Shown piece after piece: positions 1 through 39,622 of a stretch of 39,622 nt of DNA. Location: positions 1 to 39,622 of the IMG/VR virus record IMGVR_UViG_3300044904_000147. The stretch is one strand, 5' to 3'. The position numbers and the translations under genes were made by a program. The notes under the pieces were generated by a model. That model was not told the DNA's origin. It worked only from the letters and a program-made list of their open reading frames with translations, and did not search any database. Position 1 is the first letter of the stretch. Each line of letters starts with the position of its first letter. Source of the stretch: a virus.

Positions 1-127
1 TTATTTTTGTCACCGGACGCCATGTATTCCTGGCCGTCAAGAGTGAATCTCCAACACGCAATTCCTTGAATCGGACACTCCCGCGACGGGTTTTCAGCCG
101 CGTATTGGGAGAGAAGCACCCATCTTT
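1..127. repeat. Terminal direct repeat, left copy (circular closure)
   Basis: The first 127 bases are identical to bases 39496-39622. The repeat lies inside the 3' part of the tail-tip gene and keeps its reading frame across the joint. The length 127 equals a common assembler k-mer, so this most likely marks a circular assembly graph (circular or circularly permuted DNA) rather than a physical terminal repeat of the virion DNA. Unique genome length is 39,495 bp. Confidence 0.95.
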
Positions 128-2593
128 CCCGCCCCCGCCACCCCCGCCGCCAGAACTCCCGGTCGCTGCCGTTACGTTCACGGCCACGGCGACGCAGCCG
201 TCCGCATTGACTACCTGCACCTTTTGCTGGACGCTTTCTGGACCGGTTCCGCTGCTAACGTCGCTCTTCACAACGTGGGCGGTTCCCGTCCCGTCGTGGT
301 TTAGCGTCACGTACATTCCGAAATAATAAGTCGTGGCGCCGCTAAGGCCCGTGAATGCCGCTTGCGAATCCGCGGCTACGGTGACCGTGGAACCATCAGC
401 CGCATAGCACGTGAACGCGGCCCATGACCAGGTGATGCTGTTGGTAGTGGAGGCATAGGTGAAAGTATAGGTGCTTACATTCGAGATGCTTCCTTGATTA
501 TTAAGCGGAGTCGAGGTGGGAATCACCCCGGCAAAACTCGTCGTGCCACCCGAAGCAGTCACATTGTCCACTTCCGCGACGGCGGATGTCACGCCCGCGG
601 CGTTCACGGCGTACACCTGCACGTCATAAGCAGTGCCGTCCACGACGTTCAGAATGTAGAACTGGGTGTCTGCGCCATCCACCGTTCCGACCAGATCCCA
701 AGTTCCCGCGCCATGCGGAGAAAGATAAACTTCTACGGATCCACCGTTGGTGACGAACTGGTCCGAAGGCGCCGTCCATTGAACCAGAATGCGATCATGG
801 ATCAAACCATCGGCGCGGATGATTGCAGTGCCAGCCCCGGAACTCGCGCTCAGGCCGGTAACGGGTTGGCATACTTTCAGGTCGGGGAGCGTGGTCGGCG
901 AAGGCGAAAGCCAGGTATTCTCATCCGTCGCCGCGTTCCAGGAATAAACGCCGCTGTCGGTCTCTTTCAGTACCAGGTCCACTCCCAGAATAGGAACCTG
1001 GCCGACGTTGCTGATTGGGCTGGCGTCTTCGGAAACGTTGTATGGGCGCGTAGTGGAAGCGTCTGCCACTACGGCGGCCTGCTGCACCTCGAAAATCTTC
1101 TGGTTGAACCCGAACGGGTCGAACGTGAACATCACCGTGTCGCCTGGCTCCAATGGGAAAGCGCTCAGCTTGCAGGGTAGAGTCAGAGTGATCTGCCGCC
1201 GGATGCGCTCCAGCGTGATTTTGGCGAGACGCTGCGCGCGAATGCCATCCGTGGTGAACGGAAGCTGCATATCCTGCCAAATCTTGTTCCCGCCGTCCTG
1301 CGTCACGTAGGTGGAATTGAGGACCGGGGGAAAATTGGATTGCTGCCAATTGTTCGCCGGACTGACGAACGTTCCGGTGATGCCGTTTGCCAATTCGCGC
1401 TTGCTGACTAGCGTATCCATCTTGATCGGCCCGCGGAGGTCATCTTGCTTCAGAATGATCGTCGGGGTGCGATAGATGCCGGCCAGGATGCGCCAGGCAT
1501 CACCCGGAGGCACGATCCATCCGGCCATTGCGCTGCATAGAGAACGGAGCACATCTCCGCGGAGCTGGCCGGCATCAAAAACTCCATCGCAGGTATAACG
1601 AGCCTGCGTTGCGGGAGCGATGGCTGTGCCGCTATCGGAATGATCGTAATCGGCGTACGCAATCGAGAAAGTAAACGAGGTTGCCGTGCGCGCCAGCACG
1701 GTGACGCTGAGGCCGTTCAGAAACGTGGCGTAAGTAAAGGCGCTCAGCGCAACTTGCGCTCCGATTTTCAGGTTATTCGTCGCCGTGACGGCACCCTGCC
1801 CGGAAATGATGGTTACGTGGGTGCATGAACCGATCGTTGCGGTGTTGCCGCTGCTGATGGCCACGCTCTCATCGCAGGTGTTCGCGGCGGCCGTCGTGTA
1901 GGCGTCATCAATGGAAGCCGAAACCGCGCCGAGGCCGTACTTCGCATCCGTCAGGAAATCCCGGATGCACAGGGCCGCATTGTTGCTGTAGACCGTCGTG
2001 CTGGTGCGCGGGTCATAAAGCTTTTTCCCATGAACGTCGAACGCGATGCTGGAGGGCGCACCGTTGGGATATTTGTTGACGTCATACTTCAGGGTGAGGT
2101 GAACCTTAGCGCAGCTGCGCTGCAGGCAAGCGCTGCTCCATCCCGGAATCGCCGAGGCCAGATGCGGAAATGGCTGTGAAGTATTCGCGGGATCGCCGAG
2201 ATCGGTTTCCAGGTCGTAATAATAATAGGGGCTGCTGCTCGAAGGGCTGGCAAGATTGCCATCGAAGTACATACTGCCAATCGAGGTAATCTGGTGCCCA
2301 GCCAGCGTCAGCACCAGATGCAGGTATTCGTTTTTGGAACCGCTCAGCCCGCAGTAGGTCATCACGCCGGCGGCGCGAACGCTTCCATAGATGATCCGGC
2401 GATAAGAAACCGGCTGGCGCACGGTCATCTGGCTGGTGATGGTCGCGGCATGCGGGCGAAAGATGCGATTTAGGAGCACATCGATGCCCAGGGTAACAGC
2501 CATGAAAATCGTCACGTTTATGATGGCCACTGCCGCGGCAGCCCCAAACGCGGCTGTAAGTCCCGCCACGATGGCAATGATTACCGGGGGCAA
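1..2593 (-). CDS. Tail-tip / host-specificity protein with C-terminal Hint domain (5' part; continues at right end)
   Basis: This is the main part of a 947-aa protein at the distal end of the tail; its last residues are encoded at 39245-39495. I translated the minus strand from a TTG at 2593, preceded by GGAGA seven bases upstream and one base after the stop of the peptidase gene. The frame stays open to the window edge. Residues 3-40 are hydrophobic and Ala/Gly-rich, as in tail-hub proteins. The middle is the receptor-binding hub type expected after DUF2460, DUF2163 and NlpC/P60 genes. A fibronectin-III-like segment lies around 575-690. A glycine run precedes Cys826, the first residue of a Hint domain (CFSPNTRLKT, then GD..L.T). 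Gene order matches the tail tips of gene transfer agents and related siphophages. That the protein contacts the host is inferred from position. Confidence 0.88.
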   Translation of the reverse strand, partial: MPPVIIAIVAGLTAAFGAAAAVAIINVTIFMAVTLGIDVLLNRIFRPHAATITSQMTVRQPVSYRRIIYGSVRAAGVMTYCGLSGSKNEYLHLVLTLAGHQITSIGSMYFDGNLASPSSSSPYYYYDLETDLGDPANTSQPFPHLASAIPGWSSACLQRSCAKVHLTLKYDVNKYPNGAPSSIAFDVHGKKLYDPRTSTTVYSNNAALCIRDFLTDAKYGLGAVSASIDDAYTTAAANTCDESVAISSGNTATIGSCTHVTIISGQGAVTATNNLKIGAQVALSAFTYATFLNGLSVTVLARTATSFTFSIAYADYDHSDSGTAIAPATQARYTCDGVFDAGQLRGDVLRSLCSAMAGWIVPPGDAWRILAGIYRTPTIILKQDDLRGPIKMDTLVSKRELANGITGTFVSPANNWQQSNFPPVLNSTYVTQDGGNKIWQDMQLPFTTDGIRAQRLAKITLERIRRQITLTLPCKLSAFPLEPGDTVMFTFDPFGFNQKIFEVQQAAVVADASTTRPYNVSEDASPISNVGQVPILGVDLVLKETDSGVYSWNAATDENTWLSPSPTTLPDLKVCQPVTGLSASSGAGTAIIRADGLIHDRILVQWTAPSDQFVTNGGSVEVYLSPHGAGTWDLVGTVDGADTQFYILNVVDGTAYDVQVYAVNAAGVTSAVAEVDNVTASGGTTSFAGVIPTSTPLNNQGSISNVSTYTFTYASTTNSITWSWAAFTCYAADGSTVTVAADSQAAFTGLSGATTYYFGMYVTLNHDGTGTAHVVKSDVSSGTGPESVQQKVQVVNADGCVAVAVNVTAATGSSGGGGGGGGKDGCFSPNTRLKTRRGSVRFKELRVGDSLLTARNTWRPVTKI

Positions 2594-2594
2594 G

Positions 2595-3023
2595 TTAGAT
2601 TCTCCATGCCTTTTTCCATGCGGACCGCGAAACTTTTACCAGGCCATGGGAGGCAGAGCACAGCGCATCTATGCCGTCCATGCCGATGATACCCAATGCG
2701 TCACCTAGCACCGTGGAGACCAATACCACGTCTCCACGAGAGGCGAATGCCAGGGGGACTTCCGCAAGTTCGTATTCAGCGGCTTTCTTTTCGGCGAGTT
2801 CAGCAATCGCTCCTCCGGAATATTCCTTCGCCATTGCATAAGCGCTAGCGAGCGAATCGTACTTCCCGCGAAAATCGCGGGCCAAATCCGTTCCGGTCAC
2901 CGCTTGAACGGCATCGCAGGCGAACAGGCAGCAATCGAATTTTCCCCACGCGAACGGCGTGCGCAGATTCGCGTGGATGAAGTCCGCAAGTTTGGTTTCC
3001 CAATCGAGCATTCTGTTCATCAT
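2595..3023 (-). CDS. NlpC/P60-like (DUF6950-type) tail peptidase
   Basis: A 142-aa protein between the DUF2163 gene and the tail-tip gene, the usual place of the NlpC/P60 or DUF6950 protein that digests peptidoglycan during DNA entry. The segment FAWGKFDCCLFACDAV, about 20-35 residues in, has the W..x.DC...A pattern around the catalytic Cys. The segment SRGDVVL, about two thirds along, matches the GD.v strand of the fold, and a GLV..S...W end is typical of the family. The ATG at 3023 overlaps the preceding stop (ATGA). An upstream in-frame start at 3161 would overlap the neighbour by 142 bp and adds a basic, low-complexity stretch, so I rejected it. Peptidase activity is inferred from family and position. 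Confidence 0.75.
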   Translation of the reverse strand: MMNRMLDWETKLADFIHANLRTPFAWGKFDCCLFACDAVQAVTGTDLARDFRGKYDSLASAYAMAKEYSGGAIAELAEKKAAEYELAEVPLAFASRGDVVLVSTVLGDALGIIGMDGIDALCSASHGLVKVSRSAWKKAWRI

Positions 3024-3691
3024 GGCACCGGATAGTTTGGAACCTCCCCGCTTCCAGGTTGCGGTCCAACCGGCGTCCCCGAACCGCCTCCCGAAACGGC
3101 TTGGCTCCCGCCACTTGATCCTGGATTGCTTCCTCCGGAGGTGCCCCAGTTTCCATTCCAATCCTGAATCGCCGGCACGAATGTGAAGCCCATGTCCGTG
3201 GGATAATCAATGAACTGATCGTCGTTCGTGAACGTCCGGTTGGAGGCCAGATTCAAGGAAATAAGCGGATTTTCGCAAGTGATGGAGATCGAGGCGGTTT
3301 CGCCGCTAATTGTGACCGTGGGAACGTCCATCGAGCCGGAGAAGACCAGCACGGGATCGCCGATGATGGCCCCATAGGGATTCAGGAAGCCAAAATACAC
3401 GTTTACAGCATAAGTCTGATTGCAACCGGAAATCGCATCCGCCAGAAGAGCCGACGGAATACCGTTCAGCGTCAAAGCGATCGATTGCGCCTGAATGAGT
3501 TCCGTGGATGGTATGCTGGAAATTCCGCCAAGGTTGCCGATGCCCAGCCAGGTCTGTCCATTCCACGTCACGGAGCCGATGCCGCTCCAGACGTAAATCG
3601 TTCCGGAAGAGAATTGCATCGAGACGAGGTAAATAGGCGCAACCTTGGGAGCCTGAATCTCCGCCAGGAATGCCGTCGAGCAGGAACGCAT
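3020..3691 (-). CDS. DUF2163-like tail protein
   Basis: A 223-aa distal tail protein. The N-terminal part has the pattern seen in DUF2163/GTA ORFg13-like proteins: YLVSMQFSSGTIYVWSG, then TWNGQTWLGIGNLGGIS, a beta-rich fold that builds the tail hub. The last 40 residues are Gly/Ser/Pro-rich and look like a flexible linker. It starts one base inside the stop of the DUF2460 gene (TGATG) and ends in an ATGA overlap with the peptidase gene, so the tail-tip genes are translationally coupled. The family call rests on gene order plus the N-terminal motif; the exact Pfam family is not certain. Confidence 0.7.
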   Translation of the reverse strand: MRSCSTAFLAEIQAPKVAPIYLVSMQFSSGTIYVWSGIGSVTWNGQTWLGIGNLGGISSIPSTELIQAQSIALTLNGIPSALLADAISGCNQTYAVNVYFGFLNPYGAIIGDPVLVFSGSMDVPTVTISGETASISITCENPLISLNLASNRTFTNDDQFIDYPTDMGFTFVPAIQDWNGNWGTSGGSNPGSSGGSQAVSGGGSGTPVGPQPGSGEVPNYPVP

Positions 3692-4317
3692 TAGAGGTTC
3701 TCAACCGCCTTGAAGGAAATCGTGACTGCGCGCGTGAAATCTTGCTGCCACTGTCGCCAGTTGCCCGCCAAACGAAAGACGCCTTTAGGGCTGGCCGTCA
3801 CGATGGCTTCGTTGTCCGTGACGCCCTCGGGGCGCAACCGAGGGAAAATATCGAGCGTGGCGTTGCCGCCAGAGTCGCTGTTGGCATCCGTCAAATTTTT
3901 GTAGAGTCTCTGCGTCGTACCAGTGCCGATTTGGAGATAGTCTCCCGCTTTCAGGATTCCGGTTTTGTTTGCCGTCCAACCATCCGTGACCAAGGTCTTG
4001 CTGCCGCCAGCCTGAATGCCGTTGCACAGTGGGGTTCCCGTAGCGATCCCATAGGGCGTCTTCCGGGCGGGATCCCCCATCAGAAAAGAGCCGCTCTGGC
4101 CGCGCAATGCGGTCAGAAACGCGATCCAGGGCTCCGCGACGGTGCGCAACATCGAGGGAAGAGCAATCTCCGCTTCCCACCATTCCCCCTGCCACTCCTG
4201 AATCTGGGACGAACCGGTGAAGGGGCTAACCGCCAGGCTGACGATGTTGTTCGCGCCCAGTGTGACGTTGCGCGGCGATGGAGCCGCAGGCATGGAGAGC
4301 GGAAACGTGATGGACAT
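3691..4317 (-). CDS. DUF2460-like distal tail protein
   Basis: A 208-aa protein directly downstream of the tape measure gene. It carries the pattern WQGEWWEAEI, then a FLMGDP..KTPYG segment, then ILKAGDYLQIG, then GGNATLDIFPRLR and GVFRLAGN. This matches DUF2460/distal-tail-like proteins that cap the tail tube and start the baseplate. There is one base between the tape-measure stop and this ATG. Downstream come DUF2163, peptidase and tail-tip genes, the same order as in gene transfer agents and many temperate siphophages. Confidence 0.72.
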   Translation of the reverse strand: MSITFPLSMPAAPSPRNVTLGANNIVSLAVSPFTGSSQIQEWQGEWWEAEIALPSMLRTVAEPWIAFLTALRGQSGSFLMGDPARKTPYGIATGTPLCNGIQAGGSKTLVTDGWTANKTGILKAGDYLQIGTGTTQRLYKNLTDANSDSGGNATLDIFPRLRPEGVTDNEAIVTASPKGVFRLAGNWRQWQQDFTRAVTISFKAVENL

Positions 4318-4318
4318 A

Positions 4319-6619
4319 TTATCGGCGCTTGCTCAATTCGTTCACGGTGCTGACACTGCGGGCCACGGCGCGATTTTCCGATTCCCTGATGGCCACATGG
4401 AGGCGCTGCTCGACGCCAGCATCGGCGCCGCGCGCGTCGATGTTGTAAATGACCTGTGAACTTGCGCGCAGCGTGGAATTGGCTGCGACCGTTCCGGCAC
4501 GCGCCGGCGTGAACAATTCCGGGCCGGATTCGCCCACGATGTAGCTTTGCCCGGGCGTGGCGTCACCCCCGCCGGCCAGGAAGCCTCCGAACAAGCTGAA
4601 GATGCCCCCCAGGCCGCCGGAGCCGCCAAAGATGCTGCCAAGTCCGCCCCCGCCAGCGAGCGAGCCAACCATGCCGCCGGGGCCTACCAGAGTGACGTAG
4701 AAGGGCTTGGTCGAGCTGCCGTCGGGCTTCCCGAATCCCAAAGCGCCCAAAAGTGCCGACTCACCCTTTTGCAGCACGGACTGGACCATGGTGATGGCAA
4801 ACTTTTGCGCGATTTCCTTGAAGTTGAGTCCTTTGCCCGTGACGATCAGCTCCGCGAGCCCGTGATTGATGTCGTCAATCATCGTGCCTAGAGCCGTGCC
4901 CAGGGTTTGCGCAAGATTCGCTCCGCCCTTCTTCACGTTGTCGAAAGCCACCGTCCAGGACTGTTGGAAGTTAGCTGTGCCATCGCGGACGGCCGCTTTT
5001 GCGGCCTTCATTGCTTCCGTGTCGGCGCTGGCCAGAGCGTTAGCCTTCAGGCTATTGGCCTCTTTGTTCATCTCATCGATAACTTCCTGACTGGCATGCG
5101 AAGCCACGAGCAGCGCGTCCATAGCTTTGATTTGCGAATCCCAGTAGGCGGTGATTTCTTCCGTCGTCTGCCCAATGTAGGTCTTGTACTGCTCGGTCAG
5201 ACTTGTGAGCAGGCTGAGGCCGCTCGTACCGAATTGGGCGCCGCCCGTGGGCATCCCGCCGATGCTGGGCGCTTCGCCCGCCAAAACGTCCCAGGGACTC
5301 GGCTGCGCGCCGAACAGCCCCGAAGTGTCGCCCGCCTTGAGGATGGATTTTGCAGCGCCCGGCCGTATCGCGCCATGCGTGGCCTCAAGGTCTGCAAGGC
5401 TGCGCTTAAAAACTTCCGCCTGGCGCTGCATTTCCGCGGCGCGCGCGCGTTCGAGTTCCGCTGCCTTCTGCAGCGCAGGCAGTTGATTCATCAGATCCGC
5501 GGTGTGCAGCAAGCCAGCCTGGGTAGTGTTCAGCTCCGAAGCCGTAATTTGCCGCTGCAAATCCAGGACGGCCGCAGCGGCTACGCCGTGGGTTTTGGCA
5601 ATGTCCACGGCCTTTTGCGCCAGGTCATTCATCCGCGTGGTATTGTCTTCCTCGAGCTTGGCGCGTTCTTTCGCGTAATCGGCAGTGGCACCTGGCATCG
5701 TCGGGTCATAATAAGGATGCAGACCGTAGTGGATAACCTGCAAACCGGCGTTCGCTATATCCACAAGGACGGTGAGAAGCCCACTCGCAGAGACCTTCAG
5801 CGCATCCAAGCGCAGGCCTATTTCCACATTGGCGGTTTTCCATGCCTGAGCGGCTTTCACCGCACTTTCCGAAATGTCCGGGCCGATCTGTTTTGCAATT
5901 TGTTGCCATTTCTCCATCCCGGCACGGCCTTCATCGAGGACCGGAATCATTTGCGTCCCCGCGCGGCCGAATAGGGCGATGGAAATAGCAGCCTTCCGAG
6001 GGACATCATCCATCTTGGAGAACGCATCAGCGATCTGAAGGAGCGCTTCCTGGGGATCCTTCGTGGTTACGCCGATGGATTTCAGGACGACTTGGATTTC
6101 CTTCGCGGCAGCGCTGGTGCCCCCGAGCGATTTCTCGAAGAAGCGCAGGCCAATGGTGAACTCATCCAGCGAAACGCCGCTGGCTTCCGCGGCAGCTTTC
6201 CACGCGACAAGGTTCTCCCGCGAGATGCCGGTCTTTTCCGATAGGTGCTCGATTTCCTCGATGACTTTCGCTCCAGAGATAGCCATGCCGACGGCGGCGG
6301 TGCCGATCAGCGCCAAACCCGTTCCAACCGCGGCAGCGCCGATGCCTACTTCGACAAACGCTGGACCCAACGGGGCCAGTTGTCGCGTCACCGCGCCTAT
6401 TTGGTTGCCTATCTGCGCAAGCGTCGAACTAAATCGCGTACCGAGGTTTCCTAGGGGCCCGAGCAGCGCGTCGAACGAACCGCCCAGGCCCTTGAAGCCC
6501 TTCTCGATTTCCTTGGCGTTGGCATTGGCTTGCTTCGCGGCTTTGGACAGGCCTTGCTCGAATGCCGCGCTGTCCAGCCCCAAAGTTACCGCGATACGCC
6601 CTAGAACGTTGGCTGCCAT
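4319..6619 (-). CDS. Tail tape measure protein
   Basis: This 766-aa protein sets tail length and is ejected with the DNA. The N-terminus (ANVLGRIAVTLGLDSAAFEQGL) has the typical tape-measure opening. Alpha-helical, Ala/Lys/Glu-rich segments follow, a hydrophobic stretch around residues 85-115 (ALIGTAAVGMAISG), and a Gly-rich region around 660-690. The C-terminal pattern QSYIVGESGPELFTP is characteristic of lambda-type tape measures. Taking the usual 1.5 A per residue, 766 residues suggest a tail near 115 nm; this is an estimate. The gene follows the frameshifted chaperone pair and its ATG overlaps their stop (TGATG), exactly as in lambda-like tail operons. Confidence 0.93.
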   Translation of the reverse strand: MAANVLGRIAVTLGLDSAAFEQGLSKAAKQANANAKEIEKGFKGLGGSFDALLGPLGNLGTRFSSTLAQIGNQIGAVTRQLAPLGPAFVEVGIGAAAVGTGLALIGTAAVGMAISGAKVIEEIEHLSEKTGISRENLVAWKAAAEASGVSLDEFTIGLRFFEKSLGGTSAAAKEIQVVLKSIGVTTKDPQEALLQIADAFSKMDDVPRKAAISIALFGRAGTQMIPVLDEGRAGMEKWQQIAKQIGPDISESAVKAAQAWKTANVEIGLRLDALKVSASGLLTVLVDIANAGLQVIHYGLHPYYDPTMPGATADYAKERAKLEEDNTTRMNDLAQKAVDIAKTHGVAAAAVLDLQRQITASELNTTQAGLLHTADLMNQLPALQKAAELERARAAEMQRQAEVFKRSLADLEATHGAIRPGAAKSILKAGDTSGLFGAQPSPWDVLAGEAPSIGGMPTGGAQFGTSGLSLLTSLTEQYKTYIGQTTEEITAYWDSQIKAMDALLVASHASQEVIDEMNKEANSLKANALASADTEAMKAAKAAVRDGTANFQQSWTVAFDNVKKGGANLAQTLGTALGTMIDDINHGLAELIVTGKGLNFKEIAQKFAITMVQSVLQKGESALLGALGFGKPDGSSTKPFYVTLVGPGGMVGSLAGGGGLGSIFGGSGGLGGIFSLFGGFLAGGGDATPGQSYIVGESGPELFTPARAGTVAANSTLRASSQVIYNIDARGADAGVEQRLHVAIRESENRAVARSVSTVNELSKRR

Positions 6620-7361
6620 CAGTTGTCCTTCAGTTTGAAGGTTCCGCTCATCTGCGCCCGGAAGATTTCCGCCATGCGTTTATCCTCTTCCGTGGGAATG
6701 TGCTCGAAATCGTTTCGCTGGCATTCCAGCGCGAACTCCGTCAAATCGTCCGCCGGGCTTCGCTTCCCGGGCATGAAATCCGCGGGAGAGAAACCCTCCG
6801 GCCGCTTATCAAAATCGCAATTTACGTTGAAGATCGAAGCGCAGACCATCGCGGCCAGAAAGCGCGCATGATCGCGCCGTTTCTCCAGCCGCGCGATCAT
6901 GGCCTCGAGTTCCAGCGGGGAACAAGCCAGGAACTCTTCGCGGCTCATTCCCAGGTCCGCGCGCGCCACCGCCCACAAGTCGAGGACTGTTAGCTCGACT
7001 CGCTGGGCGCCGGGGCGTTTGGGTCGTCACCCTCGACCGGTTTTGGCTTCGGCATATACGATTGGAGGCATTCGACGATGGCCGCTTCCGCCGCTGGGAG
7101 GTTGGAAAAGTCCAGGAGCAGCGTCACGGCATCATAGGAAAGTTCCGGCTGGTGGATAGAAGCAGCCGCCCAGAATGCCGCAGTCAGCTTTTCCGGGTCG
7201 CTCAGTTCTTTCCATTTTTTCGGATCGAACAGGTTGTCGCCGGTCTTTTGCTTGTAGAGGATGACCGCCTTCATCGGGAAGGCGAGTTGGTACACCTTCC
7301 CGTGGAGCGTCACCTCGGATGCGGGAGTGATTTCCCGCGCCAGGACATCGGGCTGCGTCAT
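6619..7361 (-). CDS. Tail assembly chaperone, -1 frameshift fusion (GT-like)
   Basis: The long form of the tail assembly chaperone, made when ribosomes slip -1 at the heptamer C CCA AAC (7023-7017). Translation starts at 7361, follows the G-like frame for 115 codons, slips, and then reads the second frame to the stop at 6619, giving about 247 aa. After the slip the frame reads AQRVELTVLDLWAVARADLG, which joins smoothly to the second ORF. That ORF has no ATG of its own near its start, as expected if it is entered only by frameshifting. In lambda the GT protein binds the tape measure and recruits tail-tube subunits. The gene sits between tail tube and tape measure, where such pairs occur in almost all long-tailed phages. 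Confidence 0.85.
6990..7361 (-). CDS. Tail assembly chaperone, short form (G-like)
   Basis: The 123-aa product made when no frameshift occurs. It reads VTLHGKVYQLAFPMKAV near the N-terminus and a helical middle (LTAAFWAAASIHQPELSYDA), and ends with a charged Pro-rich tail (MPKPKPVEGDDP). The slippery heptamer lies eight codons from its stop codon. It is separated from the tail-tube gene by only 9 bp. By analogy with lambda gpG it should be made in excess over the fusion form and coat the tape measure until the tube polymerises. No sequence-level family motif beyond size and position was recognised. Confidence 0.83.
   Translation of the reverse strand: MTQPDVLAREITPASEVTLHGKVYQLAFPMKAVILYKQKTGDNLFDPKKWKELSDPEKLTAAFWAAASIHQPELSYDAVTLLLDFSNLPAAEAAIVECLQSYMPKPKPVEGDDPNAPAPSESS
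7017..7023 (-). promoter_or_regulatory. Programmed -1 ribosomal frameshift site (CCCAAAC)
   Basis: The minus strand reads C CCA AAC in the zero frame, an exact X XXY YYZ slippery heptamer. After a -1 slip both tRNAs can re-pair (CCC, AAA). The shift moves from the frame of the 123-aa ORF to the frame of the downstream ORF and no other direction would do so. GC-rich sequence (CGCCCCGGCGCC) follows within a few bases and could form a stimulatory structure; I did not fold it. Confidence 0.85.
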
Positions 7362-7370
7362 GGGTCAGCC

Positions 7371-7808
7371 CTAGCTGCCCATCGTGATCGTGCCGGTGAT
7401 CTGAATCTTGGCGCTGAAAGTGATGGCCTTGGAGGGTTCGATGTTGGCCACCGGGGAGTATTCGGAGAAATAGCCGCTGAAGGCCAATTTGGTCACGGCG
7501 TCGCTCAAGGTGATCTGGAAATTGCTGAGCGTCATGGCCTGGATGAGCGAGAGCATGTCGCCCTGCGTAATGCTGGCGGGATTCAGGACGCCGCTGAATG
7601 TGACGTCACCGGGGTCCACGGGGCCAGTTGCCAACCACTCTTTGAATGCCGAGGGGCTGTCAAGGTTGGTGATGTCATCCAGGTTGATCTTAATTCCACT
7701 GAACGCAATCTTCTGGATCTGCGCGATGGCCGTCCAGGTTACCGGAGATGTGGCAGTTTGGAGATTGAGCTTGCAACCGCGTCCTGCGTAAGCAACTGAA
7801 GCTGGCAT
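7371..7808 (-). CDS. Major tail tube protein
   Basis: A 145-aa protein with the compact beta-rich character of siphophage tail-tube subunits: IQKIAFSGIKINLDDITNLDS near the N-terminus, DVTFSGVLNP in the middle, and ITFSAKIQITGTIT at the end, which are alternating strands of the tube fold. Lambda gpV-type and HK97-type tubes have the same N..S.. sandwich. The start at 7808 has a strong Shine-Dalgarno (AAAGGAAG) within 10 bases and follows a 45-bp gap with a small hairpin, so expression may be boosted separately, as expected for a protein needed in many copies. It precedes the G/GT chaperones. Confidence 0.85.
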   Translation of the reverse strand: MPASVAYAGRGCKLNLQTATSPVTWTAIAQIQKIAFSGIKINLDDITNLDSPSAFKEWLATGPVDPGDVTFSGVLNPASITQGDMLSLIQAMTLSNFQITLSDAVTKLAFSGYFSEYSPVANIEPSKAITFSAKIQITGTITMGS

Positions 7809-7835
7809 GGTTCACTTCCTTTCAAATTTACTTGC

Positions 7836-7850
7836 TTTCCCAAAGGGAAA
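7836..7850 (-). promoter_or_regulatory. Small hairpin upstream of the tail-tube gene
   Basis: A perfect six-base stem (TTTCCC/GGGAAA) with a three-base loop lies between the DUF3168-like gene and the tail-tube start. It is AT-rich, short and lacks a following U-run, so it is more likely an mRNA processing or stabilising element than a terminator. The call is tentative. Confidence 0.35.
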
Positions 7851-7853
7851 CTC

Positions 7854-8267
7854 TTAGCTTGCTTCCACGAACATCAGCGTGAAGTCCAGCGCCACGCGGA
7901 ATGCGTAGCCGTGCGCGCCCACCTCATAGGGCAAATCAATGTCGTTGTTCAGGATCGCCGTGCTGACCACCGTTCCGTCGTCCAGCGTCCCGGAAAAGTC
8001 CCTGAGCGCCGCCATCACGGCGCGCGCCAGGCTCCGCGCATCGAGCTGGTCAATTGAGGAAATACAATCAACCTGTATGCGCCGCTGTTGAAGCGATGCC
8101 GTGGAGTCCAGGTCCACGATCGGCGGGTTGGCGACCGTATGGATTACCAATGCCGGAAAGCTCGCGCCCTTGGGCAATTGCGAAAACCAAACGCTGGTGC
8201 CAACCAGCGCGCCGACCGCCGAGCTCGGGTCCGTCAAAAGCTGGTACAAGCCCTGCTCGAAAGGCAT
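7854..8267 (-). CDS. DUF3168-like tail completion protein
   Basis: A 137-aa protein that matches tail-terminator/completion proteins of the DUF3168 type: FEQGLYQLLTD at the N-terminus, FPALVIHTV around residue 40, RRIQVDCIS around 60 and RVALDFTLMF near the C-terminus. These proteins form the ring that closes the tail and joins it to the head. The ATG at 8267 overlaps the stop of the gp10-like gene (TGATG); a longer in-frame start at 8315 would overlap that gene by 49 bp and was not chosen. Confidence 0.8.
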   Translation of the reverse strand: MPFEQGLYQLLTDPSSAVGALVGTSVWFSQLPKGASFPALVIHTVANPPIVDLDSTASLQQRRIQVDCISSIDQLDARSLARAVMAALRDFSGTLDDGTVVSTAILNNDIDLPYEVGAHGYAFRVALDFTLMFVEAS

Positions 8268-8740
8268 CAGAGGCCCACATTCTCCCGCAACTTTTCCGTC
8301 AGCATGTCGAGCCATGCCTGCTCGTGCATTTCAAAAGTGGTACGCACAAAGGGATGCGGAGGCACAATCCCGATCTCCCGTCCTGGGCCGCGGGACCCAA
8401 AGAGCGTTGTGCGCGAGTAGCCGCCTCTCACCAAACGGTGGCCGAGTTCCACGAATGCCCCGTAGAAGGCGTTCTGATTCGGCCCGACGCTTACGGTGGC
8501 CTCATCGTTTTTCGCGGAGATCGTCACCCGGCTGATGATGTTGGCACGCAAAAAACCGCGTTCGTGGGCCCACTCTTCGTCATTCATCGGCGCGGCCTCG
8601 GAGATCAAATCCTTCATCCATTCGCCGCATTCGCGGAGCGCGGGACGCACGGCGGCGCGCACTTTCTTGGGTGTCTCGTTCAGCAGCACCTCTTCGAGTT
8701 CCTTCATGCCGTCCACGCGGACCGTAACCGATTCCGCCAT
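8267..8740 (-). CDS. HK97 gp10-like head-tail joining protein
   Basis: A 157-aa protein. It begins VTVRVDGMKELEEVL, has a helical region with VRPALRECGEWM, and ends with the pattern FYGAFVELGH and HPFVRTTFE typical of HK97 gp10/phiX-type neck proteins (tail-completion Z-like). The ATG at 8740 overlaps the preceding stop (TGATG), and the gene sits between the head closure and DUF3168 genes, its canonical position. Confidence 0.85.
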   Translation of the reverse strand: MAESVTVRVDGMKELEEVLLNETPKKVRAAVRPALRECGEWMKDLISEAAPMNDEEWAHERGFLRANIISRVTISAKNDEATVSVGPNQNAFYGAFVELGHRLVRGGYSRTTLFGSRGPGREIGIVPPHPFVRTTFEMHEQAWLDMLTEKLRENVGL

Positions 8741-9114
8741 CACCACTCCGTCTGGTTCACGAGCCTGCAATACAGTCGCTGCTCGACGCGCCGGCCGTCC
8801 GGGTCGGCGATATATAAAATCTGGTAGGTGTTCCCGTCGTAAGTCTTCACGGTCATGGGCTGATTCAGACCTTCCACATAGGGAACCGTGAACAGCACCT
8901 CGACGGATTGCACCACTTCCTGCGCCAGGTCCAATTCCCTGCCCTGAAGCACGCGGAAGGCGGCCCAGGTCTCAATGAACAGATCGTCATCGGGAAAACT
9001 GCCGTCCGCGTTGCGCGCGCTTTTCTGGTAAATGCTGATGCGGTGCGCCATGGAACCAGGCGCGGTGTACTGGCCCGTGAAAGGAACAGTTCCGGAAAGC
9101 CGGCGCAGCGTCAT
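8740..9114 (-). CDS. Head closure protein (phage head-tail adaptor family)
   Basis: A 124-aa protein with the head-tail adaptor signature: HRISIYQKS around residue 22, then ETWAAFRVLQGRE, VEVLFTVPYVEGL and a DGNTYQILYIADPDG..V strand pair. Members of this family bind below the connector ring and close the head after packaging. Its ATG at 9114 overlaps the stop of the 66-aa gene (ATGA). An internal ATG at 9051 is possible but lacks a better ribosome binding site. Confidence 0.85.
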   Translation of the reverse strand: MTLRRLSGTVPFTGQYTAPGSMAHRISIYQKSARNADGSFPDDDLFIETWAAFRVLQGRELDLAQEVVQSVEVLFTVPYVEGLNQPMTVKTYDGNTYQILYIADPDGRRVEQRLYCRLVNQTEW

Positions 9115-9311
9115 TGAAACAGCCCCTGGATGAATCGGCCCATGTACGATGCCTGAGCGACTCTGGTGCGTGCCGCGCACAGATTTCTATGATTGTCCTC
9201 GGCGACCCGGAATTGCTCGCGGAGTCCTTCATCCTCCGGATGCCTTTCTGTTGCGGCGGCAAACAGCTTCATCGTGGCTTCGCTCTCCTTGATCTGCGCG
9301 TCCAATTCCAT
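9111..9311 (-). CDS. Hypothetical small helical protein in head operon
   Basis: A 66-aa, charged, predicted all-helical protein (starting MELDAQIKESEATMKLF). It has no recognisable domain. It is coupled to the head closure gene by an ATGA overlap and lies 3 bp downstream of the connector gene. Position suggests a small head-completion or scaffolding role; this is inference only. Confidence 0.7.
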   Translation of the reverse strand: MELDAQIKESEATMKLFAAATERHPEDEGLREQFRVAEDNHRNLCAARTRVAQASYMGRFIQGLFQ

Positions 9312-9314
9312 CGC

Positions 9315-10112
9315 TTATCCGCTCTGGGAACTATCGTCAAAGTTGTAAACGCGATTCGTCGCCAGTAACTGATCAAGATGGTGGGGAACGCTTGCCGCGG
9401 TTCCGGCGACGGCGGGTTCCCGCGTGAAATACCAGTGCGAAACAAGAATGAGAATGGCGAGACGCAAGGTCTGCGGGATGCCGGTCACGAACTTCGTTTC
9501 CACTATCTGATCCGGCGGGTCAGGCGCGGCCGTCTCTTTGTCATCCGTGATCGTCGTCGGGTCCGCGTTGAATCCAGCGGTGAAGTAGATGGCCACCGCA
9601 TTGGTGCTAAGCACGGAAATGGGCCAGTTCTTCCCTGGCAGCGGCGACAACCGGGCGGGCTGAGACACCAAGTCCACGATGAAATCCTCGCCAGGCGAGA
9701 GATCATGGGGATTTCCGTCCGTGCCGATGTAGGTGATCTTCTGCACGGCTGTGACCGGCCACGCCAGCAAGCGAATCTCAAACGGCGAGCGTGTACCCTG
9801 GTAGCTTCCGTAAACTGGCAGCGGATAATTCGCCTGGAAGGGATAGCCGAACGCCAGCGGGGGAACAACGCCAAAGCCGGGAGCATAAGGACTCTGGAAA
9901 TACGGATAGAATGGGAAACTGTCGCGGTACTGCACGAAGATGCGCGGAGCTAGGAGTAGGCCGGTGTTGTCCTCGCAATAGGCGCGCGCCGCGGTGATCA
10001 GGGTGCCGATCAGCGCGTCGTCGCGGTCGGTGTTGATCTTGAGAAAGGCTTTGGCGTCGGCCAACGATACCGGTTCTTTGCTGGGAAGCGCCTGCTGTAC
10101 GATTCCACTCAT
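9315..10112 (-). CDS. Head-tail connector (gp6-like / phiE125 gp8 family)
   Basis: A 265-aa protein. The N-terminal segment EPVSLADAKAFLKINTDRDDALI with AARAYCEDNTG is the hallmark helical pair of gp6-like connector proteins, and the C-terminal helix (LAILILVSHWYFTREP) is also typical. A central insertion (residues about 60-115) is rich in Tyr, Phe and Pro, so the protein is longer than minimal gp6 (about 110 aa) and resembles the phiE125 gp8 class. It would form the ring under the portal. It is coupled by ATGA overlap to the 32-aa gene upstream. Confidence 0.85.
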   Translation of the reverse strand: MSGIVQQALPSKEPVSLADAKAFLKINTDRDDALIGTLITAARAYCEDNTGLLLAPRIFVQYRDSFPFYPYFQSPYAPGFGVVPPLAFGYPFQANYPLPVYGSYQGTRSPFEIRLLAWPVTAVQKITYIGTDGNPHDLSPGEDFIVDLVSQPARLSPLPGKNWPISVLSTNAVAIYFTAGFNADPTTITDDKETAAPDPPDQIVETKFVTGIPQTLRLAILILVSHWYFTREPAVAGTAASVPHHLDQLLATNRVYNFDDSSQSG

Positions 10113-10207
10113 CGCGTTTCAACTTTCGGCTTGCGCACCGGATGCACCGCCATCGTGTTTTGCTTTGGTGGCTTTACTGCCGTCTGATATTTTGGTTTCT
10201 TTCCCAT
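10109..10207 (-). CDS. Very small basic protein (32 aa)
   Basis: ATG at 10207, stop overlapping the connector start (ATGA). The peptide is Lys/Arg/Pro-rich (MGKKPKYQTAVKPPKQNT at its start), and tiny basic genes in this place are common in head operons. It lies between the capsid stop and connector start, just after a strong hairpin. The Shine-Dalgarno is weak. Coding status rests on the overlap, composition and lack of any other use for the 65-160 bp gap. Confidence 0.6.
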   Translation of the reverse strand: MGKKPKYQTAVKPPKQNTMAVHPVRKPKVETR

Positions 10208-10223
10208 GAAAGGCTCAAGAATC

Positions 10224-10246
10224 GGGGGAGCCAGGCAGGCTCCCCC
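10224..10246 (-). terminator. Strong hairpin after the capsid gene
   Basis: A perfect nine-base GC-rich stem (GGGGGAGCC/GGCTCCCCC) with a five-base loop, 27 bp after the capsid stop on the minus strand. No U-tract follows, so it is not a classical intrinsic terminator. Hairpins here often protect the 3' end of capsid mRNA or cause partial termination, raising capsid levels over downstream genes. Confidence 0.6.
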
Positions 10247-10272
10247 TCATCTTCAGGCTTCGTCCCGGGGTG

Positions 10273-11517
10273 TTAGGACGCAGGATGGTAGAGGACCGAG
10301 AACGCGGCCGGCTGGATGCACTGGCCGTCGGTGCGCAGATAGGCTTGGAAGCCCACCTGGTAGGAGCCCATGTACAGTTCGTTGAACCGCACGAAGGTGA
10401 TGCCCAGAACGTCGCGGATGATGTACTTGGAGAAATCTCCAAATACGATGCTCTTCGCGGCGGCGGCAATGGCTGCGCAGGACTGGTTGAAGAAGAAGGG
10501 ATATCCGAAAATCGTATCCGGCTGGCCCTGAGTGAGAGAAGAAACCCACAACGGGCGCCCAAGGGTGTCCTTGAGCTTCCGCAGCATGTCGAAGGTGCTC
10601 TGATTGGCCATATACCGGGCGTTGCGGCGATAGGCCGGGTCCAAAGCGGTGATGAGGGCGTTCAGGTCGTTGTAGCCGACGCTGTTCAGGTCCGTGTTGC
10701 CGGTGCCCGTGTCGCCCGTGGCGGTCACGGTAGTGCCGGCCGCGATCTGGGGTACGATGCCGTTCGGCATGGTCGTGCCGGTTCCAGTGGTGTAGCCGTC
10801 ATTCGTGATGCGGCCCAAGCGGATGGCGAAGGCGTCGGAAAGTTCGGCCTGCAGGTCGAACGCGCTGTCCTGAAGCAGTTGCACGGGAACCAGAACCTGC
10901 TTCGAGGAAGCCACGTTGGCAATCAGGTTGACCTGCCCAAACGTCGGGTTTTGCGACGTGGTGGCGTCGGAGTTGATGGCCAGCCATTCGCCCTTGTTCG
11001 CCGTGTCATCCCAGGTCGGCCAATTCACGATGTTGCCGGTGGCCGTGGTGATGATGCGGGCCTGGCCGCGGATCGGCCCGATGGCCTTCAGCTTGATTTC
11101 CAACTCTTTCTGAAAGCCGGTCGGAATTAGGTAGCCGCCGCCGGTAGTCGTTTCCGTGAGGGCGGTGCGCTCCTGGATCTCATCCAAAAGCGGATGCTTC
11201 CTGCCGCTGCGGCAGAAGGCCATGAATGCGTCATTGTATTCGGGCAATCCGCGCACTTCGTGGATGTTGTCCCGAGTGACGCGGATTTCCTTTCCAACGT
11301 TGGGTTGCGCTTGCTCGGGGGCTTTGAACTCCCGCATTTCCTTCGCAAGTTTTTCGGACAGTTCGACCGCATCAATACGGACGCGCAAAAGTTCCTGATC
11401 GGCGTTGATCTTGTCCCACTTCTCACGCGCCTCGGGCGTCCATTCGCCCTTCGCGGTGATTTCGTTCATTTGTGCCACCAAGGCGGCACGCTGCTTTCGC
11501 AGTTCAAGACTATCCAT
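10273..11517 (-). CDS. Major capsid protein, HK97 fold
   Basis: A 414-aa capsid subunit with an N-terminal delta/scaffold region and HK97-fold core. Residues 1-100 are charged and helical (LELRKQRAALVAQMNEI). The mature part probably begins near residue 105, after which the segments GGGYLIPTGFQKELEIKL, VNWPTWDD, FDLQAELSDAFAIRLG and FSKYIIRD follow, all typical of HK97 gp5 relatives. The Shine-Dalgarno AAGGAG lies 8 bases before the ATG at 11517. It follows the protease gene after a 128-bp gap holding three hairpins. Confidence 0.95.
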   Translation of the reverse strand: MDSLELRKQRAALVAQMNEITAKGEWTPEAREKWDKINADQELLRVRIDAVELSEKLAKEMREFKAPEQAQPNVGKEIRVTRDNIHEVRGLPEYNDAFMAFCRSGRKHPLLDEIQERTALTETTTGGGYLIPTGFQKELEIKLKAIGPIRGQARIITTATGNIVNWPTWDDTANKGEWLAINSDATTSQNPTFGQVNLIANVASSKQVLVPVQLLQDSAFDLQAELSDAFAIRLGRITNDGYTTGTGTTMPNGIVPQIAAGTTVTATGDTGTGNTDLNSVGYNDLNALITALDPAYRRNARYMANQSTFDMLRKLKDTLGRPLWVSSLTQGQPDTIFGYPFFFNQSCAAIAAAAKSIVFGDFSKYIIRDVLGITFVRFNELYMGSYQVGFQAYLRTDGQCIQPAAFSVLYHPAS

Positions 11518-11550
11518 GATGATTCTCCTTTAGATTTTGATTTGCCTCGC

Positions 11551-11624
11551 CGCTCCTGCCCTGGCAGGAGCGCTGCGCTTTTGCGCACCGGTGCGCAAAC
11601 TTAAGAAGCCGCTTTGCGACTTCT
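11551..11624 (-). promoter_or_regulatory. Cluster of three hairpins upstream of the capsid gene
   Basis: The 128-bp gap between protease and capsid holds three inverted repeats in a row: a perfect 10-bp stem with a two-base loop (11551-11572), a perfect 20-bp palindrome (11580-11599), and a nine-base stem with one mismatch and loop TTT (11604-11624). This is the largest gap in the head operon. Plausible roles are an RNase processing site, a terminator/antiterminator, or a promoter-associated site that lets capsid mRNA be made at higher level. Confidence 0.6.
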
Positions 11625-11645
11625 CGAAACTTTTCTGTTGTGCGG

Positions 11646-12527
11646 TTACAACGTCAGCGAGATTTCCGCTGTGCGCGTTGCGGCGATAGCCTGCTCCAGG
11701 CCGAGCGGAGCAGACTTTTCTTCGTCGCTCACTTCAATGTCATGCGCCTTGCAGAGGTGGACCAGTTTTGTCCAGGCTTTGCTCTTTTCCGCATCGCTCA
11801 GGCCCTTCACCTGGTTGAACCGCGCCAGAGCGTTGCGCAGGTGCGAAACCGTCTTTTCCTCCGTCGAGAAGTGCCAGGGCAGATGCCAGGTGGCGGTGTC
11901 GTCGGCCTTTTGCGCGATGATGAAGTCGTGCGCGCTCAGATCCTCGCCGTCCACGCGCTTGGTCATGCGGGCGCTGGCGCGCGCCTCGATGTCTTCCGGC
12001 AAACCATCCGGGAACTTGAAGCGCATTTCCAGGGAGCGCGAGGATTGCACCTCGGTATCCGGATAAGCGGGAAACGTAACAGCGGAGGTGTCGAACAAAT
12101 CCACGTCCATCAATTCCCGCAAAGTGTCGCCTTCGTCGTCCTCTTGTGTCCAGGCTTGCTTGCGAATGATGAAGCCAAAGGAGCACTGGCTGATATCGCC
12201 GCGCCCGATGCTTTCGCGGAGGTCGCGCGCATAGGTGGTGTCCGGAAGTTCGCAGCGGAATTTCAGGCCAACCTCATCCTCGCGGAGCGTGAGCGTGCCG
12301 GAGGCGGTGCGGCCGAGGATCATGTTGGCGTCGTGATTGATGAGCATGCGCACGTCGGCCTTTTCGCGGAGCGAGCGCGTGAATGCGCCAGGCTTGATGA
12401 TTTCGCGGAACCATCCGAGGTCGTCGGATTTCCGGTTGAACTTAGCGGCATAGCCGGCAATGAACTTCTTCCCGCCGTCTTCCTCCGCTCGGAGATCCGC
12501 TGCCACAAACCTATATTCGCGTTTCAT
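11646..12527 (-). CDS. Prohead maturation protease (HK97 gp4-like, S78) with C-terminal extension
   Basis: A 293-aa protein. The protease part (about 1-165) has GYAAKFN at 25-31, the catalytic His65 in LINHD, then SQCSFGF with Ser116 as the likely nucleophile, and the strand SAVTFPAYPDT. It removes the capsid delta domain during maturation. Residues about 200-270 form a second module (DFIIAQKADDTATWHLP, HLRNALARFNQVKG, KLVHLCKAHDIEV) resembling DUF6582-type C-terminal extensions in other phage head proteins. The start overlaps the portal stop (ATGA). Confidence 0.88.
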   Translation of the reverse strand: MKREYRFVAADLRAEEDGGKKFIAGYAAKFNRKSDDLGWFREIIKPGAFTRSLREKADVRMLINHDANMILGRTASGTLTLREDEVGLKFRCELPDTTYARDLRESIGRGDISQCSFGFIIRKQAWTQEDDEGDTLRELMDVDLFDTSAVTFPAYPDTEVQSSRSLEMRFKFPDGLPEDIEARASARMTKRVDGEDLSAHDFIIAQKADDTATWHLPWHFSTEEKTVSHLRNALARFNQVKGLSDAEKSKAWTKLVHLCKAHDIEVSDEEKSAPLGLEQAIAATRTAEISLTL

Positions 12528-14164
12528 TGGACTGGCTCCTTCTTTGTTGCTTTGGCGATTTGTCGAATAGCGTGCGCGAGTTCCGCATCCGCGTCCAGCG
12601 CTCCCCAGCGGCGCGCCAAGTCGGCAATATGCTCGCGGACAATGCCCGCGGCTTCTTCTGGAAGCAGGCCGTCATCGTCAGTTCCCAGCGTGGCCGCGAT
12701 GCCAAACATCACGGGCCCAAACACTTTCTGAAAATCCTTTTCCGTTGGCGCAGTGCGTGCCCTCATCCTGCCGAAGGCATCGCGGAAGGAGGGGGCAAAA
12801 GCCTTGCCGAGTTTGCTGCTGAGGTCGATGGTACCCGGCGTTTCCTCGTCGCCCTTTATTCCGCCCTCCGTATCGTCGCCAGAATCCGGATTTGCATCAC
12901 TGCCCGCGACAGCGGATTTCGTAGGCTGCTCATCATCCGTAACGTTCACCATGTTGACCGGCATCCAGAAGCGGTCCGCGGGATTTGTGGACTGGAAATC
13001 CTCTTCAGCCACGGGCGGGAGTTTCAGGGCTTTGCGCATTTCGTTCATGGTGATGCCGCCAGCATATCGCGCCATCTGCAGACCCTTGGTGAGCAGGTCG
13101 TAGGTCGGCCTCTCGAGCTCGGTAGTATCGAACTTGCAGAAATATTGACTGGGCCTGCCGTTCGCCAACGGCGGAAACAGCTTCAGCGTCAGCGCCTGCT
13201 CCCATTTCTTCAGCCAGGGCTTCACGCAATAGATCAGAAACTCTACGTTGCGCTGCTCGAGGGTCGCGCGGGAATCCGACGTGGCTTCGCCGATGAGGTG
13301 TGGCGGGACACCAAAGATGGCGGCGATCTGTGTGCGGTTGAATTTTCGGGTTTCCAGGAATTGCGCTTCCTGGGGGTCCACGCCGACCTTTTCCCAAGTC
13401 ACGCCGCCATCCAGCACTGCCGGCCGGTTCGCCTGGCTCCGCGTATGCCCGGCAATCCAGGACTGAACTGCCTCCAGCTTCTGCGCTGGTTTCAGGATGG
13501 TCGAGAACTTTAAATAACCGCCAGGGCGTGAATCGTTGGCCCAGAAAGTGTTCGAGAAGTTCTGTGCCGCCAAGTCTCCGCCCAGCAGTTCCCGCATGTA
13601 GAACTTCACAGGCGAGAGCCCCACAATGCCGTCGAAACCCATGCCGGGGATGTGCACCATCGCCTCGGCTTTGATCTCGCGGATCTGGCCGCTGGGCGTG
13701 TCCGCGGTCTGGTAGACGAGTTTGCCGTCGCGCGTGCGGTATGGATAGGTGCGGTACGGTGAGCGCAAATACATCGCCGCGGGGTCGCCGCCGTTGTTCA
13801 GTACGATTTCGGCGTAGCAGTTGCCATTCACAAGCGCATGTCCCTGGCCGGCCTGGCGGAAACTCGCCGCGTTGACTTCCGGGTTGGGCTGCGAATGGAG
13901 AAGATGGGCGAGAGGATGGTCCCACGCTTCTACTTCCGTGCCATCGGCTTGCCGCTGATGGATTTTCAGCGGAAGCGAGGCCACCTGGTCGCTGATAATG
14001 CGCACGCAGGACACAAACGCGGAAATCTGCAGCGCCGTGAACTCGGTGACGACCACGCCCGAGGCGGACGGTGCCAAACCACCCCAGCCGCCGCCGAGCA
14101 GGTCCACGGGCCACTGAATGACGTTGCCCATGAAATCACGAAGTTCTTTAGCTAAAGAGGCCAT
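12524..14164 (-). CDS. Portal protein
   Basis: A 546-aa HK97-type portal, the dodecameric ring for DNA entry. Motifs are: ALQISAFVSCVRIISDQVASLPL (28-70), GNCYAEIV around 115, IPGMGFDGIVGLSPV around 175, an active clip/wing region RPAVLDGGVTWEKVG, and FGVPPHLIGE around 285. Residues about 430-546 form an acidic extension not present in minimal portals (about 400 aa). The stop overlaps the start of the protease gene. It follows a 48-aa membrane protein and the large terminase gene. Confidence 0.93.
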   Translation of the reverse strand: MASLAKELRDFMGNVIQWPVDLLGGGWGGLAPSASGVVVTEFTALQISAFVSCVRIISDQVASLPLKIHQRQADGTEVEAWDHPLAHLLHSQPNPEVNAASFRQAGQGHALVNGNCYAEIVLNNGGDPAAMYLRSPYRTYPYRTRDGKLVYQTADTPSGQIREIKAEAMVHIPGMGFDGIVGLSPVKFYMRELLGGDLAAQNFSNTFWANDSRPGGYLKFSTILKPAQKLEAVQSWIAGHTRSQANRPAVLDGGVTWEKVGVDPQEAQFLETRKFNRTQIAAIFGVPPHLIGEATSDSRATLEQRNVEFLIYCVKPWLKKWEQALTLKLFPPLANGRPSQYFCKFDTTELERPTYDLLTKGLQMARYAGGITMNEMRKALKLPPVAEEDFQSTNPADRFWMPVNMVNVTDDEQPTKSAVAGSDANPDSGDDTEGGIKGDEETPGTIDLSSKLGKAFAPSFRDAFGRMRARTAPTEKDFQKVFGPVMFGIAATLGTDDDGLLPEEAAGIVREHIADLARRWGALDADAELAHAIRQIAKATKKEPVQ

Positions 14165-14310
14165 TATTTAGCCGCCCGTTTGGATGCCACCAGCCCGGCT
14201 GTCAGCAATCCGATTCCGCACACGATGAAGCCCAGGGGACGATATGCCAGAAAGAATCCGGTCACGATCAAGAGGAAGCCCAGGATCATGCTGCCGCCGA
14301 TCACTCTCAC
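14164..14310 (-). CDS. Small two-helix membrane protein (48 aa)
   Basis: The GTG at 14310 overlaps the terminase stop (GTGA), and its stop overlaps the portal start (TAATG). The sequence is almost entirely two hydrophobic helices (MILGFLLIVTGFFLAY and GFIVCGIGLLTAGLVA) joined by a short Arg-Pro turn, then a basic tail. A tiny two-TM protein between terminase and portal recurs in some temperate siphophages; no function is known to me. Topology is inferred. Confidence 0.72.
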   Translation of the reverse strand: MRVIGGSMILGFLLIVTGFFLAYRPLGFIVCGIGLLTAGLVASKRAAK

Positions 14311-16100
14311 GAGGGTTTCTCCTGATGCTGATCGCATCGGAACATCACGCGATCTCCCACAAGAACGCCAATGCACAGCGCGCCGCACTTTTCGCAATCG
14401 CCGAACACGGTCACGCCGCCAGCTCCGCCTTCTGCCCCGGCATAGCGCGTCACGCCGTTGATGGCCGTGAGCAGGGCGGTGATGCCATCAATCTTGTTTT
14501 CCTTTCTTTCTTTGTTCGGGAAATAGTTGCCGTTGCGGTCTTCCTTATTCACGACGTTGCTGGCGCACCAGGTGGTGATGGGATTGCCGTCATAGTGGAA
14601 TTGGCCGGAGTGGACCCAGCCTTCCAAATCCTTCATGGGCTGCGAAAGGTGCTTAGGCATCTGTGGCACTTCCACCACATGCAAGCCGTCAGCCGCCAGA
14701 TTCGTGGCCAGTTCATGGGCCTGCCAGGGGTCGTGACTCACTTCTAGGAGATTGAAGCGCGCAGCCGTTTCCCGCACCCAATCCTCGACCATCGAATAGT
14801 CATTCGTCTCGCCGGGGCAGGAGCGCAGCCAGCCGTCGATCTCCCAGCCTTGATACTGGGAGTTATTCGACTCCTCAATCTGAACCTCGGGTGCCCAATA
14901 CGTGCTGAAAGCGTAGTAATGCCGTTTGTCCTCGAACTCGCGCCAGAACACTTTCACTGCCGCGAGCAGGTCGAGCTTCGATGCCAAATCCAAACCGATT
15001 ACGCAGGGCTGTCCGAGGAAATCGTCCTCACTGAGTTCCCTATCGCCGCATTTCAGGAACCGCACCATGTCCATCCAGGCACTTTGCGCTCCCACCCACA
15101 GATCCAGGTGCTTCGTCTTGAAAGCGGCCTGAGCAGTGGCCATCTGCATGGCCTTCTGAGCCTTGGCCCCGATTTCATCGATTAGTACGCTGACGCCCCA
15201 ATTGGGGTTGGCCTTGCGCCAGTTTTCCGGCTGCGTCCAGTCATCGTCATCGTCAAGCGAATAGATAATTCCGAAGAACGTTTCATCGGCAATCACAACG
15301 GAAAGTATTTTCTGGAGATACTGATGCCATTCGTAACAAATCCCGGAACGATCAGACCCTGAAGTGGTGATGGCCCATAGCAACGATCCTTGGCGCTTGC
15401 CGCAAGCGGTCTCCGCGTTATCGAGCAACTTCCGGTCGGCGGAGAGATGCATCTCATCAATGAAGATGGCATAAGGGTTTGTGCCTTCGACGCCCTTGGC
15501 ATCGCTCGATAAGGGGCGAAAAACACTGTTGCTTTTTCGCTGCAGGATACGGTGCGCTTCAACTTCAATGCCCGCCTTGGCGCAAAAGTTGCTCATCTCG
15601 CGCAGCATTTTCTGACTGATGCCAAATGTGAATCTGGCCTGCTCCCTTGAGGTTGCGGCCGAATATACCTGCGAGCCCGGCTCCTGGTCCGCGAATGCCA
15701 AGTAATTGGCGATGGCAGATACTTCAAAACTTTTACCGTTACCTTTAGGCACTTCGATATAGACACGCTTGAATCTGCGGATGCCGTTCTCTTTGCGGAC
15801 CCATCCAAAAATCGTAGTGAGGTGCCAAACTTGCCAGGGTTCCAGCTTGAGCCGTTTGCCGACGAATTGTCGGCCCTCGATATGCGGGCAGAGTTCGCAG
15901 AATCTGCAGACCTTACTGGCCTTCTCGGGATCGAACTCATATTCCCAATCCGTCTTTGCCAGATCATCCGTCTGCCGCTTGCACGCCTGCCGGACAAACA
16001 AGCATGCGGGAATCTTTCCACTGAGAATGTCCTTAGCATACTGCCGTGCGATCGCGCAGTAATCTCTGGGTGGTTTCTTCAGTGAACTCGCTGAACTCAT
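14307..16100 (-). CDS. terL: Terminase large subunit with C-terminal Cys/His-rich tail
   Basis: A 597-aa Terminase_1-type packaging motor. The ATPase part has a Walker A-like VPKGNGKS, then YSAATSREQARFTF, and Walker B YAIFIDEMHL followed by the coupling motif ITTSG. The nuclease half has the acidic cluster start GLDLASKLD and later DY..V.DWV. Usual length is about 500-560; the extra end has CEKCGALC...RCDQH, a possible zinc ribbon. The start at 16100 lies 68 bp inside the small-terminase gene, and no later start preserves the conserved N-terminal helix (DYCAIARQYAKDI). Confidence 0.94.
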   Translation of the reverse strand: MSSASSLKKPPRDYCAIARQYAKDILSGKIPACLFVRQACKRQTDDLAKTDWEYEFDPEKASKVCRFCELCPHIEGRQFVGKRLKLEPWQVWHLTTIFGWVRKENGIRRFKRVYIEVPKGNGKSFEVSAIANYLAFADQEPGSQVYSAATSREQARFTFGISQKMLREMSNFCAKAGIEVEAHRILQRKSNSVFRPLSSDAKGVEGTNPYAIFIDEMHLSADRKLLDNAETACGKRQGSLLWAITTSGSDRSGICYEWHQYLQKILSVVIADETFFGIIYSLDDDDDWTQPENWRKANPNWGVSVLIDEIGAKAQKAMQMATAQAAFKTKHLDLWVGAQSAWMDMVRFLKCGDRELSEDDFLGQPCVIGLDLASKLDLLAAVKVFWREFEDKRHYYAFSTYWAPEVQIEESNNSQYQGWEIDGWLRSCPGETNDYSMVEDWVRETAARFNLLEVSHDPWQAHELATNLAADGLHVVEVPQMPKHLSQPMKDLEGWVHSGQFHYDGNPITTWCASNVVNKEDRNGNYFPNKERKENKIDGITALLTAINGVTRYAGAEGGAGGVTVFGDCEKCGALCIGVLVGDRVMFRCDQHQEKPS

Positions 16101-16470
16101 CCGTTTCTTTCTTCTTCTTTGACGGGTCGGCCTTCAGGCGCGCGCGATCCGATGGATTCATGCCCATGCGGGAAAGTAAGCTCATCAATTGGGCGCGCTC
16201 CTGAGCTGGTAACATTCCCTTTCGTTCTCGGTGCATCAAGCGCACGGCCATTCCCATCCACGGACGATCCGTGTTTCGCACGACGCCCGGTGGAATGATG
16301 GCCACAAACTCATTCCAAATATTTTGTTGCGCCTTCGTGAGATATTTCGGAGGCTCCCCAATATCTGCAGTTGGCATCGGTTCCTGCTCGCGCTCTTTTA
16401 GGCGCTCTGGATGCTTTTTGAAACTATTACGTATTAATAACAGTGACGTTGCGGTACGTGGCCTGGCCAT
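16033..16470 (-). CDS. terS: Terminase small subunit (P27-like)
   Basis: A 145-aa protein upstream of terL. After a basic N-terminus comes EPPKYLTKAQQNIWNEF and IIPPGVVRNTDRPW, then helices and SLLSRMGMNPSDRARL near the end. This is the layout of P27 small terminases, which recognise the cos or pac site. Shine-Dalgarno AGGGTG sits just before the ATG at 16470. The gene overlaps terL, and its C-terminal end is Lys/Glu-rich (KKKKETDEFSEFTEE). Confidence 0.9.
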   Translation of the reverse strand: MARPRTATSLLLIRNSFKKHPERLKEREQEPMPTADIGEPPKYLTKAQQNIWNEFVAIIPPGVVRNTDRPWMGMAVRLMHRERKGMLPAQERAQLMSLLSRMGMNPSDRARLKADPSKKKKETDEFSEFTEETTQRLLRDRTAVC

Positions 16471-16572
16471 TTCACCCTAAGCCCATTGTTTTCATTATGG
16501 AGAGTCGCGCGAAAGGAGCTTCGTGCCGGTCCGAGAGTAGGACGGAAATCGTTTTTCACACCCCATACCCCA

Positions 16573-18666
16573 TCACGCAATCGCCATTTCTGTGTGAGAC
16601 GCCCACGCGGTGTGGACATCATCGATACTCTTGGGCATCAGCTTATGAAGCGTCACAAAGTCCTTACGAATCTGTGTATAACTTCCTTGTGGTCCAACTA
16701 GATAGCGGTCGTCATGGTGCGGAAGGATGCCGCTCTTAGCTAACACCTGGCCAATGTAATCATCCTCCCACAACGTCTCGTATGATTCGGGCGAGTCAAC
16801 ATCGCCGTACACGGCCCGCATTGCCTTGCTTGACAACCAGTATCCGCTGCCACCCTGGCAGTACATGCGTCCGCGTGCCCACCCACTATAATCGTAAGCC
16901 TCGAATCCGCTGGCCATCAATTGATCTGGGCGCAGATACACATCGTCGTCAGTCTTGAACAGGAACTGATAGCCGCGCTCAAGGGCGAACTTGATCAGTG
17001 CCCTTGTCTTGTAGATCAGGCTGTTGTAATCATCGGGGCAATGCAGTGAGACGACGCCCGCCTCGCCAGACGTATCGCCGTCACCAACAAAGTGAAGCAC
17101 GTCCATTCCGGATGGCAGGTTCTGCATCCACGTTCTGCGCTGGGACCGCCGCAATTCCAGGTTGCGCCTTTGGTGGCAAGACAGAACGCCCACCAGCACT
17201 CTGACTTTTGAAGGATTAACTGGCTCGGTCAATCTAATCGCTTCATGGGCTTCTTGGCTGCTCGGTCCGATCCTGTCCGCGTACAATTCTCGGATTATCT
17301 TCGGCGTGCAGGCATGCAGCGTCACGAACTCATGGTTTTGTGGCAGTAAATGCACTGGCGCGTAATGTTCTTCATAGCCTGGAAGAAAACGCCTGTCGCC
17401 CACGCGTTTTAACCCGTGCTTGCGGATTGTGCTGCCCACCCACAGATCCTCGGCGTAGTGACTAACCGTATCATGGACAATCGCTTCCATCGCGCGCTTC
17501 GACAGCCAGTAGCCTGGGCCACCCGTGGAATAGTTTCCGTTGTCATTGGACAAAATACCGTCACCACGCGGCGACCATCCGAGCTGGTCGCAATTGCGAA
17601 AATCGGTGCGCATCAATCGATCGACATAAACGAATGTGTCCGAATCACATTTAAACAGCCATTCATAGCCGCGCTCCAACGCCCAGCGGCAGATGCCCTG
17701 CATTTTGTGCGTCAGGCCGTCGTAGTTGTCAGCGACTTCCAGAAATACTTCGTCGGACAGTGGATCGCGTTTTGCCCCGCGCCCATAGAAAAATCGAAAG
17801 TCCACGCCAGGGAGGGCCTTAACATCCTTGGCCCAAGTTTCACGGACTGCTTCATACGGATTTTCCTGCCGGTTGGCGAAAGCGTTATCGTGAACATTTA
17901 GTTTTCCCACCAGCAAAGGATGCTTGCCGTACTCGAATTTCCAGCATGCCGGCACGGCGAAGAGGATTTTCTCTTGCTTTATCGGCTCGGCTGTAGCGTA
18001 CTGGATTCTTTCGCAGGCCCGCGACCTGCCATTTCCGATGTGCTTGACGAGGCGCTCCACGCCAAACGTTCCCACGTTGAATCCCAACTCTAGATATTTG
18101 CGTGAAATCGCGGCCTCATCGGTGCAGCCGTTATGGCCATAACCCACGATTGCGCCGTAGCTGCCGCCAATCAATTTGTAATCGGATAGCCGTCGCAGCG
18201 ATGGATTCGTGTTGAAGCCGCCCCAACCTTCCGCGCGCCAGTTTGGCTGCTGAATTGGAAACGGATACTTATCGTCGCGGATAATCGGATGCCCGTTGCA
18301 ATCATTTCCGCGCAGACTGACCGTGCTGATCTTCGGATATTTGTTCAGAATTTCCACGGAAGGATTGATGAAGGGTCCGCGCAGGGTTTCCCAATCGTCC
18401 TCTCCATGAAAGACCAGCTCGGTCTTGACGAGCTGATAGGCACGATCCATCGCGTAGATCATTCCCCGGCGCGGACCGTTTAGCCATGTCACTTTCCCGA
18501 GTTCCGGCATCTTGGAAATGAATGCGGGCTTATCAGAGGGTGAATCCTCGGAAATAATCGTTTCCACGGGGAACACGTCGGCATGCTGGATGAAACTCTT
18601 CAGCGTTGTTTCCAGTAGATCGAATCTCTGGCAGGAGATGATCACCAGCGTGTAAACGATGGGCAT
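16573..18666 (-). CDS. Tri-modular glycosyltransferase
   Basis: A 697-aa protein with three consecutive GT-A-like glycosyltransferase modules. Module 1 (1-228) is GT2-like: TLVIISCQRFDLLETTL, then a GEDDW acidic motif at 88-92. Module 2 (233-460) is GT31/galactosyltransferase-like: ERGYEWLFKCDSDTFVY with DxD at 341-343, GYWLS and EDLWVG at 406-411. Module 3 (487-690) repeats it: ALERGYQFLFKTDDDVYL, SGYWLS and EDDYIG. DxD motifs bind metal and the sugar nucleotide. It follows the methyltransferase gene by 1 bp. Possible targets are the virion, the host surface, or a nucleotide; none can be chosen from sequence. Phages rarely encode three such modules in one gene. Confidence 0.9.
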   Translation of the reverse strand: MPIVYTLVIISCQRFDLLETTLKSFIQHADVFPVETIISEDSPSDKPAFISKMPELGKVTWLNGPRRGMIYAMDRAYQLVKTELVFHGEDDWETLRGPFINPSVEILNKYPKISTVSLRGNDCNGHPIIRDDKYPFPIQQPNWRAEGWGGFNTNPSLRRLSDYKLIGGSYGAIVGYGHNGCTDEAAISRKYLELGFNVGTFGVERLVKHIGNGRSRACERIQYATAEPIKQEKILFAVPACWKFEYGKHPLLVGKLNVHDNAFANRQENPYEAVRETWAKDVKALPGVDFRFFYGRGAKRDPLSDEVFLEVADNYDGLTHKMQGICRWALERGYEWLFKCDSDTFVYVDRLMRTDFRNCDQLGWSPRGDGILSNDNGNYSTGGPGYWLSKRAMEAIVHDTVSHYAEDLWVGSTIRKHGLKRVGDRRFLPGYEEHYAPVHLLPQNHEFVTLHACTPKIIRELYADRIGPSSQEAHEAIRLTEPVNPSKVRVLVGVLSCHQRRNLELRRSQRRTWMQNLPSGMDVLHFVGDGDTSGEAGVVSLHCPDDYNSLIYKTRALIKFALERGYQFLFKTDDDVYLRPDQLMASGFEAYDYSGWARGRMYCQGGSGYWLSSKAMRAVYGDVDSPESYETLWEDDYIGQVLAKSGILPHHDDRYLVGPQGSYTQIRKDFVTLHKLMPKSIDDVHTAWASHTEMAIA

Positions 18667-18667
18667 T

Positions 18668-19378
18668 TCAGTTTGTGAAAACCAGTCCTGGCTGCTGAAT
18701 GCTGAAATCGACCTCTGTTAGACGCAGATCGAGGCAATGCTTATAAAGTTTTCTGACTTTTGAAATCGTCGCGGCTGCTTCCGCGCAATCCGCAATCCAC
18801 TTGGCATGCAGGCTGACGTACAGCGTCGGCCTGTACTTCTCGAAAAAGTTGATGTCCCGCAGGGCCAGCGCTTCCGCGCCCTCGATGTCCATCTTGACGA
18901 ATAGAGGATCGTTGGGCCGGTAGAAATCATCGCGGGCCACGTTTTCCTCGAAAAACGATGTCAACGTGCAGCAGTTGACCCCAAACTGGTAAAAGTTCTC
19001 GCTGATGCGCGTGCAAGAATGCCCCAACAATCCGGTCGAATCGACTCCCAGTTTGGCGATGCCATCATGGTCAAGAATGGCGCGTTCGTAGACCTTGACG
19101 TTCTCGATTCCGTTCGCTTCGATGTTGCGCTTCAACCATCTGAAAGCAATCGGATCAGGCTCGATCGCGTAACAGTGTTTCGCCAGTTCGCTGGCGTAAA
19201 GGACGGTCGGGCCGATCCATGCGCCTACATCGAGGTAATTGGTGGCCGGCGTCAAAAAGCTATCGAAAATCCGGAATGTTTCCGGCTCCCACTCTCCGGA
19301 TTGCACGGACTCCCAATACTCCCTGCCCTCTTCCCGCACAACAACCTCAAATTCATGCGTTCTATTGCGAACGTTCAC
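18668..19378 (-). CDS. FkbM-type SAM-dependent methyltransferase
   Basis: A 236-aa protein. The GTG at 19378 overlaps the stop of the HNH gene (GTGA), and an ATG at 19435 lies inside that gene, so the GTG is preferred. Motif I LDVGAWIG (about 49-56) and IEPDP (about 72-76) form the AdoMet pocket. Later come LFVKMDIEGAE, a diagnostic FkbM segment, and a LYVSLH strand. FkbM enzymes methylate sugars or small molecules, so coupling with the glycosyltransferase suggests a methylated glycan. The substrate cannot be read from sequence. Confidence 0.9.
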   Translation of the reverse strand: MNVRNRTHEFEVVVREEGREYWESVQSGEWEPETFRIFDSFLTPATNYLDVGAWIGPTVLYASELAKHCYAIEPDPIAFRWLKRNIEANGIENVKVYERAILDHDGIAKLGVDSTGLLGHSCTRISENFYQFGVNCCTLTSFFEENVARDDFYRPNDPLFVKMDIEGAEALALRDINFFEKYRPTLYVSLHAKWIADCAEAAATISKVRKLYKHCLDLRLTEVDFSIQQPGLVFTN

Positions 19379-19773
19379 CGCGGCACTCCCGAGAGATGTT
19401 CCCTTGCCGTGCGGCGATCGTGGCATTCTTTGCACAAACCCGTCAGATTGGACTCATCGAAGAAATCGCCGCCCCGACCAATCCACAAGCGCGCATCAAT
19501 CTGGTGATCCGCAACGGTGGAAGGCTGCTTCCCGCATTCCGTGCAGGTCGGGTAACGGAACAGCACGTTCAAGCGCACCCAATGCCATCGCTGCGTATGG
19601 TACAGTTTGCGAATCGGATCAGCGCTGCGTTCCTGGCTGTACCGCTGGTCCAAACCCGCTTGATGCGCGGCGCAATATCTCGCCGGAGTCGTCTGCCGGC
19701 AACCAGGATAGCTGCACGGCCGGGGAGTTTTTGGGGTTCCCCGCCGGTGCATTTCATTCTCTACCTGGAGCAT
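19375..19773 (-). CDS. HNH endonuclease
   Basis: A 132-aa protein. A first Cys cluster (CSYPGCRQTTPARYCAAH) precedes the HNH core: CTECG, then VADHQIDARLWIGRGGDFFDESNL and GLCKECHDRRT. The pattern CxxC...DH...N...CxxCH is complete. HNH proteins near terminase genes in siphophages often assist terminase; the gene is two genes upstream of terS here. It is coupled to the methyltransferase gene by a GTGA overlap. Two starts are possible (19773 or 19752). Confidence 0.88.
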   Translation of the reverse strand: MLQVENEMHRRGTPKTPRPCSYPGCRQTTPARYCAAHQAGLDQRYSQERSADPIRKLYHTQRWHWVRLNVLFRYPTCTECGKQPSTVADHQIDARLWIGRGGDFFDESNLTGLCKECHDRRTAREHLSGVPR

Positions 19774-19818
19774 CTTCGCCGCCCTTTGGCCTGTAGGTGC
19801 CGGAGAGAGGAAAATCGT

Positions 19819-20091
19819 TCACACCATTTGTTCCGAGCAAAACTTTGGCCCCAGGCCGAGGCGTTCGGAGTACATCGCGGAAGTGCCAACCATGGCCCAC
19901 AGAGCCCTTTTGGACACATCAGGGGCGCGCAGAATGGTGCTGCCATTCAACCACTTTGTGCCGGGATTTTTGGCGACGAGGGCTTTGGCTTGATCTACTG
20001 GAAGGTAATAAGAACTTGACCGATCAGCAAGGATGACCTGGATCTGTTTAGCGATAGCTCTGCCTCAAGAAAAGTCGCCGCTCACTGACAT
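19819..20091 (-). pseudogene. Small ORF interrupted by an in-frame TGA
   Basis: Reading from an ATG at 20091 gives eight codons, then a TGA at 20067-20065, then 81 sense codons to a TGA at 19821-19819. The long part looks protein-like (IQVILADRSSSYYLPVDQA, NPGTKWLNGSTILRAP) and has no ATG, GTG or TTG near its beginning. It lies in a gap between the HNH gene and the NrdR-ribbon-like gene and no other ORF fits there. It may be a nonsense-mutated gene, a UGA read-through, or a gene with a rare start codon. No family was recognised. Confidence 0.5.
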
Positions 20092-20130
20092 TTGCCCCGG
20101 CGTGGGGATGCAACATTTACGTCCTTCACT

Positions 20131-20158
20131 GGCCCCGCGTCGGGGCAGGCACGGGGCC
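20131..20158 (-). other. GC-rich inverted repeat
   Basis: Seven-base arms (GGCCCCG/CGGGGCC) enclose a 14-base loop. It stands between the NrdR-ribbon-like gene and the interrupted ORF. No U-tract follows on either strand. It could be a transcription pause or a leader structure for the next operon. Confidence 0.35.
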
Positions 20159-20216
20159 GCGAAGGAGGAGGTTATGTGTCAATCTGACCGTAGAGTGTGC
20201 TTTGGATACAATAATG

Positions 20217-20420
20217 TCAAGACTGCTGGAGGATTTGCCGCATGAGGCGTCTATATATTGTGGTGGTGGTCGTAACGATGATTTCCCTGGTCGTAAATCG
20301 CTCGCCGCACTTCTGGCATTTCCTTCTTCTGCGGGTATGTTCGCCATCGCCGGATCCCACGTCGCGAACGTCGACGACCCTGGTGTGGCTTCCGCAAATG
20401 GGGCAATAGCGAGCCTTCAC
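20217..20420 (-). CDS. NrdR-like zinc-ribbon protein (ribbon only)
   Basis: A 67-aa protein with CPICGS near the N-terminus, then [17 protein letters not shown]. These are the CxxC pairs and Arg-rich loop of the NrdR zinc ribbon, which binds NrdR boxes in ribonucleotide reductase promoters. The ATP-cone that makes up the rest of NrdR (about 150 aa) is missing. GTG start at 20420 with GGGAGG eight bases upstream, inside the end of the previous gene. It could repress or redirect host nrd genes or phage promoters; this is inference. Confidence 0.75.
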
Positions 20421-20424
20421 GTCT

Positions 20425-20667
20425 TCATCCTCCCGCGCCCGTGGCGCAGCGCCAATGCGCGATTAAGCCCTTCCATCTACAAGGCTCAAAGCCGCGTGCC
20501 ATGCGAATTTTGTTGGTCAATGCTTTCTGGAACCTGCGGATGTGCGGAACATTTCCCACATCTCGCATAGAGTCCAGTTCCAACGACTTTATATCGGCCA
20601 TTAAAGCCCGGTCGAGATAGTTAAGTTCCTTGGGTGTAAAAGTAATTGTCACCGTTTTCTCGCCCAT
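20425..20667 (-). CDS. Hypothetical protein (80 aa)
   Basis: The ATG at 20667 has a strong Shine-Dalgarno (GGAGGAGG four bases upstream), which is why I prefer it to a start at 20703. The N-terminal half reads [21 protein letters not shown], which suggests a strand then helices, and the C-terminus is basic. Not recognised. Its stop lies 5 bp before the NrdR-ribbon-like gene, so the two form a pair. Confidence 0.7.
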
Positions 20668-20814
20668 CTTTCCTCCTCCCGCGCCCGCGGTGCTCGAAAC
20701 CATGCCGATACCGTGTGTGGCTATTCTTTGTCAATTGTAAATCTTAACTTGTGGACCCTCATGTGCCTCTCCTGCCGATCTTACGTGGCTGCCGTCTATC
20801 GGCGTCAACGGCCC

Positions 20815-20970
20815 TCACTCGTCTGAGCCAGAACAGCCGAATCCGTTGTGCTTAAAGCTAGTGGTGGAAACACGAACGCTCCCATAAGGGCATTGATAAT
20901 GGAACGTGTTACCCACGGCATCTTCACCCGGAACCAGCATTGGCTCAGATATTTTCGTGTCAAGTGGCAT
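20815..20970 (-). CDS. Possible small Cys-containing protein (51 aa)
   Basis: ATG at 20970 with GGAGG immediately before it (spacing shorter than usual). The peptide begins MPLDTKISEPMLVPGED and has two Cys near its end. Longer in-frame starts run into low-complexity sequence and were not used. The region is poorly occupied, so this is a tentative call. Confidence 0.35.
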   Translation of the reverse strand: MPLDTKISEPMLVPGEDAVGNTFHYQCPYGSVRVSTTSFKHNGFGCSGSDE

Positions 20971-21274
20971 CACCTCCAATTTGCTGCGCTCGAAACTCTC
21001 TGCCGCTCGGGGGCCGCCACTCGGGGAACAAGGCCCGTTAGGCCAGGTTCTCATTAACGGCCCCCTATGCGGCTTCGGTTGCTGGCCGCGCCGCGTCCGC
21101 ACGGCTGCTTTGCGAGTACCGGATAAATTCACGGCTCGCGGAGCTATCCACGCCGCAGCAACCAAACTCTTTTAGGCCGGGGGAGCCGCTAGAGACGGCA
21201 AGAGCTATATAGCTTCCCGACGACTCCCCCGCCTTCCCGCGATGGCTGGCCAACTTCCGATCGTTGCTTTCGCG
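20971..21274. other. Gene-poor stretch with strong inverted repeats
   Basis: About 300 bp with no convincing gene on either strand; a 62-codon minus ORF (21065-21253) has no good ribosome binding site and no recognisable content. The stretch holds an imperfect hairpin spanning 21179-21230: seven-base outer arms (GGGGGAG/CTCCCCC) and a perfect 12-bp inner palindrome (AGCTATATAGCT). A second bulged repeat (GGCCCGTTA with TAACGGCC) lies near 21026-21062. It could hold an origin, a structured RNA or a recombination site; none can be proved here. Confidence 0.45.
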
Positions 21275-21481
21275 CTAGGCGGAACGCTCCAACACCGCCA
21301 AACATCTCCGGCATGCGTGGGACAGTGGCATATTTACGGTCATGCGGTAATTCGGCTTAACCCGCAGTCCACACAGCGGCCAACTAAGTTCCCCTATGCG
21401 AATGACCGTGCCGCGATATTCTTCTCCTGGTTCACAAACCAGATGTAATTTATTCCCCGCCGAAAATTGCGCATATCTCAT
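21275..21481 (-). CDS. Small Cys/His-rich protein (68 aa)
   Basis: The ATG at 21481 has AAGGAG six bases upstream and follows the Lar-like stop. The sequence has LHLVCEPGEEY near the start, SWPLCGLR in the middle, and HACRRCLAVL near the end, so one zinc site of His/Cys ligands is likely. Small proteins of this W..CG..C..C type are common in phage early regions; no function was recognised. Confidence 0.72.
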   Translation of the reverse strand: MRYAQFSAGNKLHLVCEPGEEYRGTVIRIGELSWPLCGLRVKPNYRMTVNMPLSHACRRCLAVLERSA

Positions 21482-21484
21482 CAC

Positions 21485-21709
21485 TCACTCCTTCGCCTTC
21501 CCGGGCTGGGCGGAACGGTAATTCCAGTTATTCAATGCTCTCCGTGAAGTTGTTCCCGTTACCTGCGGATTTGCAAGACAAGCATCATTCACACAGGAAA
21601 CCATTCGTTTCCTTGGACCCCCGCCGTGCCAAGGTTCTATCGTCGGCTGACTACCACAAAAGGGACACGGCAATGCTGCATGGATTCCCACTACATACTC
21701 AGTTTTCAC
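21485..21709 (-). CDS. Lar-like restriction-alleviation zinc-finger protein
   Basis: A 74-aa protein. The core is ALPCPFCGSQP, then SCVNDACLAN and ALNNWNYRS near the end: the CPFCG...C..C...A...WN.R signature of the Lar family. Lar of the Rac prophage modulates host type I restriction; members of the wider family are found in many phages without proven function. GTG at 21709 overlaps the previous stop (GTGA) and is preceded by GGGAGG. Confidence 0.78.
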   Translation of the reverse strand: MKTEYVVGIHAALPCPFCGSQPTIEPWHGGGPRKRMVSCVNDACLANPQVTGTTSRRALNNWNYRSAQPGKAKE

Positions 21710-22347
21710 TTTCCACCTCCCGCCTTCTCGGGCGCTGGCTTCGTTCCCAACGAACGCGTGGACTGGCAAAATCCCGTTCCGTTGGTAATCGTGCCCGAGG
21801 ACGGTGATTCCGAAAATGGGTCCGTTGCGGGCGCTGGCTGCTTCAGCGCCGCATTGTGCGCGTTAATCCGGTCAAGACCAACAATCACTTCGTCTGGTGT
21901 ACCAAAGTCCACTTCGGGGATTGGCTCCGCTGGTTCGCTGGGCGCGGGCGTTTCTACGCCGGGACAGTATTCCTCACAACAGCCTTGGCAATGCTTGTGA
22001 CGACGCGGACCAAGATACAGTTTTAGCTTGGTCTGCGAGGGTGCCCGGGCGAGAAGGTTGGCAAACGCTTCCCATTGTGGGGCTAGGTTGCTTCCATCAA
22101 ATTTCATTCCGGCCTTATCAGCAATTCCAGCCAGTTCGTATCCTGTAAGTACCTTTGTCTGCGAGGATGCGGGGCACTCCAGTTCGCGGATCGTATCCTG
22201 CGCTCGAACTCCTACTCCATCTTCGACACCGCTACGCTTCAATTCGGTAGCTAGTTCGCCTGTAAATCCGTTATTCGCAATCACCCGTGAGCAGGCGGCA
22301 GCAAACTCGCGCAGTTGTTTTAACGACTTTAATTGTTCGCTGTTCAT
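21706..22347 (-). CDS. Hypothetical 213-aa protein with CxxC and Pro-rich tail
   Basis: ATG at 22347 with GGAGGAAG and an ATGA overlap. Residues 1-110 look globular and helical (NSEQLKSLKQLREFAAACSR, then TGYELAGIADKAGM, and WEAFANLLARA). Residues 110-150 hold a Cys/His patch (HKHCQGCCEEYCPG). The rest is Pro/Ala/Glu/Thr-rich and probably disordered. Not recognised. Its stop is coupled to the Lar-like gene. Confidence 0.75.
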   Translation of the reverse strand: MNSEQLKSLKQLREFAAACSRVIANNGFTGELATELKRSGVEDGVGVRAQDTIRELECPASSQTKVLTGYELAGIADKAGMKFDGSNLAPQWEAFANLLARAPSQTKLKLYLGPRRHKHCQGCCEEYCPGVETPAPSEPAEPIPEVDFGTPDEVIVGLDRINAHNAALKQPAPATDPFSESPSSGTITNGTGFCQSTRSLGTKPAPEKAGGGK

Positions 22348-22523
22348 GGCTTCCTCCGCACCAATTCTCTCTCCACCGTCATCACCCAATACTTCCGCTT
22401 GCACACTCCCGAGATGCAGCGATAAACGCGGCAAACGCCACCTCTACACAAAGCCATCGCTCCAGAACAATCTGGGCATTGGGTGTTAATAGATGGCAGC
22501 CATTCATGTTTGTGAGCGCTCAT
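22344..22523 (-). CDS. Small zinc-ribbon-like protein (59 aa)
   Basis: The ATG at 22523 overlaps the upstream stop and its own stop overlaps the next start (ATGA at both ends). The sequence has CPDCSGAMALC, VCRVYRC and VCKRKYW, six Cys in pairs, so one or two zinc sites are likely. No family was recognised. Confidence 0.72.
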   Translation of the reverse strand: MSAHKHEWLPSINTQCPDCSGAMALCRGGVCRVYRCISGVCKRKYWVMTVERELVRRKP

Positions 22524-22786
22524 GGCTTCCCCCACTCGCGCTTGAGTAATTCCACGGTCACGCGCACTTTGTCACCAACGAGAAACTTTGCCGGAACATT
22601 TGGCTTATTAACGTAGACCTTCACGCAGACTACATTGAACGGGGAATTTTGACGGTCAAGGGGAAAACCGGCCGGTGCCACGTCGAGGCTAATACCGACG
22701 CGATCGAGGCGTTGAAGAAGCTCCAACCAATCATCGCGCTCAATCTCCGTTTCGTATGCTTCCTTGAACTTCGCCTTACTTGCCAT
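22520..22786 (-). CDS. Hypothetical 88-aa protein containing an antisense integrase fragment
   Basis: ATG at 22786 with GGGGGGA upstream; the stop overlaps the next start. The first 20 residues (ASKAKFKEAYETEIERDDW) and the last 38 (VKVYVNKPNVPAKFLVGD) look native. The middle 27-30 codons (22641-22723) are the reverse complement of an integrase coding segment: the plus strand there reads LTVKGKTGR...ANTDAIEALKKL. The reading frame passes through the insert without a stop, so the gene may still be expressed as a chimera. No known family was recognised. Confidence 0.7.
   Translation of the reverse strand: MASKAKFKEAYETEIERDDWLELLQRLDRVGISLDVAPAGFPLDRQNSPFNVVCVKVYVNKPNVPAKFLVGDKVRVTVELLKREWGKP
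22641..22723 (+). repeat. Integrase-derived fragment, opposite strand to the resident integrase
   Basis: The plus-strand translation matches residues 218-244 of the resident integrase in 22 of 27 positions, while the DNA matches in 58 of 81 aligned bases. Most differences are at third codon positions, so the donor was a diverged working integrase rather than a recent copy of this one. It lies antisense inside a small gene. Fragment length is about 80-90 bp and the exact edges are uncertain. Confidence 0.85.
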
Positions 22787-23054
22787 TGGTCCCCCCCAGT
22801 AGATTCTTCTTCGCGGCGTCCCACGCTGCCATTTGCTTGCCAAATTCGTTCTGGAAATGAGGGTCGCCAAGTTCCTCTTCTCCCCGCATCACCTGCCCCG
22901 CCGCCAGCAGCGGCCCCAGTTCGCGCTGGAGCACTTCGGCCTGAACTTCTTTTGCGGAACGAGGGTCATTAGTACGTGACCACTTCTCAAAGGCGGCATC
23001 CAACTCTTGTGCCACCCTCTCTAACACCTTGTCACTCCACGCTTGGTCACTCAT
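22776..23054 (-). CDS. Hypothetical helical protein (92 aa)
   Basis: The ATG at 23054 overlaps the upstream stop (ATGA); the stop overlaps the next gene by 11 bp. Predicted mostly helical: WSDKVLERVAQELDAAFEKW, then VQAEVLQRELGPLLAAGQV, and FGKQMAAWDAAKKN. Not recognised. Confidence 0.75.
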   Translation of the reverse strand: MSDQAWSDKVLERVAQELDAAFEKWSRTNDPRSAKEVQAEVLQRELGPLLAAGQVMRGEEELGDPHFQNEFGKQMAAWDAAKKNLLGGTNGK

Positions 23055-23224
23055 GTCTTCCTCCCTGCTCGCGGGCCGATCTCGCGCTGGGCACGGTTGT
23101 AACCCTCACGCGCTGCTATCCGTAGCGCCATACCAATCTCATGGAGCTGTTGACGCTCGTTTTTGAAGCCAATCAGCCGTTCGGCTGTACGAATCCATCT
23201 ACCGTATTTCGCTCTCTTCGCCAT
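23051..23224 (-). CDS. Hypothetical basic protein (57 aa)
   Basis: ATG at 23224 preceded by GGGAG, and its TGA overlaps the next ATG. The peptide is basic and helical (KRAKYGRWIRTAERLIG, then a helix ending MALRIAAREGYNRA). It shares 52 bp with the 3' end of the upstream gene, an unusually long overlap. Coding status is supported by the overlap pattern and the helical composition. Function unknown. Confidence 0.65.
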   Translation of the reverse strand: MAKRAKYGRWIRTAERLIGFKNERQQLHEIGMALRIAAREGYNRAQREIGPRAGRKT

Positions 23225-23421
23225 TGCTCCCTCACTTGCCCCGCTGGCTCAACCAAATGCTCGGTCAGGTCCGCTTCACCCTTCCACCAAATTTCTACCT
23301 GTCCCTGCTCCAAGCCTTCGCCGTAATCAATTTTTCCCTTGGCCCAATGCTCGCCGGCATGGCCCGCTTCGAGCGTGCAGCGCAACTCCTGGGATTCAAT
23401 CCATTTCACTCCGCACTTCAC
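23173..23421 (-). CDS. Hypothetical 82-aa protein with Cys/His motif
   Basis: The GTG at 23421 overlaps the stop of the zinc-ribbon gene (GTGA). The N-terminal part reads CGVKWIESQELRCTLEAGH, then GEHWAKGKIDYG and VEIWWKGEAD. The Cys..Cys..EAGH..EH pattern recurs in small phage proteins and may hold a metal. Function unknown. Confidence 0.72.
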   Translation of the reverse strand: MKCGVKWIESQELRCTLEAGHAGEHWAKGKIDYGEGLEQGQVEIWWKGEADLTEHLVEPAGQVREQWRRERNTVDGFVQPNG

Positions 23422-23612
23422 GTTCGCATCACTAGTGCTGGATAAGCTGGAGTCGGCCGGCGCAGCGTCTCCAATCTCGCTTGCGCTGGCCCTACCCGCA
23501 TTTCCGCTTTCAGTTCGTCGCGGCATTCATCGCACAACGCGATTACAACGCCGCGGCCGGGGGCGATGCGCAAGGTCTTTTCGCAGAGTCCGCAGATAAG
23601 GCGTGCAGGCAT
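23418..23612 (-). CDS. Small zinc-ribbon protein (64 aa)
   Basis: ATG at 23612 with GGAGGAAG upstream. Two CxxC pairs are visible: ICGLCEKTL near the N-terminus and ALCDECRDEL about 20 residues later, spacing typical of a zinc ribbon. It starts 70 bp inside the end of the winged-helix gene, in another frame. Likely DNA- or protein-binding; target unknown. Confidence 0.72.
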   Translation of the reverse strand: MPARLICGLCEKTLRIAPGRGVVIALCDECRDELKAEMRVGPAQARLETLRRPTPAYPALVMRT

Positions 23613-24256
23613 GACTTCCTCCGTTCTCTTGCGGTGATGATGGCTTGCTCGATCGGCGTCGCGGATCCCGGCCAGGCGTCGAAGTAGGGCAATCCCTTCG
23701 AGGCTGCCCATGTTTTCAGGTTCTCGGCGAGTTCTCCGTCTTGTTGTTCAGGCACGCACCGCAGGATCCTTTCCGCTTCATCAGAGAGTTGGCCAATAAG
23801 ACCGAATCTTTTCTGCTGAGCGGTTTTCTTTTCCACATTTCCACAAGGAAAAGAACTCGGCGGCGGTTTGTGCCGCCGTAGATTTAGACTTTGACTTTGG
23901 ACGGTTAATGACGGTTCGGGTGCCATTTCCGCCGTCTTTTTCGTCGTATTTGGCACCCCTAGCAAATTGCGACCCCCTCCAAGACTGAATTGCAGCACTT
24001 TGGGAAGATGATAAAGATTGGTTCCGTGGGGTCCGGCGCCAGCCTCCACGGTCAATTCCCCGGACCGGCGCAGCTTGCGGATGCACCGGTGGGTCTGCGA
24101 TTCGCTCATGCGCGCCTCGCGCGCGATGGTGCGTATGCTAGGCCAGGCGTCCGTGCCGTCGGACTTGGCGTGGTTAGCGATCACCAGGAGCACGAGCAGG
24201 CTCCCTAGTTTCTGTTCCGAATTGTCGATTACCCAGCTCATGGCCTGTACGCTCAA
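23543..24256 (-). CDS. Winged-helix (HTH_36-like) protein, replication-initiator-like
   Basis: A 237-aa protein. The N-terminal part has MSWVIDNSEQKLGSLLVLLV, then DAWPSIRTIAREARMSESQ and RCIRKLRRSGEL, a DNA-binding winged helix as in HTH_36 proteins of phage and plasmid replication modules. A linker rich in Pro/Lys follows, then a helical C-terminal region (SDEAERILRCVPEQQ). The TTG at 24256 is favoured because GGAGGG lies five bases before it and it overlaps the previous stop (TTGA); an ATG at 24244 lacks a ribosome binding site. No other replication gene is visible, so this is the best origin-binding candidate. Confidence 0.75.
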   Translation of the reverse strand: MSVQAMSWVIDNSEQKLGSLLVLLVIANHAKSDGTDAWPSIRTIAREARMSESQTHRCIRKLRRSGELTVEAGAGPHGTNLYHLPKVLQFSLGGGRNLLGVPNTTKKTAEMAPEPSLTVQSQSLNLRRHKPPPSSFPCGNVEKKTAQQKRFGLIGQLSDEAERILRCVPEQQDGELAENLKTWAASKGLPYFDAWPGSATPIEQAIITARERRKSCLHALSADSAKRPCASPPAAAL

Positions 24257-24516
24257 ATTGGCCCTCCGGGGACGCTTTCCAACTGCTCGAGCAAACTCAT
24301 CTGGCCCTTTGGCTCGGGATGCTTGAACCAGGAATAGACCGTGCCATCGGTGCGATGTTGCGTGGAGTTCAGGATCTCGAATCCTTCCGCACGCAGCTCG
24401 AAAACCCGCGCGTTGTACTGCAGCGAAATCGCCGCCAGCAGGTAGCACGGCACCCACTGGCCGGTGCGGTCCTCTAGGAGCTGCTTCACCTTGTCGCGTT
24501 GGGTCAGGCGCTTCAT
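24253..24516 (-). CDS. Winged-helix-like small protein (87 aa)
   Basis: The ATG at 24516 overlaps the upstream stop (ATGA). The N-terminal region reads LTQRDKVKQLLEDRTGQWVP, then ISLQYNARVFELRAEGFEI, a helix-turn-helix-like core of the type found in small phage replication or regulatory proteins. It is followed by VYSWFKHPEP. DNA binding is inferred. Confidence 0.75.
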   Translation of the reverse strand: MKRLTQRDKVKQLLEDRTGQWVPCYLLAAISLQYNARVFELRAEGFEILNSTQHRTDGTVYSWFKHPEPKGQMSLLEQLESVPGGPI

Positions 24517-24758
24517 GGCTTCTTCCTGAACGTTCCAGCCTCGGGACAATCAGTCCAATGCGGCATGCGAATCGTGTATAGGATTGGTTGCGGAAAAATC
24601 CGCGATTCGTCCTTCACGTCCTTGACGCTCATGGGCATCTTTTTGCCGTTCGGCGTGATCCACCACTCGATGTAGCAGCCGCAGCCCCTACAATTACCCT
24701 CTCCATCGAAGACGTAGCCCATCGCCATCAGGTCTTCGCGCTTTTGCGGGATGCTCAT
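24513..24758 (-). CDS. Small Cys-rich phage protein (81 aa)
   Basis: ATG at 24758 overlaps the previous stop (ATGA). Contains NCRGCGCYIEWWITPNGKKMPM, a CxxCxC followed by a TPNGKKMPM loop, and HWTDCPEAGTFR near the end. This matches a small family seen in phages whose Cys/His residues probably bind zinc. Function is unknown. Confidence 0.75.
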   Translation of the reverse strand: MSIPQKREDLMAMGYVFDGEGNCRGCGCYIEWWITPNGKKMPMSVKDVKDESRIFPQPILYTIRMPHWTDCPEAGTFRKKP

Positions 24759-24979
24759 GTTGCCCTTCCCATCGAATTGAACTTGGCCAGCTTCACGCTG
24801 ATTTCGGATAGCTTCTCTGCGAACAAATGCTCCACCGTGCCGTTCAGCTTTGCTTTCCGGTCAGTGACCTCAATCGCAAGTGCCGCGCAATATCCGCAAA
24901 GCCCGGTCTTTGCATCCACGCGCCTGCTCTCGCTGCAACCGCGGCACCGCCGGCCTTTGACCATGCGCAGGATAATCAC
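24755..24979 (-). CDS. Small zinc-binding protein (74 aa)
   Basis: The GTG at 24979 overlaps the previous stop (GTGA). CRGCSESRRVDAKTGLCGYC forms two CxxC pairs in a ribbon, followed by helices (LFAEKLSEISVKLAKF). It ends in an ATGA overlap with the next gene. Function is unknown. Confidence 0.72.
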   Translation of the reverse strand: MIILRMVKGRRCRGCSESRRVDAKTGLCGYCAALAIEVTDRKAKLNGTVEHLFAEKLSEISVKLAKFNSMGRAT

Positions 24980-25185
24980 GCGCCAGCCTCTTTCTTTTCC
25001 GCCTCGGCCAGATAGGCGGAAACGATGTGCCACACAATCGTGTGCAATATCTCCTGACGAATCGCACGCAGTTCATTGAGTGTGAGCGGTTGTGGATGCT
25101 GGTCCCAACTGGCATTGCAACCGGTATTCGCGGCGATAACTTGCGTGATTTCGGCGTGTAACTGCGACGGGGTAATCGTTAGCAC
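24976..25185 (-). CDS. Hypothetical protein (69 aa)
   Basis: GTG at 25185 with AGGAG eight bases upstream. Mainly helical: LTITPSQLHAEITQVIAAN, then TLNELRAIRQEILHTIVW and SAYLAEAEKKEA. It opens this coupled sub-operon, as a 57-bp gap separates it from the previous gene. No family was recognised. Confidence 0.72.
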   Translation of the reverse strand: MLTITPSQLHAEITQVIAANTGCNASWDQHPQPLTLNELRAIRQEILHTIVWHIVSAYLAEAEKKEAGA

Positions 25186-25242
25186 GGGCTAGCTCCTGAA
25201 AGTGGGCGGTGACGGCTCGCGCCGCCCGTCGCGGTTGGAGGT

Positions 25243-25662
25243 TTAAAGAACCTGGTCGAGCGAAAAGTCCGTGATCTGAACGGACGGCGGAGGCGGCGGC
25301 GGCAGAATGGGCACATTGAAGGTGTGAGTGATGGCTACTCCGGCGCCATTCACGCCCGTTACGGTCAAGTTGTAGGAAACGGCCGTATCATCCGCGGCGA
25401 TTGACGCCGTGAACATGTTGTCGTTGTCAACCGCGCTGAGTGTGACTTTCGGATCGTCGGCAGCGATTTCCGGCCCTTCTTGCAAGGGCACGAAATTCGT
25501 CGCCGGCACGAATCCGATTTTGAAGGTGCTGCTACTTCCTGCGATGGTTCCTGTGATCATTCCCCGTTTTCTTCCTCTCTTTTTATGGATTTGAAACAAC
25601 CAAAAATCGCGCACTTCGTGGTGGTGGCGCTTGCGCTTCCGATACCCTCCGAGCCACAACAT
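25243..25662 (-). CDS. Hypothetical protein with beta-rich (Ig-like) C-terminal region
   Basis: Two starts are possible. ATG at 25662 has a very strong site (AAGGAAGGAGAAATC) and gives 139 aa with a basic N-terminal stretch. ATG at 25560 gives 105 aa and matches the native-looking part better. That part reads GTIAGSSSTFKIGFVP, then VTLSAVDNDNMFTASI, then YNLTVTGVNGAGVAITHTF, an alternating strand pattern like Ig-type domains, and ends with Pro8 and VQITDFSLDQ. It could be a small accessory or decoration protein. Confidence 0.65.
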   Translation of the reverse strand: MLWLGGYRKRKRHHHEVRDFWLFQIHKKRGRKRGMITGTIAGSSSTFKIGFVPATNFVPLQEGPEIAADDPKVTLSAVDNDNMFTASIAADDTAVSYNLTVTGVNGAGVAITHTFNVPILPPPPPPSVQITDFSLDQVL

Positions 25663-25677
25663 GATTTCTCCTTCCTT

Positions 25678-25971
25678 TCACCATCGGATGCTCAGGATGG
25701 CCCAGGCGCAGAGGCTGGCCAGGACAGCGATGGCCACGCCGACGCCCCACTCGATTCCCGGCTTGACGAGCAGCGGCCGGAACTCCCGCGGGGTTGCGGA
25801 AGTCCCGGTCATTTGCTGCTTCGGGGATAGCGGGTGGATTTGGACAAGAGGAGCGCTTGTCCAGTCTTCCCCGAAAGTCTGGGTGAGGCTGAAATTCGGA
25901 GTGAGGTGAACTTCCCGCAGAACTTCCTCGCCCACATAAACCTCAAAATCCTCGATCGCGTCGGTGATCAT
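25678..25971 (-). CDS. Hypothetical C-tail-anchored membrane protein (97 aa)
   Basis: ATG at 25971 overlaps the previous stop. A soluble N-terminal 70 residues (EDFEVYVGEEVLREVHLTP) precede a C-terminal membrane segment GVGVAIAVLASLCAWAIL. The topology suggests a single-pass inner-membrane protein. The next upstream gene is also a membrane protein, so the two may act together; function unknown. Confidence 0.72.
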   Translation of the reverse strand: MITDAIEDFEVYVGEEVLREVHLTPNFSLTQTFGEDWTSAPLVQIHPLSPKQQMTGTSATPREFRPLLVKPGIEWGVGVAIAVLASLCAWAILSIRW

Positions 25972-26297
25972 GCCTGCCTCCGTCTCGGCCCGACGGCCCA
26001 GCTACGCGAGAATCCCACGCAATGAGGGAGAAGCACACGATCTACAAATTCAGCCTCTTGCGGAGTCAGGGGTTGCATCACCCTAGGTTGCAGCGCCTTA
26101 GCGAGGCTCAGGAGTGCGCTGGAACCGCAGACCTGGCAGGTGGAGTGCTTGCTGGGCGTGATTGAGTCGCAGGACGCGCAGAGGACGGATTCCCGAAGCG
26201 GTATGGAAACGACCGTGCGACCGGCGGGCGCATGCCGGCGGACGAACAGCCAAGCCCCAAAAGCAATCAAGCCGAAACCTAGTACTAGACCGTCCAT
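25968..26297 (-). CDS. Membrane-anchored zinc-ribbon protein (109 aa)
   Basis: ATG at 26297 with GGGAGG seven bases upstream; the alternative GTG at 26300 is one codon earlier. An N-terminal membrane segment (LVLGFGLIAFGAWLFV) is followed by a ribbon CASCDSITPSKHSTCQVCG, with two CxxC pairs. Zinc ribbons on a membrane anchor are frequent in Gram-negative phage early genes; function is unknown. Confidence 0.73.
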   Translation of the reverse strand: MDGLVLGFGLIAFGAWLFVRRHAPAGRTVVSIPLRESVLCASCDSITPSKHSTCQVCGSSALLSLAKALQPRVMQPLTPQEAEFVDRVLLPHCVGFSRSWAVGPRRRQA

Positions 26298-26515
26298 CAC
26301 ACAACCTCCCCATTAACGATGAAAGAGAGGTCACGACGCGAATAGGTCTTAATCGGTTTAGAGGAGGGATATCGTCTTGCGGCTTCCACTCTTATTGAAG
26401 CAGCAATGTCCGGGTGATATGTCTTCACCCATTCCCAGGCTGCTCCAGTATGGAAATTCGCTCGTTTGCTGCAATTTGTGCTTGGTTTCGTTGGCAAATG
26501 TTTAGAGTTCCCCAT
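26297..26515 (-). CDS. Small protein, paralogue of the gene at 27980-28195
   Basis: A 72-aa protein starting ATG at 26515 (AGGGGG upstream). It reads CSKRANFHTGAAWEWV, then PDIAASIRVEAARRYPSS, which aligns with the gene upstream of the integrase (CQKRASFCRLAAWYWLV, then PEIAVGIRAEALRRWPSS). The C-termini differ. It lies downstream of the hairpin at 26540-26562. No known family recognised; a duplicated small regulator of the integration region is possible. Confidence 0.78.
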   Translation of the reverse strand: MGNSKHLPTKPSTNCSKRANFHTGAAWEWVKTYHPDIAASIRVEAARRYPSSKPIKTYSRRDLSFIVNGEVV

Positions 26516-26539
26516 CACAGCCCCCTCCGCCCACATTTG

Positions 26540-26562
26540 ACACAGGACAGGTAGTCCTGTGT
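26540..26562 (-). promoter_or_regulatory. Perfect 9-bp inverted repeat
   Basis: Arms ACACAGGAC and GTCCTGTGT with a five-base loop, in the 70-bp gap between two early genes downstream of the integrase. No U-run follows on the minus strand, so it may be a protein-binding site or an RNA-processing hairpin. An open frame with CVKCG runs through this gap to a stop that overlaps the next start (TGATG), but I found no start codon for it. Confidence 0.5.
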
Positions 26563-26585
26563 ACTGTTTCTCCCGCCTGTAAGCC

Positions 26586-26837
26586 CTATGCCTCCAACCT
26601 GCTGCAACCGTTCTGTTTTTCGCTTAAACGAGTGCCATCCGGTGCCATGCCCACTTCCGTGACCGTCAGCCGTATCTCCGTGATGTGCTTCCCGAAGAGT
26701 TCCCTGCGGCGCCTGATCTCGCAGATCCCCAGGTGCGCCGCAATGTCGATCCGGACGGCTGACACGGTCACCGTCTGCCAAGCCACGTGCGCCGGCTTGA
26801 CCTCCGGAAAGAATGCCGCGATCGTGAACTTCTTCAT
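26586..26837 (-). CDS. Hypothetical protein (83 aa)
   Basis: Begins MKKFTIAAFFPEVKPAHVAW and alternates strands (VTVSAVRIDIAAHLG, then EIRLTVTEVG). Its ATG at 26837 overlaps the TGA of the frameshifted ORF upstream, which supports real coupling in that ORF. No family recognised. Confidence 0.73.
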   Translation of the reverse strand: MKKFTIAAFFPEVKPAHVAWQTVTVSAVRIDIAAHLGICEIRRRRELFGKHITEIRLTVTEVGMAPDGTRLSEKQNGCSRLEA

Positions 26838-26964
26838 GCTGCTGCTTTCGTCTTGGTTTTCAGTTTTTTCGCGGCGACCAACATAGCCTCGAACACCAAA
26901 CCCGCAGGTTCGGAGCCTTGATCTGCACGCTCAGATTCCGTGCTGCTGACCCTTCCTTTTTCAT
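26834..26964 (-). pseudogene. Small gene with an apparent -1 frameshift after the start
   Basis: An ATG at 26964 overlaps the integrase stop and has an ideal site (AAGGAGA). The frame from this ATG soon becomes non-protein-like and stops after 34 codons. A different frame, -1 relative to it, reads ESERADQGSEPAGLVFEAML and a Lys/Ala-rich end, and its TGA overlaps the next ATG. It has no start of its own. Total length 131 bp is not a multiple of three. Either an indel has broken a 43-aa gene, or ribosomes slip at the AAAAAG just after the start. Confidence 0.6.
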
Positions 26965-27983
26965 GTTGTCTCCTTTTTCATCTTGGCTGCGGCCGCCCGC
27001 CTACGGTCGTTTGAAAGATGTGCATACTTCATCGTTTGAGTAATGTTCTTGTGGCCCAAAAGTTCCTGTACTGCGCGAATGTCCTCGCCAAGCATCACCA
27101 GGCGCGAGGCGAACGTGTGCCGCAGATCATGCCAGTGGAAATCCTTAACGCGCGCCGCGTCGGTGGCAGCCTTGAACCAACGGCGCCCATCACGGAGTTT
27201 TTTGCCATCGTTTTCGGGGCTGACAAATTCCTTCTGTCCGCTTACGGTAAAAAGTTTCTTGAGGGCCTCTATAGCATCCGCATTGGCGACAACTTGCCGC
27301 CGGCCAGTTTTCCCTTTAACTGTCAGATTTCCTTTTTCGAGATCACAGTCTTTCCATTTGAGCCCAAATTGTTCGCCGCTCCTCATGGCCGTATAAAGTG
27401 CCAGATCGAACTCCCATTCGTGCACTGGCGTGTCGATCGAACTTCGGATTCTGGCTTCCTCTTCAGGCCGCAGCCAGCGCACCCGGGGATCGTTCTCCTT
27501 GAACCGCGCCACGCGCGTACAAGGGTTGCTGGCGATGAGCCCCAACTTCACCGCATGGGAAAATACGCTGCTGATGAACGAGCGGTAGCGGTTGCAGGTG
27601 CTGGACGTCAGGCCGCCGCGTTTCAGGTTGGCCAGGGCATCCTCGATGCGCCCCGAAGTGAGGCGGTCGCAACGGACATGGCCCATGATGGGCAGCAGTT
27701 TCACCATGCGATACTCGTCCGTTTCAATGGTGGTGGGCTCAAGGCGGAGCGCCTTGCTCCTGATCGTTTCCGCGGCCAGCCGCTGAAATGTCCAGACGCG
27801 CTTCTGCCGCGGCGGGATGTACTCGTTCTTCCGTACCTGGGCCCGGCGCGAGTGCAGTAGGTCCACCGCCGCGGTGAATTTCCCAGCCTTCTCGCGGTGA
27901 CGGTGCCCATCCGCATCGGAGTACGAGATCCAGTGGACTCCGCTACCTGGAGGCCGCTCGAAGATGCCAGGGATTCGGGTCAT
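26961..27983 (-). CDS. int: Tyrosine-recombinase integrase
   Basis: A 340-aa integrase that would insert the phage at an attachment site and, with an excisionase, remove it. The N-terminal 60 residues form an arm-binding-like domain, and a SAM-like helical domain (about 70-160) follows. The catalytic domain has Arg201 (TAMRSGEQFGLKW), Lys224/226 (TVKGKTG), His285 and Arg288 (HWHDLRHTF), His311 (LLGHKNITQTMKYAHLS) and nucleophile Tyr320. All key residues are intact. The start overlaps the upstream paralogue gene (ATGA). The attachment site was not found. Confidence 0.97.
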   Translation of the reverse strand: MTRIPGIFERPPGSGVHWISYSDADGHRHREKAGKFTAAVDLLHSRRAQVRKNEYIPPRQKRVWTFQRLAAETIRSKALRLEPTTIETDEYRMVKLLPIMGHVRCDRLTSGRIEDALANLKRGGLTSSTCNRYRSFISSVFSHAVKLGLIASNPCTRVARFKENDPRVRWLRPEEEARIRSSIDTPVHEWEFDLALYTAMRSGEQFGLKWKDCDLEKGNLTVKGKTGRRQVVANADAIEALKKLFTVSGQKEFVSPENDGKKLRDGRRWFKAATDAARVKDFHWHDLRHTFASRLVMLGEDIRAVQELLGHKNITQTMKYAHLSNDRRRAAAAKMKKETT

Positions 27984-28195
27984 GCCTTGCCCCGTGAATA
28001 CTTCATAAACCGGTTGTAACTAAAGTAAAACCCGCTAGTGGCTTTTGTGGTTAAGACAGATGAAGACGGCCACCGCCTTAACGCTTCCGCCCTTATGCCA
28101 ACGGCGATTTCTGGCTTATACTCCACCAGCCAATACCACGCTGCCAGGCGGCAGAAACTAGCTCGCTTCTGACAATACCTGTTCGAGTTCCTCAC
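27980..28195 (-). CDS. Small protein, paralogue of the gene at 26297-26515
   Basis: A 71-aa protein from a GTG at 28195, with AGGGG upstream; it is homologous in sequence and start region to the other copy (GGAACTC follows the start in both). The conserved core runs CQKRASF, then PEIAVGIRAEALRRWPSS. Its stop overlaps the integrase start, so both should be made from the same transcript. An earlier in-frame ATG at 28210 is possible. Function unknown; a role in integration control is plausible. Confidence 0.78.
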   Translation of the reverse strand: MRNSNRYCQKRASFCRLAAWYWLVEYKPEIAVGIRAEALRRWPSSSVLTTKATSGFYFSYNRFMKYSRGKA

Positions 28196-28206
28196 AGTGC
28201 CCCTAC

Positions 28207-28223
28207 GCATATTACTACTATGC
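28207..28223. promoter_or_regulatory. Candidate second operator
   Basis: GCATA and TATGC half-sites, spaced by 7 bp, match the half-sites of the palindrome at the repressor promoter (28752-28764), where the spacing is 1 bp. The site lies in the divergent gap between the integrase-side gene (minus) and the 67-aa gene (plus). Binding by the same repressor would link the two control regions. The unequal spacing weakens the case. Confidence 0.4.
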
Positions 28224-28285
28224 CATTCGCACTATTGGTTTCTGATTTAATTACTGGCAGCATGGCAGCGTCCCGGAAGGATAAG

Positions 28286-28489
28286 ATGGACATTCCATTT
28301 CGGTTTCTCTTGGATTCATCGGACGGCGTAATCGGGGAATACGAACTTTCGCGGCTAAACCATGCGGCAAACTTACGGAAGGAAATACGTGCCAACTTTG
28401 AGCGCGCCGTGGACGATCTTGCGGAAGCGAGATTCGCTAGGTGGCTACTGGATAACCGAAGAAGATTAACTGTGAGGCGGTTAAAATGA
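28286..28489 (+). CDS. Hypothetical plus-strand protein (67 aa)
   Basis: ATG at 28286 with GGAAGGA just upstream; earlier ATGs at 28220 and 28262 have no such site. Begins MDIPFRFLLDSSDGVIGEYE, then a charged, probably helical C-terminal half. It is divergent from the integrase operon and convergent with the repressor, a usual place for a second regulator or a lysogenic-conversion gene. An antisense ORF covers the region but has no recognisable content. Function is unknown. Confidence 0.68.
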   Translation: MDIPFRFLLDSSDGVIGEYELSRLNHAANLRKEIRANFERAVDDLAEARFARWLLDNRRRLTVRRLK

Positions 28490-28553
28490 GGATTTTGGGT
28501 CCTGCCTACAGATATTATGTTAACTAGGAAGTGAGGCTTCGCCATCATGGGAT

Positions 28554-28748
28554 TTAGGCCGCCGTTCCCTGCTGCGCGAGCTTCTGATTGATCTTGGCGG
28601 CAGTGAGCTCTAGGCAATCGTCGCCGCGCTCCAGTCGCGCGATGGTGGCTCGGCTGACGCCGAGGAAAACCGCTACCTGCGGCTGGGTCATTTGATGGGC
28701 CAAGCGAAAGGACTTGATGCGCCTTCCGATGTGTTCTTTTCTGCGCAC
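28554..28748 (-). CDS. Cro/CI-family HTH repressor (64 aa)
   Basis: A 64-aa XRE-type DNA-binding protein. It begins RKEHIGRRIKSFRLAHQMTQ and contains PQVAVFLGVSRATIARLERGDD, the classic helix-turn-helix. It has no C-terminal oligomerisation domain, so it resembles Cro or a minimal repressor. Its promoter and a perfect palindrome lie just upstream and overlap, so it probably controls its own synthesis. Divergent placement beside the immunity gene indicates the lysogeny switch. Confidence 0.9.
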   Translation of the reverse strand: MRRKEHIGRRIKSFRLAHQMTQPQVAVFLGVSRATIARLERGDDCLELTAAKINQKLAQQGTAA

Positions 28749-28751
28749 GCG

Positions 28752-28764
28752 GGCATACTATGCC
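28752..28764. promoter_or_regulatory. Palindromic operator at the repressor promoter
   Basis: The perfect 13-bp palindrome GGCATA C TATGCC overlaps the -10 box of the repressor promoter. Short palindromes with a one-base centre are typical of Cro/CI-type sites. Binding here would block RNA polymerase and make the repressor autoregulated. A related half-site pair occurs at 28207-28223. Confidence 0.65.
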
Positions 28765-28783
28765 GAGTATCAGTGCGTGTCAA
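28755..28783 (-). promoter_or_regulatory. Sigma70-like promoter of the repressor gene
   Basis: On the minus strand: -35 TTGACA (28783-28778), exactly 17 bp, then -10 TAGTAT (28760-28755), only two bases from consensus. It points at the repressor start at 28748, so the -10 lies only about seven bases before it. The mRNA would have almost no leader, as in lambda PRM-type transcripts. It is the best promoter match I saw in the window. Confidence 0.75.
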
Positions 28784-28891
28784 GAGGTATTTTCAGTTAT
28801 TTTAGGGTGATGTGCAAAGGCCGAGTTTCGCTGTTTTTTCTATTGCGGAGAACGCTGCGCGGGAGGACAATCGCGGCAACTGGAGGATGTC

Positions 28892-29104
28892 ATGGACGCA
28901 ATCGCAGGAGTGCTTCTACTGGCCGTTAGTGTGGCCGTTTACATCACCCCGATGCTGCTGGCGCTCCGCCGCAAGCATCGCAACACCAACGCCATCACTG
29001 TGGTCAACATTCTTTTGGGCTGGACGGTGATCGGCTGGATCATCGCGCTGGCTTGGGCGGTTTCATATTCGGAGCCGGCCGCCGCGCCTAAGGCTGCTTC
29101 TTAA
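28892..29104 (+). CDS. imm: Superinfection immunity protein (Imm family)
   Basis: A 70-aa membrane protein on the plus strand. The TM segments AGVLLLAVSVAVYITPMLLA and VVNILLGWTVIGWIIALAW, with the RRKHRNTNAI loop between them, match the Imm_superinfect family of T4 Imm. In T4 it blocks DNA injection by related phages. Shine-Dalgarno GGAGGATG lies just before the ATG. Divergence from the repressor suggests expression in the lysogen. The C-terminus is short and overlaps the opposite gene by 17 bp. Confidence 0.88.
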   Translation: MDAIAGVLLLAVSVAVYITPMLLALRRKHRNTNAITVVNILLGWTVIGWIIALAWAVSYSEPAAAPKAAS

Positions 29105-29405
29105 CGGCGGTTTCTTCCAACTCTTCAAGAGATTTCGCCCGGGCGATGTCTCCAGCCTGGGCCAGCGGTCCATGGTCCTTCTGAAAGAGATTCAGGAAGC
29201 GGCTCATCGCAATGCCCCACCACTTCCCCGCTTCCGCAGCTCGAGCGCAGCGGCTTGAGATCGTCTCCCCCATTGGACCACCGAGAAACTCATCGGTGGC
29301 GATGTCCACGACGACGGGAAGCCTCCGCAGGTAGGGCTCTTTGGCGGCGCGCGCCTCGGCCTGCTTTTCCTGTTCTGGAGTTAGAGGAACGATTGGGGCG
29401 CTCAT
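29088..29405 (-). CDS. Hypothetical protein (105 aa), end of the lysis block
   Basis: The ATG at 29405 overlaps the previous stop (ATGA). It starts SAPIVPLTPEQEKQAEARAA, then PVVVDIATDEFLGG and WWGIAMSRFLNLFQ, a soluble mixed fold. It lies at the end of the lysis operon and ends in a 17-bp tail-to-tail overlap with the immunity gene. No family was recognised. Confidence 0.75.
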   Translation of the reverse strand: MSAPIVPLTPEQEKQAEARAAKEPYLRRLPVVVDIATDEFLGGPMGETISSRCARAAEAGKWWGIAMSRFLNLFQKDHGPLAQAGDIARAKSLEELEETAVKKQP

Positions 29406-29746
29406 TTTTTGTTTGCCTCGATGACCGTGGTTCCCTGGCCGTCAATTCCCTGCTGGTATGCCCTGGTAATCGATGCCGGAACCACCAGCATGAGGGTGCG
29501 GCCCCTGGGGTCGCGCAGGAGCAATGAAAAAACGCATACGCTCATGGACACCATGCCCCATCCGATTGCGAGGCCCAAGGGCTTCCCCGCGATAAGCAGA
29601 AAACCGCAGGGGCCAAAGAAGCCGATAAACCCGGAAAAGAAGCAGGAGAGAAGCAGACGGACCCAGTTCTGAATCTCTCCGTGCTCGATTTTGGAGAGGA
29701 TGATGCTCCCGATCCCGCCGATCGCTCCTCCGATGAGGCCCCCCAT
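29402..29746 (-). CDS. Polytopic membrane protein, possible holin
   Basis: A 114-aa protein with ATG at 29746, one base after the upstream stop. It has a Gly-rich hydrophobic opening (GGLIGGAIGGIGSIIL), then LLLSCFFSGFIGFFGPCGFLLI and AIGWGMVSMSVCVFSLLL, so two or three membrane segments. Together with the endolysin and coiled-coil membrane genes this suggests a holin or antiholin; membrane proteins this small are too variable to assign by sequence alone. Confidence 0.7.
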   Translation of the reverse strand: MGGLIGGAIGGIGSIILSKIEHGEIQNWVRLLLSCFFSGFIGFFGPCGFLLIAGKPLGLAIGWGMVSMSVCVFSLLLRDPRGRTLMLVVPASITRAYQQGIDGQGTTVIEANKK

Positions 29747-29747
29747 G

Positions 29748-30485
29748 CTATTTTGACCCGAGAACGAAGGTGAGCTGTGCGGAGACCGCCAGCCCATTGG
29801 GATGCGGGCCAAACCCGGGAGCATTGAACCATTCGACCCGCGGGCCAAAGCTGAACCTGCCGGTGCCGAGCGGATCGTAGTCGAAGCCGCCGCCGGCCAG
29901 CGCGCTATAATGCTGCTGCGATGGCCCCGTTGCCGGGACATTGCGAACAATTCCCAGCGCCGCATGGACGTAGGGCTGAAATGTGTTTGGGGGAATCGTG
30001 GTCTTGGCGACGTATTTGTTCAGCAGCGAATCCAGGTTGTACCGAATGCCTCCGAGATAGGCTTGCAGGTCGTTCGCCGGTGCGAGGATGTTATCGCTCT
30101 GCAAAACGAGATTCTTGGTAAGATTGAAAGTGCCAACCGCATCCACGCCGGGCACGGTCTGTCCGCCAATGCGGACCGCGATTGCCTGCGTTGAAACCGT
30201 GAAAAGCGGAATCGGTGCTGGCTCCGGGGGAGGCGTGACGGTCTGCGCCATCGCCAGGGCGGGTGCGAGCAGGAATAAGAGAAGCATTTTGGCGACGTAG
30301 GCGCTTGTGACGGGTGTGCCGTCGGGATTGTAGTAGTGACTGATGAGCCCCGTGACCGCCTGGAGCACGGTCAGGGCGCAGAGCACGATCGGCTGATACT
30401 TTGTCGGAACCATGCCGGATGCGAAGTTGAGAACCTGACAGATGGACGCGAGAACCTGTACCACGACTTGCCAAGAAAACTTCAT
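29748..30485 (-). CDS. Holin-like TM module fused to a beta-barrel-like module
   Basis: A 245-aa protein with AAGGAGA before the ATG at 30485. Residues 1-60 have holin-like helices (VVVQVLASICQVLNFASG, then QPIVLCALTVLQAVTGLI, then HYYNPDGTP). A second signal-like stretch begins at residue 67 (MLLLFLLAPALAMA), followed by Gln. Residues about 80-245 alternate strands and end GLAVSAQLTFVLGSK, like a small outer-membrane barrel. Either it is a fusion or two start sites give two products. The second start has no good Shine-Dalgarno. Confidence 0.72.
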   Translation of the reverse strand: MKFSWQVVVQVLASICQVLNFASGMVPTKYQPIVLCALTVLQAVTGLISHYYNPDGTPVTSAYVAKMLLLFLLAPALAMAQTVTPPPEPAPIPLFTVSTQAIAVRIGGQTVPGVDAVGTFNLTKNLVLQSDNILAPANDLQAYLGGIRYNLDSLLNKYVAKTTIPPNTFQPYVHAALGIVRNVPATGPSQQHYSALAGGGFDYDPLGTGRFSFGPRVEWFNAPGFGPHPNGLAVSAQLTFVLGSK

Positions 30486-30500
30486 TATTTATGTCTCCTT

Positions 30501-31001
30501 TTAGTTTGAGAATCCATACGTCTGATCGACCCAGTCCCAGACGGCCTGAATGCCGCCGTCCGTCAAAATCTGCAGCAGGTTGTCGTCGGGGTTCGCTGGC
30601 AACTCCTGCAGGTAAAGGTGCGGCGCGTCGGGGAATGTGCGCCACTCCGCGCCTTCCGCAAGGCCGCAAGTCAGCGCCTGCGCGAGAAAAGTTTTCCACC
30701 GTGCATCGCCAGTGAACCAGTCAGGCTGCCAGAGTATCGGGCCAGGCAGGTCCGGCACGCAATCCACGGCGAGCCCATAGTTGTGCATGGAGGCCCCGGG
30801 CTTCGCGTTCGTGACGATGGGCCCGGGCGCCGTGCGGCCTCTCGCATAGAGCGCCGCCTGCTCCGGCCAGGTGCGGAGCGCTTGGGTAACGCGCAGGTGG
30901 ATGGCGGGCGTTTGGGCGGTCAGGAGTTGATCGAGCTGCAAGATGCGGCGGCGCAGTTCCGGGTGAACGGTCTGCAGCCGCGCGAGGCTAATTGCGTCCA
31001 T
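30501..31001 (-). CDS. Endolysin, M15-type peptidase
   Basis: A 166-aa peptidoglycan hydrolase. Zinc ligands His73 and Asp80 lie in SMHNYGLAVD and His128 in DAPHLYL, the M15/VanY and L-alanyl-D-glutamate endopeptidase pattern. The N-terminal half holds a helical RTWPEQAALYARGR motif common to Ply500-like enzymes. It lacks a signal peptide, so a holin is needed for export. The ATG at 31001 lies in the end of the coiled-coil membrane gene. The true substrate bond is inferred from the family. Confidence 0.88.
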   Translation of the reverse strand: MDAISLARLQTVHPELRRRILQLDQLLTAQTPAIHLRVTQALRTWPEQAALYARGRTAPGPIVTNAKPGASMHNYGLAVDCVPDLPGPILWQPDWFTGDARWKTFLAQALTCGLAEGAEWRTFPDAPHLYLQELPANPDDNLLQILTDGGIQAVWDWVDQTYGFSN

Positions 31002-31356
31002 CAATCTTTTCGATTTTGGCGCCCCTGCGAAGCGCCAGGCCCAGGATTTCCTTGGTGATGATCAGCAGGACCATGCCGATGAACATCCACAGAAGCTGCT
31101 CGTGTTTCTGCACCGTCACCTCGAGCACGGTCAGCCGATTCGTGATGATAATGTAGTCCGCCTCTTGTTTCTCCGCATGGACATCGTGCCAGAGTTCCAA
31201 TTTGGCGAGATTGTCCTCGATCTGTTTCAGCCTCTGGCCGTTGACGGCGATTTCGCTTTGATCGGAGTTCATCTGCGATTGCTGCGCATAGAGAAAAACA
31301 ACCGGCACCAAACAGAATAGAAGTATGGCAGCAAGATAATGTGGACGCTTGATCAC
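30988..31356 (-). CDS. Membrane/coiled-coil lysis protein (122 aa)
   Basis: An N-terminal signal-like or TM segment (ILLFCLVPVVFLYA) is followed by a helical coiled-coil-like stretch (about 35-85) and a second TM (LLWMFIGMVLLIITKEIL, about 88-106). Two TMs with a coiled coil between them resembles spanin- or holin-related proteins upstream of the endolysin. The stop overlaps the endolysin start. Exact class uncertain. Confidence 0.72.
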   Translation of the reverse strand: MIKRPHYLAAILLFCLVPVVFLYAQQSQMNSDQSEIAVNGQRLKQIEDNLAKLELWHDVHAEKQEADYIIITNRLTVLEVTVQKHEQLLWMFIGMVLLIITKEILGLALRRGAKIEKIDGRN

Positions 31357-31362
31357 CGTTTC

Positions 31363-31737
31363 TTATCCTCCGCAGGGTAACTGGTCCGTGGTAACGTGCG
31401 ATTCGCTCAGCGCCACGTTGGCGTGCTTGGGGCAGATGAACGTGTCCGTCACGATGAGGCTTTCAGCCATGGCAACCGGCACGCCGCGGCGCACCGCCAA
31501 AACATCGGCTCCTGGCTCGCTTTCCGTGATTGCCTCCGAGGTTTCGATCGCGGAGCGCGCGGCGGAGACTTTATCCGCTGTCGCGGCCGATTCGGAAATG
31601 GCGTTGGAGGGATTGCGATGCACGGTAACGCAGCCCACCTGATCCTGCGGAGAACTGGCTTCTGTCAGCGCGACAGTCAGCGTCTGTGGGCAGCCCGCCA
31701 GAAAGAGCACGATCAAAAGCGGAAAGGTGAATTTCAT
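31363..31737 (-). CDS. Lipoprotein carrying ESxxxxD repeats
   Basis: A 124-aa lipoprotein. The lipobox LFLAGC puts Cys16 at the lipidated position. About five repeats follow, of the type AISESAATADKV, AITESEPGADVL, AMAESLIVTDTF, ALSESHVTTDQL, and match the repeats of the 784-aa protein. ATG at 31737 overlaps the previous stop (ATGA). It should sit at the outer or inner membrane of the host; role unknown. Confidence 0.82.
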   Translation of the reverse strand: MKFTFPLLIVLFLAGCPQTLTVALTEASSPQDQVGCVTVHRNPSNAISESAATADKVSAARSAIETSEAITESEPGADVLAVRRGVPVAMAESLIVTDTFICPKHANVALSESHVTTDQLPCGG

Positions 31738-33695
31738 GGTTTACACGCCCTCGCCGCGTGGCTCGTCCCAATCGTCGCGGTGGTGGTCAGGTTTTCATTG
31801 CAATGTGCCGGCCCGAGCTCGGTGAGCGATGCGCTAGTGGTCAACGATTCGGCCAAAGTGGCCGTCCAGGCTTGCGACCCGCTGCTCGCGGGATAACAGG
31901 TCGCCTCGTTGAACGTGGTGACGTTGGTCGTCCCGTTCGACGTGACGCTGTTGAAGCAGTCCATCGCGGGGATGCTGTTCGCGTAGCCGCCTACGCCCGC
32001 GATGTTCCCCCCTGTGACATCGGGGCCAATGGGAGGCCACGGCTGAGAACCCCACCAACTAGGCTTGCTGGTGAAAAAAAATGAAACGGGCAAAGAGTGC
32101 GCGCCAGAGTTCCATTGGAATGTCGCGGAAATGGGCAGATACACCCCGTCAATGAATGTCGTAGGATAAACCGTGTTGGGTGAAATCGTGGCATCATCTG
32201 AGCCGTTATATCCGATGCGGAGATACACGTTGTTCCCGAAACCGGACGCCGGGGAAACTCGGGAGTCTACATACGGGATCGAATTGCCGTGCGTGCTCCC
32301 GAGGATGTCGCCAACCACGTTGTAGTAATCGTTGTAGTCGTTGATGTCTATGCCGAAGTCATTGCCAATACCGTCTTCCCAGGCGGCACTCCCTGGCACA
32401 AGCGCCCCGCGAGCATCCAGCGGTGGAAGACGCTTGCTAACACCGGAGACGTAGTTTCGGAACAGCGTCATGTGGCTGCTCGATCCCCAGTAATCGTCCC
32501 ACAGCATCAAGCTCACGACGTTGCCTTCATAAAGCTGCATCATCGGATGCACGCCGTGCGTGTCCATCGAGGGCTCTTGCCACAGGTTCGCGGTGTTGTA
32601 GTTGTCCATTGCGTAATTGTACGCGATCACGTTCCCCGAGGGTCCACGCTCGCTCATCACGCTGGCGTGCTGCCGCCAGAAGATGTTGTTGACGATGAGG
32701 CTCGCGCTGGTCTTGTAAGCTAGATTGAGTTGCTGGTCGTTGGAGCCAGGACCGTGCTGGAAGGCATCGTGGAAGAAACTGTTGCGGACCTCGCAATGGA
32801 GTGAATACTGCAAGAACATGTGCGCGTTGTCGGCAAAATCGCTCTCCACGCCCTTGACCCAACTGGCGTAGGCCCCGATCATGTTTATCGTCGCAACATT
32901 GCCATTAGAATGGGTATTGTTCTGAGAAATTTTCAGGTCCTCGAAGCCCGAATTGGTCGCCACTGTGGACGTGAAACGGAAGATGTAGGAAGGGTTCGCG
33001 TAGGCGATATAGAGGGGCGGCTCGATGGTCAGCGTCGTTCCAGCCACGTTCGTCACACGCACTACTTCACCGGAGTTGTGGTCATTCGCGGTTTCACTGT
33101 TGCAGAAGTTGCAGTTCCCTCCGTGCCCAACCTGTGTCATGTAACTCAGGTCAGGTTGGGTAATCATCATCAAAGTCCCAACGCTGATGCCCGAGGCGCT
33201 GGCGACGGTGATGGTGTTCGCATACTGCGCGCCACCCGTGAAGGTCGTTGAGTTGCCAGACGCGAAAGGATAGCTCACTCCAGACAGTCCGTTTGCAAAA
33301 GAGATAGGCGTAGAGCTAGTGCCCATATTGTTCAATTGTGTCTGGTTCGCGCCCATTCCGCGCAAAACGCAGTTATTTGGAATAAGCAGGCCGGTGTTGA
33401 TGAGAAACACGCCTGCGCCGAGCAAGACATAGTGATTCGTCCCGCAGGCGTTCAAGGCGGTCTGAATACCAGAGGTTGCATCGGAAACGCCGTTGCCGTA
33501 GGTAGCGGCGAGAATGGTCGAGCCAGATTGCGTCCAACTCCCGCTGGGGATGCCTCCAGGCACGCCAGCAGCAACCCAATTCGTCGTGGTCCCCGCCCAA
33601 TCCACCGCCGTGCCTGCAGGCACATAACCTGACCAGAGTTGAGCGTGGGCGGCAATTGGAAACAAGAGCAGTGCGAGTGCAAGTAGTTTCCTCAT
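31734..33695 (-). CDS. Exported right-handed beta-helix protein (pectate-lyase-like), repeat tail
   Basis: A 653-aa protein. The N-terminus MRKLLALALLLFPIAAHA is a Sec signal peptide, cleaved before Gln. Then comes DATSGIQTALNACGTNHYV and short repeated Asn/Gly strands (NYAMDNYNTANL, FRNYVSGVS), typical of the right-handed beta-helix found in pectate lyases and tailspikes. The last about 40 residues change to LAESLTTSASLTELG and NENLTTTATIG, the ESLxxS repeat also used in the 784-aa protein. It may be a secreted polysaccharide depolymerase; catalytic residues cannot be named. The stop overlaps the lipoprotein start. Confidence 0.85.
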   Translation of the reverse strand: MRKLLALALLLFPIAAHAQLWSGYVPAGTAVDWAGTTTNWVAAGVPGGIPSGSWTQSGSTILAATYGNGVSDATSGIQTALNACGTNHYVLLGAGVFLINTGLLIPNNCVLRGMGANQTQLNNMGTSSTPISFANGLSGVSYPFASGNSTTFTGGAQYANTITVASASGISVGTLMMITQPDLSYMTQVGHGGNCNFCNSETANDHNSGEVVRVTNVAGTTLTIEPPLYIAYANPSYIFRFTSTVATNSGFEDLKISQNNTHSNGNVATINMIGAYASWVKGVESDFADNAHMFLQYSLHCEVRNSFFHDAFQHGPGSNDQQLNLAYKTSASLIVNNIFWRQHASVMSERGPSGNVIAYNYAMDNYNTANLWQEPSMDTHGVHPMMQLYEGNVVSLMLWDDYWGSSSHMTLFRNYVSGVSKRLPPLDARGALVPGSAAWEDGIGNDFGIDINDYNDYYNVVGDILGSTHGNSIPYVDSRVSPASGFGNNVYLRIGYNGSDDATISPNTVYPTTFIDGVYLPISATFQWNSGAHSLPVSFFFTSKPSWWGSQPWPPIGPDVTGGNIAGVGGYANSIPAMDCFNSVTSNGTTNVTTFNEATCYPASSGSQAWTATLAESLTTSASLTELGPAHCNENLTTTATIGTSHAARACKP

Positions 33696-34396
33696 GGATG
33701 AATCGCCACTCCTATCATGGAGTATGGGTCACTGGTCACGCTGTCTGTCCCTGTGGGCGTGATTGACCCGGAAGCCGTCTGACGGAAATATTCCGCGCGA
33801 CCTTCGTTGTCGCCGTCCGGGGAAACCCACGCTATGTTGGTTCCGGCAGCGTTCGTTCCGTTGTCCGTAAGGCTATAAGCCACCACAAAATCTTTGAAAT
33901 TCGTGCTCAAGGCCGGCGTGGTCATGTTGTTGGGGCTGGTGCCAGAGCTACAAGCCTGAGCGCATTGCGCGAACACATCTACCGCAGAGGCCCCATTTAA
34001 TTGATACACGGTGACTGATTCCGCACCCGTGCTCGTAATCGTGTCGGTACCCGCACTCCCAAGACAACTGAAGCAGACAAAAATCTTGACGAATCCCGAA
34101 TTTGACGAGCCGTTCTGCCCGTTTCCCGAATCCACGAAAGTATTTCCCGCAGGACTGTCCGTGGGCGTGGCAACGCCCGTAGTTGTCTTGCTCACAAAGA
34201 CGACTAGCGCGTTTCCAGCGGTCACGGACGGAAGAGTTGTTGAAGTCCCTGTAGTTCCATTGTGACTGATGAGCGTAGGAGCCGCAGCGCCGCCGCCCGC
34301 CGAGGCGGGCATCCCGGGACCGGGAATCGCCGGACCCTGCGCCATCGGCAGCAGGGCGAGCGCCCAGCTCAGAATAAAAGTGGCAAGGGTTTTCAT
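33692..34396 (-). CDS. Exported beta-rich protein (234 aa)
   Basis: Signal peptide MKTLATFILSWALALLPM. A Pro/Gly/Ala linker follows, then a beta-rich domain: TTLPSVTAGNALVVFVS, then GNTFVDSGNGQNG, then SVTVYQLNGASAVDV. It resembles carbohydrate-binding or adhesin-like domains of phage and bacterial surface proteins, without a certain family. ATG at 34396 overlaps the previous stop (ATGA); longer upstream in-frame starts run through a basic region and were rejected. Confidence 0.8.
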   Translation of the reverse strand: MKTLATFILSWALALLPMAQGPAIPGPGMPASAGGGAAAPTLISHNGTTGTSTTLPSVTAGNALVVFVSKTTTGVATPTDSPAGNTFVDSGNGQNGSSNSGFVKIFVCFSCLGSAGTDTITSTGAESVTVYQLNGASAVDVFAQCAQACSSGTSPNNMTTPALSTNFKDFVVAYSLTDNGTNAAGTNIAWVSPDGDNEGRAEYFRQTASGSITPTGTDSVTSDPYSMIGVAIHP

Positions 34397-35055
34397 CGCG
34401 CCACTCTCCAATTCAGCGTTACCGCGCCGGGCGTAATCGAGGCGCTGGTGTTGTTGCAGACAAGGAAATTGACATTGCCAGCCGTGGGATAGGCGATGAT
34501 CGTCAGCATTCCTGTGGTCAAGGGCACATAGCCGGTCACCGCCTGAGGATCGGCGTTGAAGGAAACGACGATGGCATCCGTGGCCAGTACGCCCGTCGCG
34601 GTAGCCGTCACCACGCTGGCGCAAGTGGCCGAGGAGATCGCGCTGGTGCCCATCGCCGAGGCCCCGCTGGCAATGGTCGTGGTGGCCGCACCGATAGCGA
34701 AGTAGTTGGAATTATCCGTCCAAACTTGGAACGTCGTCCCAACAGCCACCGGCATGACCAGGCTGCTCGCGGAGCCGTTCAGATTTAGGCCGTTGGGCGA
34801 AATGGTCACCGCGCCCGCGCCGATGGATTCCACCAGGACCATCCAAACGGGTGATTGCGGCGTGGCGGGAAGCGTCACGGTGCAGGCCGTCGAGCAGTTC
34901 ATCACGAACAGCTTGCCGGTATCCGCAGCCAAGGGCGAAAAACCAGCCGTTTTTACGACGGCGCCATTCGCGGGAACGACGCATTGCGGCACCGCTTGTA
35001 GGGGCAACAGCAGCGCCAGAGTTGCTGAAATCAGAAATGCTAGAGTCTTCTTCAT
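34393..35055 (-). CDS. Exported beta-rich protein (220 aa)
   Basis: Signal peptide MKKTLAFLISATLALLLPLQA with Cys and Val following. The mature part has TVTLPATPQSPVWMVL, then GVLATDAIVVSFNADP and ITPGAVTLNWRVAR near the end. The last segment, a Thr/Ala-rich beta fold with NADP and LNW, recurs in exported or tail-associated phage proteins; the exact family is uncertain. Shine-Dalgarno GAGGAAAA lies close before the ATG at 35055. Confidence 0.78.
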   Translation of the reverse strand: MKKTLAFLISATLALLLPLQAVPQCVVPANGAVVKTAGFSPLAADTGKLFVMNCSTACTVTLPATPQSPVWMVLVESIGAGAVTISPNGLNLNGSASSLVMPVAVGTTFQVWTDNSNYFAIGAATTTIASGASAMGTSAISSATCASVVTATATGVLATDAIVVSFNADPQAVTGYVPLTTGMLTIIAYPTAGNVNFLVCNNTSASITPGAVTLNWRVAR

Positions 35056-35065
35056 GGTGTTTTCC

Positions 35066-37420
35066 TCACTGAGATTCGATGATCAAAACCCTTCTGCCGC
35101 CCGTGGTGTAAATGATGCCGTCCAAATAGACCAGGCTTTCGTTGATGCTCACGACGTGCGGAGCCGTGATGGAGATAGTGCCGAACGTCGGATGGTTCTC
35201 ATACAGCGTGACGAACAGATGATGCGCGCCGCCCGTGGATAGCGAGTCGGAGACGTTCAAAGATTCCGAGAGCGCAATGCTCGGGCCGCGAGCTGCCGTG
35301 AGCATATCCGATTCGGAAGCGGTCTCCGTAACTGCCCTCGATGTTGTCCAGTTTGCCTGCAGGCTATCCGAGACCGCATGGCCGTCCATAATTCCGATAG
35401 AAACATGCGTGGGCGATTGCACGCCAAGCTGATCCTGCGTGCCCAGGGGTTCAGTAATTCCCGCGATATGCGCCGCCACCGCCGCAATGCTATCGCTTGT
35501 GGTTAGCGATTCGGCGATGTCCTTCAGCGCATCGTAGGTCACCAACAGGGATCCGGTCGCGGAGAGCGTTTCCGTGAGCGCGCCGTGCATGGCGCGCGAT
35601 TTGCCGAGACCATCCGAAACGGTAGTTGCGTCCACTAGGTTGATCGAATAACCGCTGGGCTTGGCCGCGGAGAGGACATCGGAAATGGCCAGCGTCTCGG
35701 ACAGAACCTTGCCCACGGAGCGCTTCACGCTGTCCGATTCCGTCAAGTTATCTGTCAGGGCCGATATTCCGGACCGCACCGCGCCCACCGAGTCAGCCAA
35801 GGAAAGCGCTTCGAGAATCGCTCCACAGCGCGTTACCAGCATGCTGTCGGAAGTGGCCTGCGTCTCAAGTAGGTTGGCATGGTGTTGAGGGAAATCAGAA
35901 AGCAGATCGGTGATCACCATGATTTCCGTCAGGTTGATATGATTCGGCTTTCCGGCATCCAGGCCGTCAACCGTCGTGCGGGATTCCGTGATACCAGCCA
36001 CATGGGCGGAAGAGGCCGTCAAAGCGGAACTTGCGGTCAAAGTTTCGCTCACAGCGCCAATCTTGTTTCCGGCGATATTCGCCGCTACCGAATCCGGCCC
36101 AACGTGCGTTTCGATCATTCCCTCCGCCGCACAGTGGGCTGAAGCCACCGACGAACTTGTTCCGTTGGTTTCCGTCAGATTTCCTACCCTGCTGCTGGTG
36201 GTGGAATTAGAAACCGAATCGGAACCGACGTGCGTTTCCGTCAAGCCCGCCGCAGCACAATGGGAAGCGGCCACCGATGGCGTCGTGGTCAAAGATTCAG
36301 ACATGGAAGCGGACTGCGCGTGCGTTGTGGATGCGGAAACCGAGTCGGAGCCGGAGAGCGTTTCCGTCGCTGCGCCATGCATGGCCCTGATTCCTGCCGC
36401 CGAATCAGACGCCGAAACCGTAACGGTCATGCCGACAAAGGCCGCGCGGAGCGCGGTGATCGACGGAGTCGTAGTATTCGTTTCCGTGAGATGTCCCACT
36501 GCTGCATGAACTTCGGCCACGCTATCCGATTCGCTCAGCGTCACCGTCAGATTGCCGACCTGGCCGGAACCTTTTGAGGCCGCTACAGAATCGGAACCGA
36601 CTTGCGTTTCGATGATTCCCGCGGCGCGGCACGTTGCTGTGGCGGCAGTGCCCGTGCAACCAGGCGTCGTCTCGGAAAGGCCGGACGTTCCGCCAGCAAG
36701 GCGCCCTACGGTAACCGCCAAAGTATCGCTCGCGGGGCCCACGGATTCCGCCGTGGGTGTGCCCAGATAGGCCCAGGCGATGGTCTCATTCGTCTGGACC
36801 CAGGACGCTGGATTCGAGCCGTCTGTGGTGCCGTCGTATCCAGCCGTGGTGGTGTAGGTGGAACCGGCCATAGTTCCAGTCGGGCAGCCCGAGGTTGCGG
36901 AGCAGTTTTCCAAGAACAGTTTGATGACCAGGCGATCTCCCGCGGAGAAAGCCGTGGATGTGGGCGTGCCAGTCCAATTGTGGACCGTAGTTAGGGTGGC
37001 GGTAAGCTCCCCGGCCATGTTGGCGGTCGAGAATGTAGCGCCTTCGCTGCCACCCGAGTATTTGTAGAGACGGCAGCGAAATGCGGCATTGGCCGAGGTG
37101 GATGATTCGCCACCATATATGTTGCAGGTAACCGTGCCGGAAAGCGTGAAGCCGGTTCTGATCGGAGCGGTGATCCATGCGACGGTGGACCCTCCGCTGG
37201 TCTTGGTCATCTGAATGTCCGTGCCGCTTGCCACCGTTTTGGTCACGGCCGTGGTGCTCGAAGGGCCGAGCAACAAGTCGGCCTTCAAATAGCCGGAAAC
37301 GTCCGAAGCGGCGTCGTGCAGGCGGATCTTCGTCTGCGCGCGCAACGATGGCGCAAGCAATAGCATCGCCACCAAGACCGCGAGCGTAGCTGTACGCGCC
37401 GCTGTTCGGAGTGCATTCAC
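35066..37420 (-). CDS. Exported giant repeat protein (ESLxxSDS repeats)
   Basis: A 784-aa protein. The signal peptide MNALRTAARTATLAVLVAML with SLRA before Gln is clear. Residues 30-225 are a beta-rich domain (SGYLKADLLLGPSSTT, then VAWITAPIRTGFTLSG). Residues 225-784 hold about 27 units of 18-24 residues of form [LIV]-T-E-[ST]-L-x-x-S-D-S-[LV]; many units keep E at position 3 and D about 6 later. The units are diverged, so the array is old. Such arrays are known from large surface proteins of some archaea and environmental bacteria; a fibre-like solenoid is likely. It may form a stalk that binds cells, glycans or phage. Confidence 0.87.
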   Translation of the reverse strand: MNALRTAARTATLAVLVAMLLLAPSLRAQTKIRLHDAASDVSGYLKADLLLGPSSTTAVTKTVASGTDIQMTKTSGGSTVAWITAPIRTGFTLSGTVTCNIYGGESSTSANAAFRCRLYKYSGGSEGATFSTANMAGELTATLTTVHNWTGTPTSTAFSAGDRLVIKLFLENCSATSGCPTGTMAGSTYTTTAGYDGTTDGSNPASWVQTNETIAWAYLGTPTAESVGPASDTLAVTVGRLAGGTSGLSETTPGCTGTAATATCRAAGIIETQVGSDSVAASKGSGQVGNLTVTLSESDSVAEVHAAVGHLTETNTTTPSITALRAAFVGMTVTVSASDSAAGIRAMHGAATETLSGSDSVSASTTHAQSASMSESLTTTPSVAASHCAAAGLTETHVGSDSVSNSTTSSRVGNLTETNGTSSSVASAHCAAEGMIETHVGPDSVAANIAGNKIGAVSETLTASSALTASSAHVAGITESRTTVDGLDAGKPNHINLTEIMVITDLLSDFPQHHANLLETQATSDSMLVTRCGAILEALSLADSVGAVRSGISALTDNLTESDSVKRSVGKVLSETLAISDVLSAAKPSGYSINLVDATTVSDGLGKSRAMHGALTETLSATGSLLVTYDALKDIAESLTTSDSIAAVAAHIAGITEPLGTQDQLGVQSPTHVSIGIMDGHAVSDSLQANWTTSRAVTETASESDMLTAARGPSIALSESLNVSDSLSTGGAHHLFVTLYENHPTFGTISITAPHVVSINESLVYLDGIIYTTGGRRVLIIESQ
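35069..36748 (-). repeat. Tandem ESLxxSDS protein repeat array
   Basis: About 27 diverged units of roughly 60-70 bp each, in frame, make up most of the 784-aa protein. Typical units begin LTETLSGSDSVSA, ALSESLNVSDSLS or IAESLTTSDSIAA. The same unit is found about five times in the lipoprotein (31363-31737) and twice at the end of the beta-helix protein (31734-33695). Confidence 0.85.
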
Positions 37421-37448
37421 GCAATTGGACCTCTACTGCGTTGGGAGA

Positions 37449-38063
37449 TTAGTAGTTGATGGTCCAGGTCACAGTGAGGGTGTCGCCGTTGTTGACGGTG
37501 ACTTGCGTGTAGGTGTTCTCAAAGCACAGCGTTCCGGTAGAGCCAGCGTTCAGCAGCCCGGCTTTCTGGCTCGCTTGCGTTCCGGTGGCGCTGAAGACCT
37601 TCTGCACGGTGAACGAAGCCGTGCCACCGGTATGGGCGTAAGTGCCCTGGGCGCGGCTGAGCCCCGCCGTGGCGATTTCAGACGCAACCACCGTATCGCC
37701 CGCAGCCGGCGCGCCGGCATCGTTCGACAATGCGATGTAGTTGCAGGTCGCCGGAGGAGCGGAGGTATTGCCCATCACGGAGGATTGCCAATCACCGCCC
37801 GCCGTGGTGCGCAGGTTGTGTTCCTTGTGGGTATAGAACACCGTCGAGGGATCGAGAGCGCAGGAAACCGCATCGCCAAACCTCTGGCAATGCCGCGCCA
37901 CGATTTCGACGATGTTGACGCCAGGAATGTGCTCATCGATGGAGGCAGGACGCCCAGCAACCACGCTGGTATTCGCCTTCGTGACGAGGTGCTCGGCTTG
38001 CGGTGACCACCCCAGGAACGACAATAGGGTGGCGAGTACAACTACTGCAGATCGAAAGAACAT
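37449..38063 (-). CDS. Exported beta-rich protein (204 aa)
   Basis: Signal peptide MFFRSAVVVLATLLSFLGW followed by SPQAEH. The N-terminal third is unusual (VNIVEIVARHCQRFGDAV, then STVFYTHKEHNL). The last two thirds have NYIALSNDAGAPAAGDTVV, then TYAHTGGTASFTVQKVFSA and TVTWTINY, which resembles an immunoglobulin-like or decoration domain seen in phage virion proteins. Such a fold can attach to capsids or tails, yet here it carries an export signal. Confidence 0.78.
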   Translation of the reverse strand: MFFRSAVVVLATLLSFLGWSPQAEHLVTKANTSVVAGRPASIDEHIPGVNIVEIVARHCQRFGDAVSCALDPSTVFYTHKEHNLRTTAGGDWQSSVMGNTSAPPATCNYIALSNDAGAPAAGDTVVASEIATAGLSRAQGTYAHTGGTASFTVQKVFSATGTQASQKAGLLNAGSTGTLCFENTYTQVTVNNGDTLTVTWTINY

Positions 38064-38079
38064 GCTGTGATTCTCCTTT

Positions 38080-38895
38080 TTAGTTGAGTAGATACTCCGC
38101 GTGAATGCGAACGACTGATGCGCCGTTGGCCGTAATCACCAACAACGCTACCGGGGAAAGGCTCGGAACGTAGGAATTGGCGATCGCCGTGGTTGAGCCC
38201 GTCGAGGTGGTACAAGTCAACGGCGAGGACAGCACCTGCGTTCCGGTTGTGTTCGGCGTGGATTCCTGCCGAATGTCAAAATTTACCGTCGCCGTGCCGT
38301 TGTCCGTGGAACAGGACAAGCGCGTGAGCGTGAGCGGATTCTTGGGTTTCCATTGGAACTTACCCGCATCGGCGGCCGTGGGATTTTCCAGATTTATGGT
38401 TACGGTGCCCAAATTGTCGGATTTGCAGAGCCATCCGGTTCCGGTCCAGCGCAGCACTTGCGGAGCCGCGCAGCCAGGGGGAGGAAGTAGCTGCGAAGCC
38501 GGAATGACAATGGCCGGAGTGGGTGAGGAAAGCGCGCGCACCTGCAGGAGATTGACGGGGCTGGAGGATTGCGGGACGATCCAGATTTCCTTGAAGTTTT
38601 TGTTGTCCGTCAAATAGTTAGCGGTATAGCTTGTTCCCGCGGGCGTGCCGTTTACGTTCGGTATCAGGTCGACCGAAAACTGCCCGTTTAGCGGAGTTAG
38701 CGTGATGCGGCTTCCGGTGACGACCACGGTTCCATCCGCTCCCGTGAAGGTTTGATTGGCGACGAGCACAATCGTGACGTTGGTCAGGGCAGCGCCGCTC
38801 GGGTCGTAGAGGATGTCCGCAACGGTCGTTTTCGTCTGCGCAAACAGGCCCAGGGGCAAGAGCAGAGCCAAAAAGAATGGCGCGAAGCGTTTCAT
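38080..38895 (-). CDS. Exported protein (271 aa)
   Basis: ATG at 38895 with GAGGTGA before it gives a clear signal peptide (MKRFAPFFLALLLPLGLFAQ). A longer in-frame ORF up to 39171 would put this signal inside a basic low-complexity stretch and was rejected. The mature part holds an SP-linked fold TVADILYDPSGAALTNVTIVLV, which looks like a carboxypeptidase regulatory or Ig-like strand pair, and ends with a beta-rich segment of coat-like type. First gene of the exported block. Confidence 0.8.
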   Translation of the reverse strand: MKRFAPFFLALLLPLGLFAQTKTTVADILYDPSGAALTNVTIVLVANQTFTGADGTVVVTGSRITLTPLNGQFSVDLIPNVNGTPAGTSYTANYLTDNKNFKEIWIVPQSSSPVNLLQVRALSSPTPAIVIPASQLLPPPGCAAPQVLRWTGTGWLCKSDNLGTVTINLENPTAADAGKFQWKPKNPLTLTRLSCSTDNGTATVNFDIRQESTPNTTGTQVLSSPLTCTTSTGSTTAIANSYVPSLSPVALLVITANGASVVRIHAEYLLN

Positions 38896-38906
38896 GTTCT
38901 CACCTC

Positions 38907-39242
38907 TCATTGCAGGTTGGGCTTCAAAAATGGCAGGCCGAGTTTCTGGTAGACCGCCGTAGCGAACGCTGACGTAACCGCCGCTGGTCCCACCACAATT
39001 CCCACCTTCGCGATGGCCGCAACGGCGGCAGCCGGCACGGGAGTCGTTGTGTCGTGGACCCCGGGAAGGACAATGAAACCCTGTGCGGTAATCTCCGCGG
39101 TGGCATCGTTTGGATCGGCCCAGGACGCGGGATAAGCGACCCCGATCGGAGCGTCGTTGCAGACATGCCATCCGGAGATGGTCCTGACGTTCTGCATTTT
39201 CGCGGGGTCCACGTTATTTGTGAAGAAGAAGATTTGCGTCAT
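38907..39242 (-). CDS. Hypothetical protein between tail tip and exported block (111 aa)
   Basis: ATG at 39242, three bases after the tail-tip stop. Contains FFFTNNVDPAKMQNV, then ISGWHVCNDAPIG, then FIVLPGVHDTTTP. It has no signal peptide, unlike the genes that follow. By position it may be the last tail-tip or baseplate component. No family recognised. Confidence 0.72.
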   Translation of the reverse strand: MTQIFFFTNNVDPAKMQNVRTISGWHVCNDAPIGVAYPASWADPNDATAEITAQGFIVLPGVHDTTTPVPAAAVAAIAKVGIVVGPAAVTSAFATAVYQKLGLPFLKPNLQ

Positions 39243-39244
39243 AA

Positions 39245-39622
39245 CTAAGTTTGTAGATTGTGAACAATCGCTCCGTTTGCCAGCGTGTAGCTGTGCTCCG
39301 TGTCCGGGCGAGTCCCGTCATCGTCAGCTTCCGTTTCAAGATGGGCATTCCAAATCTCGCCCGTGTAATGGACTTCGGAATACTTGTCCAAGCTCAGGAC
39401 GGGCAGCCACAATTCCCTATTCAAGAAAAGGTGGGTCAGAGTGACCAGTTCACCATCAGCCATGTCCAACGCCGGGCCATCATATGGGCGGCGGGTTATT
39501 TTTGTCACCGGACGCCATGTATTCCTGGCCGTCAAGAGTGAATCTCCAACACGCAATTCCTTGAATCGGACACTCCCGCGACGGGTTTTCAGCCGCGTAT
39601 TGGGAGAGAAGCACCCATCTTT
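39245..39622 (-). CDS. Tail-tip protein, C-terminal part with Hint domain (continues at left edge)
   Basis: The 3' end of the 947-aa tail-tip gene; bases 39496-39622 repeat 1-127. In whole-protein numbering the Hint domain runs from Cys826 (CFSPNTR) to Asn944. It has GDSLLTAR after the first strand, the block-B-like LTH at 884-886, and ends VHN followed by only three residues, LQT. Cys at the start and His-Asn at the end are the catalytic ends of inteins and Hint proteins. With so short a tail, splicing has little to join, so autocleavage or anchoring is more likely. A start at 39556 would only be an internal TTG. Confidence 0.87.
   Translation of the reverse strand, partial: KDGCFSPNTRLKTRRGSVRFKELRVGDSLLTARNTWRPVTKITRRPYDGPALDMADGELVTLTHLFLNRELWLPVLSLDKYSEVHYTGEIWNAHLETEADDDGTRPDTEHSYTLANGAIVHNLQT
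39496..39622. repeat. Terminal direct repeat, right copy
   Basis: Exact copy of bases 1-127. See the left copy for the interpretation. Confidence 0.95.

Follow-up and report, generated by a model that had tools for sequence, protein, structure and literature searches.

A putative late cassette of export-signal-bearing tailspike- and fibre-like proteins between the tail-tip gene J and the endolysin of a phage with a presumed acidobacterial host

Fibres and spikes of tailed phages are held to stay in the cytoplasm until lysis, and the tailspike depolymerases LKA1 gp49, phi297 gp61, K64-1 S2-4 and KP34p57 are parts of the virion. Related architectures are also found among exported proteins of bacteria. 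WceF of Pantoea stewartii is a chromosomally encoded, Tat-exported, tailspike-like beta-helix enzyme from an exopolysaccharide (EPS) cluster (PMC7949094), and the phage-fibre-like MAT superfamily of Bdellovibrio consists of surface-displayed proteins in which a signal peptide immediately precedes a conserved beta-rich domain of ~130 aa (PMC10769870). In phage lambda, Lom is an exported outer-membrane barrel whose gene lies between J and the side-fibre genes and is expressed in lysogens (PMC12309495). Tunturi_1 and Tunturi_2, cultured podoviruses of Tunturiibacter, carry a five-to-six-gene cassette in a slot equivalent to the one described here. ORFs 12-14, 16 and 17 of Tunturi_1 have signals (ORF 15 is unclear), with a tail protein on one side and an endolysin on the other; Tunturi_2 keeps this gene order and includes genes named 'pectin lyase' and 'tail fiber'. 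Some cassette genes of the two phages are annotated as 'tail spike', 'tail fiber' or 'virion structural protein'; the paper describing them reports no integrase and does not mention signal peptides. No published description of such a cassette was found.

The window, meaning the whole 39,622-nt stretch of DNA analysed here, is the complete genome of a soil phage, as indicated by its 127-bp terminal repeat, and it includes an integrase gene. Its host is presumably a member of Terriglobia (Acidobacteriota), although the nearest Terriglobia prophage shares only about 38% identity with it in the terminase. Seven consecutive genes form part of one late operon bounded by the tail-tip gene J on one side and the endolysin on the other (Table 1), late timing being suggested by gene layout. 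From 38895 to 31363 the intergenic gaps are 16, 28, 10, -4, -4 and -4 bases, and this co-directional tight packing from J to the endolysin, with three 4-base overlaps, leaves little space for separate promoters or terminators between most of the genes. A scan for promoter-like and terminator-like sites gave results near chance level, with none strong within the run. The J ORF spans the circular junction, where the repeat lies, and the rule-based caller finds no signal peptide in its larger part. An assembly chimera was rejected in view of the intact late-gene layout, the terminal repeat and the presence of equivalent cassettes elsewhere.

Table 1. Positions of the seven-gene run and its neighbours in the window
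Position	Strand	Run member	Product	Length (aa)	Details
2..2593	minus		Rest of J-type central tail protein		phrog_31, phrog_5616
29748..30485	minus		Holin-like N-terminus, then in-frame signal peptide and outer-membrane-barrel-like domain		
30501..31004	minus		M15/VanY-type endolysin		
30988..31356	minus		Hydrophobic N-terminus, coil, C-terminal TM segment		Flagged by signal rule
31363..31737	minus	yes	Predicted lipoprotein	124	Clear lipobox LAGC
31734..33695	minus	yes	Predicted exported right-handed beta-helix protein	653	Signal peptide ends AHA before Q
33692..34396	minus	yes	Predicted exported beta-rich protein		Start MKTLATF at 34396
34393..35055	minus	yes	Predicted exported beta-rich protein	220	C-terminus fibre-tip-like
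35066..37420	minus	yes	Predicted exported repeat protein	784	GTG start; signal peptide ends LRA before Q; LxESLxxSDSL-type repeats
37449..38063	minus	yes	Probable exported protein	204	Signal-like hydrophobic start
38080..38895	minus	yes	Predicted exported fibre-like protein	271	Signal peptide MKRFAPFFLALLLPLGLFA before Q, then ~130-aa A3 domain
38907..39242	minus		Small protein without signal		J on one side, cassette on other
39245..39622	minus		C-terminal part of J tail-tip protein		Hint_2 domain

The first-pass annotation had described seven genes that all encode exported proteins. Signals were called by a rule (n-region, h-region, and a -3/-1 site or lipobox, with fixed starts) rather than by SignalP. 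The ORFs are real and consecutive, and six of the seven products have an n/h/c-region signal with an SPI or SPII site: five clear Sec/SPI signals and one lipobox. The exception is the 204-aa protein, whose start, MFFRSAVVVLATLLSFLGWSPQAEH, is hydrophobic and signal-like and has no good cleavage site. Besides these six, one further product is flagged, that of 30988-31356; the remaining 42 of the 50 genes are free of calls, so that signals in the window are confined to the region between J and the lysis genes. Since the rule flags only 1.2% of shuffled proteins and the longest observed run of signals was never equalled in 20,000 shuffles of the order of the 50 genes, a chance run was rejected. 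The run may reach further, into 30988-31356 and 29748-30485. The former probably encodes an inner-membrane lysis-associated protein rather than an exported one, judging from its predicted segments; the latter contains an internal in-frame signal peptide, MLLLFLLAPALAMAQ, starting at a Met at 30287, and its product has no Pfam match.

AF2 modelling of the beta-helix protein from a two-sequence alignment gave a pLDDT of only 28, and 22 viral sequences were needed for a usable model (pLDDT 74, pTM 0.83). The closest PDB folds found by Foldseek were the tailspikes and depolymerases LKA1 gp49, phi297 gp61, K64-1 S2-4, AP22 Gp54 and KP34p57, followed by alginate epimerases and RbmB, with modest TM-scores of about 0.4. 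A profile search with the family retrieved 4ru4 at E=3.8e-7, and six of ten relatives in the family alignment match the pectate-lyase-like PF12708 (E<=0.01); the window protein itself has no Pfam match and falls short of the curated PF12708 cut-off. It thus shares with the solved tailspike depolymerases a right-handed beta-helix, a late tail-region gene and a likely activity on polysaccharide, but it differs from these virion components in having a Sec signal peptide and in having its nearest cellular relatives in EPS clusters. These relatives are chromosomal homologues present in 14 of 151 Terriglobia, among Acidobacteriota genomes picked via a 16S pattern (an earlier search of genomes using the beta-helix profile had given no match), and they lie within EPS clusters in the contexts examined. 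This setting recalls that of WceF, from which the window protein differs in being Sec-type, phage-encoded and a member of a late cassette. It is most likely a lyase-, hydrolase- or epimerase-type enzyme acting on host exopolysaccharide.

Signal peptides are also a property of its viral relatives. The first-pass annotation had named loss of signals in relatives as evidence against a phage-encoded set of secreted proteins; signals were instead found in 43 of the 47 viral-contig homologues (~30-80% identity), and signal-bearing genes fill 46% of the three slots upstream of viral homologues as against 9% farther off. The proposal of a secreted set is therefore supported: relatives keep their signals while the signal sequences diverge, and export-tagged cassettes occur in unrelated phages. 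The beta-helix family shows no bias towards even cysteine counts (18 of 33 even).

The remaining proteins combine repeats and fibre-like features. The ESLTTS repeat also occurs in the C-terminal extension of the beta-helix protein, and the lipoprotein has two ESxxTxD repeats also present in the 784-aa protein. Neither this protein nor the 220-aa protein matched known phages by tblastn; the C-terminus of the latter resembles, by eye, that of a fibre in locus L146. The C-terminal half of the 204-aa protein corresponds to phrog_5417 (E=6e-4) and recurs in Chlorobiaceae phage CV-1-33. The 271-aa protein is 40% identical to the N-terminus of a 2047-aa exported fibre in locus L002, whose N-domain had no tblastn match in known phages. 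This domain, A3, has no significant PDB match. It was found in 140 of 299 Terriglobia and in none of 149 genomes of the control class Vicinamibacteria, including as free-standing proteins on host chromosomes. A clear signal peptide is present in 43 of 56 A3 proteins, and most others have a hydrophobic N-terminus; signal sequences vary among relatives and their character is kept. Even cysteine counts occur in 41 of 48 A3 proteins (p=6e-7) versus 187 of 375 controls. The domain is probably related to the N-terminal domain of signal-less Tunturi_3 tail proteins, with an hhalign E=5e-4 at a probability of only 31% and intermediates that match both. The resemblance of A3 proteins to MAT fibres is one of layout, and MATs are encoded by the predatory bacterium.

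Other phages preserve the habit of carrying such a cassette rather than its exact order. L002 retains only the beta-helix and fibre N-domain genes with similar neighbours, among them a signal-bearing gene similar to 33692-34396 that precedes the beta-helix gene, so the idea that the genes stay together applies to the cassette habit and not to the seven-gene order. As in the window, the cassettes of Tunturi_1 and Tunturi_2 (ORF12-17) lie between a tail protein and an endolysin, consist of consecutive genes whose products begin with an export signal or a hydrophobic segment, and include one of beta-helix/pectin-lyase type; the differences are that these phages are podoviruses and that the individual proteins are not the same. 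In a prophage of Terriglobus albidus, J is followed by a TM protein, the endolysin and then beta-helix- and GDSL-like proteins that are export-tagged. Such a cassette is missing from many acidobacterial prophages that have J (L216, L217, L218, L221, L222), which indicates that it is not essential. Scans of viral sequences with the fibre, J or terminase singly returned few or no useful relatives.

At about even chances, the run is a late cassette of Sec-exported tailspike and fibre proteins with exopolysaccharide as their target, working outside the cytoplasm at about the time of lysis. It would sit within the structural and lysis operon, in the slot where lambdoid phages have side fibres and lom, and its products would pass through Sec to the periplasm, to the outer membrane in the case of the lipoprotein, or to the outside. 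There the beta-helix enzyme would act on the exopolysaccharide of the host. Its partners, the fibre and beta-rich proteins, would probably provide adhesion or binding to EPS, with the lipoprotein perhaps anchoring some of these proteins. If the EPS coat were cut at about the time of lysis, progeny could escape and reach neighbouring cells. It counts against this interpretation that no evident way across the outer membrane before lysis exists for a long trimeric fibre.

The first-pass annotation had reasoned that phage fibres lack signals and that these proteins were therefore something else, but the run proteins combine fibre and tailspike domains with export signals. They could be true tail fibres or spikes whose folding and disulfide formation take place in the periplasm, and which join virions when lysis mixes periplasm and cytoplasm. 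This is a possible though rather unlikely alternative, consistent with the tail-fibre slot, the annotations of the Tunturi_1/2 members, the long fibre bodies of L002 and L144, the even cysteine counts of A3 proteins and the probable kinship of A3 with a signal-less tail-protein domain. It is opposed by the free-standing A3 proteins of host chromosomes, the dilution that would limit assembly after release, and L387, where signal-less tail proteins adjoin the exported cassette; no precedent for Sec-exported tail fibres was found in tailed phages. As a general route in Acidobacteriota phages, with Sec-exported fibres or spikes, periplasmic disulfide maturation and, at lysis, attachment to virions in a place other than the cytoplasm, it is doubtful.

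A role in the lysogen, put forward in the first-pass annotation as immunity or conversion, lacks support as the main function. Surface proteins that block superinfection or alter the lysogen surface, comparable to lambda Lom and Bor, would fit the integrase, the lipoprotein and possible barrel protein of the set, and the equivalent slot of lom, an exported barrel expressed in lysogens (PMC12309495). However, Lom is a single protein, whereas the window has a seven-gene run with tailspike and fibre domains, including a tailspike-like enzyme; most gaps leave little space for independent promoters or terminators, none of which is clear inside the stretch of overlapping or abutting genes that runs from J to the endolysin, and the plaque-forming Tunturi_1 and Tunturi_2, in which no integrase is predicted, carry an analogous cassette. 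This reading is accordingly improbable. Least probable of all, and very much so, is that the signals are non-functional, host exoprotein domains having recombined into fibre genes with hydrophobic N-termini that are tolerated or cleaved without export. Beta-helix and A3 proteins do occur as exported host proteins, so the signals could be baggage, but nearly all viral beta-helix homologues keep them, unrelated neighbour genes have them too, and signal character is retained as the sequence diverges.

Surface-acting proteins of phages can apparently be exported before lysis, to judge from these gene sets. In annotation pipelines, genes of this type receive labels such as 'tail fiber' or 'virion structural', and the export signal is overlooked. 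Sec export of fibres with periplasmic maturation and loading at lysis, if true, would be a way of assembling virions for which tailed phages offer no described precedent. The recurrence of the cassette in phages of one of the most abundant phyla in soil may mean that EPS-active enzymes and adhesins are commonly secreted before lysis, or that the periplasm takes part in fibre assembly.

An exact direct terminal repeat of 127 bp at the ends of the record indicates that the window genome is circular and complete at ~39.5 kb, and the ORF of the tail-tip protein J spans the junction that this repeat marks. By gene content, the minus strand reads as a lambda-like temperate siphophage. Its head genes (terminase, portal, protease, major head protein, and connectors) are followed by major tail protein, tape measure, distal tail protein, tail proteins, DUF6950, and J, then by one small gene, the seven cassette genes, a membrane protein, an M15/VanY endolysin, and a holin-like/barrel-like ORF, with the integrase further along.

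Positions of features in the window and in related loci
Feature	Position	Strand	Observation
J	2-2593 + 39245-39622	-	Hint_2 domain at C-terminal end
Galactosyltransferase-domain protein (697 aa) and FkbM methyltransferase	16573-19435		Adjoin terminase genes; possible glycan-modifying genes
Holin-like/barrel-like ORF	29748-30485	-	Holin-like N-terminus runs on into signal peptide and barrel-like domain; comparable continuity in Terriglobus albidus prophage (L215 7447-9885)
Apparent membrane protein	30988-31356	-	Flagged by signal caller
Cassette lipoprotein	31363-31737	-	ESLxTSDSL-type repeat
Cassette beta-helix protein	31734-33695	-	ESLxTSDSL-type repeat at C-terminus
Cassette repeat protein	35066-37420	-	ESLxTSDSL-type repeat
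Cassette gene outside the signal calls	37449-38063	-	Hydrophobic start without good cleavage site
Cassette fibre-like protein	38080-38895	-	A3 domain
Short A3-domain protein, chromosomal prophage-like cluster	L217 7258-7932		Signal-like start; directly upstream of J-like tail gene
Phage-derived cluster, acidobacterial genome G006	C1 ~373-390 kb (L144/L145)		Near purE/K

The seven cassette ORFs are consecutive and packed, with gaps of 16, 28, 10, -4, -4, and -4. A rule-based caller with fixed starts, whose cleavage sites are approximate, assigned a signal peptide or lipobox to six of them and flagged one of the 43 remaining listed genes. A run of signal genes this long occurred in 0/20,000 shuffles. 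The first-pass annotation, which described seven consecutive exported proteins, holds for the consecutive run and for six members, the remaining one (37449-38063) having no good cleavage site. The repeat common to three cassette proteins may serve all three as a motif for interaction or anchoring.

Retention of the exported set in relatives is borne out in part by IMG/VR contig 3300038451_000172 (L002). Its beta-helix protein, 83% identical to that of the window over the best segment, keeps an export signal, a 2047-aa exported fibre carries an N-domain 40% identical to the window's, and two more signal-bearing genes flank the pair. The layout differs (terminase, exported set, portal/MuF), and the signal-peptide regions have diverged in sequence and retained their character.

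Profile searches with the beta-helix family yielded 57 loci in viral contigs, with an export signal in 43 of the 47 examined. Signal-bearing genes fill 39/84 of the three upstream slots versus 32/347 far slots; signal-less neighbours match families for tail fibres, virion structural proteins, head morphogenesis, portal, terminase, and endolysin, with a few matches to each. Homologues occur in 14/151 Terriglobia genomes and, in the contexts examined, lie among exopolysaccharide (EPS) genes (EPS amidotransferase-like, O-ligase/polymerase-like, MOP flippase, PEP-CTERM FemAB-like, and chain-length determinant). The structure model, built from 22 viral sequences (pLDDT 74, pTM 0.83), is nearest to phage tailspikes and capsule depolymerases, followed by secreted alginate epimerases and RbmB, and the profile search by itself matches 4ru4 (E=3.8e-7). 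The predicted fold class is firm but enzymatic activity is presumptive, because the TM-scores are modest (about 0.4).

The A3 domain, the ~130-aa N-domain of the fibre-like protein, was found in 140/299 Terriglobia versus 0/149 Vicinamibacteria, and in prophages it forms the N-terminal part of large fibre-like proteins encoded downstream of J. Among fetched loci, a signal directly precedes A3 in 43 of 56 proteins, most others having a hydrophobic N-terminus. Mature cysteine counts are even in 41/48 A3 proteins (p=6e-7, a significance inflated by relatedness) compared with 187/375 signal-less controls, a pattern consistent with disulfide bonds and with an oxidising compartment; in the beta-helix family this bias is absent. 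Several Bryobacter/Solibacter-type genomes encode A3 on the chromosome as an exported protein of its own, adjoining nadD; in L245, L246, and L263 this A3-domain protein measures ~450 aa and its gene lies between nadD and neighbours (dus-like in L245/L246). On sequence grounds, A3 is tentatively judged a probable distant relative of the N-domain of signal-less Tunturi_3 tail proteins.

A phage-derived cluster is retained in many Acidobacteriaceae chromosomes (17/20 sampled; L144/L145, L295-L310, and L312, also L138/L139, L142, L146/L147, and L223). It comprises a 323-aa capsid-like protein, a head-tail adaptor, three small genes, a signal-bearing fibre of 1.1-1.6 kaa (with a GDSL domain in G006), DUF3037, portal, and a 776-aa protein, and is possibly a gene-transfer-agent-like or domesticated element.

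Among cultured phages, Tunturi_1, a podovirus forming plaques on Tunturiibacter psychrotolerans, has clear signals in ORF12, 13, 14, 16, and 17, placed between tail protein and endolysin, and a hydrophobic start in ORF15. Tunturi_2 shares this layout, its genes being named tail fiber, pectin lyase, and virion structural protein. For Tunturi_3, 4, and 5, applying the same signal rule to the structural regions that were covered flagged no gene. The paper describing these phages mentions neither signal peptides nor virion proteomics and reports recombinase/integrase genes for Tunturi 3-5 only.

Bacteria are known to export tailspike-like or fibre-like proteins of their own: WceF, encoded in an EPS cluster (PMC7949094), and the MAT fibres of Bdellovibrio (PMC10769870). 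Lom is a single exported protein adjoining J (PMC12309495), whereas the window holds a seven-gene run. According to a Bacteroides study, the phage DGR target proteins that it found were without signal peptides (PMC6199706), and searches of the open literature turned up no description of signal-peptide-bearing fibre or tailspike cassettes in tailed phages.

A lysogenic-conversion role, one option offered in the first-pass annotation, is the reading that fits least well with the packed operon and with the cassette in plaque-forming Tunturi phages. The main rival is that exported fibres join virions outside the cytoplasm, which the gene slot and annotations fit. Most likely, the genes form a late Sec-exported cassette directed at the host surface, which would explain the EPS-locus homology, the tailspike fold, the signals, and the presence in plaque-forming phages. 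The layout suggests that they are expressed late, together with the tail and lysis genes; Sec would carry the products into the periplasm or onto the cell surface. At about the time of lysis they would target the surface and exopolysaccharide of the presumed host, with the beta-helix protein serving as the enzyme and the fibre-like proteins doing the binding.
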